The notes under the pieces were generated by a model. It was given only the letters and a program-made list of their open reading frames with translations, had not been told where the DNA came from and did not search any database. DNA of 64,000 nucleotides, from assembly GCA_000611775.1 (NCBI GenBank), contig KK106982.1, positions 124,001 through 188,000 of the forward strand, read 5' to 3'. The first letter of the stretch is position 1; every line of letters begins with the position of its first letter. Below are positions 1 to 64,000 of the stretch, piece by piece. A program made the position numbers and the translations under genes. The stretch is from Umbilicaria muhlenbergii. Taxonomy: Eukaryota > Ascomycota > Lecanoromycetes > Umbilicariales > Umbilicariaceae.

Positions 1-3000
1 AGTGAAGGATCCTCAGGTGAAATGATGCACAACATCAACAACAAGATCATGCAAGTGAGATGACAGCAAGATGAACTTCTTAAGTAATAAAAGCTGCAGC
101 AGCTCTGAATGAAAGTTCTGACATTAAAAATCAACCTACTCAAAGATCCTGCTACTCATGTTGATACCTCAGCTGAGAGATTTCTTAACTTTATGAATGC
201 TGAGTTTATAATGAGCAAGCGCCGCGCTGATGAAATGCTGTCAATATGAAATGTATGATTAAGGATTCAGGCAAAGGAGTTGCCACTATATCATGATAAA
301 AACATGAAAGAGCACCTGAATTGAATGTGAGATGCAAGAAATACCTTTTATTTTAACTCAGCTGATTTCCCTCATGAGGAGGATAAGATGATTTACATCA
401 TGTAATATTTAAAGGATGAATCAAAGGAGATGTGACTGTAAGATGATAAGATTAAAGATTATTTCACTGTTACCTGAGATGATTTTATGAAATTCTTACT
501 CAACATTATCAAGGACCCTGTGAATCATCAACTTCACATTATTCAACTGTATAACAATGCTGTTCAACTACCTCATTAATCAGTTCAAGCTTTTGATAAT
601 TATTTAAGCACCTTGAAAGCTCAGTTACCTCTCTACAGTGAAAAGCACATGAGGACTCACTTCTTCATAAAATTAAAGCCTGAGGTTCATGCAACCTTGA
701 TGAATTATCAGGACTTACTCATAACTTAAAAGAGAATCATCATCTTGATCACATGCCTGAAGAATAACCTACATTTGAGAGATGTCATGAAATCAAAAGC
801 AAATCTTAATATAACAGTTATCTTTAGCTGCAAACTTGAGTCATCATTGAAGCCTGCAAAGAATAAGGATCATAAGCCTGATGAGGGCAAGATGAAGAGC
901 AAGTGAGATAATAAATATGAAAGCAGATCAGTGAAGGCTCTTGAAATAAAAAACTTGTCACACATGACTTGTTAAAATTATAATCAGAAGGGACATTATT
1001 CCCCTGATTATTCACAGCCTGTGAAAAACTCAGACCTGAATAAGACTTCAGTTGCAGCTGTTTCAGCATTAAAAAATGAAAATGCTTCAGTGAAAGCTTC
1101 ATGCTGCTGAAGCGCTGAACAAAAGTAGCCTTGAAGTTTAATTTAATTGTTGATGAACAAGTTCTTCACAATGATGATGTCATACTCATGCAAGCCTTAT
1201 TGAACACGGGAGCTGAAGTCAATGTGATTTTGCAACATTTCATTATTGAGCATCAATTAACTCATATGAAGGGCTTGTTGCCTCAACCTTAATTCTTGAA
1301 TGATCAGAAGGCTTACTGCTTCAGTGTTTATCATGTGCATTATCAGCTTATTGACAGTTGAGGATAATTTCATGAATGTGAACATGTGTTCTACACATTG
1401 AATAAGTCAGGATCACCCCTTATCCTTGAATTTTTCACATTGAAGACTGAACATGTGTGAATTGACTGTGAAATGAAGGTGTGACACTTCAACATTAAGA
1501 AGCAGCTTATCAAGTTACAGTCATCTGATAAATTCATAAGAAAGATTCAAGATCACTCTGCTGTTTACACTGTGATATGAGTCAGTCTGAGTGATGATGC
1601 TGCATCAGAGGTGCGCATATAAAGCATTAAAATAACACAAGCTTTACCTGAGGAGTACATTAATTATGTGAATGTGTTCTCAACAGAGAATGCTGACCTC
1701 CTTTCACCTCACAAGATCAGTGATCATGCAATTAACCTGAACAGCACAGATTCATCTTATGACTCTTTGTATAACCTCTTCAATACTGAATTAGGGATGC
1801 TATGAGAATACTTGAATGACACCTTAATGAAAGGTTGAATCTGTCATTTCATGAGCTCTGCAGGGGCACTCATCTTTTTTGTTTCAAAAAAAGATGAAGG
1901 GCTGCAGTTATGTGTTGATTATCAAGGGTTGAACAAGGTGATCATCAAGAACAGGCACTCATTACCTCTTATAAGTGAAATGTTGAATCAGCTTAGTGAA
2001 GTCAAGTTATTTATGAAGTTAAATTTGAAGAATGCTTATCACTGTATCTGCATCAAGAAGGGTGATGAGTGAAAAACAGTGTTTCACACACATTACAGTC
2101 ACTTTGAGTATATGATCATGTCTTTCAGATTGGTCAACACTTCAGCTATGTTTCAGGTTTACATCAATCAAGCATTAACAGAGCTTGTGAATGTCTTTTG
2201 TGTTGTTTATTTAAATGACATTCTTATATACTCAGAATCATCAGCGCAACACTAAGAGCATGTTAAACAGGTGTTAGACTGACTTCATTGATTTCAACTT
2301 TATGTGAACCTTAAGAAGTGTGAATTCTTCATTATCAAGGTGAAATTCCTAGGGTTTATTATCACAACTGAAGGCGTAGCCATGAATTCATGATGAGTGA
2401 ACATCATACAGGACTGATCAATATCAAGGACTTTTCAAGAAGTACAAGTCTTCCTGAGCTTTGCAAACTTTTATAGACGCTTTATTAAGTGCTATTCACA
2501 AGTTGTGACCCTCTTGACAAACCTTATGAAAGGTAGCAAGAATGAAAAGAAGTCTGAGCCTTTTAAATTCTCAAGTGATGCAAAAAAGGTGTTTGATCAT
2601 CTTCATGAGACTTTTACAACAACATCTATCCTGGTTCACTTTGATCTGAAGTTATGAATACAGGTGAAAACTGATGTGTTAATTATTGAGCTCACTGGCA
2701 TCCTGTCTCAGCTGTTGATTAATGAGCAGTGACATTTAATTACATTCTGATTAAAAAAGCTGTCTTCTTCAGAGACTTGATATAAAACTCATGATCAAGA
2801 GCTTCTTGTCATCATTATGATGTTTAAACACTGACGTCACTACCTTGAAGGCAGTTGTCATATCATAAAGATATTGACTGATCATAACAATCTATGAGGA
2901 TTTATGAACGTGAAGGAATTAAATGATAAGCAAGCATGATGAGCAATGAAGCTCACTGCTTTTGATTTTAATATCTTGCATCAGTCTGAAAAGACCAACC

Positions 3001-5808
3001 CCGCTGATGCATTGTTGAGGTGACCAGACTACAGGGATGTTGAAAAGGTGAGTGAAATTATGAAGAAATTACTCTCAACACTTCAGAGAAAGTTAATCAC
3101 TCTTGTGAACATATTCTCACTCAAATATACCTCTATTGTGAGGCAGTTGCTCACAGGAGTGAAGAGAATGACTGAGATTAAAGATCTTAAACTTCAAAAA
3201 GAATGTTGAAGAAGTGATGATAAAACATCTGCTTATGATGACTGTGACATAACTGTGAAACAGCTTAACCCTGTCACTGAAACTGTTGATTGCAAACAAC
3301 TCATTTCACATGTGATGATAAGAGATCTTGCCATTCATGAAACAGCTGATGAAAGCTTGAGTTTACCCTTAAGAGATTTAATTCAAACTCTACAAAATGA
3401 TGATTCATTTGTAGAAGTGACACACAACACTGATTGTACATCAGTGAAATGCAAGATTAAAGTTGAAAGTCTTTGAAGATTTGACTCTGAAGACCTTCTG
3501 TTTTATGAGGAACAAATATACATTCTGAAAGAAAAGTCAGTAAGAGCAGAGATCTTGAAACATCATCATGATGATGCCTTGACAGGGCATTTCAGGGTAG
3601 AAAGAACTCTTAAATTAATTGACTGCAAATATTATTAAATTGATATGAGTTGAGATGTCAAAGATTATGTTGCATCATGTGACATCTGTCAAAGAGTGAA
3701 AGTGCTTAAACATCATCTTTATGATGAGCTACAGGCGCTGCCTTAGTCAGAAGGATCATGACAGCAAGTCACAATGAATTTTATCACTGACTTGCTGCTG
3801 AGCAAGCACAGAGGTTGCGTGTATGATGTGATCTTAATGATTATGAATCAATATATGAAAATGACTCAGTATATTCAAATCATGAAAACAGTTACAGCAA
3901 CAGAGTTGAGTGACTTGTTTTATGAGGAAATAATATGCTGATTCAATGTACTGAAAGAGGCTGTCTCTGATTAAGGATCAGTTTTCACAAGCACTTTCTG
4001 ATCAGAGATGTGTTACTATTTAAGAATGAAGCATCAACTAAGCACTGCTTTTCACCTGCAAATGAATGAACAGACAGAATGACAGAATTAAATCTTAAAA
4101 CATTACCTTCATTATTATTGCTCAGATGAACAAGACAACTGAATGAACCTTTTACTTCTGACAGAATTCACTTACAACAATGAAACACAGGCATCAATAA
4201 GGTGCAGCTCTTTTTATGTCATGTATGCTTATCATTCAGAAGTAAGATTTGAAGTTGAGGATGACTTCAGAAAAAAAAGAGTACCTGCAGTCAAAGATCA
4301 GATGAAATGATTTCATGACATATAAAAAGCACTGTCACAATGATGAGAAAATGTAGTTAATTCTCAGGCAAAATACTATGATGTCAAACATAAACTCAAG
4401 ACTTATAATGTGAGAGACTTGATAATGTTATTCATAAAGAACTTATGACAGAAGCGCCTGAGCAGAAAACTGTTTCACAAATTTATTAAATCATTTCAGG
4501 TTGAAGACTTAATAGGAAAGCAGGCTTACAGGTTAACTTTACTGCTCATTTATTAAATTCATAATGTCTTTCACATCTTTTACCTGAAGTCATATCAGTG
4601 CAGAGCTGATGATGACTTCAAATCATTACTGTCACCTCTGAAGCTAATTGACAATGAAGAAGAATATGAGATTGAAGAGATTTTAAATCACTGAAAATTC
4701 AGGAACAAAATCCTGTACAAAGTGAAATGAAAGAGTTGATCAGAAGAATATAATCAATGAATGTTAAAAAAGGACTTAAAAGGTGTGCAGAAAATGTGCA
4801 CAATCTTCAACAACAAATTAAAAGGGCGCAGGAAGAAGTGATTTAAGAAGATTTAATTAACATCATAAAAACACTCTTTCCTGATTTTCCTCAAGGGGTT
4901 TTACAGATTTTATTAAGGCCTTATAAGTGATCTACAGCAAGGGTCAAGGGTGACAAGTTCATTAAGAAAGGTGAATCATCAGGAAAACACATGAGAATCA
5001 TAATATTATTATCACTGCCGCGGTGAACCAAAGCAGGCAAAAGGAACTATCATACAAGATCAGCAAAACATCAGTAAAAAATAATTTACTCATCATCATC
5101 ATCCTCATCTTCCTTTATATCTTCTTCATTTTCTCTTGATTCCTCTGACCCCTTTGACTCCTCAAACAGAGAGAAGTCCTCATCATCATCATCATCATCA
5201 TTGTTGACAATGGCAGGCAAACACTTTTAAAATAAGATGCACATTAGCTGATCATAACTGTCACCTCAGGGGTGAAGAGAAGAGGATTAAACTGAATATC
5301 ACATGATATTCAGGATACCTTTAAGCATGTTGTTGCTGCACTTAATCTGCTTAAGCAGCAGGAGACTGACCTCAACAGCAGACTTCAATTTGAACAGCTT
5401 TTGATGACAGTCAGCAACACAAAGATGTGCTGTAATCTTCTTGTTATAACACTTTTGACGCGCCTTGTGGGCGGTCAGGAGGGCAGGTGAAAGAGTGTTG
5501 ATATTAATCCTGTTGATCAAGCAGATCAATGTGTTCATCTTGTGCATGAACTGCACAAGGACCTTGAATCATCAGTGAAGTACAACAAGTGAGCATGTTA
5601 AACTTATCAGAAGACAAGCTTTATGAAGGTTGACACAGTATGCACACTTGACATTCACATGAGTATCACAAACCTGCATGATATCTTCAGTGAAACAGTG
5701 ACTGCATCAGAGGCAAAATGATTCAATGAGGCGCACATGAGGGCCTGTGAAGCGCTTGACAATGAGTGAGTGTTATATGATGCCACGCATTAATCACACA
5801 TGTGCAGA

Positions 5809-6124
5809 TGTCAGGGCCACCATATATAATAATATGACAGTATGACAGTACAACAGTATGACAGTATGACAGTATGACAGTATGACAGTATGACAGTATG
5901 ACAGTACATCACTATAACTCACTTATATGATGACTCAGTGAGTAGCGCCTTGGCATTAAGTGAAAACTCTTCACAAGGAGGTTCAGAAACCTGCTTCCTC
6001 AGTAATCAGTTTTGCCACTGAATAGAAGACGTATAACCACTGCATTGACCCTATCATGACTTTTGCCTATGACACCCTGTTCAAACACCACTACGACGCT
6101 CTGTCATACACTCCACCTCTTACA
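5809..6124 (+). mobile_element. Solo LTR (family of element C) nested in element A
   Basis: This 316-bp unit begins TGTCAGGG and ends CTCTTACA. It is clearly the same LTR family as the two 283-bp LTRs at 36573 and 44638. It is flanked by a perfect 5-bp target duplication, GCAGA, at 5804-5808 and 6125-6129. That marks a full insertion later reduced to one LTR by recombination. It is longer than its relatives mainly because of an expanded TATGACAG-type microsatellite at about 5832-5908. It lies between the chromodomain end and the 3' LTR of element A, so it arrived after A. Confidence 0.93.
5832..5908. repeat. TATGACAG microsatellite inside the solo LTR
   Basis: About nine near-perfect 8-9 bp units of the TATGACAG type occur in a row. 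The two LTRs of element C carry only short AGTACGACAC-type units at the same place. The tract therefore expanded, and lost CpGs, after the copies separated. Confidence 0.85.
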
Positions 6125-6532
6125 GCAGAGCCTGTTTCTCTGACTTACAAGCATGATGGCTGGTGTTGCAGTGATGAAGAAGGTGTGATTTGAGGATGTG
6201 TAAATGATGTTGCAGTGATGCATCACTGCTCTCACAAAAGTTGATGGTAGAAGGTTGAGGAGTTGATAATATTTATACCCTGAGGCTCTTGTTGTGATAT
6301 CACCGCCTGTGACCTGAGTAGCGCTATCATAGCACTGTCATGACTTCACTGCTGTGACTTCACTGCCGCCGCTTCACTCCTCAGGGTTTTCACATTCATG
6401 TGATTAGCTCACCTCACTATCACCTCACTTAGTCAGCGCCGGCGCCGTGTCACCAGTTCAACAGTTAACTGAGCCTTTCAATGATCACTCACCTTTCTGC
6501 GCCGGAGGGCTGACGCATAGGGGGGAGGCAAT

Positions 6533-6760
6533 TGTCATGAGTTAATGACAATTCAGAACTTGCATAGGGTGTGCGCCCTACAAGTGACTTGACAGTGTTA
6601 ATGAGTCACATGAAAACTCTGCACTGCTTGATCTCATCTTCATTCCTTAGTTATTAGTTCTATATAGTTAAGATCATATAACCTCTATACATCTATATCT
6701 CACGCTGTCACATACCTCAACTATACTTCCCTTTCTAGTAAGGGACGCTATAGTCTTACA
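6533..6760 (+). repeat. 3' LTR of element A
   Basis: This 228-bp unit begins TGTCATGA and ends GTCTTACA, directly after a G-rich polypurine tract, as expected for a 3' LTR. The next five bases are AGAAG, which should be the right-hand target duplication. Its partner would lie left of the window and cannot be checked here. Confidence 0.7.
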
Positions 6761-7652
6761 AGAAGGTTCAGCAGCAGCAGTGAAGAAGAAGAAGATTCTG
6801 CTGTGAAGACAAGTCAACTGCAGAGGAGGTGATTCAGCAGTGAAGATAATTCAGGTGAAGAGTCTCATCAGGAATGAGGAAGAGAAAGTGCAGTTGAAAT
6901 ACACTCACAGTTGAAACACAGTCATCAATAGAAAAAGGCTTTGAATCAAAATGATTCAAAAAACAACAAATCTGATGAAAATTTACTTCTCCTAGTCAAT
7001 GTTCTGCAGCACATTCAGAGGGTGTATGAGCTCAAGACATGATTAATGAAGAAAGAAAGAAAGAAGGCAGGATCATAACAGTAATAATAATTATAAAAGC
7101 GGTCAAAGGCAGTGAAATGCTGATATAAAAACAGCTAAAACTGCTCATTTTAAAATCAGTAGCAACAGCGCCTCCAGAAACAGCAACATCACATGTGAAA
7201 AGCATGTATGATCATAGATGACTATCAATCAATGCAGTTTGTATGAGATTTATATAGAAATTCTATAATTGAATGTCAAAAGCACTATTCTGAAACTGCA
7301 TGCTCATGCATGCACATGCATGATGGTGCGCTTGGCGCCTTGTGTAACAAGAAAGTTTATACATGAATTTTCATCATGTTGCTGCTGACTTCTTTTCTGC
7401 TTAATCAGTAAGCAAGCTCATGCCTCAAGCAATCACAGTGAGTTCTGAGATTGAGGCATGTTGTTATACAATAAAGAAAAAAGGGTTTAAGGTTGTTGAT
7501 TGATTCTCTAAATCCTAAAGTTCCAAATTCTCATTTTCTGATTTTTCATTTTCGCCAAATCCCAAATTCCCATTTTTCATTTTTGCCAAATCAATTTTCT
7601 ATTTTGGTACTTTGTCACGTATCGTCTGCTGTAGTACTTTGTAAAAGTATCA
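6761..7652. other. AT-rich stretch without a supported gene
   Basis: About 890 bp lie between element A and the deleted MULE. I see no protein family in any frame. The left part is purine-rich (GAAGAAGAAG-type) and the right part is pyrimidine-rich, with AAATTC/TTTTTC runs. There is one neat 9-bp stem, ATGCCTCAA at 7420-7428 and TTGAGGCAT at 7451-7459, around a 22-nt loop. It may be the decayed target into which element A inserted. Confidence 0.5.
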
Positions 7653-8710
7653 GCAAATATCTCCTGAGTACTCTCTTTTTTTTTTTTTTCCAGGGAGTAC
7701 CCCTTTTTGACTGTATATCACGGGAGTACCCCCTCACTAAAAATTACACGCCTGTGCAGTCTAACAGCCAAATTCATTATGGGAGAAGCTTGACAGTGGG
7801 AATCTTCATTGAGCTCATTCAGTTGAATAGGAGGCATGACTCACTCATATGTCTTTCTATAGGAGTCTATAGAGTAGGTATGACTTGCATAAAGCTCCCT
7901 TTTCAGCCTCTGTTCTCAACATACTTGCAGAGCATGTTGACAGGGTAATTGATGATTCTGAAACTCAAGGCAAGTGCACTCCTTCTTTCCTAAGTTCACT
8001 AAATAGGATGCGTCAGTAGGGGATGTCATCAGGACAATCAGGGCATCAGAGTCTGTGACATAATTTTTGTCAGATTGCTCTCACTCCTTCTTCAGGTGCT
8101 TAAGGGCATAATCTGTGATTCTGATAGTGATATGCTGACAGGACTGTTGATCATAGATCTTCTGCATAACCCTCATTCAGACAGAGGCTAGAAGCTCAAG
8201 AGCAGGCTTCTCATGAGCTTCAAGTCAATAACAGTTGATGAACTCAACAATGTTGGATGTAGTAAATCCATATCAAGGGCGTGGAAAAGTATGCTTTGCT
8301 CAGCGTTCCTTTGAAATTCCCTTGATATACAGTGCACAGACAGCCGACTCATCTTCAATCTTTCTCATAATTTCATCGAATAAACCCCTGGATTTGGCCA
8401 CGACTGCTTGGCGGAATAGAAGCACACATTTCTTTGAGAACTTGAGCCCTAGGTTCTCCGCAATATCAAGTGCAGGCTTCATGGATTAGCGGCAGTGACT
8501 GCGGGGTTTAATTCAAGGGGGGAGTACTCCCCTGATATATTATTTCTTTAAGCGGGACTAGCGGCAGCGACAGCGGGGTTTAATTCAGGGGGGGTAACAC
8601 CCCCGATATAACTCAACTTGGGAGGGGGGGGGTTACTCCCGCGATATACAGTCAAAAAGGGGTACTCCCCGGAAAGAAAAAAAAAAAGGGGGTACTCGGG
8701 GGATATTTGC
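7653..8710 (-). mobile_element. Internally deleted MULE with ~80-bp inverted ends
   Basis: The ends at 7653-7733 and 8629-8710 are inverted copies sharing GCAAATATC, a poly-T tract, CCCTTTTTGACTGTATATC and GGGAGTA. Between them the minus strand encodes the C-terminal half of a Mutator-like transposase. It contains a WAK-FPRP-YGFTTSNIVE-type stretch near 8240-8310 and a SWIM zinc finger at about 7930-7981 (CTC then CQH). The DDE catalytic half is missing, so this is a non-autonomous deletion derivative. The frame shifts just before the SWIM finger, and TGA stands at several likely Trp positions. A clear target duplication was not found. The right end lies about 110 bp upstream of the pterin dehydratase start. 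Confidence 0.8.
8485..8625. repeat. Two ~71-bp tandem copies inside the MULE end
   Basis: TAGCGGCAGTGACTGCGGGG near 8487 and TAGCGGCAGCGACAGCGGGG near 8558 start two tandem units. Each runs on through GTTTAATTCA and a G-run into a GATATA motif. The first unit includes the palindrome GGGGAGTACTCCCC at 8520-8533. Such subterminal repetition is usual near MULE ends. Confidence 0.7.
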
Positions 8711-8823
8711 CGGTAATTTGCACCCGATCCATTATCCACTGTACGGTCAGCAGCATCTGCTTCCTCAATTCCTGGAACAAAGAAATAGGACGAACACTTG
8801 TTGACCTTTCCATTGATGACATC

Positions 8824-9417
8824 ATGCTCGTCCGTGCTGTCCGGCCGCTGGTGTGCTCCCACATTACCCCGCTTCCCATCTTTCGAACACGTCAGGGTTT
8901 GACCAATTTCATCGCATCAGAGCAACAGTCAATCATCTCAATCATGCAACCGAAGATTAGTGAAGGGCAGGACGAGAGTAGGGTGAGAGCAGAGGCGACG
9001 GCTTTGCTCAAAAATGGATGGAGATTGGATGATGAAGAAATGGGTGTCAAAAAGACATACAATTTCAAAACCTACACAAAGGCTCTAGTAATTAGCATAA
9101 CCTGCGCTTTAAGAGCTCAAACTGACACTCTTCAGGACTTCCTCCATACCATAGGGGTGAGAAGTAAATCGAAGAACCACCATTCAGTAATGATCATCGT
9201 AAGATTCACCTTGTTCCCGCAATGTCTTAAACTAGGCTTAGATTTCCTTCAGCAAACAGGTTCTGTCGATGTGCACTGGACGACACACCATCCACGTGGT
9301 CTCTCGGATAAGGATACATTTATGGCGAGATACTGCGACGAGCAAGCAGGCCTAGTTGGAACAGTGGATAAGAGCAAGGCCCAGAAGTGTCGCCCTTCCT
9401 CATCTTTACATATGTGA
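8824..9417 (+). CDS. Pterin-4a-carbinolamine dehydratase (PCD/DCoH family)
   Basis: PCD dehydrates 4a-hydroxytetrahydropterins, recycling the pterin cofactor of aromatic amino-acid hydroxylases; DCoH homologues can also act in transcription. Predicted exons are 8824-9087, 9136-9198 and 9253-9417, with GT..AG introns of 48 and 54 nt, giving 163 aa. Core motifs are NGW at the start of the fold, YNFKTYTKAL followed by DFLHT across intron 1, KNHH (catalytic His pair), then VHWTTH and GLSDKD. The R-rich first ~35 residues could be a mitochondrial presequence. ATG 8824 was chosen as the first ATG after the MULE; ATG 8944 is the alternative. Both introns lack in-frame stops, so the unspliced frame is also open. 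CpGs are kept and no stop interrupts it, unlike neighbouring repeats. Confidence 0.82.
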   Translation: MLVRAVRPLVCSHITPLPIFRTRQGLTNFIASEQQSIISIMQPKISEGQDESRVRAEATALLKNGWRLDDEEMGVKKTYNFKTYTKALVISITCALRAQTDTLQDFLHTIGVRSKSKNHHSVMIIVRFTLFPQCLKLGLDFLQQTGSVDVHWTTHHPRGLSDKDTFMARYCDEQAGLVGTVDKSKAQKCRPSSSLHM

Positions 9418-9667
9418 AATAGATACAGATATGTACTTGAAGGATAAATCTTCAATACCATACATATATCATTTTTTACTCAATGAGCCAGTGGTCATCT
9501 ACTTTACTTATAAAGTTGTGCTAGTTGAAGTGATTGAACAGGGCAGGAATAAGACGTGAACGCCTACCAAGATATGACCAGCAATTGAGACCTATACGAC
9601 TTCTCAACCGCTCCGAGGACTTTTCTCAGCTCATGTTATGAATAGCTCTTTGCAGACAACGCTTGTC

Positions 9668-10652
9668 TTACGAGAGTGATGGCTTGTCCCATGGTATGTT
9701 GGCTGCTCTGACTGCTGCAAAGACATGAGGCTGGAGACATGACCCTTGAGGCTTAGGCGGCAAGAATGGATGCTGGCGTGATGATGTCAGTACACTTTAT
9801 TGAAGGGAATTTGGAAGACTCACGGTCATTAGTTGAGGTAAAGGATGGTGTTGCGTTGCAGTGAGGAAGTCTTTGATACCTGATTCGTCTCTCCACTTCT
9901 CTGGCTCCTTTAGAACTGCTGAAGAGGGGTTCAGAATGCTTGTCACCGGTTCCATGAGTTCGATCATAATCGACCCAACGCGCTTTATGTCAGCCAGCCC
10001 TCTCTCAGGTGAGAAAATCCTTTGCTCGAGAATTAAGTCTGCTATATTAACTATGCTACGCGGTCAGCCTCTCCACTCGACCTCAAACGCTTGGGAATTT
10101 ACCGATCTTGATCTTTCCTTTTTGGTTCAGGAGGACGTTGCTGCAGCTGAGAGTGCCATGATAGAGTGAAAGCTGTTCATGGATGTAGGAGAGGCCATCA
10201 ATCAGCTGTCACTTTCCGGTCAGTAACTGTCAGATATCTTCTTCACAATCACTTACCTCTTTGCAGATTGCCGTGATCTCGAAGGCCTGCAATGGACCTC
10301 CAGTTACTGCTACGATGTGCTTTAAAGACACGTCCATTTGCTCATAAATGATTACAATATCGTCATCACCTTCCAAAAACATGTCTTTGATGTTGACAAG
10401 ATGATCGCTCGTGAAATCCGCCACCTGCTTCACAGGGTCGTGATCAGTTCTTTTCACGCGTTTGATCACCACAAAGGCCCTATCTTTCATATTGTCACGG
10501 GCGATTATAGCCGGGCCAGCTTGATTTAAAGGCATGAATGTATGGTATGATGTTCTGCTTTTATGGCGCACGACCTGCGTGAAATTGTGATTTTCAGCTG
10601 TCACTGCCTGTGGCTTGCTTGGACTGAGTGACACTGATTTCAACCCAGACAT
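9668..10652 (-). CDS. Kinase-fold protein, probable pseudokinase
   Basis: Four exons (10257-10652, 10103-10205, 9824-10041, 9668-9772) are joined by GT..AG introns of 51, 61 and 51 nt into a clean 273-aa frame. The N-lobe is recognisable: VVIKRVKR (beta-3 lysine) near residue 63, then the hinge stretch IVIIYEQMDVSLKHI. In the C-lobe the usual HRD catalytic loop reads YHGTLSCSN and the DFG position reads ADL, so phosphotransfer is unlikely. The end HPFLPP fits the usual kinase C-lobe tail. The glycine loop is weak. This belongs to a loosely defined family of fungal kinase-like proteins often found among repeats; its substrate and role are unknown. It is remarkable for being open in a neighbourhood full of broken genes. 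Confidence 0.75.
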
Positions 10653-10986
10653 ATGTTCTAGTTCAAGGTCTCACTTTCAATGCAAGCTTGCTTGGGCCGG
10701 AACTTTTATGGGAAACCTGGTCGCTTGCTCATGAGCTACTTTGCCCGGAAAACAGCGCGGGACCTCACCGTCCATCAGCGTCATTCGATTGAACATGGTT
10801 GGTAGATAATCATCAGCCTCCATTATGTGGTGAGATCTGTCTTATAGTGCTTTTGAGCATCTACTTTAGGCTTTTCTCTCAAGATCCACACGTGGATGCT
10901 TGAAAGCATTCAAAAGTGAGTCGCATTGTTAAATGTACACTGCATCCTCTTTTATGATTGCTTTCCTTCATTCGCTCCGTGAAGAA
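10653..10986. promoter_or_regulatory. Divergent intergenic region
   Basis: This 334-bp spacer lies between the kinase-like gene (minus) and the coiled-coil gene remnant (plus), so it probably held both promoters. I see no clear TATA box or other defined site. Confidence 0.4.
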
Positions 10987-11523
10987 ATGACAGCTGTACC
11001 ACATCATCCAGAGCGACCTCAGCGCCCTAACATGAACACTTCATCGGAGACTATCAATGTCATGCTTTCACCTGAAATGTCGGAAATCTATACCGCTATG
11101 AGCAAATTATGAGACAGCGACGTAAGTACTCTGACTGACCGTGACTGTTGATATGAAGAATGTTTAGATGCACCTTGATTCCTTGAACCGCAAGAAGCAG
11201 GAAGATTGCTGATCATCATTTGATCTTTTGAGACACCGCGGCGCAACATCAAGTCATGATTCATTCAATCTTTCACTAATCTTCTAATTCCGGCAGAGCA
11301 GGCAACATTGATGCGCTGGATGATCAGATTGCAAGGCATGGTGGGACAACCTCATCTTATGAGGAGCTACCTCACCGACTCAGAATTTCTAAGAAACATC
11401 AACCAATGACATCATCAGAATGAGTGATGAAGCTCATTAAGACAAATGGCTTCTTGCTACAGGAGCTAACATATCACAAAGACACTTGAGCGGCTGAGAT
11501 GAGATTTTTGAAGAAAGTAACCA
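10987..11523 (+). pseudogene. Coiled-coil protein gene, 5' part, split by element B
   Basis: A spliced reading frame starts at ATG 10987 and runs to 11523, where Ty3 element B has inserted. It resumes in phase at 18826. Two introns are visible: about 11123-11167 (GTAAGT..TTTAG) and a second ending in GGCAG near 11297. The protein is polar, with the predicted stretches MLSPEMSEIYTAMSKL, ARHGGTTSSYEELPHRL and MKLIKTNGFLLQELTYHKDT, which look helical. I do not recognise a named domain. TGA replaces the expected Trp at several points (for example after MSKL, before SSFDLL and after MTSSE), so the gene was mutated as well as split. The function is unknown. Confidence 0.6.
11519..11523. repeat. Left target-site duplication AACCA of element B
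   Basis: AACCA directly precedes the 5' LTR, and the same five bases follow the 3' LTR at 18821-18825. A 5-bp duplication is typical of Ty3 integrases. Confidence 0.93.
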
Positions 11524-11978
11524 TGTGAGCATCCGGTGTACGGAACTCACCAGGTGCTAGTCCAGAATAGGAAAGGTTATGCTTAGCAACAGCACAGCCT
11601 TGTGAAGGTAACTTTTACTAGTGAATCAACCTCATGAGGGAGCTCAGTCAATAGACATCACTCCCGGCACTTCATGAAAGTGGCTAAAGGAGTTGACATC
11701 ATTGGTGACACCTCACAGAGGTGTGATTCAGCAATGAACATCTCATGAAGGCAGCTTCACTGAGGTGATTGCTTCATGAGACCTTCCTCAGGCAGGCTAG
11801 CTTCAGAAGGGATATATTATGAGGTCAGAGCATGTCTCACTTTCTTTCTTAACAATAATTCTCTACCTACTAGCAATATCATACTATTGTGAATCATCAA
11901 TTATAAGTTTAAGTCACTATTGTCACATAGCTTCATAATTCCTTAGTTAAGATATTACCTCACGGTAGTACGCTTACA
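11524..11978 (+). repeat. 5' LTR of element B
   Basis: 455 bp, starting TGTGAGCATC and ending TACGCTTACA. It is the same length as the 3' copy, differing by transitions only. Confidence 0.95.
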
Positions 11979-14900
11979 GTTTTATTGCTTCAATTCATTG
12001 TAAGGACGCTGTTCAGCAAGAATGACTGAAAACTCATGAGCTCCTCAATCAGCCTCTGCAACAGTTTCACAAACTGCTTCAGAAACTTCACAAGCAACAG
12101 TTAATGATGATTTTATCATCTTTGACTCTCAGTCACAACACGTCACTCCTACATTCTCTGAGGAGTTCATCATGATGAATACCAAAATTCAACTTGTGAA
12201 GATTCAACTCATGAGTGAGAAGGAACATACTAGGCAGGCTGAGCTTAAAACTCATAAATAATCTACATCAGATTTATCTTCAGCTCTGAAATGCACCTGC
12301 TATGAAAAGTGAGTCAAAGATGAAGACCTCTACTGTATGAAGGACTACCCTCACTTTCAGCAGTATGTACATCAAATTGAGCACCTTCCTGTGAAGCTTC
12401 ATCTTAAAGAGTCAGATCAATATCTGAACTACAAAATTACAGAGTGATGAGTCACACATCATGAAGAAAAGAGCTTGAAAGATATCTGAGAAAATCAAAA
12501 GAACTTTTTAAAGTCTCTTTTAAAAGATCATGATAATCAGGTGTATAACACATGAATGAATTAAATAAATTATCACAAGTTAAGCAGTGAATCTGATGAT
12601 GAGTACCTTCACAGGTCAGATGAACTTCTGACTTAAATAAAAAATGAAGTGAAGGATTATCATCAAATTCAGTTAATGATCTTCTTCAAAGGCCTGAATC
12701 ACATCATGAAGCAAAAGATTCATGAACACCCTGTGTTTTCAAACTCTCATGAAGATTTAATTACACTCATGAAGAAACTTCATCTCAGCATCAGGACTGA
12801 AACTCACTTGCAGGCAATAATCATGAATAATGACTTCAGCAGAAGCACTTCTGTGAATGCTGTGAAGCAGAAGAATTGCAAACTTACAACATTCATCATC
12901 ATTACATCACACAATCTGAAACCCTCATGAGGAGTGTTCTTTAACAGAGACTGCAACTACTGTGACAAGCACAGACATAAAGAACTGAACTGTCTTAAGA
13001 AGAAGTCAGACAACACTGTGAGCAGAACTCTGTCAATCAGTTCAGCTAACAGCAGTAATCATGTCACAGCAGCCTCTGAGGCTACTGTGAAGATCACTGT
13101 GAAGTCAAGATCAGAGAAGGGTGCATCTTTTAAGACAGAGACATGATTATGACTCACAGTACATCTTGCAGGAAGATCACTTTCAGCTGTTTTTAACAGT
13201 GTTAATGACCTCAATCTCCTTCACAAGGATATTGCAGAGGGCTTATCTTCAGTCTTTAAGATGTTATCACTTCATCATGCTGAAGAAGATACCTTGCGGA
13301 CTTATTTTGTTTATCATGAAGTGATAGAGGTTCAGGACTCTTTCAGAGTCTGAAAATAAACTTGTGAACCTTTTACCTCTGCTGACTTAGAGATGCCAGT
13401 AATCTTAAGATTATCATGATTATGATGAAATAATCTGAAGGTTGACTTCACCAATCTTACAGTACAATGAAGGTCAGATGCAGAGGACTCTTTAACAACT
13501 TCACTGCTGAAAAAGATCATCATAAAAGGCCTCATGAGAAAACTCAGAGACCTTAAGATGAACTACATGATGCAGAGATTACAGGTGATAAACCTTGATG
13601 AACTGAAAAGCTTCATGAACCTGATTTCTGAAGTTTATAAGAGCCTCATGAAGGTCTTTTCAGAAACTCAGGTGAAAACTCTGCCTCTTCATCACAAAAG
13701 AGATCACTCAATTAATCTGCTGAAGAGAACAACATCATCTTTTGATCTTATGTACAATCTTTTCATGAAGGAGTTGACTGTACTACAGGAGTATTTAAAC
13801 ATCAACCTCATGAATGAGTTTATTCAGCTGTCATGATCTTTCATGAGAGCATCAGTGCTCTTTGCATTTAAGGATGATGAAGGCTTGCAGCTCTGCATGA
13901 ATTATCAGAGGTTAAATGCTATTACTCAAAAGAACTGATACTCTTTATCACTGATTAACAAGATCATGAACTGTGTCTGTGATGCTCAGATCTTTATGAA
14001 GATTGATGTTAAAAACACCTATTATCACATCTGCATACATGAGGGTGATGAGTGAAAGACAGCCTTTCATACTAGGTATGAGCTGTATGAATACTTGATT
14101 ATGCCTTTTGAGCTTATCAATGCTATCATGAGTTTTCAGTCTTATATTCATGAAGTCCTTCATGAACATTTAAACATCTTCATGATTGTATTTCTGAATG
14201 ATATACTGATTTACTCAATGAAAGAGAGTCAGCATGAACAGCATGTTCAGATTGTCTTGAAAGCTCTGCTCACAGCAGAGTTGTTCACAAAGCTTTTTAA
14301 ATGTCTGTTTAATGTGAAGCGTGTGCCCTTCTTGAGATACATTATCACAGATACAGGGGTTGAAATGAAGATGAATCACATATTCATCATTGTCAACTGA
14401 TCAGAGTCAGAAAGTGTGTGTGAAGTGTAAACATTTCTGAGCTTCATGAACTTTTATCAAAGGTTCATACAGAGCTTCTCATGTATTGCTGCATCTCTCA
14501 CAGAGATCACTAAAGGGTCTAATGCAAAATTAAACAAGAAGTTGATCTCATGAAGAGCAGGCTTCTTGTCTTTGAAGGCACAGACTGCTTTTAAAGTTCT
14601 TGTGCAGACTTTCACTACTGCTCTGTTCCTGCAGCATTTCAACATCACATTATCAATACAGCTTGAAACAGATGCCTCAGGGTATGTGATCTCAAGCATT
14701 CTCTTGCAAAAACACCCTGATGAGTGAAGAGTTACAGCTTATTTCTCATGAAAGATGATACTCACAGAATGAAAGTATGAAACTCATGATGAAGAACTGC
14801 TCATGATAGTTGAGAGTTTTCATCATTGACAGCACTATTTAGAAGGATTCACTCATTCAGTTGAGGTGTTATCAGATCATTCAAGCTTGTGAAGCTTTAT

Positions 14901-17805
14901 GACTACTCATAAGCTCTCATGAAGACAGGTTCAATGAGTGTTGACTTTATCAACTTATGATTTTGTTATCATCTACTGAAAGGGAAATTTAAATTCTATT
15001 AACAGCCCTTCACAGAGACCTGATCATCAATGTGAAGTGAAACAAGAGAATCAGACTGAGGATGCTTTAATGTTGCAACAGATGCTGTTCCTGACAGTAA
15101 CTTTAATTTCAGTTGAGCTTAAAGATGATTTATTGGCTCAGAAGGTACACCTTTGTGAGGTATTAATTGCAGGCACAATGAGTCCCTGGCAGTGAAATCA
15201 ACAGAAACAGGCCTCTGAGGCTGTTTTAAATGAAGAACCTTATGAAGAGGTTGACACTTCTCTCATTGAAATGTTACCTGAATTCTTGCAGATTGATCCC
15301 CTCATGAAGCATATGCTGAAACAGATCACTGCTCATGAAGTCAATTCAAGAATGTCAGGTTCTCATTCACTCTGATCATGAAGAGATGACCTTTTATACT
15401 TTGACTCAGTGCTTTATATACCTCATGCGGAGTCATTATGACTTGGGATTATTAAGAAGCATCATGATGAGTCACTTGCAAGTCACCTCATGACAGAGAA
15501 AACCTTTGCCTTAATACATGCAAAGTACTACTGACTGAACATGTGAAAGCAAATTCAGAAATACTGCAATTCTTGTCTTGTCTGTCAAGGAGTCAGAGTC
15601 ATTCATGAAAGATAATTTGAATTATTACAGCTCATACTTATCCTGAAGAGACTCTGAGAGGTACTCACTCTAGACTTCATAACTGACCTTTCAGAGAGCC
15701 ATGCTTATGAGGGTGTGTATGATGCCATACTGATGATGATGTGTAAATTCTCAAAGATGACACATTATATTTCAGCCAGAAAGGACTGAACTGCTGATTA
15801 ACTCATGAAGACCTTTGTGAGAGAGATTGTTAAACTGCATGAAGTCACTCAAGCTTTAATTTCAGATCATGAATCTGTTTTTACCTCATGACTCTGAGTC
15901 AACTTGATGTTCATGTTGAAGATTAACTGTTGATTGAGCACTGCCTTTCATCTGCAAACTGATGAGCAAACTGAACAACAGAATAACATGCTGAAACAGT
16001 ACTTATAAAATTATGTCAATTATCAACAGAACAATTGAGCCTCACTTTTAACATTAATTGAGTTCATGTACAACATGAGTCTACACTCTTCTACTGAAAA
16101 AGCATCATTTGAAGTTATCTATGACTTCATACCTAGATCAGATATGTTCACTGTGAAGGAACTCACAAAGTACTCTGCAGTTAAGGGAATTATCACTGAA
16201 GCTGAGCAGCTTGTGAAGTGTCTTCATAAGACTTAAATAAAAGTCTGCAGAGCTCTTGTGAAGTCTCAAGAGTATCAAGTTAAACACTACAATCAATCTC
16301 ACCTTGATGTGATTTATAAAGTTGAACAGTTAATCTGATTAAAGGTTAAAAACATAACTCTGAAGTGATCTTCATGAAAGCTGAATTAACAGCGTTATGA
16401 ACCCTTTCAGATTGTAAAAAAGATTGAGAACATTGCTTATCAGCTGAAATTATCAGAGGAACTTCACATTCATGATGTGTTTCATGTTAACCTGCTTCAT
16501 GATCATAAACTGTGAGCAGGTGAGGATACATCAGAGCTTGAATCACTTCACCTCATAAAGAACTCAGCTGAAAGGGAGTGAGAGGTTGAGATTATAACAG
16601 CCTCATGAATTATGATCAGCTCTGAGGATAAACCTGTTTTACAATATCACATTGTGTGAAAGAAATCCTCAGAGATTACTTAAGAGCCTGCAGATAACAT
16701 CTGCAACTTTAAGAAATTAATTAAGAAGTTTCATGAGGACTTTCCTGAGGCTTCATGAGTCATAATCAATGCTGATACATGTTCATGAGGGAATTAAGCA
16801 AAGGGCTAAGATCCCTTCTGCTCATCAAAGCATTAAGTTATCAGAGGACTGAAAGTGAAATCACTTCATGAAGCTTGAAGGCTCATGAAGGGATGAGTCA
16901 TGCTGACTTCAGCCTGTCAAGACTTATTAATTCTTAGCATCATGAAGAGGTCTGACTCAGAGTTAAAGTCTTGTGAGGGGTAATCCTCACAGGAGCTGAT
17001 ATTTACCTCTGAAAGAGCTTGAACATCTCAATCATCATCAGTTTGTCACAGTGATATTTTCCTTCAGTGAAGCTCATGAGTCTTCACCTTCACAGGGGCG
17101 TTGAGTCTAGACAGCAGCTGCAGCCGCTTTATGAGCCTTGCTCACTCAGCATTTCTCTCACTTACACGCCTTGCACGCCTCCTTGTGACCCTCAGGGTCA
17201 GGGTTGACTGAGGGCAGAGGCAGAGATGAAGGTGAACTCAGTTCCTGTGAGAAAGATGATGAGGCTGAGGGTGATGAAGATGAAGCTGTGAACAGTTAAC
17301 AAAAGCACTTCATGAAAACATATCATAAAGTCATACAGAGGAAGATGCAGGCCTTGCTGATGTGTTGATGACACTTCACACACTTGACAGCGTGAGGGGA
17401 GAGGAAACAACTCTTAAAATGATTAAAATCATGACCTGCAGCAGCAGCAACACATGATTCACAGGCTTGAGGAGGGATGTCTTCAGTCTTCACAATTATT
17501 ATCATGAAGGTCAGTCATGAAGCGTTCTCATGAAGGGTGATCATGAAGGTCACTTACAGATCACCTCATGATCTTGTTCATGATCAGTGAGCTGAACAAG
17601 CTGCTGTGAGATGATGCAGTCATGAAGCTGAGCCTCCCCGTGAAGAGCTACCTCATGAAAGGTTTAATTATGAGGGGCTGAGTCAGAGGCCTGCATGAAC
17701 AGAGGAAACAAATGAGAATCACAGATGATTTACCTGAGGATGTTGATGATGTGACTGATGCAAAGCATGATGAGCTGTACCGCTGTTAATGAAAAGGCAC
17801 CATGA

Positions 17806-17925
17806 AGGCAAGCATCATGAAGGCAAGCATCATGAAGGCAAGCATCATGAAGGCAAGCATCATGAAGGCAAGCATCATGAAGGCAAGCATCATGAAGACA
17901 AGCATCACAGAGGCAAAACATCACA
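17806..17925. repeat. 15-bp minisatellite in element B
   Basis: About eight head-to-tail units of AGGCAAGCATCATGA, the last two degenerate, lie in the 3' untranslated region of element B. On the minus strand they spell a repeating pentapeptide frame, which I take as chance. Confidence 0.9.
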
Positions 17926-18365
17926 AGAGGCATTATAAGAATCATGATCATGAACTTACCTGATGAGGGGTGAAAGGTTGAAGTTGTGAAAGTTGCTGAC
18001 AGTGAAAACTCTGACCTTATGATCTGCGCGGGTCATTCATGAGGCTTGGCAAAGTGAATCTGAACAACCTCATGAACAGCTGAACAGGCTCACAAATGAG
18101 CAACAATCATCATGAACACTGAGTCAGTGTATAAATAAATCATAACTTCACAAACATCTTGTGAAGGGAGACTCTTTTTCTCACTGAGTTTTAATGAGCT
18201 CCGCAACATATTTTTTTTTATGATTTTAAATTTTTTTTTTTTCTGACCTATGAGGTCATTTTTTTAACTGTTACTGATGCATTGTGAAGCGCTTCTCAGT
18301 GAAGGCTTGCAACTGTGAACGCCATCATACTCATGAGGGCATGAGCCTTTGAAGGGGGGGGGCAA

Positions 18366-18820
18366 TGTGAGCATTCAGTGTACAGAACTCACCAGGTGCT
18401 AGTTCAGAATAAGAAAGGTTATGCTTAACAACAGCACAGCCTTGTGAAGGTAACTTTCACTAGTGAATCAACTTCATGAGAGAGCTCAGCCAATAGACAT
18501 CACTCTCAGCACTTCACGGAAGTGGTTAAAGAAGTTGACATCATTGATGACACCTCATGAAGGTGTGATTCAGCAATGAACACCTCATGAAGGCAGCTTC
18601 ACTGAGGTGACTGCTTCATGAGACCTTCCTCAGGCAGGCTAGCTTCAGAAGAGATATATTATGAGGTCAGAGTGTGTTTCACTTTCTTTCTTAGCAATAA
18701 TTCTCTACCTACTAGCAATACCATACTATTGCGAACCATCAACTATAAGCCTAAGTCACTATTGTCACATAGCTTCATAATTCCTTAGTTAAGATATTAC
18801 CTCGCGGTAGTACGCTTACA
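18366..18820 (+). repeat. 3' LTR of element B
   Basis: 455 bp, TGTGAGCATT to TACGCTTACA. It is preceded by a G-run polypurine tract and followed by the duplicated target AACCA. Confidence 0.95.
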
Positions 18821-18825
18821 AACCA

Positions 18826-19100
18826 AGGTTCATGCAGACATGAAAGCCGCCCTGACAGACCTCAATTGTGCTCTAGAAGAGAGGTTGAAGGCTCAAGCAG
18901 ATGTGAAATTCATTCTATTGAACTACTGAGGCATCAACCTAGAGGACGGGAACATTGAAGACGGTGTTTTTTAGTATCCCCTGCAATGAAAGGGACATCA
19001 TGTCAAGCTTGAAAAGTACAGTGTCGTAGGCTACATACTACATTGCACCAAGCGCACTTATTATCAAAGCTGATTGCTGAAGACTTCATACGTAAAATAA
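18826..19100 (+). pseudogene. Coiled-coil protein gene, 3' part
   Basis: This is the continuation of the gene interrupted at 11523. Removing element B and one AACCA restores phase (a Val-Thr-Lys-Val junction). The segment encodes ADMKAALTDLNCALEERL, a predicted coiled coil, then KFILLNY and a GINLEDGNIEDG stretch. It ends at TAA 19098-19100. Internal TGA/TAG stand where Trp would be expected (after LLNY, after DGVF, after YPLQ), in the same manner as the neighbouring ferric reductase. No named family is recognised. Confidence 0.6.
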
Positions 19101-19265
19101 GATCCACTTCAATACATGGTGTGCTTGACTGCCACATATTGACTTGGGAGTCTGAATGACAATGAATATGCTCTGCAAGAATCCTGCTATTGTTGGTTCT
19201 GATTCTGATATCTTGAAACAGATTACCGCAAAGATATTCTGCAGCTGATCATTCATTGCTTGAAC

Positions 19266-21247
19266 CTAGTCTAGTTCAAGCAATGTCATTTTGTCTAGAC
19301 GGGACTGCACAAGGTTCCGCAGTTCATCCCGCACTTGTTCATTTGCGGAGACTAGCAAATATGAGTCTATTGCGTGAGAATTGAGTTCTAAACTTACCCG
19401 TGACTAGCATGTTCTCCTTCTCACCAGCTGATCGAGAGACCACCTGATCATTCAGTAACTTTGATAAGTTCATCGTCCCCCTTTTATAGGTGAGATGGCT
19501 GTGCTTGCTCACTGTCATAGGGTCCTGTGCTAAATCTCCTGACTTATAATACGCTTCAATGCGGAATATCTGACTCCGGTCAGAAGGATGCATCTCATTG
19601 GTTCAGTCAAGGGTACTCATGTAATCATTAGTGTTGGTATCTTCCTTCAGGACTCAGTCTATTAGTTCACTTGTCAGCCTTCAATCATCTGACGCTCAGT
19701 CAGCGCTTCATCTGCTGTCAGAACTGAGATATTTACCAAAACTCTGTAATTGCCAAATCAACCGTATTTCCCGCGTCCGGACTTGGTAGTTGTTGAACTG
19801 GCGTACTAATTCTCTCAGATACGGTAGTTACGCGGTGATGCTGAATCCCGCGGCAATCATCAAGACCTTTCCGTAATCACCAACAGAAATGCCTGTGCCG
19901 TGAGGTTCACTAAAAATTGCCAGACGGAAATCAGACCTCTGAGGCTCACCTTCATAAGATTCATAGCTGAACTTTGATGATGTGGTGTTCTCAACACCTT
20001 CTTCTAGTGATCCCTCGTAGCCTTCGACACGGCCGGTACGTTTCAACTCAATTGAATCAGACAAAGTTTCCTGGGATTTGTGACTGTTAACAGTGGTACT
20101 GCTACCCTCCTGCTTAACGAATGATGTGTCCTGGGATTTACGATAGTCAACGGCAGTGCCGGCAAGTTCATTCAAAACTTGAGCTGTTCCCTTGTCGGGC
20201 CGTTCCCTATAGTATTCAGCACAAGCATACAGTTTCTGTGTTAAGCCTTTCCTTGATTCTATGAGGAGATCAAGATTAGTAGTTCCTTCTTTGTTTCCTC
20301 ATGAAGCGATTGTGAAAGGGTGACTCTGTAGAAAAGACCAAAAGCTGATAGAAGGTATTCACACATTCACGTACTGATCAGCTCTGATGTTCAGTGACCT
20401 TGAAACATCAATAGTCATCCTGATGCTACCACGGTGCTTCAACATCAGAGCTCATGAGTGGCCACTCTGGAAGCTGAAGTTCCGGTACAAGACGATAAGG
20501 CACTGCAGGACAGACGTGGCGAGGAAAATGCCAGTTGAAACGTACACGTACATGCGTGGTGACTTTGAGCGCGAGGTGGTGTGCTTTCAAAGAGCATAGC
20601 CAGTAGTCAATGCCACAGCTTGATGGCCACGTAAGAAAAGCTCATAAGAGGGTAATTGAAACAACCGCAGCGATTGGAGAATAAGCGCGCTGGTGGCGAT
20701 AATAGCCTGAGGGAATAGGTCAGTCTCTGTATCACTTCCAAAAGAATCAGAATTCTACTATAGAGCTGAACAATTGGCCGGAAACGCTGAACATTTTCAG
20801 GTTTGTAACGCTGGCTACATTGGCCACAGCGTGAAACAGACTGAGAAAAACGGACATGGCTCCGCTCAAAGCATGCATCCGCCGGTAATTGAGGATGGAG
20901 AGACCTAGCATGTCGCTGATGAAGCTTAGGTGGTAGCCAAAGTACGCAGGTATCATATTGATCAGTGACAACATCCCGGTGTGATTACCTAGCTCTTTCA
21001 CCGTGGACACTCCAAAAGTGCTGCAAAATATATTGACGCCCAGGTAAAGAAGGTGCAAGAACACGTGAGCTCAGGTTCATGGCCTGAGGAAGTGATGGCG
21101 CTGCAGAAATCGGGGGTAGAAGAGATGCTTCATGAGCAACACGCTGTAGGGTCGAAAAAATTGGAGGAAAGAGGACGCGGCTTTAATCATCAGCACCAAG
21201 CTGAAGATAGCTCCCGCGGTAATTGCGTATATCTGAGTGATATCCAT
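19266..21247 (-). pseudogene. Ferric reductase (FRE-type, NOX/FRE superfamily), decayed
   Basis: Ferric reductases move electrons from NADPH through FAD and two haems across the plasma membrane to reduce Fe3+. The frame starts at ATG 21247 (MDITQIYAITAG). Transmembrane ferric-reductase motifs follow (LSLINMIPAYFGYHLSF, NYRRMHALSG, SLFHAVANVA; then SYELFLRGHQAVALTTGYAL), then the FAD side (IRADQYVNV, SHPFTIAS) and the NAD side (FSEPHG, YGKVLMIAAGFSITA). The end LVT, a 46-nt intron, then VSANEQVRDELR to TAG 19266-19268 is well kept. At least five in-frame TGA fall where Trp or Arg is expected (RP.T.AH, YAL.KH, NV.IPS, IAS.GN), and the NAD-binding part is scrambled further. Ferric reductases are a recurrent accessory gene of Starship elements. 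Confidence 0.85.
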
Positions 21248-21569
21248 GACTTTCAGTGGTATGAATTAGTCAAACATCATGTGAGGTCAAGCCATGGCTG
21301 CTGATTTGTACCTGACTGAAAGGCATCCAGAAGTGGCGACATCCACTTCTGCCCTCATCGGGGCGAAGTTTGCCATTCCAGCTCCCTTGACATGCATAGC
21401 CCGCTTTCAGCACAATGAAAGTGTATCATTGGTCAAGTATCATCCGCCGACGAAGGATTCAATGTTGAATGCGGCATCCAATTGTGGCTCCACCAAATGC
21501 TGACTTAAACCCCTGCGGCACGAGATAGCGCTACCAATCCGCCACATTAAATAGATTCAAACAAGTTAC
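21248..21569. other. Spacer between ferric reductase and MADS-box genes
   Basis: About 320 bp lie upstream of both genes, which diverge. Short open frames exist, but none resembles a family. It probably held the two promoters. Confidence 0.4.
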
Positions 21570-21815
21570 ATGCACCCTCACATCTACTCCATGGCAATCC
21601 AACGAAGTGACCGACGCGCCGTACGTGAGAAGTTCCGCAAACGAAGTTCAAGCTGGTTTAGAAAAGGAAATAAGCTGGCGCAGATGACAGGAGCAGACAT
21701 TTACATAATCATTCGCCATGGCAATAAAAACTATACCTACAAGTCGACCGATCGACCCGGATGGCCTCCATCCGAGCAAGATATTGTGAGCCGATCCCAA
21801 GTCGCCGTGATATAG
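21570..21815 (+). CDS. Small MADS-box (SRF-type) domain protein
   Basis: An 81-aa open frame runs from ATG 21570 to TAG 21813-21815. Residues ~16-70 match the MADS/SRF DNA-binding fold: REKFRKRSSSWFRKGNKL, then TGADIYIIIRHGNKNYTY and PGWPPSEQDI. The KR-S-FRKGN-L-TGA-I pattern is the MADS signature, but the protein has no K-box or activation region, so it is only a DNA-binding/dimerisation module. Fungal genomes contain families of such mini-MADS genes among repeats. ATG 21591 (MAIQRSD) is the alternative start. CpG content is normal and no stop interrupts it, in contrast to the adjoining ferric reductase. Confidence 0.7.
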   Translation: MHPHIYSMAIQRSDRRAVREKFRKRSSSWFRKGNKLAQMTGADIYIIIRHGNKNYTYKSTDRPGWPPSEQDIVSRSQVAVI

Positions 21816-21967
21816 ACCGCTCATGAGTTGCCCGTCAGATAAATCTCACTCCACCCCCTTTCCGCCGATGTCCCAAAGACTTTGAGACAATGAATGAAGA
21901 GAGAGACAATGATGAGGACGATGAAGAAGAAGGAGGAGGAGGAGGAGGAGGAGGAGCCTCCTCCTCA

Positions 21968-22080
21968 TAGCCTAGACCAGGCTAGCCCGTGGGCTAGCCC
22001 GTCTAGTTAGACCAGCCTAGACCGGCTCATGGAGCGGGCTAGCCCACTAATGAGGCTGGCTAGCCCGTCTAGCTAGCCCA
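21968..22080. repeat. GGCTAGCCCGTCTAG subterminal repeat array of a hAT
   Basis: Short direct and inverted copies of GCTAGCCC and GTCTAG are packed just upstream of the hAT transposase gene. The same motifs fill the MITE at 25899-26257, tying both to one hAT family. A GAGGAGGAGG purine tract at about 21926-21957 lies to the left. I found no outer inverted end or 8-bp duplication here, so the left boundary of the transposase-bearing element remains open. Confidence 0.75.
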
Positions 22081-22161
22081 TGCGGGGTAAAAAGGGCGTG
22101 ATTCCGAAAAGGGTAATAATTGTAGGCAGGCCTCAACAACGAAAATTCTTCACATTTCTTT

Positions 22162-24483
22162 ATGCTTAATAGATTGAACTCTGCTTCGAAACAAGCAACC
22201 ACCATGAGTTTAAGTGACAATATATCTGAATTATCCTCTCTCACAAGCCTTCCATCGACTGATCTTGATACCACACACCTTGATGGCACAGTTACGACTG
22301 TTTCCCCCGATGATACAGTTACTGTCGGCAACAAGCAGTACATAAAGACTGCTGTCTTGAAAACCCACGCCAAAAACCCTAAGACGTCATGGGTCTGGCA
22401 ACACGGCGTCGAACTGCTTTCACCAACAGACAGGAAACGTTTTTGGTGTTGTTCTAAATGCTCTACAAACAATCCCGCCCTTTACAGCCGTTCTTCCACT
22501 GAGCACATAGCTGGACACTTAACTCGAGCACATAGACTGACAAAGAATGGGCCTTTAGCGCCACAGACTTCTGTGCTGGAACTACAGCAAAGAGCCTCAC
22601 GAACGACAGTCTCGAGCATAGTCACACGGGTGGATTTCAATCGATTTCGTACGGCTTTGATCCAGTGGATTGTTTGCATGCATATCGCCTTCTCAACCAT
22701 CGAAAACCCCCTTTTTCGAGCCTTCCTATGCACGATTTCGACAACAGTCCTCAGTGTTTTGCCGCAGAATGGAGACACAATAAGAGCATGGATAATGGAG
22801 GATTTTAGGATAAAGAAAGTGCTTATTCGACAGTCTTTAGCTGAAAGCAAAAGCCTTATACACCTCTCCTTCAATTTATGGACGTCCCCAAACAGTATGG
22901 CTATGCTCGGCATTGTGGGACATTATATGGACAATTCCGGGGTGAATTCTACAGTTCTACTGGCTTTGCGAAGGCTTCGTGGGTCACACTCTGGGGAGAA
23001 TATGGCTCAGCTGGTTATAGAGGTTATTCAGGACTACGATATCATGGACAAACTTGGCTATTTTATCTTGGATAACGCCTCATCGAATGACACCTGCGTT
23101 GAAGTGGTTTTAGTGGAACTTCGCCCTGATCTTAACCCTCAACATCGCCGTCTACGCTGCCTCGGGCATGTTCTGAATTTGGCCGCCAAAGCCTTCTTGT
23201 ATGGTGAGGAAACAGAGGCTTTTCAAGCCCAAATTGAGCTACAACAGGTGTTGGAAGATGAGGTTCAAGAGCTTCAGTTATGGCGAAAAAGGGGGGCCGT
23301 TGGAAAGCTTCATAACATTGTTGTTTTCATTCGACGTACACCTCAGAGACGAGAAGCTTTTGAGGACCTTATAAAACTGGATTCACTTGCCCTGAACAAC
23401 TTCAGACACCTCCAATTAGTCGCTGACAATGCAATCAGGTGGAATTCTTTGTACCAAATGATTGAGCGGGCGTTGAAACTCAAGGATGGAATTGATTTCT
23501 TCCTTGTACAAAATCAATCAAGCAGCCATGGGACGGCCCGGCCTAAGGGTGGTACAGAGGATGCCAGGGCTCTGAAGCATGATTTTCTCACCTCTGAAGA
23601 CTGGCTGTTACTCACTGATATGCTGGAAATTCTGAAGCCATTTTTCAAACTGACAGTTCAAATGGAAGGCTATGGGCGGATGGGTGTACGAGGTGCTTTA
23701 TGGGAATATCTACCTTCACTGGAATACCTGATGACGCATCTGGAGGAGAAAAAGCAGTCCTTTGAAGCCTTAAGCAAGGATCCCAATTATTCGACTCCAG
23801 AAAATCGACATATACACACATGTGTGGTGAACGCTTGGATTAAGCTTGATGAGTACTACTCTCAGCTTGATAAATCACCTGCCTACTACGCCTCCTGTGT
23901 CACAAACCCCAAGATGAAATGGGCGTGGTTCGAAAAGCATTGGATGGATAATCCAGATTGGATTTTGCAGGGCAAGAATGCCCTACAAATCTTATGGGAC
24001 ACTAATTACAAAGGCTGTGGTCTCTCTCCTTCAGATGACGTTCATACATACCTCAATGAGCGAGAACCAGACGACTTCGAACAATTTATTACAATGCCAG
24101 AGGATTTGACGACCGAGAAGCCTGATTCTTTGGACACATATTGTCGAGAACAACCCAATTCGACTTTTGAAAGCCCGCTACAGTACTGGAAATTGCAGGA
24201 GGGTGTGTTCCCTGATTTAGCAAAGCTTGCTTATGACATGCACTCGATTCCTGCCATGTCTGCGGAGTGTGAACGGATTTTCAGCAGTGCAAAGCTCCTA
24301 ATCAGTGACCGCCGAAATCGCCTCAAGGAAGACAGAGTGAGCTTAATTCATACACATTCGTTCATCGTGTGTTTAACAAATCCTCCCAGCTCTAACGAAT
24401 TCAGAACCAATCGTTTTTACGGGCTACGCGCTTCATGCCACGAGAAAGGTGGCTGTAAAATGTCTGAGCTGAAAATCAGGTAG
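22162..24483 (+). CDS. hAT family transposase, open 773-aa frame
   Basis: This is a cut-and-paste DNA transposase in one exon. Near residues 75-125 there is a BED-type zinc finger (FWCCSKC then HIAGHLTRAH). The RNase H-like core has SFNLWTSPNS at about residue 236, DNASSNDTC at about 303 and RLRCLGHVLNLAAKAF at about 330. The C-terminal dimerisation domain has SAECERIFSSAKLLISDRRNRL at about 690-720. The frame is intact and close to the usual hAT length. The first catalytic Asp, normally in an FDLWTS motif, is Asn here (SFNLW), so activity is doubtful. Left subterminal repeats are present; the right terminal repeat was not found, which suggests a truncated or decayed element. Confidence 0.92.
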   Translation: MLNRLNSASKQATTMSLSDNISELSSLTSLPSTDLDTTHLDGTVTTVSPDDTVTVGNKQYIKTAVLKTHAKNPKTSWVWQHGVELLSPTDRKRFWCCSKCSTNNPALYSRSSTEHIAGHLTRAHRLTKNGPLAPQTSVLELQQRASRTTVSSIVTRVDFNRFRTALIQWIVCMHIAFSTIENPLFRAFLCTISTTVLSVLPQNGDTIRAWIMEDFRIKKVLIRQSLAESKSLIHLSFNLWTSPNSMAMLGIVGHYMDNSGVNSTVLLALRRLRGSHSGENMAQLVIEVIQDYDIMDKLGYFILDNASSNDTCVEVVLVELRPDLNPQHRRLRCLGHVLNLAAKAFLYGEETEAFQAQIELQQVLEDEVQELQLWRKRGAVGKLHNIVVFIRRTPQRREAFEDLIKLDSLALNNFRHLQLVADNAIRWNSLYQMIERALKLKDGIDFFLVQNQSSSHGTARPKGGTEDARALKHDFLTSEDWLLLTDMLEILKPFFKLTVQMEGYGRMGVRGALWEYLPSLEYLMTHLEEKKQSFEALSKDPNYSTPENRHIHTCVVNAWIKLDEYYSQLDKSPAYYASCVTNPKMKWAWFEKHWMDNPDWILQGKNALQILWDTNYKGCGLSPSDDVHTYLNEREPDDFEQFITMPEDLTTEKPDSLDTYCREQPNSTFESPLQYWKLQEGVFPDLAKLAYDMHSIPAMSAECERIFSSAKLLISDRRNRLKEDRVSLIHTHSFIVCLTNPPSSNEFRTNRFYGLRASCHEKGGCKMSELKIR

Positions 24484-24779
24484 GATATCTGATCCCCAGG
24501 TTTTAGATGCAGGATCTTCCTCGAATTAAAAACGTTGGTATCGGAAGAATTTGATCTGACTGGTCATTGAAGGGGAAATGGCGCACTATTTCAGGCAGGC
24601 TTAGATGGCGCAGCCACACCTTATTTATGTCGTATGTGCGCCTTGCAGTTTTTACTTGACGACCGGCATCCATATCAAGGCTCCTGGATATGGCACTTCT
24701 CTACCTTAGTTTTTGATTGTTGCGCAGCCCCTCGAAACTTTCACAGTGTTGTCTGGGTTCTATTTTCACTATGGTCTAC

Positions 24780-25366
24780 CTATAGGAATATTCCAATGAC
24801 ACAGCCAAGGACGAAGAGCAGGTTAACGTCTTCCTTTGATACTTTTCTTGCCGACGCCTTTTCAGAGAATGGAGAAGGAGAGGCTTGCGCTGTCGGTCTC
24901 AGGCTACTGGTTCCCCAGAGACTATTGTTTGATTGCTTCAAACCCGATGACTGACTTGCCGTTGGAGCTGAGCCAGTCAAACCATGGTAGTCAGGCCAAG
25001 ATGAGCCTGTGGGCATAAAAGAGTCTATCTGGGTCCCGACCGACGGCCCTGCCTCAGACAATTGAGTGATTGCAGGAGTGGGCTCAATATGACCGCCAGA
25101 TCCACTTGATACGACTTCTACCGTTGCTCTTCCTGGAGTAGCAATGGGATCTGTGCTAGAAGACGTTTTTGCACTATTGACCCGCGCTTGTGCACTAGTA
25201 TTGACGCTCGTTGAGTTCCATAATATGTCGATCTCGATATTGATGGTCTTGAGTATTTCGTCCGCACGACTAAGGAAAGCACATTAGCTCGTTCGCTATT
25301 AGTCTAGAATACCCACATTGCAACAATGCATAGCATCAATAGGGTAAAAAGCTTTACTCTTTCCAT
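24780..25366 (-). CDS. Small secreted, probable GPI-anchored Ser/Thr-rich protein
   Basis: Two exons (25317-25366 and 24780-25269) with a 47-nt GT..AG intron give 179 aa. The N-terminus MERVKLFTLLMLCIVAIRA is a good signal peptide. The middle is rich in Ser, Thr, Gly and Pro, with NxS/T sites. The C-terminus VNLLFVLGCVIGIFL ends at TAG with no cytosolic tail, as in GPI-anchored precursors. No catalytic domain is seen. It is probably a cell-surface or wall mannoprotein of unknown role. It is intact and has CpGs. The hAT gene is convergent on one side and the J-domain gene divergent on the other. Confidence 0.68.
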
Positions 25367-25766
25367 GTTCGCGGTACAGTAAACAGGTACAGCGAGGAGA
25401 AAGATGTTCTTTATTGATCCACACAAGTCAAGAACCTATTCTGGATCCCCAGGCGCCCATTATGGATGCCCCTTCTGGAGGAGGACCTTTTGGATCTAAA
25501 TGCAGCTAGATTCGATCACGGCGAAGACCCAGCCAAAACCGGTGCCAATGTGAGCACAACTTGGTTGGCGTCCTCTCGTCATTATCTATAAGTACTTCCC
25601 TTGTGTTCCTATGACTCTTTCAAACTCCATTCTGATAGAGATTCAAAGCTCCGTCGACCCAAACCAGAAGATCATTTGATCCGAAGCATATCTGTTACCA
25701 AAATCAGTTGACCTGATTATCGGACAAATCCACAGTCGTTGACTCTCTTCTTCGGCTTTCTCAACC
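25367..25766. promoter_or_regulatory. Divergent spacer between secreted-protein and J-domain genes
   Basis: 400 bp lie between two starts pointing away from each other. TATCTATAAG near 25583 could serve as a TATA box for the rightward gene. No other site is clear. Confidence 0.4.
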
Positions 25767-25890
25767 ATGAGCTCATCAAGACCCCCTAACAACAGTGATG
25801 TCCAATACCCTGCTCTCCCAGGCATATCGGGTATCTCAACCGGAACCCCAAACGGCAATGCAGTCATGAAAAGTAATGCGCAGGGGTCAG

Positions 25891-25898
25891 TGAACGAC
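25891..25898. repeat. Left 8-bp target duplication TGAACGAC of the hAT MITE
   Basis: TGAACGAC occurs here and again at 26258-26265, directly outside the two inverted ends. Eight-base duplications are diagnostic for hAT insertions. Confidence 0.95.
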
Positions 25899-26257
25899 CA
25901 GTGTTCCTAATAGCCTAGCCTAGCCTAGACCGAGCCTCAGTCTAGGCTAGGCTAGCTCGTGAAGAGCTCGGTCTAGGCTAGGCTAGCCCGTCTAACAGTC
26001 TAGTTAGACCAGCAGGGGGTATAAGGCTAGGCCTGATAGAGAAGGTTAGACTAAATATCTGCCTACATAGACTAAGTGAAGCGACATTTCAGCCTTACAC
26101 CTCAGCCTCATGAGGCACTCTGAGAATCTGTCAGGGCTAGCTAGACCGGCTAGACCACTGGCAATCCAGTCTAGCCCGCTGAAAGGAGCCGTCTAGGCTG
26201 GTCTAACTAGCCGGGCTAGCCCACAGGCTAGCCCGGTCTAGGCTATTAGGAACACTG
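25899..26257. mobile_element. Non-autonomous hAT MITE, 359 bp
   Basis: It has perfect 20-bp terminal inverted repeats starting CAGTGTTCCTAATAGCC and ending in the complement, the CAGTG..CACTG form usual for hATs. It is flanked by the 8-bp duplication TGAACGAC. Its interior is made of GCTAGCCC/GTCTAG motifs shared with the left flank of the hAT gene at 22162, so that family probably mobilised it. It carries no coding capacity. It sits in the first coding exon of the J-domain gene. Confidence 0.95.
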
Positions 26258-28740
26258 TGAACGACGCTTCAGGCAGACATCCTAACAATAATGCAGATAG
26301 TACCTCCAATAATACCACAGGTAGAAGTTTCAATACTACCGCAAGTCAAGAGTCCAGTCAAACCTCCGCTACTACGCGACAGACAAGGTCCTCTGGGCGA
26401 GGGGGGAAAGTTGCCCTCGAATCGCTTGGTCCATTAGAAGAATTAAGTGTAGGTCAACTTCGCGAGCAACAGCAGTATGAAATTGATCGAATCATTGCGG
26501 GTTCCCCAGACGAGGCGCTTGGACAATTCCATCATGCAAACAAAGCAGCAGTGACACAAGTCTACAAACAACTTTCCGCTTTGATCCATCCTGACAAGCA
26601 GCCTGCAGAATGGAGAGAAAAGGCCAATGAGGCACAGTCAAGTAAGCAGAAATCGCCAATCAGAACACTCAAACTAACCGTAACATAGTTTTAAACAACG
26701 CCCGGGACAAGTTTGACATTTCTATAGTCACACCAGAGGAAACAGAAAGACCCAAAAGATCACATAAAACGTATTGGGACACAACAACCTTTCAAGGGGC
26801 TGTTCGCCGGCTTCAAGTTGATCCTGTCAATCAGAGAGCGCTTGCTTTTGTCGAAAAGGTCAATAACGACATCCAAGCCCACAATATTGAAAAAGGATAT
26901 AATCCGAGTTGCGGAAAATTCCCTCTCAAGTACCTTCAAGACAAGTACCAAAATACGCTGGCACTGAGGACGACATACAAAGAGACGACCGATCCTGAGC
27001 AGAAAAGGGAGCTGGCCGCCATTTTCGAGGCCCTCTGTATTGCAACACAAGAATTCTGCGAGGACCATGGCTTTCCTCAGACTTGGGCTTGGCAATATGC
27101 AGATATAGATAAGGAGCCTACCTGGCTTTCCGAGGCCGAAGAGCCCCAGCCTACTCCTATTACTGGTACAGGTAATGGTTCTGGCAATGGTACTGTGACT
27201 GCCGGAGGTGCTGCGAATGGTGCTGGCACTGGATCTGACAATGAACCTGGGACTGCCGGGGGTGCTGTGAACGGTGCTCAATCTGGCAACGGTCCTGGAA
27301 TTGCCGAAGGTGCTACGAATGGGGCTAGCACTGAACCTGGCAATGTACCTAGCACTGCTGCAGGCGCTGGGAATGGTGATGGCACTAATTCTGGCGGTAA
27401 TTCTGGATCTGGATCTGGCTCTGGAAGTGATGGTGATACGGAGATGGGGGATGTGACTGAAGCCTTAAACGAAGTTACTTTGGACGGCGAGCCGATTATT
27501 TCTAAGCGCCAAGTCTTCAAGACTTTCCAATTCCTAGTCGAGGAGAGTTCAGGTTTGCATGTATGGAAGTCGGCACAATTGTGTGGCGATTTAAAACCTG
27601 AGGATATCCCATCCGTCGAGAAGCCGACAAAAGAGTTCATTGCCCAGCACAAATACCGGTACAAGGGCATGCGTTGGATCGCCATGTCCGTTGACGACGC
27701 TGTAACATTGGGGGCTGGGCAATATCCCCGAATTTCTGTCATGGTAGAATGGCTGGGAGACTTGGAAGACACGCTAATGTCACGAAGTGATCTCATTCGC
27801 ATAGCTGGCCAGGCACGGGTTGATCGAGATCTCCAAAATCATTTGCCATACCGCAAAATGATTGTATTTGAAGGGCGACAAGTTTTTATAATGTCACAAA
27901 CAGAAGCTGGACTCTTAAACGGAGAAATGAAGGCAATGCAACGGATCAAGAATGACCAATTTAAGGCGGCGAAAGCAAATCAAACTTCATTCGGCCAACT
28001 GGCACTCCCTCAGCCAGGAGCTGTTCAAGTAGGAGCCTTTCAACCGAGTGTCGCTCAGCCAGGATTCGCTCAACCAGCAATTAGCCAGCCAGCTGTCTCT
28101 CATCTAGGAGCAGCTATCCAACCAGTAGTCGTCCAACCAGCAGTAGGCCAGCGGGCTATTCCTCAAACAGGTGTCACTCAATCAGGATTCGCTCAGCTAG
28201 GTGTTGCTCAACCAGTAGTGGGCCAACCGGCCATCTCTCAAGCAGGAGCAACCTAACTAGTAGTTCCTTAAGCAGGAGTCACCTAACTAGGAGTCGCTTA
28301 GTTAACTTAAGCTGATACGATTCCTTCCTCTGCAGTTCAGGCGATGATAGCCAGCGCTGTCCAACAGGCAATTCAACAATATCAGCGACAATCGACACCG
28401 GCCGTGGCCTGCATAGAGAATAGGATGGGGCGGAAGGAAAATGGGAATAGCTAGTCCTCGGTCGATCCGAAAATGATTAAGGAGAGAAGTCACCAGCATC
28501 AGGATTAGCATCAATATCCGACGATATCAGCAGCTCCAGAATCGATGCCAATATCAACATCAACCTCAGCGACATCCATTCCACAGCAATCAAAATCAAG
28601 GAGAGTAACATGGAGAATCAGTCGGCTTTCACACTCGTTGGGAGCGCACTCACAGTATTATATTTGCTTTACAGCAACTTCTCGCAGCTTTTGTCAGTCT
28701 CTTCCGAGTGCAATTTTCTGGCGAACACTACCCCTCGTTT

Positions 28741-28994
28741 AGTGTTTCGCATCTTGCATGACGCTCTTGTATAAAAGTTGTCTTTCATTACTACACTATA
28801 GTTCGATAGTATAGAAATGCTTTTCCAATAAGATTGTGCCTCCGCTTGCTTGATCTGATCTGACGTGGACCATCCTCAACCATCAAGACCGAGAATGAAA
28901 GTCCTCCAGTTCAAAACCCATCATCGTAAGCCAGTAAATACGAGTCAAGGCCTGGAATTGTACAGAATGTTCCCATCGCAATTCACGAACACAG
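28741..28994. other. Spacer right of the J-domain pseudogene
   Basis: About 250 bp without a recognisable gene or repeat. Confidence 0.4.
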
Positions 28995-29118
28995 GGAGCG
29001 GATTGGGAGCCGGAAGTGGATTGGGGGAGCCAAGAATGGAGCAACGGAGCCGGAAGTGGATCGAGGGAGCTAAGAGTGGGGCAGGGTAGCCGGAAGTGGA
29101 TGGTGAGCCAAAAGTGGA
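28995..29118. repeat. AGCCGGAAGTGGAT minisatellite
   Basis: Four to five imperfect units of the AGCCGGAAGTGGATnGnGGG type abut the left end of the MULE. Related GCCAGTAATGGATGCC units form a separate array at about 35028-35094, and GCCGCTAATGGAT occurs at the right MULE end. Confidence 0.75.
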
Positions 29119-29227
29119 GCGGCGGGTATCTATTTTCGAAAGGGTCCACAAACAAATAGACCCCCCCTTTCTATGCATAGACCCTTTTTCATACACATAG
29201 ACCCTTTATCTTACACATAGACCCCCC
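29119..29227. repeat. Left inverted end of the MULE
   Basis: It contains ATGCATAGACCC, ACACATAGACCC and ACACATAGACCC in a row. The right end repeats them in reverse complement with few changes. Confidence 0.88.
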
Positions 29228-29326
29228 TAACTACATATGGTTAGACAACATGTAGTTGGTTTTTTCTGCCGCCTGCTCAATTGTGACTGCCACACGCCTG
29301 CGACCCCCCTTTCTTGCAGCAAAAAA

Positions 29327-31160
29327 ATGGATACTTTCTCCAGTCAGACCACGGAATATTTCGACATGGAGGACCCATTTGAGGCCGTAATTGAAGACGT
29401 TTCTGACAGCGAAGAAGACGAAGAAATAGATGATTCCATGATCAATGAAGCTGACGAGCCAGACCCCCCTCCTATGCAATTAAAACCTCCACCACTTGCA
29501 CTCAGGCTTAAGCCCTTTATAACAATCAAAGACCTCATCAACACCATCAACATGCACGCCGCAAAGCAAGGTTATGCTATAGTTAAAGCAGGGTATAAGA
29601 AGAATAAAGGCGGAGAAATTAGGAAAATAAACCTGAAGTGTACTCAGGGGGGGAAATACAAGGCCAAAGTGGCTCCGGAGGACAGGAAATGAACCAGGGC
29701 TGTATGTACAACTGGATGTAAATGAGGGGCGTATGGCAAGCTTGTAATGGGGGAGTGGTATTTGTTTTTGAAGGACACCAAGCATAATCACCCTCCGTCA
29801 AACCCTGAAGCCCTAAACCCTCACCGAAAACTGCAAGCGGAGGACTTAAAGACAGTTGCAAATGACAGAAAATGACACCTTACAGCTCAGCAAACAGTCA
29901 CCGGCCTCCGCACGAATAACCTCAGTTGATTCTACAAAAAACAGGACATCTACAACGCCATAGGGTACATTCAACGCGCAGAATTAGGAAATTTAACCCC
30001 TATTCAAGCCCTCTTGAAGGAGCTTACAGCGTCAGAAAAATGGTACATTTCTTACGCCGTTGACCCCTGGGATCAATTGAACCGCCTCTTCTTTGTCTAT
30101 CAACCGTCATTGAACTGGCTGAAGAAATACCCTGATGTTCTATTCATAGACGCAACCTACAAAACCAACCGTTATAACATGCCCCTTGTTATATTGACGT
30201 CGACGACGGCCTGCAATAAAACCTTCTATGTAGGGTTTGCCTTCCTCCGTCATGAGGACCATGAGTACTATGAATGGCTTGTCAGCCAGATAAAAATCAT
30301 ATGGACGGATATAGGGCAATTTAATGGCCCCACCACCACTGTCTTGAACAAGGAGGAAGCCTTAATTGGGGCTTTCACCCTTTTAATGCCGATGACTGCC
30401 CTTATTCTCTGTCAATGGCATATTGGCAAGAATGTAGTCGCTTGAGTCAAGACAGGGGGTTATTTCTCCGTGGCGGAAGCTCAGCAAGAGTGGGCCAGAC
30501 TCTGGTTTGCAGTTGTACAAGCCCCGACGCCTGCAGCCTTTCATGAAGCCAAGGCAACCCTGGCAATTGCTGACTCAGGGCTAAATGCCCGCTGGCCTAC
30601 TACCCTCTATGAGTACCTCCTTAAGGAGTGGCTCATTGAGGGCATGCGTGAGAAGCATTGCTGAGCATGGACGGACAAGATTCTGCATTTTGGTAAGCTA
30701 ACGACGTCAACAGCAGAGTCAGGGCATTGGGGGATCAAACGGGGACTAGAAAGCAGTCTTGAAGACCTTGCAACAGTTGTACAAAGCATACACATCAAGC
30801 TTGACAACCAATTGCAAGAAATCCACCTTCTGCATGAAGATCAGAAGTCTGGCGCTATACTTTTCATGCATAACGCCCCTATTTTTCGATATCTACGCTT
30901 TGAAGTCAGTATTCATGCCACTGAGTACATGTTTCTGCAGTGGGAGCAGCTTACCAAGGAGCCCACATGCCTGCTACCCTGTACCAGGGTGTTCTGAACC
31001 ACCATGGGTCTTCCGTGCAAGCACGAGATTCAAACCCTTCTCTTCGCCAAGGAAGCCCTGAAAAGGGATCACATTCACCCACACTGATGGCTTGATCCGC
31101 TCACGGAGGTCCAGCCCGTGGACCCTGTGACTGTGGTTCAGAATCTCATCCGAGTTCGTT
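29327..31160 (+). pseudogene. MULE transposase, interrupted
   Basis: The likely start is ATG 29327 (MDTFSSQTTEYF), followed by an acidic stretch (SDSEEDEEIDDS). After position 29690 the frame is lost, then regained for a FAR1-like zinc region with KHNHPP. The open stretch 30014-30445 holds the catalytic core: D in LFIDATYK, the second acidic site probably in the TTVLNKEEALIGA region, and CQWHI. Stops follow near 30443 and 30661. The SWIM finger (CTRVF then TTMGLPCKHEI) lies in a different frame from the part before it. MULE transposases cut at long inverted ends and leave 8-10 bp duplications. Confidence 0.82.
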
Positions 31161-31209
31161 GACGTGGAAGACCGACGGAGACTTCCACCAGGTGAGACCT
31201 CTCTCAGTG

Positions 31210-31591
31210 GGAGCTTGCCCTAAACCAGGTTAGCCAGCGAGAGCGGCGAGAGCAGGAGCAGCAGGAGCAGCAGGACGGGGGGAGGCAGGAGGAGGAAGAG
31301 CAGGAGGGAGGGGGGTGGAGGAGTCAAGGAGCAAGCCAGCAAAGGGGGAATGAACGGCGGCAGCGAGGCTCACGAGCTCCGCAGCGACAGCGAGCTCCAC
31401 GGGCTTCACGGGCTCCGCGGGCTCCACGAGCCCCAAGCCAGCGAGCAACAAGAGCAGCGAGCCAGCAAGCTCAGCAGCAAGAAGAGGCACTACCAGGGCA
31501 GACAACTCTGTCTCAGTTCACCAACTTTGCCCCTGTGGCAGACCGTCTTGGGAACATGAGGCAGCGGGGACAGCGACCTCCAACTGTGACG
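31210..31591. repeat. Low-complexity AGCAGGAG / GCGGGCTCC tract
   Basis: GAGCAGCAGGAGCAG, GGAGGAGGAAGAG and CACGGGCTCC runs make this stretch purine-rich and repetitive. Open frames here on both strands are composition artefacts, apart from a possible tail of the MULE transposase on the plus strand. Confidence 0.75.
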
Positions 31592-31841
31592 NNNNNNNNN
31601 NNNNNNNNNNNNNNNNNNNNNNNNNNNNNNNNNNNNNNNNNNNNNNNNNNNNNNNNNNNNNNNNNNNNNNNNNNNNNNNNNNNNNNNNNNNNNNNNNNNN
31701 NNNNNNNNNNNNNNNNNNNNNNNNNNNNNNNNNNNNNNNNNNNNNNNNNNNNNNNNNNNNNNNNNNNNNNNNNNNNNNNNNNNNNNNNNNNNNNNNNNNN
31801 NNNNNNNNNNNNNNNNNNNNNNNNNNNNNNNNNNNNNNNNN
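31592..31841. other. Assembly gap, 250 N
   Basis: Exactly 250 undetermined bases lie inside the MULE, right after the low-complexity tract. The true length is unknown. Confidence 0.99.
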
Positions 31842-31978
31842 GCGGCCGCGGCGGCGAGGTAGCAACCTATAGACGTATTAGCAAGTTCTTCATATATTGA
31901 ACTTCAAACCGTGTTATTCCAGGCGTTCTATGGCCCCAAATCCATGCTTCCAACCTGAAACATAAAAATTAGTTCAGA

Positions 31979-32079
31979 GGTCTATGAGTAAGATAAAGGG
32001 TCTATGTGTATGAAAAAGGGTCTATGCATAGAAAGGGGGGGTCTATTTGTATGTGGACCCTTTTCGAAATATCTGCCGC
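31979..32079. repeat. Right inverted end of the MULE
   Basis: Reverse-complement partner of 29119-29227, with GGGTCTATGTGTAT, GGGTCTATGCATAG and TTTTCGAAA, ending in GCCGC. Confidence 0.88.
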
Positions 32080-32387
32080 TAATGGATAATCTAATCAGTC
32101 GGTTGTAGATCATTGCGTAAACTAACCATATATCCAAGATAGCCTTAGTATATGGTTAGGCGACCTAGGAGGACTAGGCGGCTGGAGTTCTTTGGACAGA
32201 AGGCAAGAGGCAGCGCGGTACGCAATCGTAGTCTTATTGAAAGCCTATAGGAAATTGCATGCATAGAATGCAGATTTTTGAGGTCAGACGCTAGCTCTGC
32301 TAACTGGTTACAACGGTAATCTAACACACCTATGCAACCTCCTTGGCCCATACTTGCCCGCTTTAAACTAGTTGCAAGACTCACTAT

Positions 32388-32913
32388 CTAAGTTAGCTCC
32401 AATTTTACCTCCTCCAGAGCTGTGAAAATCTTGTTCATCTCCCTGCAGTATTTATCTGCATTGCTCTTGGATTCCTCGGCTATTAGTTTCCACTCACTGA
32501 TATACTTCTCAAGCTTTTCATTGTCCATCTGCAGCTGATGGATGGTGGATTTAAGTTGACTTATCTCCCGTTCAGCTGTTCGTCTCCTTTCCGATTCTAT
32601 AGCAACCCCATGTTCTCATTTGCTGATCTCGTGAGCTAACCTAACGTTGTCTTGGTGTAGCTCGTCAATCTTTGCAACAAAACTGACTTCTGGCTTTGGG
32701 AATTCCAACTAATTGGCTAGTCAGCTAATCGTCTAGTTGATGAAGATGAGCAGCGCGTACAGACTCTTCCTCATTCTGTGACGGAAGTTCCAATTGAAAC
32801 GGGACCTTCCAGACGGCTATAAACGATTTGTCAAGGCCATCACACAAATCCTTGAGTTGGCCAATTGAAAGATCACTTAGGTTTTTTGAGAAAAGGTGCT
32901 CCTTTTCGTCCAT
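32388..32913 (-). pseudogene. Coiled-coil protein, probably broken
   Basis: ATG 32913 opens a frame (MDEKEHLFSKNLSDLSIGQL) up to about 32728. After an unclear junction, probably an intron, a second stretch runs from about 32685 to TAG 32388-32390. This second part is a strong coiled coil (KIDELHQDNVRLAHEI; AEREISQLKSTIHQLQMDN; KLEKYISEWKLIAEESK). One in-frame TGA occurs after HEISK. No family is recognised. The general layout (a short N-terminal segment, then a long heptad region) recalls the other coiled-coil remnant at 10987-19100. Confidence 0.5.
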
Positions 32914-34166
32914 TCTTTCTCATGTATAAGGGTCATCTGCGTTGGTTTTGAGCCGCACCTGTGACGCTTCTATCACAATTCTGAGCCTTCTATCTTAGCT
33001 TGTTGTTAGCAACGCTTGATCATAAAAGATGACGGCTCTTACAAATGTGTGCTGACAGTTTCTCTCTACATTTCTTGTTCCACTCCGTTCGCTTTACATT
33101 ATTGGGTCGACGAGAGGCCATTGTTTCCGGATCTTTTGCAGAGTGTATTGATCAGAATGTCCGAAGGAGACCTAGCTACCATGGATATGAACAGAGGCTG
33201 AATCGGACATCAAGAGCTTTTGACTGTTTATGGGGCTCCAGTTTTGGCACCCTCTTCCAAGAGCCAAAATTGGAGCCCCAAATCAAAGGGATGGAGACGA
33301 GCATATCGACTCTTGCGTTGATTGAGGGATTACTTCAATCCATGCCAAAGCCCTGCTGTTGTCAGGAATCACAACTGAAGGCTGTTTAGACCTACTTCAA
33401 TAGTATATTATTAGAGCCCAGCAGCTTGCCTGTGGCTTTAGGAGAAGATACTGAAGACGTGCTGAAGTGGCATTGGACTGACGCCGTGGCTATTTTTGTG
33501 TGAACGGTTTTCGGCCCTAGACAGCTCACAACCAAGATCAACCTCGTCACCAATCCTGGAAATGGCTTGGTGTACATCATCCACCCATGCCAGCGAGAGA
33601 TAAACATCCATCACTGATTCCACAATAGGTGAAAATTGATAATGAAGGAGATTTAATATCTCACTTACCCGTGATAGATTCCTCAGCAAAAGATTCATGC
33701 ACAACGCGAGATAACCAGAGGGGAGGTTGTGTGCCAACCACGTTGCGTTTAGAATGGTAAATAGAGTCATGGGCAGCGGGATTGAGGAGGACCAACTAGG
33801 AGAGCTGAGCGCTAGTAGTCAATACTCTGTGATGCTATACTATTCTAGCGGTTGGGCGCAAAAATCACAAAGTCCTGGCTTCTCATCCCATTCCCGCCTA
33901 TGAGCCAAAAGTGTTGGAGGAAAGGCGACATGTCCGCAGGAAAGAGTCTTCAAACCCATCACAGCCATAACTAGTCACATCATTCTGCCTCCAATGCCCT
34001 TTGTTCCCTCTCTGATATATCATCTTATTGATGCGCAATGGATTGATCTGGGATCTGAGCGGCGGCGCCCACTGAATTTAGAGCCAGGACACAAGTGTTA
34101 TAGGCATAAAACCTGGTTATAAAGTAGCTAAGGCAGACTTTATCTGAGTTTTCTCCCCTTTCCACT
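32914..34166. other. 1.25 kb without a supported gene
   Basis: A minus-strand frame at 33438-33770 has a hydrophobic start (MTLFTILNATWLAHNLP) and a plausible GTAAGT intron, but after splicing it gives only about 45 residues, so I do not call it. The plus-strand frames at 33016-33389 look like chance. The only clear structure is the inverted repeat at 33231-33280. AT content is intermediate. Confidence 0.4.
33231..33280. repeat. 18-bp inverted repeat (hairpin)
   Basis: TGGGGCTCCAGTTTTGGC at 33231-33248 pairs with GCCAAAATTGGAGCCCCA at 33263-33280 with one G:T-type mismatch around a 14-nt loop. It may be a tiny palindromic MITE or its relic. No flanking duplication is evident. Confidence 0.8.
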
Positions 34167-34904
34167 TCACAACCACCACCCATCCTTTCCCGTTGCATCA
34201 ATGTGATGCAAAGATTCCACGTTGAATTCAATCTTTTGAAAGTAATAATCCGATGGGTGCTCCGCACGCATGTCGGACTGTGACAAGATGAGACAGCAAA
34301 TATTATCCACCTGAGACAGTCGCTTTGCTCTTCCATTGATGCCGACAATCTCATTATATCCAAGTCGTCTGAGCGTAAAATTAGTATGCTGTCAAAACAG
34401 GTACCTTCCTCCTGGATGGCCGCTCCTAGTAGAAAACAGTTTTTTCAGGTCTGGCAGTATCAAAATCTCTGGATCATTGAGGACAGCCTCAACATTGACG
34501 ACTAGCTCACAGTCAAGGTGGACTTCTTTGGTAGCCTCATTGAAATTGTGCGGTTTGAGACAAGAGAAGAACAAATGATGTAATTCCTCACTTCAAGTGA
34601 TGAAATCTCCTGACATATCATCAGGCTGAAGTATCAAGTAGTTCTCCTTATCTTCCTTCCCTTGGGAACCGTGGTAGCAATTTTCCAGGTCATAGCCTAT
34701 CAGAACGGAGTTGATGTGTCGGCGCTCTGCTTCATTGAGCCATTCCTGACTTTGGAACATCAAATCCCATACTCAAGCATGCTTATACTGTGCTGAAAGA
34801 AGCCGAAAATGAAAGATCCGGGATGCATTTAGAGCGGATAGTGATGATAATTTCTGTGCGATAATATCCCACACCTCTTGAGCCAATTTGTCTGAGAGAG
34901 GCAT
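34167..34904 (-). pseudogene. F-box-like protein, decayed
   Basis: The start is ATG 34904 (MPLSDKL), possibly earlier. The first ~35 residues fit an F-box (PLSDKLAQEVWDIIAQKL then LSALNASRIF), the Skp1-binding module of SCF ubiquitin ligases. The rest (INSVLIGYDLENCYHG; FFSCLKPHNFNEATKEV; VVNVEAVLNDPEILILP; FTLRRLGYNEIVGINGRA; DYYFQKIEFNVESL) resembles, from memory, a large fungal family of F-box proteins with this same tail. Three in-frame TGA fall where Trp is expected (HA.VWD, FIT.SEE, YLF.QHT), and the frame ends at TGA 34167-34169. Without these changes the frame would run through, so loss was by point mutation, not insertion. Confidence 0.68.
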
Positions 34905-35027
34905 TGAAGTGAAATTATTAGTATGAGTCATATGAAGATGAGTTGAATGAGTCTGCAACATAAATGAGGGTCGCCTCGACTTTCTATGCATTATCAATTA
35001 TCAATTATCAGCGCGAGGGGTAGCCAA

Positions 35028-35094
35028 TAATGAATACCCCCGCCAATAATGGATACCCTAGCCAGTAATGGATGCCTCAGCCAGAAGTTGATGC
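35028..35094. repeat. GCCAATAATGGATACC short tandem array
   Basis: Four imperfect ~18-20 bp units (GCCAATAATGAATACC, GCCAATAATGGATACC, GCCAGTAATGGATGCC, GCCAGAAGTTGATGC) occur in a row. The motif recurs near 25457 (CCCATTATGGATGCC) and next to the MULE ends. Confidence 0.7.
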
Positions 35095-35320
35095 TGTGTA
35101 CATATCATGTGTGCAGATGAGAAGCTTGAGTATGCAAAAAATGCAATATGTTCAGTTATTCTGTCTGATTCAGCCGGGTCAGAACTGGAATTACATACAA
35201 CAATCTCTCATCCCGCTGTATAAAGGTCAATGAAGCACACCTTGGGCTCTAACTTACTCAAAGGACTGTGATAGTCTCGTATAGCTAAATCTTTGCTTGC
35301 GAATGCGGAACCATCTCGTA

Positions 35321-36572
35321 CTATGCCGGAAGATTGATAGGCTGCGAGTCAGATTCATTGAGCAGTCTCAGGTCAATGAATAGGGGAGGGTCAGAGTAGA
35401 CTGATGATGCCGGCGTCAGGGTATCAAGTGTGGTCTCATCTGAGGTTCACTCACTTGTCAAATGTGGATTTTCAGAGCTTGTGAGAGACGCTGCAGACAG
35501 ACTTCGCTTCTCCTGATTTGCTATTGGATTGATCGAAGGAAGAGAATAACTTTGAAAGGGATCATTTTCCTCTTCCAGTCCCACCGGTCTTGAAGAAACG
35601 ATGAAATCAAATGCCTTGAGAAGTGGTGAATCCATTGTGTCATTGATATGCTTGTAAGGGCTTTCCTCATTTAGGAGGTCACAATGATGCTCTAGCATGA
35701 CACTCATCCTGAGGAAAGCCCTCACACTCAAAGAAGACGGATGCGTCCGGTGACGCCTTTTGATCAGATTGAGCTTGATCCGCTCAACGCAGTGTACATC
35801 CTGACAGTGATACTGAAGATCTTGAATCAAGTTGAAAGAAAGTGCACAGCATGAATCTGGACATGAAACTGCCTTGCTCTCACCCGCTTTCATAAATCAG
35901 TTGTATATGTCCTTTAACTGTCAGAAATGTTCTTGCAGGTGCTCTCTTCAGCTCTGCTTGATGAAAAACTGATGAAAATGTTTTGTTGGTGAGAGCTTCA
36001 AGTTGAAGAGACAGAAGAGACATTGCTCAGCAGTAGTGAGGGTTCAGCGGAAGACAAGGGGATTGCATTGAACTGAGAGCGTCTCAAGGTCAGTGAGGTG
36101 GCATTGACAATGCTCAAATCATTCAGCCCCACTGATGAACCATTTGTTGCACTGAAAACAAAGCTCAGCAAAGCTGTATTTCCTTTCAAGGGAGCCCTTA
36201 TGGCAACAGTAAATATGTTCTCACCTATCAGCAGTACTGATGCTGTGGATGTTTTATCAGCCAGCTCACCACAACTGAGCATTTGGGAAATTGGGAAAGG
36301 AGACGTAGATGAACTGGTTCATTTCCTGCGCACATTGAGGTACAGGGCAATAACCGTTTTCAGGCTGCAAGCTTGAATGATAGACTACCTGTGGATTTTC
36401 TTCACATAATGTGATCATGTCCTGAAGTGCGTGACGGCCTTGTATACTGCGGAGAGGAACGTTGAGGAAGAGTGAAGATGTCAGCTGATCACGTGGCGGA
36501 TCTAAACAGCAAATGCAGTTGAAGTAGCTTGACAGACTTGTGACTTGAGGTGCTTCATCCTCAGTGTTTAAG
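35321..36572 (-). pseudogene. DUF3435 recombinase gene, 3' part (zinc-finger tail)
   Basis: This is the downstream part of the gene whose 5' part is at 44926-46736; Ty3 element C lies between. From 36572 leftward the minus strand encodes, in shifting frames, DPPRDQLTSSLFLNVPLRS, QGRHALQDMITLCEENPQV and ENGYCPVPQCAQEMN. Later come HCQDVHCVERIKLNLIKRRHR and CPDSCCALSFNLIQDLQYH, the C2H2-like finger at the end of many DUF3435 (FluG-domain) proteins. The frame ends at about TAG 35321-35323. An intron with acceptor near 35877 is likely. The stretch carries several stops and shifts and is AT-rich. Confidence 0.75.
36568..36572. repeat. Left target duplication TTAAG of element C
   Basis: TTAAG abuts the 5' LTR, and the identical pentamer follows the 3' LTR at 44921-44925. 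Confidence 0.95.
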
Positions 36573-36855
36573 TGTCAGGGCCACCATATAATAGTATGAC
36601 AGTACGACACTAGTACGACACTATAGTACGACACTATAGTACGACATTATATAGATATGATGACTCAGCGCCTAGCGCCTTGGCATCAAGTAAAACTCTT
36701 CACAAGGAGGTTCAGAAACCTGCTTCCTCAGTGATCAGTTTTGCCACTGAATAGAAGACATATAACCATTGCATTGGCCTCATCATGACTATATTGCCTA
36801 TGACACCTCATTCAAACACCACTATGACGCTCTGTCATACACCCCGCCTCTTACA
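36573..36855 (+). repeat. 5' LTR of element C
   Basis: 283 bp, TGTCAGGGCC to CCTCTTACA. It has lost more CpG sites than the 3' copy. Confidence 0.95.
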
Positions 36856-39800
36856 TACTGATCGCTCAGTACCTTCAGGCGAACGGTCACGTTGAAAGCA
36901 AATAAGACATGATGGCATCAACGCTTCAATCTCATCAGGTCAGTGAAACAGTCAACAATCAAGCTGAGGCAGGCCCTTCAATTAGCAGGTCTACATTATC
37001 AGTTGTTGATACCTCTACTTCTGACATCATTGATGATGATGAACATATCACTGCAGGAAACAAAAATGACATCATTGAAGATCTTGAGGCAGTCACTGCT
37101 CATAATCAGGAGGTCATCAAGCATCAGTGATCACAGTTACAATGTGTACAATAAGAAATTAAGTTTAAAGACAATAAAAGGGAGCTTCAGGAGCTCAATC
37201 AACACCTGTAAAAAAATTCTTCAATTATGACAAACTCAGGGAACAACACAGGTTCATCACATGAACTACAATGTCAAGTTATGACAGACATCACACCTCT
37301 CCCTTTTCAACACCTTATAAAGTCATGAGAGCCTCATCTTTATGCAGGAGGTGTCAAAGTCATGAGATGAAGACTTCAAGAATACTTGAATGAAATCAAT
37401 CAAAATCAGAAGCTGATGTCAGAGCAATTCTCTACTGAATGAGATTTCATCATCTGAGCAGGCACCTACCTTGAGAAAACAGTCATGAGTGACTGATGAA
37501 AGCAAAAGGAGCAGCATGATCACATTTAAGTCATTTACAACAACTTTTTAAAGATTCTAGAGAAGAACCTATCCCCTGATGAAGACATGAATGAATGAAA
37601 TATCATCACCTTTAATGCAGTTGAATTTCACAGTCATAATACAATCATCTTCTGATATGACAGATTATCAGAACTCTACTGCTTCCTTTCAGCTTCACAC
37701 AAGGAAATCAGTGAGATGCTCATTTAAAACTGTTAATGATCAAGGCTTCCTCATCATGTTCTGACTGAACTACAATGTTGAGATCTGATGCAGGTTGCAA
37801 GACAGTCAGTGCAGGAAATTTCAACACATCTTGACATCATCATTAATCATGAACTGTTCTGAAGTCGTTCAGACACTAAAAAGGACTGTTAAAACAAGAT
37901 TGATGACATAAACAAAAGTATGACACTGACATCATACTATGACAGAAAAGAATCTTTCACTGAACAATAAACCTCTCACCCTCAACAATTCAATCATGAA
38001 AAAAAGAACAATTCATGAGGTTTTTATCAAGAAAGTAGCCGTGACCAAAGCTGAAATTTAAATCACATATCAGTTGCGGAGAAAGTGATCATGACAATAA
38101 TGCAGACATTCACAGGACCTTCACACTGACAAAGAGACTTTGTTCTCAAGAATGAAGTGAATACATGAAAAGCAGCAGGCCTCTGTATCAAGTGTGAAGT
38201 CATCAGTCATTGAATAAATAATTGTATGACTGAATGATCTACAGCCGTCTTCATCACAATTAATGTGAATAAATGATTCACAGATCACCTTCAGTTTGCT
38301 TCATTACTAATTATTGATGATATCTCACGTCTGATATCAGGGCAACTAGAGGTGAAACTGCACATAACAACAATGAGTGATATGATGAGCAAATCTCCAC
38401 AATATTCATATATTATCAACAATGACAGTCAGGGGAATATAATCACATGAGATGTTGTCAACAAGCTGTTCTTACTGACTGAATCCTATGAGGCTCAAGG
38501 CAATGCATGAGGTAATGTGATTGAGCTATCAGAGTCTGTCATACTGATGATTACAGCATACAACACTGACGGTCAACTCTATCATTATAACAATCATTTC
38601 TTTGTCACATAAGACAACACATCAGCTCCTTTTGTCCTCAGGCTATCATTTTTAGTTCATGCAAACTCAAATCACTACTATGATACGGGTAAATTTCTAT
38701 GAAGAAAGTCAAAACATACTACCTCATGCTGTATATTCATCACTGATGAAAAGAAGATGTTGAAGAATGTTTTATGTATGAACAACCTCATCATTATTGA
38801 CTGTTTTATAGAGCTGGCAGACCTAGTGACTGATATGAAAAAATATACTCTACAGATGAACTTGTTGTGATATGACAAAGAGTATGACAATGTCTATGAC
38901 AGTCTACCTCCTGAATATTATGACTTCACAGACATATTTCAGACAACTGAGAAGCAGTCTTTACCTGAGAGAGGTTCACATGATCATGTCATTGACTTGA
39001 AATCAAGGCAGCAACCTTCATTCAGAAAGTTATACTTGATGTTCTCAGCTGAACTTAATGTACTGAAGGTATATCTAGATGATGTTATGAAAGTAAACAT
39101 AATCTGTAAATTAATATCACCTGCAGCTTCACCTGTTATGTTTGTACTGAAATCAGACGGCAGCTTATGACTAGTCATTGATTATAAGTGCTTGAACAAT
39201 ATTATCATTAAAAATCACTACTCACTATCACTTATATCAGACATGTTGAATCATCTTCAAGAAGTTAAGAAGTTCACTAAGCTGAACTGCAAGGATGCAT
39301 ATAATCAAATATGAATCAAGGGTGAAGATGAGTGAAAAACAGTGTTCTGAACACAGTTCAGCCTGTTTGAATATCTTGTCATGCCTTTCAGTCTCATGAA
39401 TGCTCCTGCTACATTTCAGGCATTCATTGATAAGGCTCTTGACAAGTTCCTTAATATAATCTGTGTAATTTATCTAGATGATATCCTGATCTTCAGCAAA
39501 GATGAATTCAAACATGAGAAGCATGTATGACAAGTATTAATTACATTACAACATCATGATCTTCATCTTAAGATCAGCAAATGCTTTTTTAATGCAACAG
39601 AAGTGAACTTCCTGAGGTTTAAGATTAATACTGAAGGCATACATATGAGTTCAGAAAGGATTCACGCTGTTGAAGAATGACTACCCTCAGAGAACATTCA
39701 TGAATTGCAGATTTTTCTAAGCTTCATTAACTTCTTCTGAAGGTTTATAAGAGATTATTCATGAATTGCAGCATCACTGTTAAATCTTCTGAAAACAGGA

Positions 39801-40641
39801 AAGAATAAAAAGAAGATTAAAGATACATCATCCTCTCCTCTTCAATCTCAATGAACTGTTATTAAAAGAAAGCAGAACAGCCTGACCTCATTGTGAAGAT
39901 TTAATACAGAGTATTCAGCATGCAACCTGTAAGTCAGAGGAAAATTATAACAAGAAAACATCATACCTGCCTCTTTTTCACTCTCAGGAGTCACATTGAA
40001 AGTGTTTAATGCTTTGAAGGAGACCTTCATGAGTGCTTCATTATTATGTTATTTTGATGAAAACAAACTCATGAGGGTTGAAACAGATGCCTCTGAATTC
40101 ACAATTAATGAAATCTTGACACAACACTTTGAGGTCAACAGTCAATTGCACTGATTATTAATTACTTATTACAGTAAGAAGCTGCTAAATACTGAGACCT
40201 GATATGATACAAGTGAGCAAGAGCTTCTTGTCATCATGAAAGTCATGCATCATTGACAGCACTACTGTTGAGGTGTTAAGCATCTGATCATCATATTGAC
40301 TGATCATGCAAACCTTGTTTGATTTATGACTATCTCAAACCTCACATGAAGGCAGCTCAAGTGAGCTGAAAAGCTCACTGAGTATGACTTTAAGATCACA
40401 TATCAAGAGGGCAAGAAGAACTCTGCTGACAGTCTGTCAAGATGACCTGATTATGAACTGCTGAAGGCTGTCAGTACCTCAACTGTCACTGAAATAATGC
40501 AACAGTCCTTCCATTTAAGAAGCAAGGATTATAAGTCAGTGCAGGAGAAATTATACATGCTTGTCACAATGATGCTGCAGTCAAGACGCTCAGTATGACA
40601 GAGATTACAACAAAAGAATGTCATACCTGTCACAATGAATA

Positions 40642-40911
40642 ATATCAGTATAATGAATACTGAAGCTGACAGCATGATTGAAACATCAGCAGTTCATGAT
40701 CTACATGCTCAAGAAGCAAGCTGTGATGAACATATCAATATGATGAATACTGAAGCTGACAGCACAACTGAAACATCAGCAGTTCATGATCTACATGCTT
40801 GAGAAGCAAGCTGTGATGAACATATCAGTATGATGAATACTGAAGCTGATGATACAATTGAAACATCAGCAGTCCGTGACCTATATGCTCAAGAAGCAAG
40901 CCGTGACTGAA
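40642..40911 (+). repeat. Three 90-bp tandem repeats between RNase H and integrase of element C
   Basis: Units starting at 40642, 40732 and 40822 share AATACTGAAGCTGA, GAAACATCAGCAGT and AAGAAGCAAGC. The period is exactly 90 bp (30 codons), so the unit keeps the pol frame. It lies in the spacer between RNase H and integrase, where no enzymatic domain is expected. Confidence 0.92.
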
Positions 40912-42647
40912 TGAAAAAGCTTAAGTATGCAAAACCTGAGCAGCACTCAATCAAGGATAACACAGCAAGCACTGTAGTTATGAATGATGACATAAGTCAC
41001 ATTTTTATTAATTTTTAAATTGAGGATAGCACTCCTTCTGCTGACATTGTTGAAGTGTTTCAGCTCATGTCTACTCACTCACTCCTAGGTGAGGAGATAA
41101 CAGCTTATACAAGAATGTTTATTAAACAACTTGAATATACAATTCATACTGAACAGTCAAAAGATGATTTGATATGATGAGTATGACAGGGATTAACTAC
41201 CCCTCTTGAGGATAAAAACAACTTGACTGAGTCAGAAATGACAAATATGATGACAATACTCCCTGACATAATGAAATGTTGAGAGGAAATTGAGGATGTC
41301 ATATACTATAATGATAAGATTTACATTTCACAGAACCCTGCCCTCTGCAATGCAGTGATCAGTTGATTTCATGATGATGTCTTTGCAGGTCATTTCAGGA
41401 AATCAAGAATTACAAAATTGATGCAGTGATCTTATGACTGACTTGATGCTGTCAGAGATGTATGATGTTACTGTCATGATTGTGTCAAATGTCAAAAGGT
41501 GAAGCCAGCTCATCACAAATCATACAAGTTATTAAACTCATTGTCAGTCTCAACTGAGCTGTGACATATGATGACAATGAACTTCATTACAGATATGCCA
41601 CTGAGCAGCAAATATGAAAGTATGACATGAGATTCAATCCTTGTCATAGTTGATAAGTTGATCAAAATGGCTCACTATATTTCAGTACAGAAGACAATGT
41701 CAGTTGCTGACTTCATTGAAGTGTTTATTCAGGACATAATTAAGCATCATGACATGTCAAAAGTCTTAATCACAGACAGAGATAAGCTGTTTACATCAGA
41801 GCAGTGAATCAGCTTCTGCTTTCACATGTGATGTTGTCATAACATGTCAACAGCTTTTCACCTGCAAACTGACAGTCAAACAGAGAGGCAGAATCAGTCT
41901 CTGAAGATGTATTTACACATATTCATTAATGAGCAGCAAGAGAACTGAGTGAAGCTTTTACTCTGCATGAAGTTCTCATACAACAACTTCATACATGCTG
42001 CTATGAGAAAGAGCTCCTTTCAGCTTAATCTAAAGTGAGACCCTCAGATGAGTCTAAGTAAGCTGTTTATACAGCACTCACATGAACAAATAAGACTCTA
42101 TGCAGATGCACAGCAGCTTCAAGATTAAATTGTAACAGCTCAGAAGCAACTACAACAGGTCAACAAGATGTATACAAATTATTATAATCAGCATTAAATG
42201 AAGATAACATTCAAAGAAGGTGATTTAATACTGATTAATGAAAAGAATGTGTCAGTGAACAAGCAGATGAAGAAACTGCATTGAAAAAAGCTCAGCTCAT
42301 TCATGATATGACATGTGATAAGTTAATCATCATATGAACTTGACCTCTCAGAGGATCAAAACATCTATAACATATTCAACATCACTTTATTGAAGTCATT
42401 TCAAGACACACGTCATGTGTCTCCTGCATTGACAGGAAAAAACCTACTACTCAACTGAGACAATGAGTGAGAAGTCAAGGCAATTGTGAATAAATAAATT
42501 CATGACAGCAGGCTTCAATACCTCATCAAATGAAAGCTGATGAACCAGGTGTGAGATGACACATGAGAGTCAACACACTTCATTCACAATGTAAAAGCAA
42601 AAATGTGAAAATTTCATGTTGACAACTCTGACAAACAGAAATTCAGG

Positions 42648-42809
42648 TGAGCCTTAAGATGTGACTCTTCAAGATTGATTGAGAGGCTGTCACAAAAGTC
42701 ATGAGCCTTAAGATGTGACTCTTCAAGATTGATTGAGAAGCTGTCACAAAAGTCATGAGCCTTAAAACATGACCTTTCAAGATCAATTGAGAAGCTGTTG
42801 CAAAAGTCA
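42648..42809. repeat. Three 54-bp tandem repeats in element C
   Basis: Units at 42648, 42702 and 42756 each start TGAGCCTTAA and end CAAAAGTCA. They lie just after the chromodomain-like region. Confidence 0.92.
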
Positions 42810-44637
42810 TGAGTTTTAAAAACTGAAAACTTTGTCAGTTTTGTTAATCTGATCTCTTATGACAGAGCCTGTGCTCTATGATAAGTATGACAGAGGTTAT
42901 GATGTTATGATGTTATGACAGGATCTTTAATAGAATTACTGCATGAACTACATTATTATAAACATGTCACATTGCAGAGAACACTCAAGTGCAGAAGCAT
43001 TTCATTTCAGGTTTAAAGATCAAAATGAACTTGAGATCAACACCTTCACTCAATCTCTCATCAGTGTCACATTAAATCATCTTCATTTATTTACTTGTCT
43101 TCTGCTGTCTTAAACTCTTTTTCACTGTTTGATGAAGCCTCTGACCTCATCTCCTCAACATGATGCTGCTCACAGAGTTCAATATACTCTTGATGATGAT
43201 GAGATTGATGAGTGTTGAGAACATGAAGAGCATGAGCAGTGCTCTTCAGCAAGACAACAAGAGCTTGAATGAGCTCCTCAGAACTACTGAATTAACACAT
43301 TTTAACTCAAAGAAGTTAAGAAACTCATGTTGAGGAGCAGCTGCAGAAGGCGTGAAAAGTGTTAATAATGATTAATAAGAAGCAGCAGCATGAGGAATTA
43401 ATCAGCTGTCAAGCACTATACAACAATTAGCATATTAATAATACAACAGTGCAACAGTACAGCAGTATGACAAAATGTTGTATGTACAACAGTACAACAA
43501 AATGTTGTATGTATGACAGTATGACAAAATGTCATAGGTATGACAAGTACATCATATTCATATTAAATGAAACAAAACAAAAAGAGATTAAGAAAGACAG
43601 ATTTACAGTGTGCTGTCACCCCTCCTGTCATCATAAGCACGCGCGTGCAGAACAACAACATCAGAGCTCTCAGAGGCTGAGGCAGTGATGATCAGAGGCT
43701 TCATCATGCATTAATCATGAGGATTGTGAAGCAATGTGCAACAAGTGCAGGCTGAATTGACTTGTGACATGAAGCACTGATCAACTTCAGCTCTTCTGCA
43801 AGAGTCACAGTGAGCAGTACCTGACAGCATGTGACTGAGGTTCTCTCAAATCACACACTCATGATGATGGCCCTGCTGTACACGCGCCGGCAGTGAGGTA
43901 TCATCATGACATCACACAGAGCAGGAACTGCTGCTGAAGACATCACTCAGAGGTAGACATCTGACCCTCTTCAAACACTGAACAGTCAGTTTTATCACCC
44001 TGTTTCCCTGTCTCTTTCTGAAGGTGTCAATCATCACAGTTTCACTCACTGACTCTGACTCAGAGCCCTCCTCATCACACTGAGCCTGAAGATCAACAGG
44101 CTTCCCTGGTGAAGACGGGTCTTCACCGTTGTCCGCGGCCATGAGTTTAAGAGTTCAAGTATTGATTGCCTATATATCATGTTAACATCCATATGAAGTA
44201 CGACAGGAAGTATGACACTGCAAATGAGGTGTGAGCTGCAAGCTTCATGACGCTCCCTTCATGAGGTGGACACCTTTGCAATGAGAGATGACGTCATGAA
44301 GTCATCAGGTCACTCAATGAGCTGTGGAAAAGTCATGAGAAGTATGACAACATGTCATAATAGAAACAATGAAGAAGAAACACAAGGGAAGGGGCATTTT
44401 GAACCTACAGTAAACATTGTGGTTTTTGATGTTTATGTTATGAAGAAAGCTTACTGCCAGCGTGATATCATCACAATTAAGTGAGGCATGTGATCAGCCT
44501 TACTTTAGTGCAGTCCCGCGTGACCACCCTACAAGCTCAACGCGCTCACCCTACAACCTCAACTGTTACGACGTCGTAATGAAGTTTACGAGCGGTCAGT
44601 TGGCTCCAGGGACGGCGTCATGGGAAGGGGAATGCTG

Positions 44638-44920
44638 TGTCAGGGCCACCATATAATAGTACGACAGTAAGACACTAGTACGACACTATAGTACAACACT
44701 ATAGTACGACATTATATAGATATGATGACTCAGCGCCTAGCGCCTTGGCATCAAGTAAAACTCTTCACAAGGAGGTTCAGAAACCTGCTTCCTCAGTGAT
44801 CAGTTTTGCCACCGAATAGAAGACGTATAACCATTGCATTGGCCCCATCGTGACTATATTGCCTACGACACCCCGTTCAAACACCACTACGACGCTCTGT
44901 CGTACACCCCGCCTCTTACA
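44638..44920 (+). repeat. 3' LTR of element C
   Basis: 283 bp, the same length as the 5' LTR. It is followed by the duplicated target TTAAG. Confidence 0.95.
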
Positions 44921-44925
44921 TTAAG

Positions 44926-46736
44926 GTAATTTTGCGTGGTTGAATCTGCTGTCATTTGCTGAGCTCCTCAGATATGATCTGGCGCTTCCATCAATACAAT
45001 TCCTCTCATCAAGCCTGAGCAGGCTGAGCTTCATCTTTTATTGTGATGGCTCAGAGTTTCTCCCTCAGCACTTTGATCTCCTGATTAATGAAGATGAATT
45101 CAGAACAATTGTCAAGGTCAGCTTCCACTTTCACAGGAAGTGATTGCAGCAGCTGAGGATGATGATGAAGTGATAACCCGTGAAAGCCTTCAAGATGAAT
45201 AGTGTGACGTTTTTTATTTCAGTAACTTGCTATACCATCAACAGTACTCAGCTCAGGCGTGTATGAGCTGAAGAAGATATTCATGTTGTTGTGGCCTGCA
45301 AATTTCATCCTTTCAGAAATTGAGTACTCATTATCTTGACAGAGTCAGTGAGTCTCATCAGAGGTTTTCCATCTCAAGAGCTTATCATCAGCTTTGATGA
45401 GGGCTTCTCTTTGAATGTCATGTATTCTGATGTTCTCCTTGTACTCAGCATGATGACTTAAGTTCACTGTCTGATTGCTGAAAGAGCCTGCTCCCTGGAT
45501 CTTTCTCATTAGTTCATCCGCAGATACTATCTGAAAGAAAAGAACACGGAGCATGTCCTTCTTGATTTAAAGGTGATGCAAGGACTCATCTGCGGGCGGA
45601 GGAATTTCTTCAATCTCTTTAAAAGTCGCATAGTCCTGAAAGGCACGGTCTGCTAAGGTGATTGCCAGTAAAGGCAGTACTGAATTTGCAAATAGCAGCT
45701 TCATGTCCTCATACATGCCATGCTGTGGCCTAGAATTGCATTGAAACAGTTAGCACAGGTTGCTCATGATCATGATCCTGAAGCATTAAACAGTAAAGCA
45801 ACCTTTTGTGTGGTGTTTGTGAAAAGCCTTTGACATCTCATGTGACTCATACATCAATCTCCGCTTTTCCTTGTTCATTCTTGAAGATGATGAAGTCAAT
45901 AGTCTGCTCAAAGAGTGAGTATCAGTCCTGAGCTCATTCTTGATCAGTAATGTCTTATATGGTTCACTGAACTTACCTCATATAGCAATCCACGGCCAGT
46001 GCCTTTGCGCATGTTGGATTTGAAATACTCACCCACTCACGCTGATGAATAGATGAAAAGCATGTAGGCAGTGTGATCCTGAACCAGGATTCATTTGTGT
46101 CTGTATTGATGTCAATCCTTCTTCCACATGTGTTTGATGACAATGATGAAGTGGTTCACCGTCATGAAGTGCCGGGTCCATCAAGTAGTTGAAAGTCTGA
46201 ATTTCTTCCGCAGCTCAGTTTGTATGTACTAGAGAGACCATTAGACTTAACAAATCAAGGGAGAGTGAGGATAGGTGGAAGTACGAACAAAGTAGATGGA
46301 TTCGGATACTTCAGGAGGGATCTTGTTATTACCAGGCCGACGCTTCCAACCCGCGCCGAAGTCTGTCCATTTCTGAAGCATGGTGTACATTGACGGTTCC
46401 TTCTTACCGGCACAGCAGCCGCGCACGACACCCTCCATAAAATGTTTTGACATTTTCCTATCATAAGGTGTGGCTCCAGGGTTTCTCCTCTCGTACCTAT
46501 TTCACAGAGACAAGACACAGTCAATAACGGTTCAGCTATATTTCTGCAGTCGTGAGGAAAGACATGAAGACTCACTCATCCCAAAGGACCAACATGCGGG
46601 TGTAATTCGTTTCAGTGCCAGACTCGAGGTGCTTGGAGACCTTGTCACTATTCAGATCGGTCTTCATCAAGGGCTCTAAGCCATGCGTTTCCGCATCATC
46701 GAAGAACTGTGCAGCAGTCCTCTTTTTTTTCGTCAT
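44926..46736 (-). pseudogene. DUF3435 tyrosine-recombinase-like gene, 5' part (Starship captain type)
   Basis: The start is ATG 46736 (MTKKKRTAAQFFDDAETHG), giving TYTRMLVLWDE. An ~85-nt intron ends near 46497. KHFMEGVVRGC, MYTMLQKWTDFGAGWKRRP and NNKIPPEVSESIYF follow, and a second intron spans about 46189-46248. This first ~150 residues is clean. Further left the frame degrades: NELRTDTHSL, LAITLADRAFQDYATF, the recombinase core (HDIQREALIKAD, ERMKFAGH, then SSYTPELSTVDGIASYWN-like with the candidate nucleophilic Tyr) and FHGLSLHHHPQLLQSLPVKVEADL. These match the DUF3435/FluG-domain family, which includes Starship captains. Several TGA stand at expected Trp. The gene continues at 36572 beyond element C. 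Confidence 0.8.
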
Positions 46737-48264
46737 TAGAAACGAGGTGAGAGCAAGAGGTAACCCAAATGACAATAAGGACTGAAATGTATAGAGCGAG
46801 GAAAGATAGTGTAAGCTATATATAGAGTAGATATGCGATGAGAACGCGGATAATAGAACAATTGGTATACTGATAAGTTACCGCAAGTAAATGGACATGA
46901 GAGCAAAGGGCAAGAGGGCAAGAGGGCAGGAGGAAAAGATGACATGATGGGCAGTCAGTAGAGCCATATATGGACCCTTTTGATGAGCATCCAATTCGAG
47001 CTGAATGGACGCTCTCGTTTAAACTTGCAAGAACTCGACAGCCGGTGCGAACGGCGAGGAGATAGGAAGTGGCGGAGGGGGAGCATGAGAGAGCAGCAGG
47101 GGAGCATGAGGGAGCAGTGAGGGAGCATGAGGGAGCAGTGGGGGAGCATTGAGGGAGCATGGGGGAGTACTGAGGGAGCAGATGAACGAAACAAGCCTTA
47201 GCGCGCGAGCAAAGCGGCGAGGCCTGAGTCAGCCAGAGGTCACGTGTTGGCCTGGGTTCGGGGAAACTATATATGTATATATATAGGGTGTCCGTGTATG
47301 AAATCAGGGGTATCGGTTGACGAGGACCCTCTTCAACGCATATATACATAGAAAGTTGTGAGGGCTGTCTATGTAAGAAATAGAAGGGTGTCGTTCGATG
47401 AGGACCCAACTGTGCCAACCAAGTGGTATACCACTGACATATGCATCATGACTTTCGACCTGATGGATTTGGACGCAGTATTTCTTTGTCCGCGGCCGAA
47501 AAGGCTCCCAGTGGCTTGAGCGGCAAAGAGTGAGGTTCACACTTCCCCAATGCGACGTAGCTAGCCTACCTACTGAACCAATTGCGCAGTTCGATCCTTT
47601 TACTTTCTAACCACATTTCATTTGCACGTCCTTCCCACTTCAACCTCGTTCTACCCCCATTCTAGCCAGATGCCATCCCCATCCCACTGCAGCAAGTTTC
47701 CACTCGAACGCCCATATCTGCTTCCTACCCGCCGCCATCTACAGGACTCTCCAAGGCATTGATCCACGCGCTCGAAATCTGCACCCACGATAGACGAGCC
47801 GAGTAATAGAGATGATAATTAAAACGACGCCAATGGTATATACATATACGAGCTCAGATCATCCAAATCTTCCCCCCAATTCCGACATAGCACTGCCTAT
47901 TCGATCTTGTCAAACCTCAACGCGTCTACATCAAACGAGGCGTCTCTTCACCCCCTTACCCTTGGCCTCGCGTATCCCTTCCCACCCCCACGTCCCCCGA
48001 GGAGCTCAAACGCCCAGGTGCTCCGTGGGGCGCGCTTGCACGGCTCGGGACCAAAAACGGCCACGGATTGCCGACGGATGCCTATCTGCCACCGCGGCTG
48101 GTAAGGGAGGAGGTGTAGATGTCGAGCTCATCTTGAACAAAGGCGTCAAGGAGACACTGTTTGGTGAGCCGAGCCTTGATGTGCCACGGCGTCGAGTGCT
48201 GGCTCCATGTGGGCCCATTCCGGCACAACCTCAGGTGACCCAGGGTGCTGACACGGTAGAAAGC
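46737..48264. other. Boundary stretch between island and gene block, no supported gene
   Basis: 1.5 kb follow the DUF3435 start. They include TATATATA runs near 47270-47285, two imperfect copies of an AGGGTGTC..GAGGACCC block (about 47286-47335 and 47384-47410), and a minisatellite at 47077-47182. The right part is C-rich, ordinary euchromatin. A 194-codon plus-strand frame (47812-48396) overlaps the Ulp1-type gene end and matches nothing. If the island is a Starship, its captain-side end should lie here. Confidence 0.5.
47077..47182. repeat. GGGAGCATGAGGGAGCAGTG minisatellite
   Basis: Seven to eight imperfect 10-bp GGGAGCATGA / GGGAGCAGTG units occur in tandem, close to the island edge. Confidence 0.85.
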
Positions 48265-51200
48265 TCAATCATAAGTCGAGGCGATAAACTTGGCCATTTC
48301 CACCGCAGCCTCCTGCTCTCTCAGGCTGCGCATAAGATTCTGCAAAATCTCCGTGGTCATGCGTTGCGAAACGACGGTCCGGACCCGGTGGTCTAGATTA
48401 TTAGGATCTTGAGACTGCGAGTAACCGTACAAGTTGAGGAAAGCTTGAATGGTCCTCGAGTCCATGTAGCCCCTCATGGCAAGGTTGATGATCTCCTTGC
48501 CCAGGACATAGAATTCCTCGTCATACGAAGCTGCTCCACGGGTTGCATCACGCCTCCGCGTCTTTCCTCTGTGGATGGGGATACCAAGCATGTGACACCA
48601 TGCGTTGATGATGACATGGAATCCACAATTGTTGCTCAGTCTCTGAGCAGGCACCGAGGTTGTTAGTTCAAACACAAATCTCGGCGTAGCAGGGAGTGCG
48701 TCCCCATTCGCGTCAATGCCCATCCAGCCCGTATACCTTACTAGGGCTCGCGCCGTGTCCCTAATGGTGCGTGCATGTATGGAGCCTGGGGAGCTGTCCA
48801 TATAAAACAATTTAACATCGTTCCCCTCCCTCTCGGCTATACCCAGTACGAAGTGGCCGATACCCCCCACATCTCTAGTGCTTTTTCGTCCATGTTGCTC
48901 AGGATACTCATTGGCGGGAAAGAGCATCGGGATGATCAAAGGATGAGGCCTGCCCACTGCCACCACGCCAGACGCGGAGGCACGATTGATTCGGAAGGTA
49001 ACGGGGTCCCCAAATGCGAACCCGGATTGTTGGCCCGCCGTCCACACCCGCAACCCTTGCCACATTGAAGCTATAGCGTAACCGACTTGATCGTCGTCCA
49101 AAGCACCACTGCCAGTCTCTTTGAGAAAGTAGGATTTCTTCTTAGGCTGCTTGGACTTCTTCTCGTCCTCTGACTTCATCGCGATATCACGCTGCCGCGC
49201 TATCCCTTCCAGAAGAAGCCCCTCCCAGGTATGATGAGGCCTAGTTGTAGGAGAAGTTCCCGACTTTGGGGGACCCGCGGACGGTGTCCCTTTTGTCGGT
49301 GACGCTGTCTTTCGTGGCGAAGACTTTTGCTTTTTAGGTGATGAGGATTCTCGCTTCGGCGGGGTTCGTTTTCGTGGGGAAGGTGTTCTAGGCGGCGAAG
49401 GGTCCTTGGGCGACGAAGGATCCTTCGGCGGATGGGGGCTCTTTGGCGGCGTAGAACCACCCGGCGCCGTCGGCCCATCAGTCGAGCCCGGCGGAGTGGG
49501 GCTCTTCTGCGGCACCCGCTCTACCGTCCATGGGTCGGAAGATTTTCGAGCCTCCTCGGCAGAAGCCTGAATAGATTTCATATGCCTCAAAGATTCGAGA
49601 GCCTCGTTGAAAATACGCTCATTGATCCGCATGGTCTGGGGAAGATGGCGCATTTCGCGGGGTACATCGGGCAGTGTCGACTCCTCCATCCGCTGCACGG
49701 CTGAGAAATCTTGTGCGGCGGCATAGCGGTAGGTATGGAAGAACGCCCTGATTGTCGGGGCATCCATCAGTCCTTGTAGCGCGAGATTGATGATCTCAAG
49801 GGCACCGTCGTAAAATCTGCCGCTCATGAAACCGTTTGGATTGAGAGGTATGTTGAGCATGTAGGCCCACGCATTCAGTAGCACGTGCAATCCACAAGTG
49901 TTTCCACCCTGTCTTGGGGACCTTGGCCATTGTTCCTCAACAAATCTCGGCCACACACCGGACGGCATCCAGTCGGAGTTGCGTACAACGTTTCTGGCGC
50001 TAGCACGAATGACGCTTGGAGAGACATTGCCAGGTGCGCTATCCCAGAACGTGAGACGAACCACGTCGTTTGTGCCAGGGACTATTTCAGCGACAGCCAG
50101 TACGAAATGACCAATACCGCCTACAAAGGTCTCTCGCCTAGCTTCTACTTCTTCCAATGTCTCCGGCTTCTTTCGCTCTGGAACGTTGGGCTTGTTCGGC
50201 TTTTTGGCCGTTACAGTAGGCTTTCGTCCTTTCCCGGGCTCTCCTTTTGCTTTGCCCTTTTCTGAGTTCTTTTTCTCCGGCTGATCTTTGTTGGACTCTG
50301 ACATCAAGATCTTTTTCTCAAGTTTTGGCTTTGCTTTCTTACTCTCAAGCCCTTCAACTGACTTCTTGGGAGGCGGTGCCTTGACGTCTCGCAGCCGCTC
50401 CCCTGGTGGGTTTGGTACTAAGCTGTTAAATATCAAAGGTATAACGAAATGGTGTGGTGAATGAACGCATGTCGAGGGAAGAATATGATTCTCCAAGCGA
50501 CTGCTTTGAAAATGGCCTTGATTGCCAAAGGCAAAATCCGTGCCCCAATCGATCAAGGGCCGCCACACAGACGCAATGCCCAGGATCACTTGGAGATCAT
50601 CCAGGCTCTCAAAGTAGGGAATTTGAAAAGCAGTATCGGTTGGGACTTGACTAGGAGCATTATCTCCGGTATTGCTTCCTTGAGCTTTTCTGCTTTCTTG
50701 AGCCCTTCTCCTTTCGTCTCTCCAGAATGTGAGACGTTCTTGGAGCTGTTGCCTCCAAGACATGCGCGGAGTGGGCAACGGCTCGTTGACAACCCTCGTC
50801 GGCGGCTTCCCAGTGCGCGGTGGCTGTGGGCCTGGCTTGACGAGTGGTCGGGGACCTGGTGGAAGGTCTCTAGGAGGGTTCCGCGGCAAAGGACCTAAGC
50901 TTCGACCAGCTTTGGGGTTTTGAAAAACCCTGGGCAGTAGGTTCTTGAAATGCAGCGGCCTGGTACGACCACCACGGGAGACAGCAGTCCAGTCAGCAGA
51001 TCTAGTAGCATTTCTAGAGGCAATCCTTTCAGAGCGCCTAGGTGCTCCAGCACTTGACGTATCTAGAAGTTTGTCAGCCGTGCCACGCGCTTTCATCAAA
51101 CTGTGCGGAGGAAGATGGAGCAATAGCATGTGTGAGCTTACTTTCAAACACTTTTGTTCTCTTGGTCAACGGAATGTCATCGTCATTGAAGGCTTCAAGT

Positions 51201-52223
51201 TCTTCCTCGGGATCCAGGATGCGTGACCGCTTCCGAGTGTTCTGTGTGCCATGTCAGTCTTCAAAGTCCCTTCCCGAAAACAGTGCAGCTGATTGGTACC
51301 TTTATCGGTCCTTGGGGCAAGTAGTGCACACTCTGGGGGTCGCGCCACCAAAAGACAGCGGTGTCTCCAATCTCAATCACTGCAAACGACGGAAGGGGCC
51401 CAGCCACGGAACCCGGGGTAATACGAAGCCCGTTAACGGTCAAGGTGGACTGCGAAGAATGGATAATGAAATGTCCAACTTCGCCATCTGTCCTCTGTGA
51501 ACGGCGGAGATTGAGGACTTCACTCTGATCTCCTGAGGTTGCGAGATTAGATTGCGACCCGGAAATTTTCCTATAAAGTACTTTCAGTATATGACTCTGG
51601 TTCCAGGTAAGGGGCAAGCCCTACAAAATATCCTTGTTTCCACGAGTGACCCAACGATGCCGCAACGTATCTGCTGCGGGAGGGCCTTCCTCATCACTAG
51701 ACTCTTCGTCTGAGACTTGCATCTCATCCTGTTGGAGGGTAGAAGCTCTTTCAATCCAGGCGATAAAGCCGACATCAGCATCGTCAAGAGACAGGGTCCT
51801 CTCCTCCCTCAATTGACCGCTACCGATTTCATGTCGGATTTGATTATCGCCCGAGGCGTGCTGGGAGTTAGCGCAAAGGTGCCACAAGTCGCGCACGCTG
51901 GCAACCGTTTCATCGACCACGATAACCAATTCGGTCTGTCTTCTCCCCAGCGGGGCGAGCGGAGATGGGATGGGTGCTCCTTGCGGTAGAGCTAAAATTT
52001 GGACGGTTCCAACAGCTGTAGCGGACAGTCTAAGCGGAGCCAAGTCCCATACAAGGGTACTGTTGGCTGAAAGTGGATCACTTTTGGGATCGGAAGCATC
52101 GTCGCCATCAAGATTCATTGGATCCCCGGTAGGCGGTACTGGGCCTGTAACTGACCCATCGCCTTCCTCTTGTAGCAGATTAAACAAGCCCGCTCCAGCT
52201 CCCTGACCTCCGTTATCCGCCAT
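48265..52223 (-). CDS. Protein with two tandem Ulp1-like (C48) cysteine protease domains
   Basis: Four exons (51625-52223, 51300-51570, 51142-51241, 48265-51089) with GT..AG introns of 54, 58 and 52 nt give 1264 aa. An acidic N-terminus (VSDEESSDEEG) is followed by a possible FHA-like fold near residues 220-290 (STLTVNGLRI, VIEIGDTAVFWW). Two C48-type domains come next. In domain 1, GHFVL supplies His ~651, FWDS Asp ~673, RQGGNTCG Gln ~717 and Cys ~722. In domain 2 the set is GHFVL His ~1069, YMDSS Asp ~1088, AQRLSNNCG Gln ~1139 and Cys ~1145. Both sets are complete. A Lys-rich insert lies inside domain 1, and a Pro/Ser/Lys linker (KSPHPPKDPSSPKDPSPP) separates the domains. Ulp1 enzymes cut SUMO, Nedd8 or ubiquitin from proteins. 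The intron 3 acceptor choice is inferred from phase. Confidence 0.82.
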
Positions 52224-52855
52224 GATCGAGGTGACAACAGATCCACTCTAGAAAGCGCCAGCGATGATCGGTCGTAAAACGAGGCACAAAAAGTATGCTT
52301 GATGGAGGAATTGACGTGGATGCGGGCAACCCCTCGACCCCATTTGTTGATGGACGAGACATTTGGTCAATATCCATGGCCTTTGTCTTGATGTCCACGA
52401 CATCCGGAAGCGGCGAGTTGGATGAGAATTGGACTGAAGACAAAGCGCTGCCCATGGCGATGAATTATTTGCCATGAACTTGAAGTTTCGGAGGTCGCTA
52501 ACAATGGCGTTGGTTTAGAAGTGGAAGGCCGTGCTGCAAACAAAGGCGTAATGCACCCGAAGACGGTCAAGAATGCAAACGTCGCCGAAGATGGCCAGTT
52601 GAGGAATGTAGTTCAATCACCCAAATCTGTGCTTTAACAACAACCTTTAAGAAAGAAGCCCGTTATGCCACAATCACAGTCACATTTCCAGTACCACGTG
52701 CAGATTACCTCCGGCGGAAACATCACTGTAAGAAATTGCAATCGCAGATTGCGTCTGTTTGACCTGCTACAATCCGCGAGATTGTCCAGCGAGTTGATCC
52801 ATCTCCGTAAAAGCGTCGAGCTATCCACCGTGGGACGGAAATCCGGAGTCGCCCC
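52224..52855. promoter_or_regulatory. Promoter-side spacer of the Ulp1-type gene
   Basis: 632 bp lie between two minus-strand genes. A minus-strand frame at 52213-52455 (MGSALSSVQFSSNSPLPDVVD) could be an alternative first exon or an upstream ORF. Nothing else supports it. Confidence 0.4.
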
Positions 52856-53721
52856 TCACAACCCAAGAGACTGTCCCGAATAGTGATCCATGACCGTAAA
52901 AAGCGTAGAACTATCCACCGTGCACTCAGCCCCTGGCCCACACCCCAACTCTTGCTTGACACGGTCGACATTGATACCATCCCTCATACTCGTAATAACA
53001 CTAGCCGCGAAATTACACGAAGAAGTTCCGCCATCTCCGGCCAACTCCTCACCAAGATCATAAGAATGACCGTCTTGAACGGTCCATTCGCCCGGAGGGT
53101 ACGCCTGGTCAAAGGGCACGTAGCCCGGGTGGATATACCCATCGTTGCTGCTGGCCTGGGTATAGGGTGTAACCACAGAATCCGTACTCGTATTCGCCGT
53201 AACTATAGACACCGCATCCTGTCGTTTCTGCAAATCCTGAGCCGGAGCCAGGCCCGAGCCCGGCTCCCAAGCGTTGCTGCTTGAAGCTTCCGAGCCCTGC
53301 CGACTGCAGCCGGGCGACTCGCCCCGACACGGCCTCTTAACCTTTAGCATGACATCCAAGGCCGCCCCCGCTGACGGAAACTGGGGATTTTCGGTGGTTG
53401 GTCTCCCCAAGAACTCATCGACCTCTGCGTCTCCCACGCCCCGTGCTCGTAGCAGGGCCCGGAGGCGCTTGTTCTCCTCTGCGACGCGTCGGGCGGCGGA
53501 TTGGATCTCCGAGGAGGCTTCGACGCCGAGGAGTTCGCAGTTCCGGAATTTGCCCTCGAGTTCTTGGAGGTATTCTTTTCGACGGGCGCGGGAGCGGCGC
53601 TGGTTGTCGCGGATGCGGGCGAGGTTGGCCTTTTCCTGTGTGCAAGGTGGGTTAGCGGTTAGTGCACCAGGTCAGTCGTATGTCTCGAGTGGTAACGAAC
53701 CGAAGTCACTGAACTTGACAT
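52856..53721 (-). CDS. bZIP transcription factor
   Basis: The start is ATG 53721. Exon 1 (53701-53721) encodes MSSSVTS; after a 65-nt intron (53636-53700) exon 2 (52856-53635) begins EKANLARIRDNQRRSRARRKEY. The total is 266 aa. The basic region NQRRSRARRKEY is the DNA-contact signature. It is followed by a leucine-zipper-like stretch (LQELEGKFRNCE, then RRVAEENKRLRALLRARGV) spaced by seven. The C-terminal half is low in structure, with Ser, Gly, Tyr and acidic residues (YTQASSNDGYIHPGYVP), perhaps for activation. The very N-terminal basic region, split by an early intron, is common in Pezizomycotina bZIPs of the short type. Target genes are unknown. Confidence 0.88.
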
Positions 53722-55040
53722 GTTGATGGGATGGAGTAAGTGACGGCAGATGGAGGATGCGGATACTCGTTGACGGAAACCCTGACCTGCACAATGGCAA
53801 CGGCAGGAGGGGAGAAGAGGTGTCCTTGGTGGTCTCTGACACAGCAAAAGCTGAGGAGAGGGAGGGAAAGGGTGAGATCGAGGAGGGTCGACGTATGGAG
53901 GAGAGTAGGGATGGAACAGCAGGTATTGGTGGTGATGCAGCGGTGGACGAATCAGAACGACTCCATAGTCATTCAAGCCTTCCTTCAGCCTGCCAAGGCG
54001 GCATTGTACTCGTAATTCGGATGCGCATGGATCAACGGATCAAGCTTTTGCCTTTAGCCGGCGTCGCCGCCCTGGAAGCTCCAGTCGTGTTCGGGCGAGG
54101 CTGCCAAGCACGCTAGAGGCTCAGGGTACGAGTTACCACGAGTGACCATAGATCAAGTCTACATCAAGTCGTGAACAGAGAGAACACAGCTAGCAGACCG
54201 GTGAACAAAACAAGTGATAGTCTCCCGCTGAGGCCCCTCTCAATATCACCCAGTTACAAGTCATGTGTCGAAATCTCCAAAGTGCATCGACCGGCCCTCC
54301 ACATCTGGGAAGTGGCACAGTGTGGCACAGTGGTTGAGGGCACCCTCGGCCGAGGATTGCCACTTGTTTGGTCCACATGACTGTCAGCGGATTTCTACTG
54401 GATCCCGTGATGGGGGAAACCTCCCGTCTGTTCGTGGCTAATGTATGGTCCTCTTCCCGTACTGAGGATACCACGTACTCGTATCGATAAACTCCAGCCT
54501 CCGTAGCATCCCTCGTCTCCCTCCATTCTTTGGCCTCGGCCTTTTCCTGCGCAGGCCTACCTGATGGGCAAACCAAGTGGCAGTCTTCAGCTGAGCATCC
54601 TCTTGACGATATAACAGCGAAAAGCGAAAGCAATATATCCACATCCTTGGAGTGCACAGTATAGCTCGTAGATCAACAGCTTCTACCGTCTCTACACCAA
54701 ATGTTCCTCGACATCTGGCATGCTCGTTGAGTAGTCGAGATGGCCCCCAGCTGATGACTGTCACGTCTCTCGTCTCTAGCCCGTCCTCCCAGCCTTGCCA
54801 CGTCATTCCTTGTTGATTCAAAATGTATAGTTATAGATATCCAACTAAAGCTCCGTGTGCCCTCGTAGTAACACATCGGCACAATGAGGACGCCATCCCC
54901 CGTGTAATCAATAACGGTCATGATAGTTACACTCCCATCAAACCCCATACCCCGCGCTCAATCATCAACATCGTAGACCGTAGCCTAGCAAACCCTCTTC
55001 CTTTCATCGTTCACTTCGTAAACCCAAAAAGCCCCTCCCT
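53722..55040. other. 1.3-kb spacer, probable bZIP promoter and 5' UTR
   Basis: No protein family is seen in any frame; the short frames are chance openings in GC-rich DNA. Long upstream regions are usual for fungal regulators. CCACTTCC-type and CACGTG-type motifs were not mapped reliably. Confidence 0.45.
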
Positions 55041-57852
55041 CTATTGGTATAGATTTCCCCCATTGACCCCGTTCACCCCGTTGACCCCATTCACCCCGTT
55101 CGTACCAAAAGAGTTGGCGCCAACATACCCCGTATACCCATTCCCATTCGTCCCGTTACCCAACAGCGCCGCCTCCGACTCCACTCCAGTCCAATTGTTA
55201 AAGCCCATCGCAAGCACCGACTGATCCCGCACCCACCAATCCTGGCTCTCCTCCACCAACGCATCCACGCCCCCGAACAGAACCGCCGGCGCCGGCTGCG
55301 CTTCCGCCATCGCACCGACCCTGGCAGCCCGGTCTTGGTTCCAGAGCTCCTGCTGTTCCGGAGGCATCATATACCGTTGTTGCCGCGGCGCGTGCCCGTA
55401 TTGGGCAGGGATCCGTGACGCCAATGCCATGGACCCATTAGACTGGCGCATCTCCGGGACCGAAGCGGGGCTGCTCATAGCCGCGACATCAGGTATACCA
55501 TGTGCTGCCATACCGAGACCCGGGTCTCGTTTGACTACTGGCTGGCTGGTTGGAGACATTTGTCGGTTTGGTGCCGGCGAGGTCGTCTCCGGCCCTGGCG
55601 ACGAGTGGCTGTACGGTCGGAGCGGGCCAAATTTGGCGTCGGTGCGGGCAAGCACGATGGCAGCCTCCTCGGGGACCTCGATCTTCCACCGGCGCGTAAG
55701 CATGCTCAACATGCTGAGTGTCCTCCGCGCACACAGCCAACCCTCCGCTATCTCCTCAAGGTGTTTCACTCCATGAATGATGTCCCGCTTGGCGTTTTTC
55801 TCCGGCAGGTTGAGCAAATGTATGGTACATGCCGAATGACCTATATATACCGCAATATTGCAGATCTGTCTTAGGCCGTGTGTCCGTTTGTAAAGGCGAA
55901 GCAGCTTCGAGACCATGGCAGCCGCGTGCGTACAAAGCTTCCGAGGCGATACATGAGCAGGTAGTGGCGAAGTCGCTTGGTTGTATTTGAGGAAAGGTCG
56001 AAATAGATGAATGAAAAGAAGTTGAAAGAACATACTGGTAGAGTGTCAGCTTAGTCTATCGATCTTTACGTCGAACAGGACTTACTGCATGACCAACACA
56101 CTGGGGAGTTGACCTTCCTTAGGCTCCATCTCCTTTGGCAGATTCTTCCGCCATGCTTCCAGTCTTGTATGAAGCTCACTCAGTTTCTTCAACTCTGCTT
56201 GCTTGCCGATGGGCTTCTCAATGTTCGTTGGATGATAAAAGTAGAGTAGAAGATCACTGCTGATCTCGCATAGTGACGAAATCTGCAAGGCAACAGCTCG
56301 AGTCCGTGAGGGCTGAGAGCGTGCTTGAATCATCCCAGAGTCCGTATATGGGTACCATAAGTCTGCGTCTTCCATAGGAAAGACGTCAAACTTTGGAAGC
56401 GTGACGCTAGAAAGTGGTAACTGCGGCTGGCGTCCTAAATAATTTGACCAGCACCTAGAATGCGTCAGTCTGACTTGACTATGATATTAACCTCGTCATG
56501 GACTTACTTGTCAAACAAAAAACAGCCCCAGAATGTGATCCGTCTGGCATCGACCTCCAGCTCGTCCCGGTTGATGTTTCCGGCATCAACATTCAGGCCA
56601 AGATCACAGGCCATCCGGAAGCTCATGCCGCTATAAACCCATCCTTTAGCCTCCCGCCCACACCCAGCTTCACGGACGGACATCAACGCAAGAGCCTGCA
56701 CGGTTGAGAGCCTGGGGTTCTCGTGCTCGTCGTTCTCTAGTATGAGCCGCTTGGCCTCCTTGAAGAAATGATCTCCAGCCGTCGCCGAGTCTTGCGGGTC
56801 CGCTCTGGCAGCTGGCCATGAAGTGAAGTGACAACCCAAGGCAAGCATGGCGTTGACAAGAAGTGGCGTGCAGTATTCGGTCTTTCGTCTCGTGTCTTGA
56901 GGCGGTTTGCCGAGTAAGAAGTCTCGGTAGAAAAGGCTCTTGGAAAGTGTCGTGAAATAGGTATAGTGCCACGAAAAGTACATGTTGAGAAGGTGCATGA
57001 TGAGTTCAGGGTCTGAAGTCACGGTTGTCCAGGAAGTGAAAGGGTTCTCTTGCTGTTGATACTGCTCGGCACTGCTTGGCGACGCAGCCATATCGTACTC
57101 GTCCAGGCCCGACTCGAGGAAGATCAGGTTCGACGTTCCTCCGATAAAGCTGATTGAACCATTCTCCAATCGCATCTCTCCCATCTTGCCCGACAACTCC
57201 GTCTCAAACTTGGGCACTTCTGAGAGAGTTCTGTTGTCGTACACGGGCGACTCGATATCCTCTGTCTCGTCACCAAGGCCATTATCCTTGGCCAGTATTG
57301 TTTCTGCGACATCGTCCAGACTTTCGCAAGTCCTTATCTGCCGTACGAGCCCGACCACCTCTTCTTCGGAATAGTTGAGGATTGCTTGGATCAAGGTTTG
57401 TAGGGTGGAGTTTCGAGTCTTGAGATTGTCAATGTCCTTTTTGTACACGCCTTTGCGCCGATGGTCGGAGTTGGGATCGTAGATGCATTCGGTACCGTAC
57501 ACGGACGCGCATGCAGCGCAGCTCGGGGTATTGCCATCGCACTGGAAGCAAAGAGGCTGTCAGCTGCTGATAGGTACTTGTTCGTGAGATGCAATGTTTG
57601 GAAGGGTCCCTGCAGGAGAGCCTGGATGCGACGGACCTTTGATTTCCTTCTACGGCAGGCAATGCAAGCTGTACTGACACATCTCCGCTTGACAGAGGTA
57701 GAGGCAGAGACGGCGGCATCCTTGTCTCGACTGCGCGACTTTGTCTTCTGCGCTTTTGACGCAGGCTCGGACGCATCGAGGACTCTATCGTGACTGTTGG
57801 CAGGACTCGTTGTCGTGTTCGTATGCGCTTCGAACTTGGTGCCCTCTGCCAT
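55041..57852 (-). CDS. Zn2Cys6 transcription factor with fungal_trans domain
   Basis: Four exons (57637-57852, 56508-57541, 56086-56454, 55041-56034) with introns of 95, 53 and 51 nt encode 870 aa. ATG 57852 gives MAEGTKFEAH. The zinc cluster spans intron 1: CIACRRRKSK in exon 1, then CDGNTPSCAACASVYGTEC, the six cysteines of a Gal4-type binuclear cluster. A linker (HRRKGVYKKDIDNLKTRNS) leads to the fungal-specific regulatory domain (LVNAMLALGCHFTSWPAAR; ALALMSVREAGCGREAKGW; FWGCFLFDKCWSNYLGRQP). The C-terminus is Pro/Ser/Gln-rich and ends in GVNGVNG repeats and NLYQ. Relatives are often labelled nirA-like; I treat that only as a hint. The regulated pathway is not visible here. Confidence 0.9.
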
Positions 57853-58809
57853 CGATTCATAGGGCGGGATGGGTGCCAGGTGCCTTGGTGCCTCGGAGAT
57901 ATGGAAAGCAGCTCGGAGTACCTGTGTCGAGCCTTGCACCGCGGCTGTGCCTGTGCCCCAACCACTGGACACGACCGATGCTCTCCCACCTCCGGGACAG
58001 GGTACTCTTTACCAATGGAAGTGATCAATAAGGATCCTGCTGGAAACTAGATCCTGCGGAACTTACGGAGGATTGGCAGTCTTGATCGGTCAGGAGTGGA
58101 GTGTGGAGTGTAGATGGGTAGAAGTGTAGAAGTGCGGGCTCCATCGTCCATCCCAAGTGGTCTCTGTCGCCAAGGGAGAAGCACTTGGGAAGAGAGCGAA
58201 GGGCGTCTTACGAAGAACCTGGCGTGCCTCAGTTCCACACCGCTACCATTCACCCTCGAGAATCCGTGTTTCATACATCCTTCTATCGACCCAGCCTGAG
58301 TAAGGTATGGCATGCTATGCACAATCGCGGTCGCAGTCTCCCGCAGATACCGATTGGTATATCTTGGTTCCCTTCTCCCACATTGCTCTGACAAGTGACA
58401 GCGACAACGATGTGATTGGGTTGGATGCACCCCTCCCCCAGGATTGATAACGAGGAGCGATAGATAAGACGCGTGCCGCCTGCAGGCTGACGGCGTGCGG
58501 CCAAGACACCTGCGGTGCTGAGGAACCCTTTGCTACCTGACGCCTTGCCGTGCGATCTACGGCCCACTGTTCGAGATAGTGGGCCGGAGAATGCCATGGT
58601 GGCTCGGTGGCACGAAAGCGCAGTTGCTGGGAAGGACTCTCACCACTCGTACAACTACGAACGGGGCTGCCCGCTGCTCAGAGAGCACGTGCTTGGGCCT
58701 TGTACCGCTCTGCGCACGTTTGTGATCATTGTGCGAAGCAGGACCAGGACCAAGGGACCACTCGCCGAAATACACCGGGACGTCTCGTTGAGGTAATCAG
58801 TTCTCAATC
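57853..58809. promoter_or_regulatory. Divergent promoter region of the Zn2Cys6 and cofactor D genes
   Basis: About 960 bp lie between two starts that point away from each other. Pyrimidine-rich stretches occur. No TATA box is clear. Open frames here do not match families. Confidence 0.5.
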
Positions 58810-61800
58810 ATGGATGCCCCAGAAGATAAAGACGTCAAGCTGCAAAAAGCATCGGGAGATCTGCTGTCCGAGCTTCAGCACACCCTTCCTCCCTTTCTAT
58901 GGAAGTCCAAGACTCCCCAGCCGGGCGCTGCCAAATCCCCGTCGCACGTCGCTCGAAGCGTTGTCGGGTATAGAGCCACTGATAACCTCATCAAACTGGT
59001 ACCGTATCAAGGAATTTCCGCTTGCTCTCTCGTCATGCTAACATCTGCATCTTCCACAGTTAGAACCTTTCCAGGAATGGCCTCAGCTCCTCGATCCCTG
59101 CCTCGCCAGCATCTTGCCACCCCTGGTTTCTGCATACTTGGGTTATTTATCAAACCAAAAGGACCAATATCGCGCAACGCGGGGAAGCAGTCTGGCAAAA
59201 GCAATCCCCCTTCCGCGGGCGATCTGCAAGCTGCTATATACACTGTGCAAAGTTCGTGGAGAGAAAGTGATAACGCGGTTTTTGAACAATGAGCCCAAGT
59301 ACTTGGAGCCTATGCTTGATGCCTTCCAGGCGTGGAACGAATACATCATCCTCCCGGAGGCGACATCAAGCTCTCGTTGTGGGCCCATGGTATGGGAGGA
59401 GCGTTACATCATGCTGCTATGGCTCTCTCATCTCATGTTGGCTCCTTTTGATCTGGCCTCTATATCTTCCCCGGAGCTAAGCCACGAACTTGAGAACTTT
59501 CCTACGGACATGAAGTTACCTGGCGAATTGCCTGCCATTGCAAGGCGGATCATTCCAATCTGTACCACATACATTACGGTGGCCAGTAAAGAGCGAGAGG
59601 CGGCAAGAGCGCTACTGGTCCGTATAGCACTACGACCAGATATGCGACGAATTGGCTTGCTCGAATCAAGCGTTCATTGGGCATTGTCCTCATTGGAGAC
59701 TGAATCCAATGAAGCTGCTTCTAAGTCTATCTATGCACATGTCGGAGTTCTTTCTTTCCTTGCTGGCATTCTTGTATCAGCCGAGAAAGCTGCTATAGCT
59801 CCTTTTCTCATGCCTATATTCCAGAGAATACAAAAGCTCAACGCCGAGCAGACTCCCTTATCTAGGGTTGTTATCTCGTCCGCTCTTGCGCGCAAAGTCA
59901 TAATCAAGATTCTTCGTGCGGTTACAGTGACTAACCTAGAGCCTGACACTACCATGTCTTCCGCCATCCCGGCGCATTTTGTTGGCGGCGTTCTGGAAGA
60001 CGTTATTGATTACCTGCTGACCGCTTTGGCCGATAAGGATACACCGGTCCGGTACGCTGCGAGTAAAGCACTGAGTGTCATAGCATTGAAGCTGGATGCA
60101 TATATGGCTGCGGACGTGGTTGAGGCGGTTGTTGGAAGCTTGGGTGAGGACGTGTTGTGGGAAGATACATCTACCGGTCTCACTATTGATAAGCATCACG
60201 CTTCGCGAAAAAGGGAGGCCTCTTTGACAATGAACCTAATAGTGGTTAGTGCTTTAAGATGGCAAGGCCTTGTTCTCACACTTTCACACCTTCTCTACCG
60301 GCGCTCGCCGCCTCCGGAGCTGCTTCCAGAAATCTTGAATGCTTTGGTACTTGCTCTTGGGTTCGAGCAAAGATCTGCAGTGGGCAGTTCAGTCGGCACA
60401 AATGTAAGGGATGCAGCCTGCTTTGGTATCTGGGCAACGGCGCGGAGGTATACCACGAAAGAGTTGCTACAGGTGGAGACGTCAACGATTTTAGCGGCCA
60501 ATACCCGCTCGCAGTCCAGTACGGTGCTGCAGATTCTATCAAACGAGCTGGTAGCTGCGGCTGCTCTTGATTCTTCTGGAAACATTCGACGAGGAGCATC
60601 AGCAGCGCTACAGGAATTAATCGGGCGCCATCCTGATACTGTCATTGAAGGCATCTCCCTTGTACAAGTGGTTGACTATCATGCGGTGGCCTTACGCTCG
60701 AGAGCCATGAAGGAAGTCGCTGTTGGAGCGTCAAAGCTCAGTGAGTCGTATTGGAATGTCCTCCTGGATGGCTTCCTGGGCTGGAGGGGAATTGGCTCTC
60801 CTGACGCCGGATCACGAAGACAGGCTGCTACTGCTATTGGCCTCCTGAGTACGGTAAAGGGTGACGAGAGTATCCAAATAATCGTCGACCGAGTCTGCCA
60901 CAGCTTGCGACGTCTTCAACACCGCCAAGTTGAAGAGCGGCATGGACTACTTCTTTCCTTGGCCGCTGTAGTACACAGTATCAATTCTAACAATTCTATA
61001 TCAAACCTGCTACAATCGTCAACAACATCAGCATTATCCAAGGTATGGGAGGTGTTTGAGAAGATCTCTCCGCTATCTACTAAGGACTTCACGTCTTCCG
61101 TCCTTCGACCAGAGCTGACCGCTGAGGCAGCTTGTTGTATCATTTCATCTCTCGCTTTAGCGTCATGCAGTCAGTCTTCTGGGCGGTCCATCCTACCGCC
61201 CCCTCCGCAAGGATCTCTTGATGAGTGCCTTAATATTCTCACCTTGTGTTTAAGCCGTATCGAAGATGTGATTGTTGCTGCTTCTTCAAAGGCAGCCGAA
61301 GATATCTTCGAGATTCTAGATGGTCCTAAAAGGGAAAGTCTTGCCCGAATATGGATCTCTTCATTGGACATAGATGCGTCAGGTCGATCGCGAGGGACTA
61401 GCAAAGCCAACGGTTATGTCGCTGCACTTGGAACGGTGTACAGGTTTTTCCAGTCGCCAAAAACGGATGTCTCTGCCGCTTTGACTGGTGTACTTTTATC
61501 CCTTGCCGCACCTCAGATGCAGATCGAGTCGAAAGTGGCAGCCCTGAAGAGTTTGTCTGCAGGAGTATTAAGGATTGAAGGTAAAGCATGGCAAACATTG
61601 ATGGTCATCGAGGCTGACTTTACCAGTTGTGACAGTCCCGATAGCGAACACGTTGCTGGCATCTTTGAAAGACTATACTGCCGACCAACGAGGCGACGTT
61701 GGATCTCTAGTTCGTGTTGAAGCTATCGATGCTGTTGGTATATCTTGGGCGAGCGGGCTGCCCAACGACGAAGAAATCAAGCGCAAGTTGATGGCACTTG

Positions 61801-62704
61801 TGTGCGGACTGGCAGCAGAGAAGTTGGACAAAATACGCTTCCGAGCGTGGACATGTCTACAAAGTTGCTGGAAGCTGTTTGGTGGAGCAAATGCTCCTCC
61901 CATGTGAGCACTAATCACTAAGATATTTGTGAGCTTCCTGACATTCCGCAGCACCTTTTCGGACGTGGCACAAACGTCAACAGTCGAGTATTTTCAACAA
62001 CTACTATTGCTACGCTCAGCGGACTGGGCCCGACTTTCTCTCCTGGAAGGCTACGTCACTTCAGCTGGCGTTGGTTCCGAGTCACTGCTTCGAGCTTCGA
62101 GAGCCGCCTTGGTCGATTATGCCGAGCACCTCGCTATCGCTGATCTGGTAGCCCTTTGCCAAGACCTAATCGAAATTGTGCGGCAACATATCGCCGATGA
62201 CAGGCTTATAATCCCGGCATTAGAGGTCGTCGCCTTTCTCTTCGACGCAGGTCAGTTCCAGCGCATCAACGATGTTGAGTTTAAGTAAGTGAATTTATCA
62301 CACTCTAAATGATATCAACTAAACTATGAAGATGGCGGATTTTCTTTGCCTTAATTCAGAAATCCCACTTCAAGTCCGGCAATGTCCATAAGCTCGAAGC
62401 TGCGGTGAAGGTATACGGCGGGCTTGCAACTATCGACGTGTTACAACAAGACGTACTCGCGAAGCTCTGCAGCATGCTATTGCACCCTTTTCCGCAGGTA
62501 AGCAGACTGGCACACGTCTACTCACGAACATGTGACTCGGCCCTTGCTAATGAAAGGTAGATCCGTAATGCAGTTGCCGATGCTCTGTGGGTCATTGCAG
62601 AAAACGATCTTCTCAAGGGGGAGGACTGGTCTAAACCGCCCAAGGAGCTCAAGGAGGTGGCGAATGGCATTCGAACACAGATCCTGGTAGGTGTCCAAGG
62701 ATGA
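58810..62704 (+). CDS. TBCD: Tubulin-specific chaperone D (cofactor D)
   Basis: Cofactor D binds beta-tubulin and, with cofactors C and E, assembles the alpha/beta-tubulin dimer. Six exons (58810-58998, 59060-61580, 61627-61903, 61952-62284, 62332-62497, 62561-62704) with introns of 61, 46, 48, 47 and 63 nt give 1209 aa, the usual length. Recognisable stretches are MVWEERYIMLLWLSHLMLAPFDL near the N-terminus, DKDTPVRYAASKALSVIA (HEAT-like), NVRDAACFGIWATARRYT, LKDYTADQRGDVGSLVR and IRFRAWTCLQSCW. All-helical HEAT repeats run through most of the length. ATG 58810 (MDAPEDKD) is the first in frame. The gene is intact and single-copy type; it is a good anchor for non-island chromosome. Confidence 0.93.
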
Positions 62705-63801
62705 TCTGCCGCGTTAGCAGAAGGTCGTACGTCCATCAGGGCTTTTTAGCCACTAGCACTACGTCAAGCTAGGAGTTGTCGTGATGGGAAGACCAGTATC
62801 TTCCTAGCGTTCCTCTAGATGTGGAAGAACCCAATCATCACCCGGGCGTTGAGCGGGCCACACCCTCAGCCGGTACCGTATCAAACCGGAGTGCCGTGAT
62901 ACGATCCCTAGGGGAAGTCAGCCGCGCGAGATGAGTGAGGGTAATACGCCAGACAGTTTTGTGGGAGAGGAGAGGAAACGGTTCCAGGAAGGGGCGCGGA
63001 GATTAGGCGGTTTCGATTGGCTAAATGATGACTTGAGGATTGGGACGTTTTGATTGAAGGCATTCTGCTTCCCTTTTTCGTACCTAGGGATTCATGAAAT
63101 GCTGCTGTAGGATCCAAATTAATGGTAGTCTCGGCAGCGAAGGCTCTTCAGCAGGGCACGATTAAAAGAACTCACACTTCCTCTGACGAAGTGTTGCTGC
63201 GTATGTCGCACTCAACGCCAGTGCTCGTACAAGGATTTCAGAGGTACTCGTAGTCGTACTTCTTTCCAGAAGCGACGAAGACCAAGGGCCATCAAAGAGT
63301 CCCCCAAATCACCTTTAACCCTTTCTAATCCACTTCAGATTACCGCGACATATCGGAGTAGATCGATCCACTTCTAGGGTACCGTAGTTCTGCGGGAAAA
63401 GATGGACGCTACTGACCAATGACATCTGCAGGCCGTTGCCAGGGTCAGGCACCGCATGTCGCGTTACTCCGAGTACACACTGCTAACGACTAACGTCAAC
63501 ATGCCTGTTCCCTCACGGCCCCACTAGGAACGTCCGAAAACGTGGAGTCAAGACGTCAACATGACAACATCATCAATAATTGCTTGGGATCAAGGGTCTG
63601 CGCGGGCATTGTGTCATCCCTCGTACAGCTCGAACCCCTCACTGGAGGTAGATATATGAAGGGACCTGCTTCCATTTACCTACTATCCTTTCCCATCAAT
63701 CCAAACCAAACCTGACCACCCAAGCCGAATCGAACTAAGCCAGACCGATCCAAAACCTAAACCTAATCCAATCTAATCCTCCACCACCACACACACACAC
63801 A
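62705..63801. promoter_or_regulatory. Spacer and con-10 promoter
   Basis: 1.1 kb without a supported gene. The right part should drive con-10: a TATATGAAGG stretch near 63652, a CCCCT stress-type element near 63630, and a C/A-rich leader with an ACACACACAC tract right before the ATG. Confidence 0.5.
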
Positions 63802-63924
63802 ATGACCGACAACACCAACCCAGGCAACTTTGCCAACCGCCCCAAGGAAGAAGTCCAAGCCGCTGCTTCCAAGGGCGGACAGGCCAGCTCGGGAGGTTTC
63901 GCGTCCATGGACCCAGACAAGCAG
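63802..63924 (+). CDS. con-10: Conidiation/stress protein CON-10 type, first exon, cut by window end
   Basis: ATG 63802 opens MTDNTNPGNFANRPKEEV, then KGGQASSGGFASMDPDKQ. GNFANRPKEEV and KGG..SGGFASMD are the hallmark of the con-10/GsiB-like stress family, short hydrophilic proteins made in conidia and under starvation or light. The 41-codon exon ends at the donor GTCCGT at 63925. The rest (further KGG repeats expected) lies beyond the window. No function is proven for the family; hydrophilicity suggests protection in dry spores. Confidence 0.88.
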
Positions 63925-64000
63925 GTCCGTTCCCTCTCACCTCATTTGCACACCCCAAGCAACTACACCCCCCATCCCCACTCCATTCCCCCACACCCTC

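Follow-up and report, generated by a model that had tools for sequence, protein, structure and literature searches.

Background

Starships are described as elements of 15-700 kb that carry a DUF3435 tyrosine recombinase (YR) gene, the captain, as their leading gene, together with direct repeats (DRs) and sometimes terminal inverted repeats (TIRs) (PMC12134995). NLR, PLP, FRE and DUF3723 are named as their accessory families (PMC12506042), with an accessory role also assigned to DUF3723 and FRE in PMC10128009. These families are no firm mark of a Starship, because the Gaeumannomyces Starships are without DUF3723, FRE and PLP (PMC12134995). A separate chromodomain gene has been placed at one Starship end (PMC12506042), and CryptonF elements encode a YR and have short terminal direct repeats and no TIRs (PMC3212892).

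DUF3435 YRs usually occur without an element (PMC12134995), degraded captains are on record (PMC11623301), and in the basidiomycete Tremella fuciformis eight Starships of 42-606 kb, one of them with DRs and TIRs, have been claimed from 27 haplotypes using starfish (PMC13066641). Since element-free DUF3435 YRs, degraded captains and basidiomycete Starships are thus already in print, the gene presented here is a further example of a described kind.

Here we present a ruined YR gene found in a stretch of 64,000 nucleotides (the window; C2:124001-188000) from a genome of 34.8 Mb in seven contigs, C1 and C2 among them, with fungal gene content. The loss of CpG had at first suggested a basidiomycete; DUF3723, the HET matches and the presence of long ORFs without introns tilt towards Pezizomycotina. 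Like the Starship captains of Pezizomycotina, the gene has a DUF3435-type YR core in its middle and a C-terminal DNA-binding-like tail, and it occupies an edge of a repeat block, is oriented into that block and has a DUF3723 relic downstream. Unlike them, it misses the DUF3435 profile directly and belongs to a lineage apart from the genome copies that score strongly with that profile, and its block has neither DRs or TIRs above chance nor intact cargo among the features identified. The Tremella fuciformis Starships share YR captains with the present case; however, they are defined across 27 haplotypes, whereas here a single genome is considered. CryptonF elements are likewise YR-encoding (PMC3212892), but their GCR1_C domain was absent from the Pfam matches of four pieces of the window gene and eight open reading frames (ORFs) of its better-preserved paralog, L021.

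Results and discussion

Layout of the dead recombinase gene

The original prediction had placed on the minus strand, at 46736-35321, a gene with KHFMEGVVRGC, ERMKFAGH and a GH...Y core, in two pieces around a Ty3 element. Direct reading of the sequence confirmed the coordinates, from the ATG (46736-46734) to the last stop (35323-35321), and located all three motifs in minus-strand frames. The parts are as follows (window coordinates).

46576..46736, minus: exon 1, read directly; the N-terminus matches L021
46497..46575, minus: inferred GT-AG intron of 79 nt (GTGAGT...ATAG read)
46289..46496, minus: exon 2, with KHFMEGVVRGC and MYTMLQKWTDF; 3' splice end tentative
45012..45728, minus: decayed YR core with HDIQ, AGH and SSYTP, 34-36% identical to L021
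44921..44925: target-site duplication TTAAG, right copy
36573..44920, plus: decayed Ty3-type LTR retrotransposon, 8,348 bp (LTR pair, target-site duplication, RVT_1, RNase H; Ty3 type by eye)
36568..36572: target-site duplication TTAAG, left copy
35321..36567, minus: 3' part with zinc-finger-like tail (CFQCNKWF; CPDSC...HCQDVHC); three tail pieces match L021

The division into two pieces is substantiated by the TTAAG on both sides of the insert and by its LTR pair (36573-36856 and 44638-44920; 283/284 nt), in which 12 of 283 positions differ, 11 of them by transitions. RVT_1 (9.8e-23) and RNase H domains were recovered within the insert at 39171-41000, with X read at stops. With paired LTRs, a 5-bp target-site duplication, reverse transcriptase and RNase H, the insert is an LTR retrotransposon, its assignment to Ty3 rather than Ty1 being made by eye.

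Without the insert, the gene measures about 3.07 kb. Its YR core holds four in-frame stops (three TGA, one TAA), and the observed/expected CpG ratio (CpG o/e) is 0.22 in the insert and 0.29 in the core, as against 0.82 in exons 1-2 and 0.72 in the 5' flank. The in-frame stops, the loss of CpG and the 8.35-kb LTR insertion are the reasons for which we count the gene as dead.

DUF3435 membership through a paralog

The gene had been predicted to encode a DUF3435 recombinase, and a profile search of its two pieces did not bear this out directly: PF11917 (DUF3435) matched none of the window pieces, either in the genome-wide profile search or in hmmscan, for which decay may be the reason. Because the profile fails on the window pieces, membership rests on L021 (C1:10446000-10453000), and by this route the family assignment stands. 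Five pieces of the window gene, namely the N-terminus, the core and three from the tail, match L021 collinearly and on the same strand, at 25-53% identity by piece and with E-values of 8e-5, 3e-30, 1e-10, 9e-12 and 6e-6 in a search space confined to the loci retrieved for comparison. As a control, 500 shuffled queries, 100 for each piece, produced no match to the retrieved loci at E<=0.01. Because their matches to L021 all agree in order and strand, N-terminal exons, core and tail are treated as one gene. In genome-wide searches, the core reached C1:10448612-10448890 (6e-11) and C1:10448952-10449272 (3e-9) at 33-38% identity, and the N-terminus reached the L021 gene at E 0.05 only.

L021 in turn contains a PF11917 match from the genome-wide profile search (C1:10448961-10449236), and its YR exons score 29.9 and 19.0 bits, the first above and the second below the 25.8-bit cut-off. 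The window core is thus homologous to a PF11917 protein, whereas no window piece itself scores over the cut-off. Furthermore, the GH box has kept its H, and SSYTP its Y, in the alignment with L021 and with a further copy at C1:7207288, and the HDIQ of the window gene corresponds to HDFR in L021; the aligned GH, HDIQ/HDFR and SSYTP positions are what we take to be the catalytic places of the YR box. A PDB search with one L021 YR exon matched no recombinase. On these sequence comparisons, the paralog L021 links the window gene to the DUF3435 family, and the window gene is likely a ruined captain-type YR. That such a gene could be reached only through a better-preserved paralog implies that screens with PF11917 can miss old captains.

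The original prediction also gave the gene a C2H2-like tail. A zinc-finger-like tail with matches to L021 is present, and one tail piece also matches two further DUF3435-related loci, L016 and L022; the C2H2 label itself fared less well, as the Pfam scan called no zinc finger in the window pieces, and zinc-finger matches in the relatives L021, L022 and L016 were sub-threshold.

Relatives in the genome

The L021 gene (C1 ~10447.1-10450.4 kb) is the nearest well-preserved member found in the genome. It differs from the window gene in that its YR matches are free of stops and its C-terminal ORF (L021:1081-1833, minus strand; C1 ~10447.1-10447.8 kb) ends in a near-threshold chromodomain (24.3-24.8 bits, cut-off 25.1); beyond the end of the window gene no chromodomain was seen by eye. 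The L021 chromodomain seems, by eye, to switch frame near its middle, and the stretch ahead of it resembles the 3' end of the window gene. The match with the highest identity to the window gene is a 62-aa relic at C1:4443417 (52%), apart from which no second close copy was found genome-wide.

A FastTree analysis was made of 12 YR cores, all from this genome and with L028, L029 and L013 left out, on alignments that are short and decayed. It joins the window gene with L021 and C1:7207288 (support 0.942), followed by a copy at C2:2645 kb (0.991); inside the three-member clade the nearest partner of the window gene has a support of just 0.437. Other branches unite C1:5139 with C5:855 and C4:1387 (0.973-0.983), and C1:6413 with C1:6960 and C4:1518 (1.000). 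The branch of the window gene stands apart from the genome copies that score PF11917 most strongly, and C1:7207288 reaches only 13.7 bits with that profile. It is conceivable, as a long shot, that the window gene, L021 and C1:7207288 represent a divergent captain lineage whose genes combine a YR with a zinc-finger tail and, in L021, with a chromodomain as well. Such a lineage would steer large cargo elements into heterochromatin, and the C2 block would be a derelict example of them.

As a separate observation, L022:1082-3457 (minus strand; C2 ~2642.6-2645.0 kb) holds an open 791-aa ORF of a DUF3435 gene with sub-threshold zinc fingers, the end of which recalls, by eye, an RTC4-like motif.

The repeat block and its right border

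By GC content and CpG o/e, the repeat block extends over about C2:18-172 kb and is about 150 kb long. Its CpG o/e is often <0.1 and its TpG/CpA up to 1.7, with better-kept pockets such as C2:80-90 kb. To the right of C2:172 kb, CpG o/e is 0.82-1.02 in 11 of 12 2-kb bins and 0.76 in the other, and the genes there include a tubulin-chaperone-D gene and a Zn2Cys6 factor. Two predictions about this island proved correct: it continues past the window edge, as far as about C2:18 kb, and the YR gene sits at its right border reading left into it. By the CpG/GC profile, this border coincides with the 5' end of the gene, which is the first feature seen within it and whose strand points into the block. 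The features in the window, other than the split gene itself, are these.

46737..48260: 5' flank, GC and CpG rising to gene-like levels; single-copy save for short matches in 47080-47328
29131..32071, plus: MULE transposon with 93-bp inverted repeats (MULE 7.4e-21)
21962..26251, plus: hAT transposon with 81-bp inverted repeats (Dimer_Tnp_hAT 2.7e-16)
18700..21300, minus: possible ferric reductase relic and candidate cargo, weak (PF01794 19.3 bits, below the cut-off of 28; rest by eye)

A run of 250 bases in the MULE element, at window 31.5-31.9 kb, is N. Also in the window part of the block is a Pterin_4a frame (42.3 bits), and to the left of the window are a DUF7924 frame (C2:81.3-82.9 kb) and a DUF3723 relic (C2:94567-95744), 75 kb downstream of the YR gene. 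Among the accessory families of Starships, DUF3723 is therefore present in the block, and FRE is represented by the sub-threshold ferric reductase relic, which was not among the genome-wide PF01794 matches at E<=0.01.

A candidate derelict Starship

The original prediction went further and took the island for the captain-side part of a Starship. In agreement with this, the orientation of the gene and its border position fit a captain, and DUF3723 remains lie downstream. Against it, no element edge was found near the gene, the block shows no ends, the window part of the block holds hAT, MULE and LTR elements, and the only sharp-ended DUF3435 unit found, described below, is 5.42 kb. Moreover, a comparison of the 5' flank with C2:1-159.3 kb gave no terminal direct or inverted repeats above nine control sequences: the best flank-left matches were 13 identical or 16/17 bp (E 3.1), the controls had best E-values of 0.05-3.1, and DRs of a few bp are inseparable from chance in one strain. 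A 12-bp inverted match between the 5' flank and 34.97 kb has an E-value of 0.25 in an uncontrolled comparison.

We propose a reading in which a ruined captain-type YR gene, from a divergent lineage of the DUF3435 family, marks what is left of a mobile element. The living protein would have bound DNA via its zinc-finger-like tail and mobilised its element through tyrosine recombination at short direct repeats, of which one would lie immediately to the right (upstream) of the gene. Less surely, the element may have stretched tens of kb to the left, in which case the C2:18-172 kb block would include its debris, alongside hAT, MULE and LTR elements inserted later, and the DUF3723 relic would have persisted there. 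To this proposal as a whole we give a probability of roughly 0.4, and an origin of the block as a derelict Starship, which we hold no more firmly, is the single likeliest explanation of the arrangement. Derelict elements may hide in repeat blocks. Should this block prove to be a Starship, the LTR insertion would offer a means of dating its decay, and the locus would document the late fate of a Starship.

A two-copy DUF3435 unit of 5.42 kb

The genome holds two sharp-ended copies, 91% identical, of a 5,420-bp DUF3435 unit, at C5:853400-858819 (L027:1401-6820) and C2:6560951-6566369 (L029:1452-6870). Searches with either end of the unit matched these two places only, and no target duplication was recognised at its ends. 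These two copies establish that at least one DUF3435 unit below the Starship size range exists in the genome, possibly a Crypton-sized DUF3435 transposon. The window YR could have moved alone in a similar unit of about 4-6 kb, the remaining island being unrelated transposon debris, and the 3.07 kb of the gene without its insert would fit such a unit. We consider this unlikely, given that the 5.42-kb unit sits on another DUF3435 branch of the in-genome tree, that the dissimilarity of its flanks extends over the 1.4 kb compared on the left but over only the 131-181 bp compared on the right, that no unit ends are seen around the window gene, and that the latter has no second close copy save the 62-aa relic. 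The C2 copy of the unit has a DUF3723 locus about 67 kb away, beyond the shared sequence.

A possible immobile gene at the block edge

The window gene may alternatively have been an old immobile or domesticated YR, resident at the edge of the block and killed as repeats spread over it. The absence of a close copy and the 25-53% identity to L021 agree with such a history, as do the gene-like CpG ratio retained by exons 1-2 and the CorA-like gene that adjoins L021, the nearest well-preserved relative, on one side. Other DUF3435 loci, on the other hand, are repetitive (L027/L029 share the 5.42 kb, L031/L032 share 2.08 kb at 90%, and L030 has 1.5 kb of the latter at 86%), and we judge domestication to be improbable to about the same degree as solo transposition.

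DUF3723 proximity to DUF3435

A proximity test, devised after the data had been seen, compared six DUF3723 loci (19 matches, merged) with a DUF3435 list made up of 21 PF11917 genome matches, the two parts of the window gene and two weak matches of the core search. The LTR control consisted of one family, limited to the best 40 of 386 candidates, with 41 of 42 rows used, merged within 20 kb and with the cluster of the window dropped. Within 150 kb of DUF3435 lay five of the six DUF3723 loci, against 5 of 27 LTR clusters (Fisher 0.005), one of ten FRE loci and one of nine HET loci; within 80 kb the counts were 3/6 for DUF3723 and 2/27 for LTR clusters (0.03). FRE (PF01794; 0/10 within 80 kb) and HET (1/9) were also considered as genome-wide co-markers of DUF3435 and rejected for want of a link. 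In three of six cases the DUF3723 locus is on the downstream side of the DUF3435 closest to it, which is the chance level, with strands read by the author.

Three of the DUF3723 loci (C3:1205-2736, C4:1323901-1325432 and C1:6562047-6565015) look like copies of one repeat, because their stretches have identical or near-identical scores; one of them has matches on both strands. When only one of these three is counted, Fisher's test gives 0.004 or 0.04, depending on the locus chosen. That the YR gene and the block border coincide only by chance, repeats having piled up to a living gene cluster and DUF3723 being carried by its own repeats, is suggested by these three loci and by the LTR family of the insert, with at least 42 genome-wide matches spread over all seven contigs, but is highly improbable, as the DUF3723 of the block has no second DNA-level copy and the proximity of DUF3723 to DUF3435 exceeds that of the LTR control, one family at its best 40 of 386. 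The DUF3723 of the block does have a 54-bp match (84%) to C5:856679-856732, inside the 5.42-kb DUF3435 unit.

Further observations on the right flank

A 966-aa ORF at window 48265-51165 (minus strand) contains a GHFVL...DS...NCG-like pattern twice over, which by eye resembles the Ulp1/C48 protease motif. Because neither Pfam nor PDB gave a match, its reading as an Ulp1/C48 protease was dropped, and with it that of a C48-bearing Crypton.

The short matches of the 5' flank fall in a single stretch and point to eight places. Part of this stretch is a 10-bp minisatellite (GGGAGCATGA) at 47078-47182, located 0.34 kb ahead of the YR start. A 115-bp match between the flank and C2:30.0 kb was rejected as a long direct repeat, as it falls in this minisatellite. 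The minisatellite is also present within the block at C2:30.0 kb, and overlapping short matches lie on C1 and C3.
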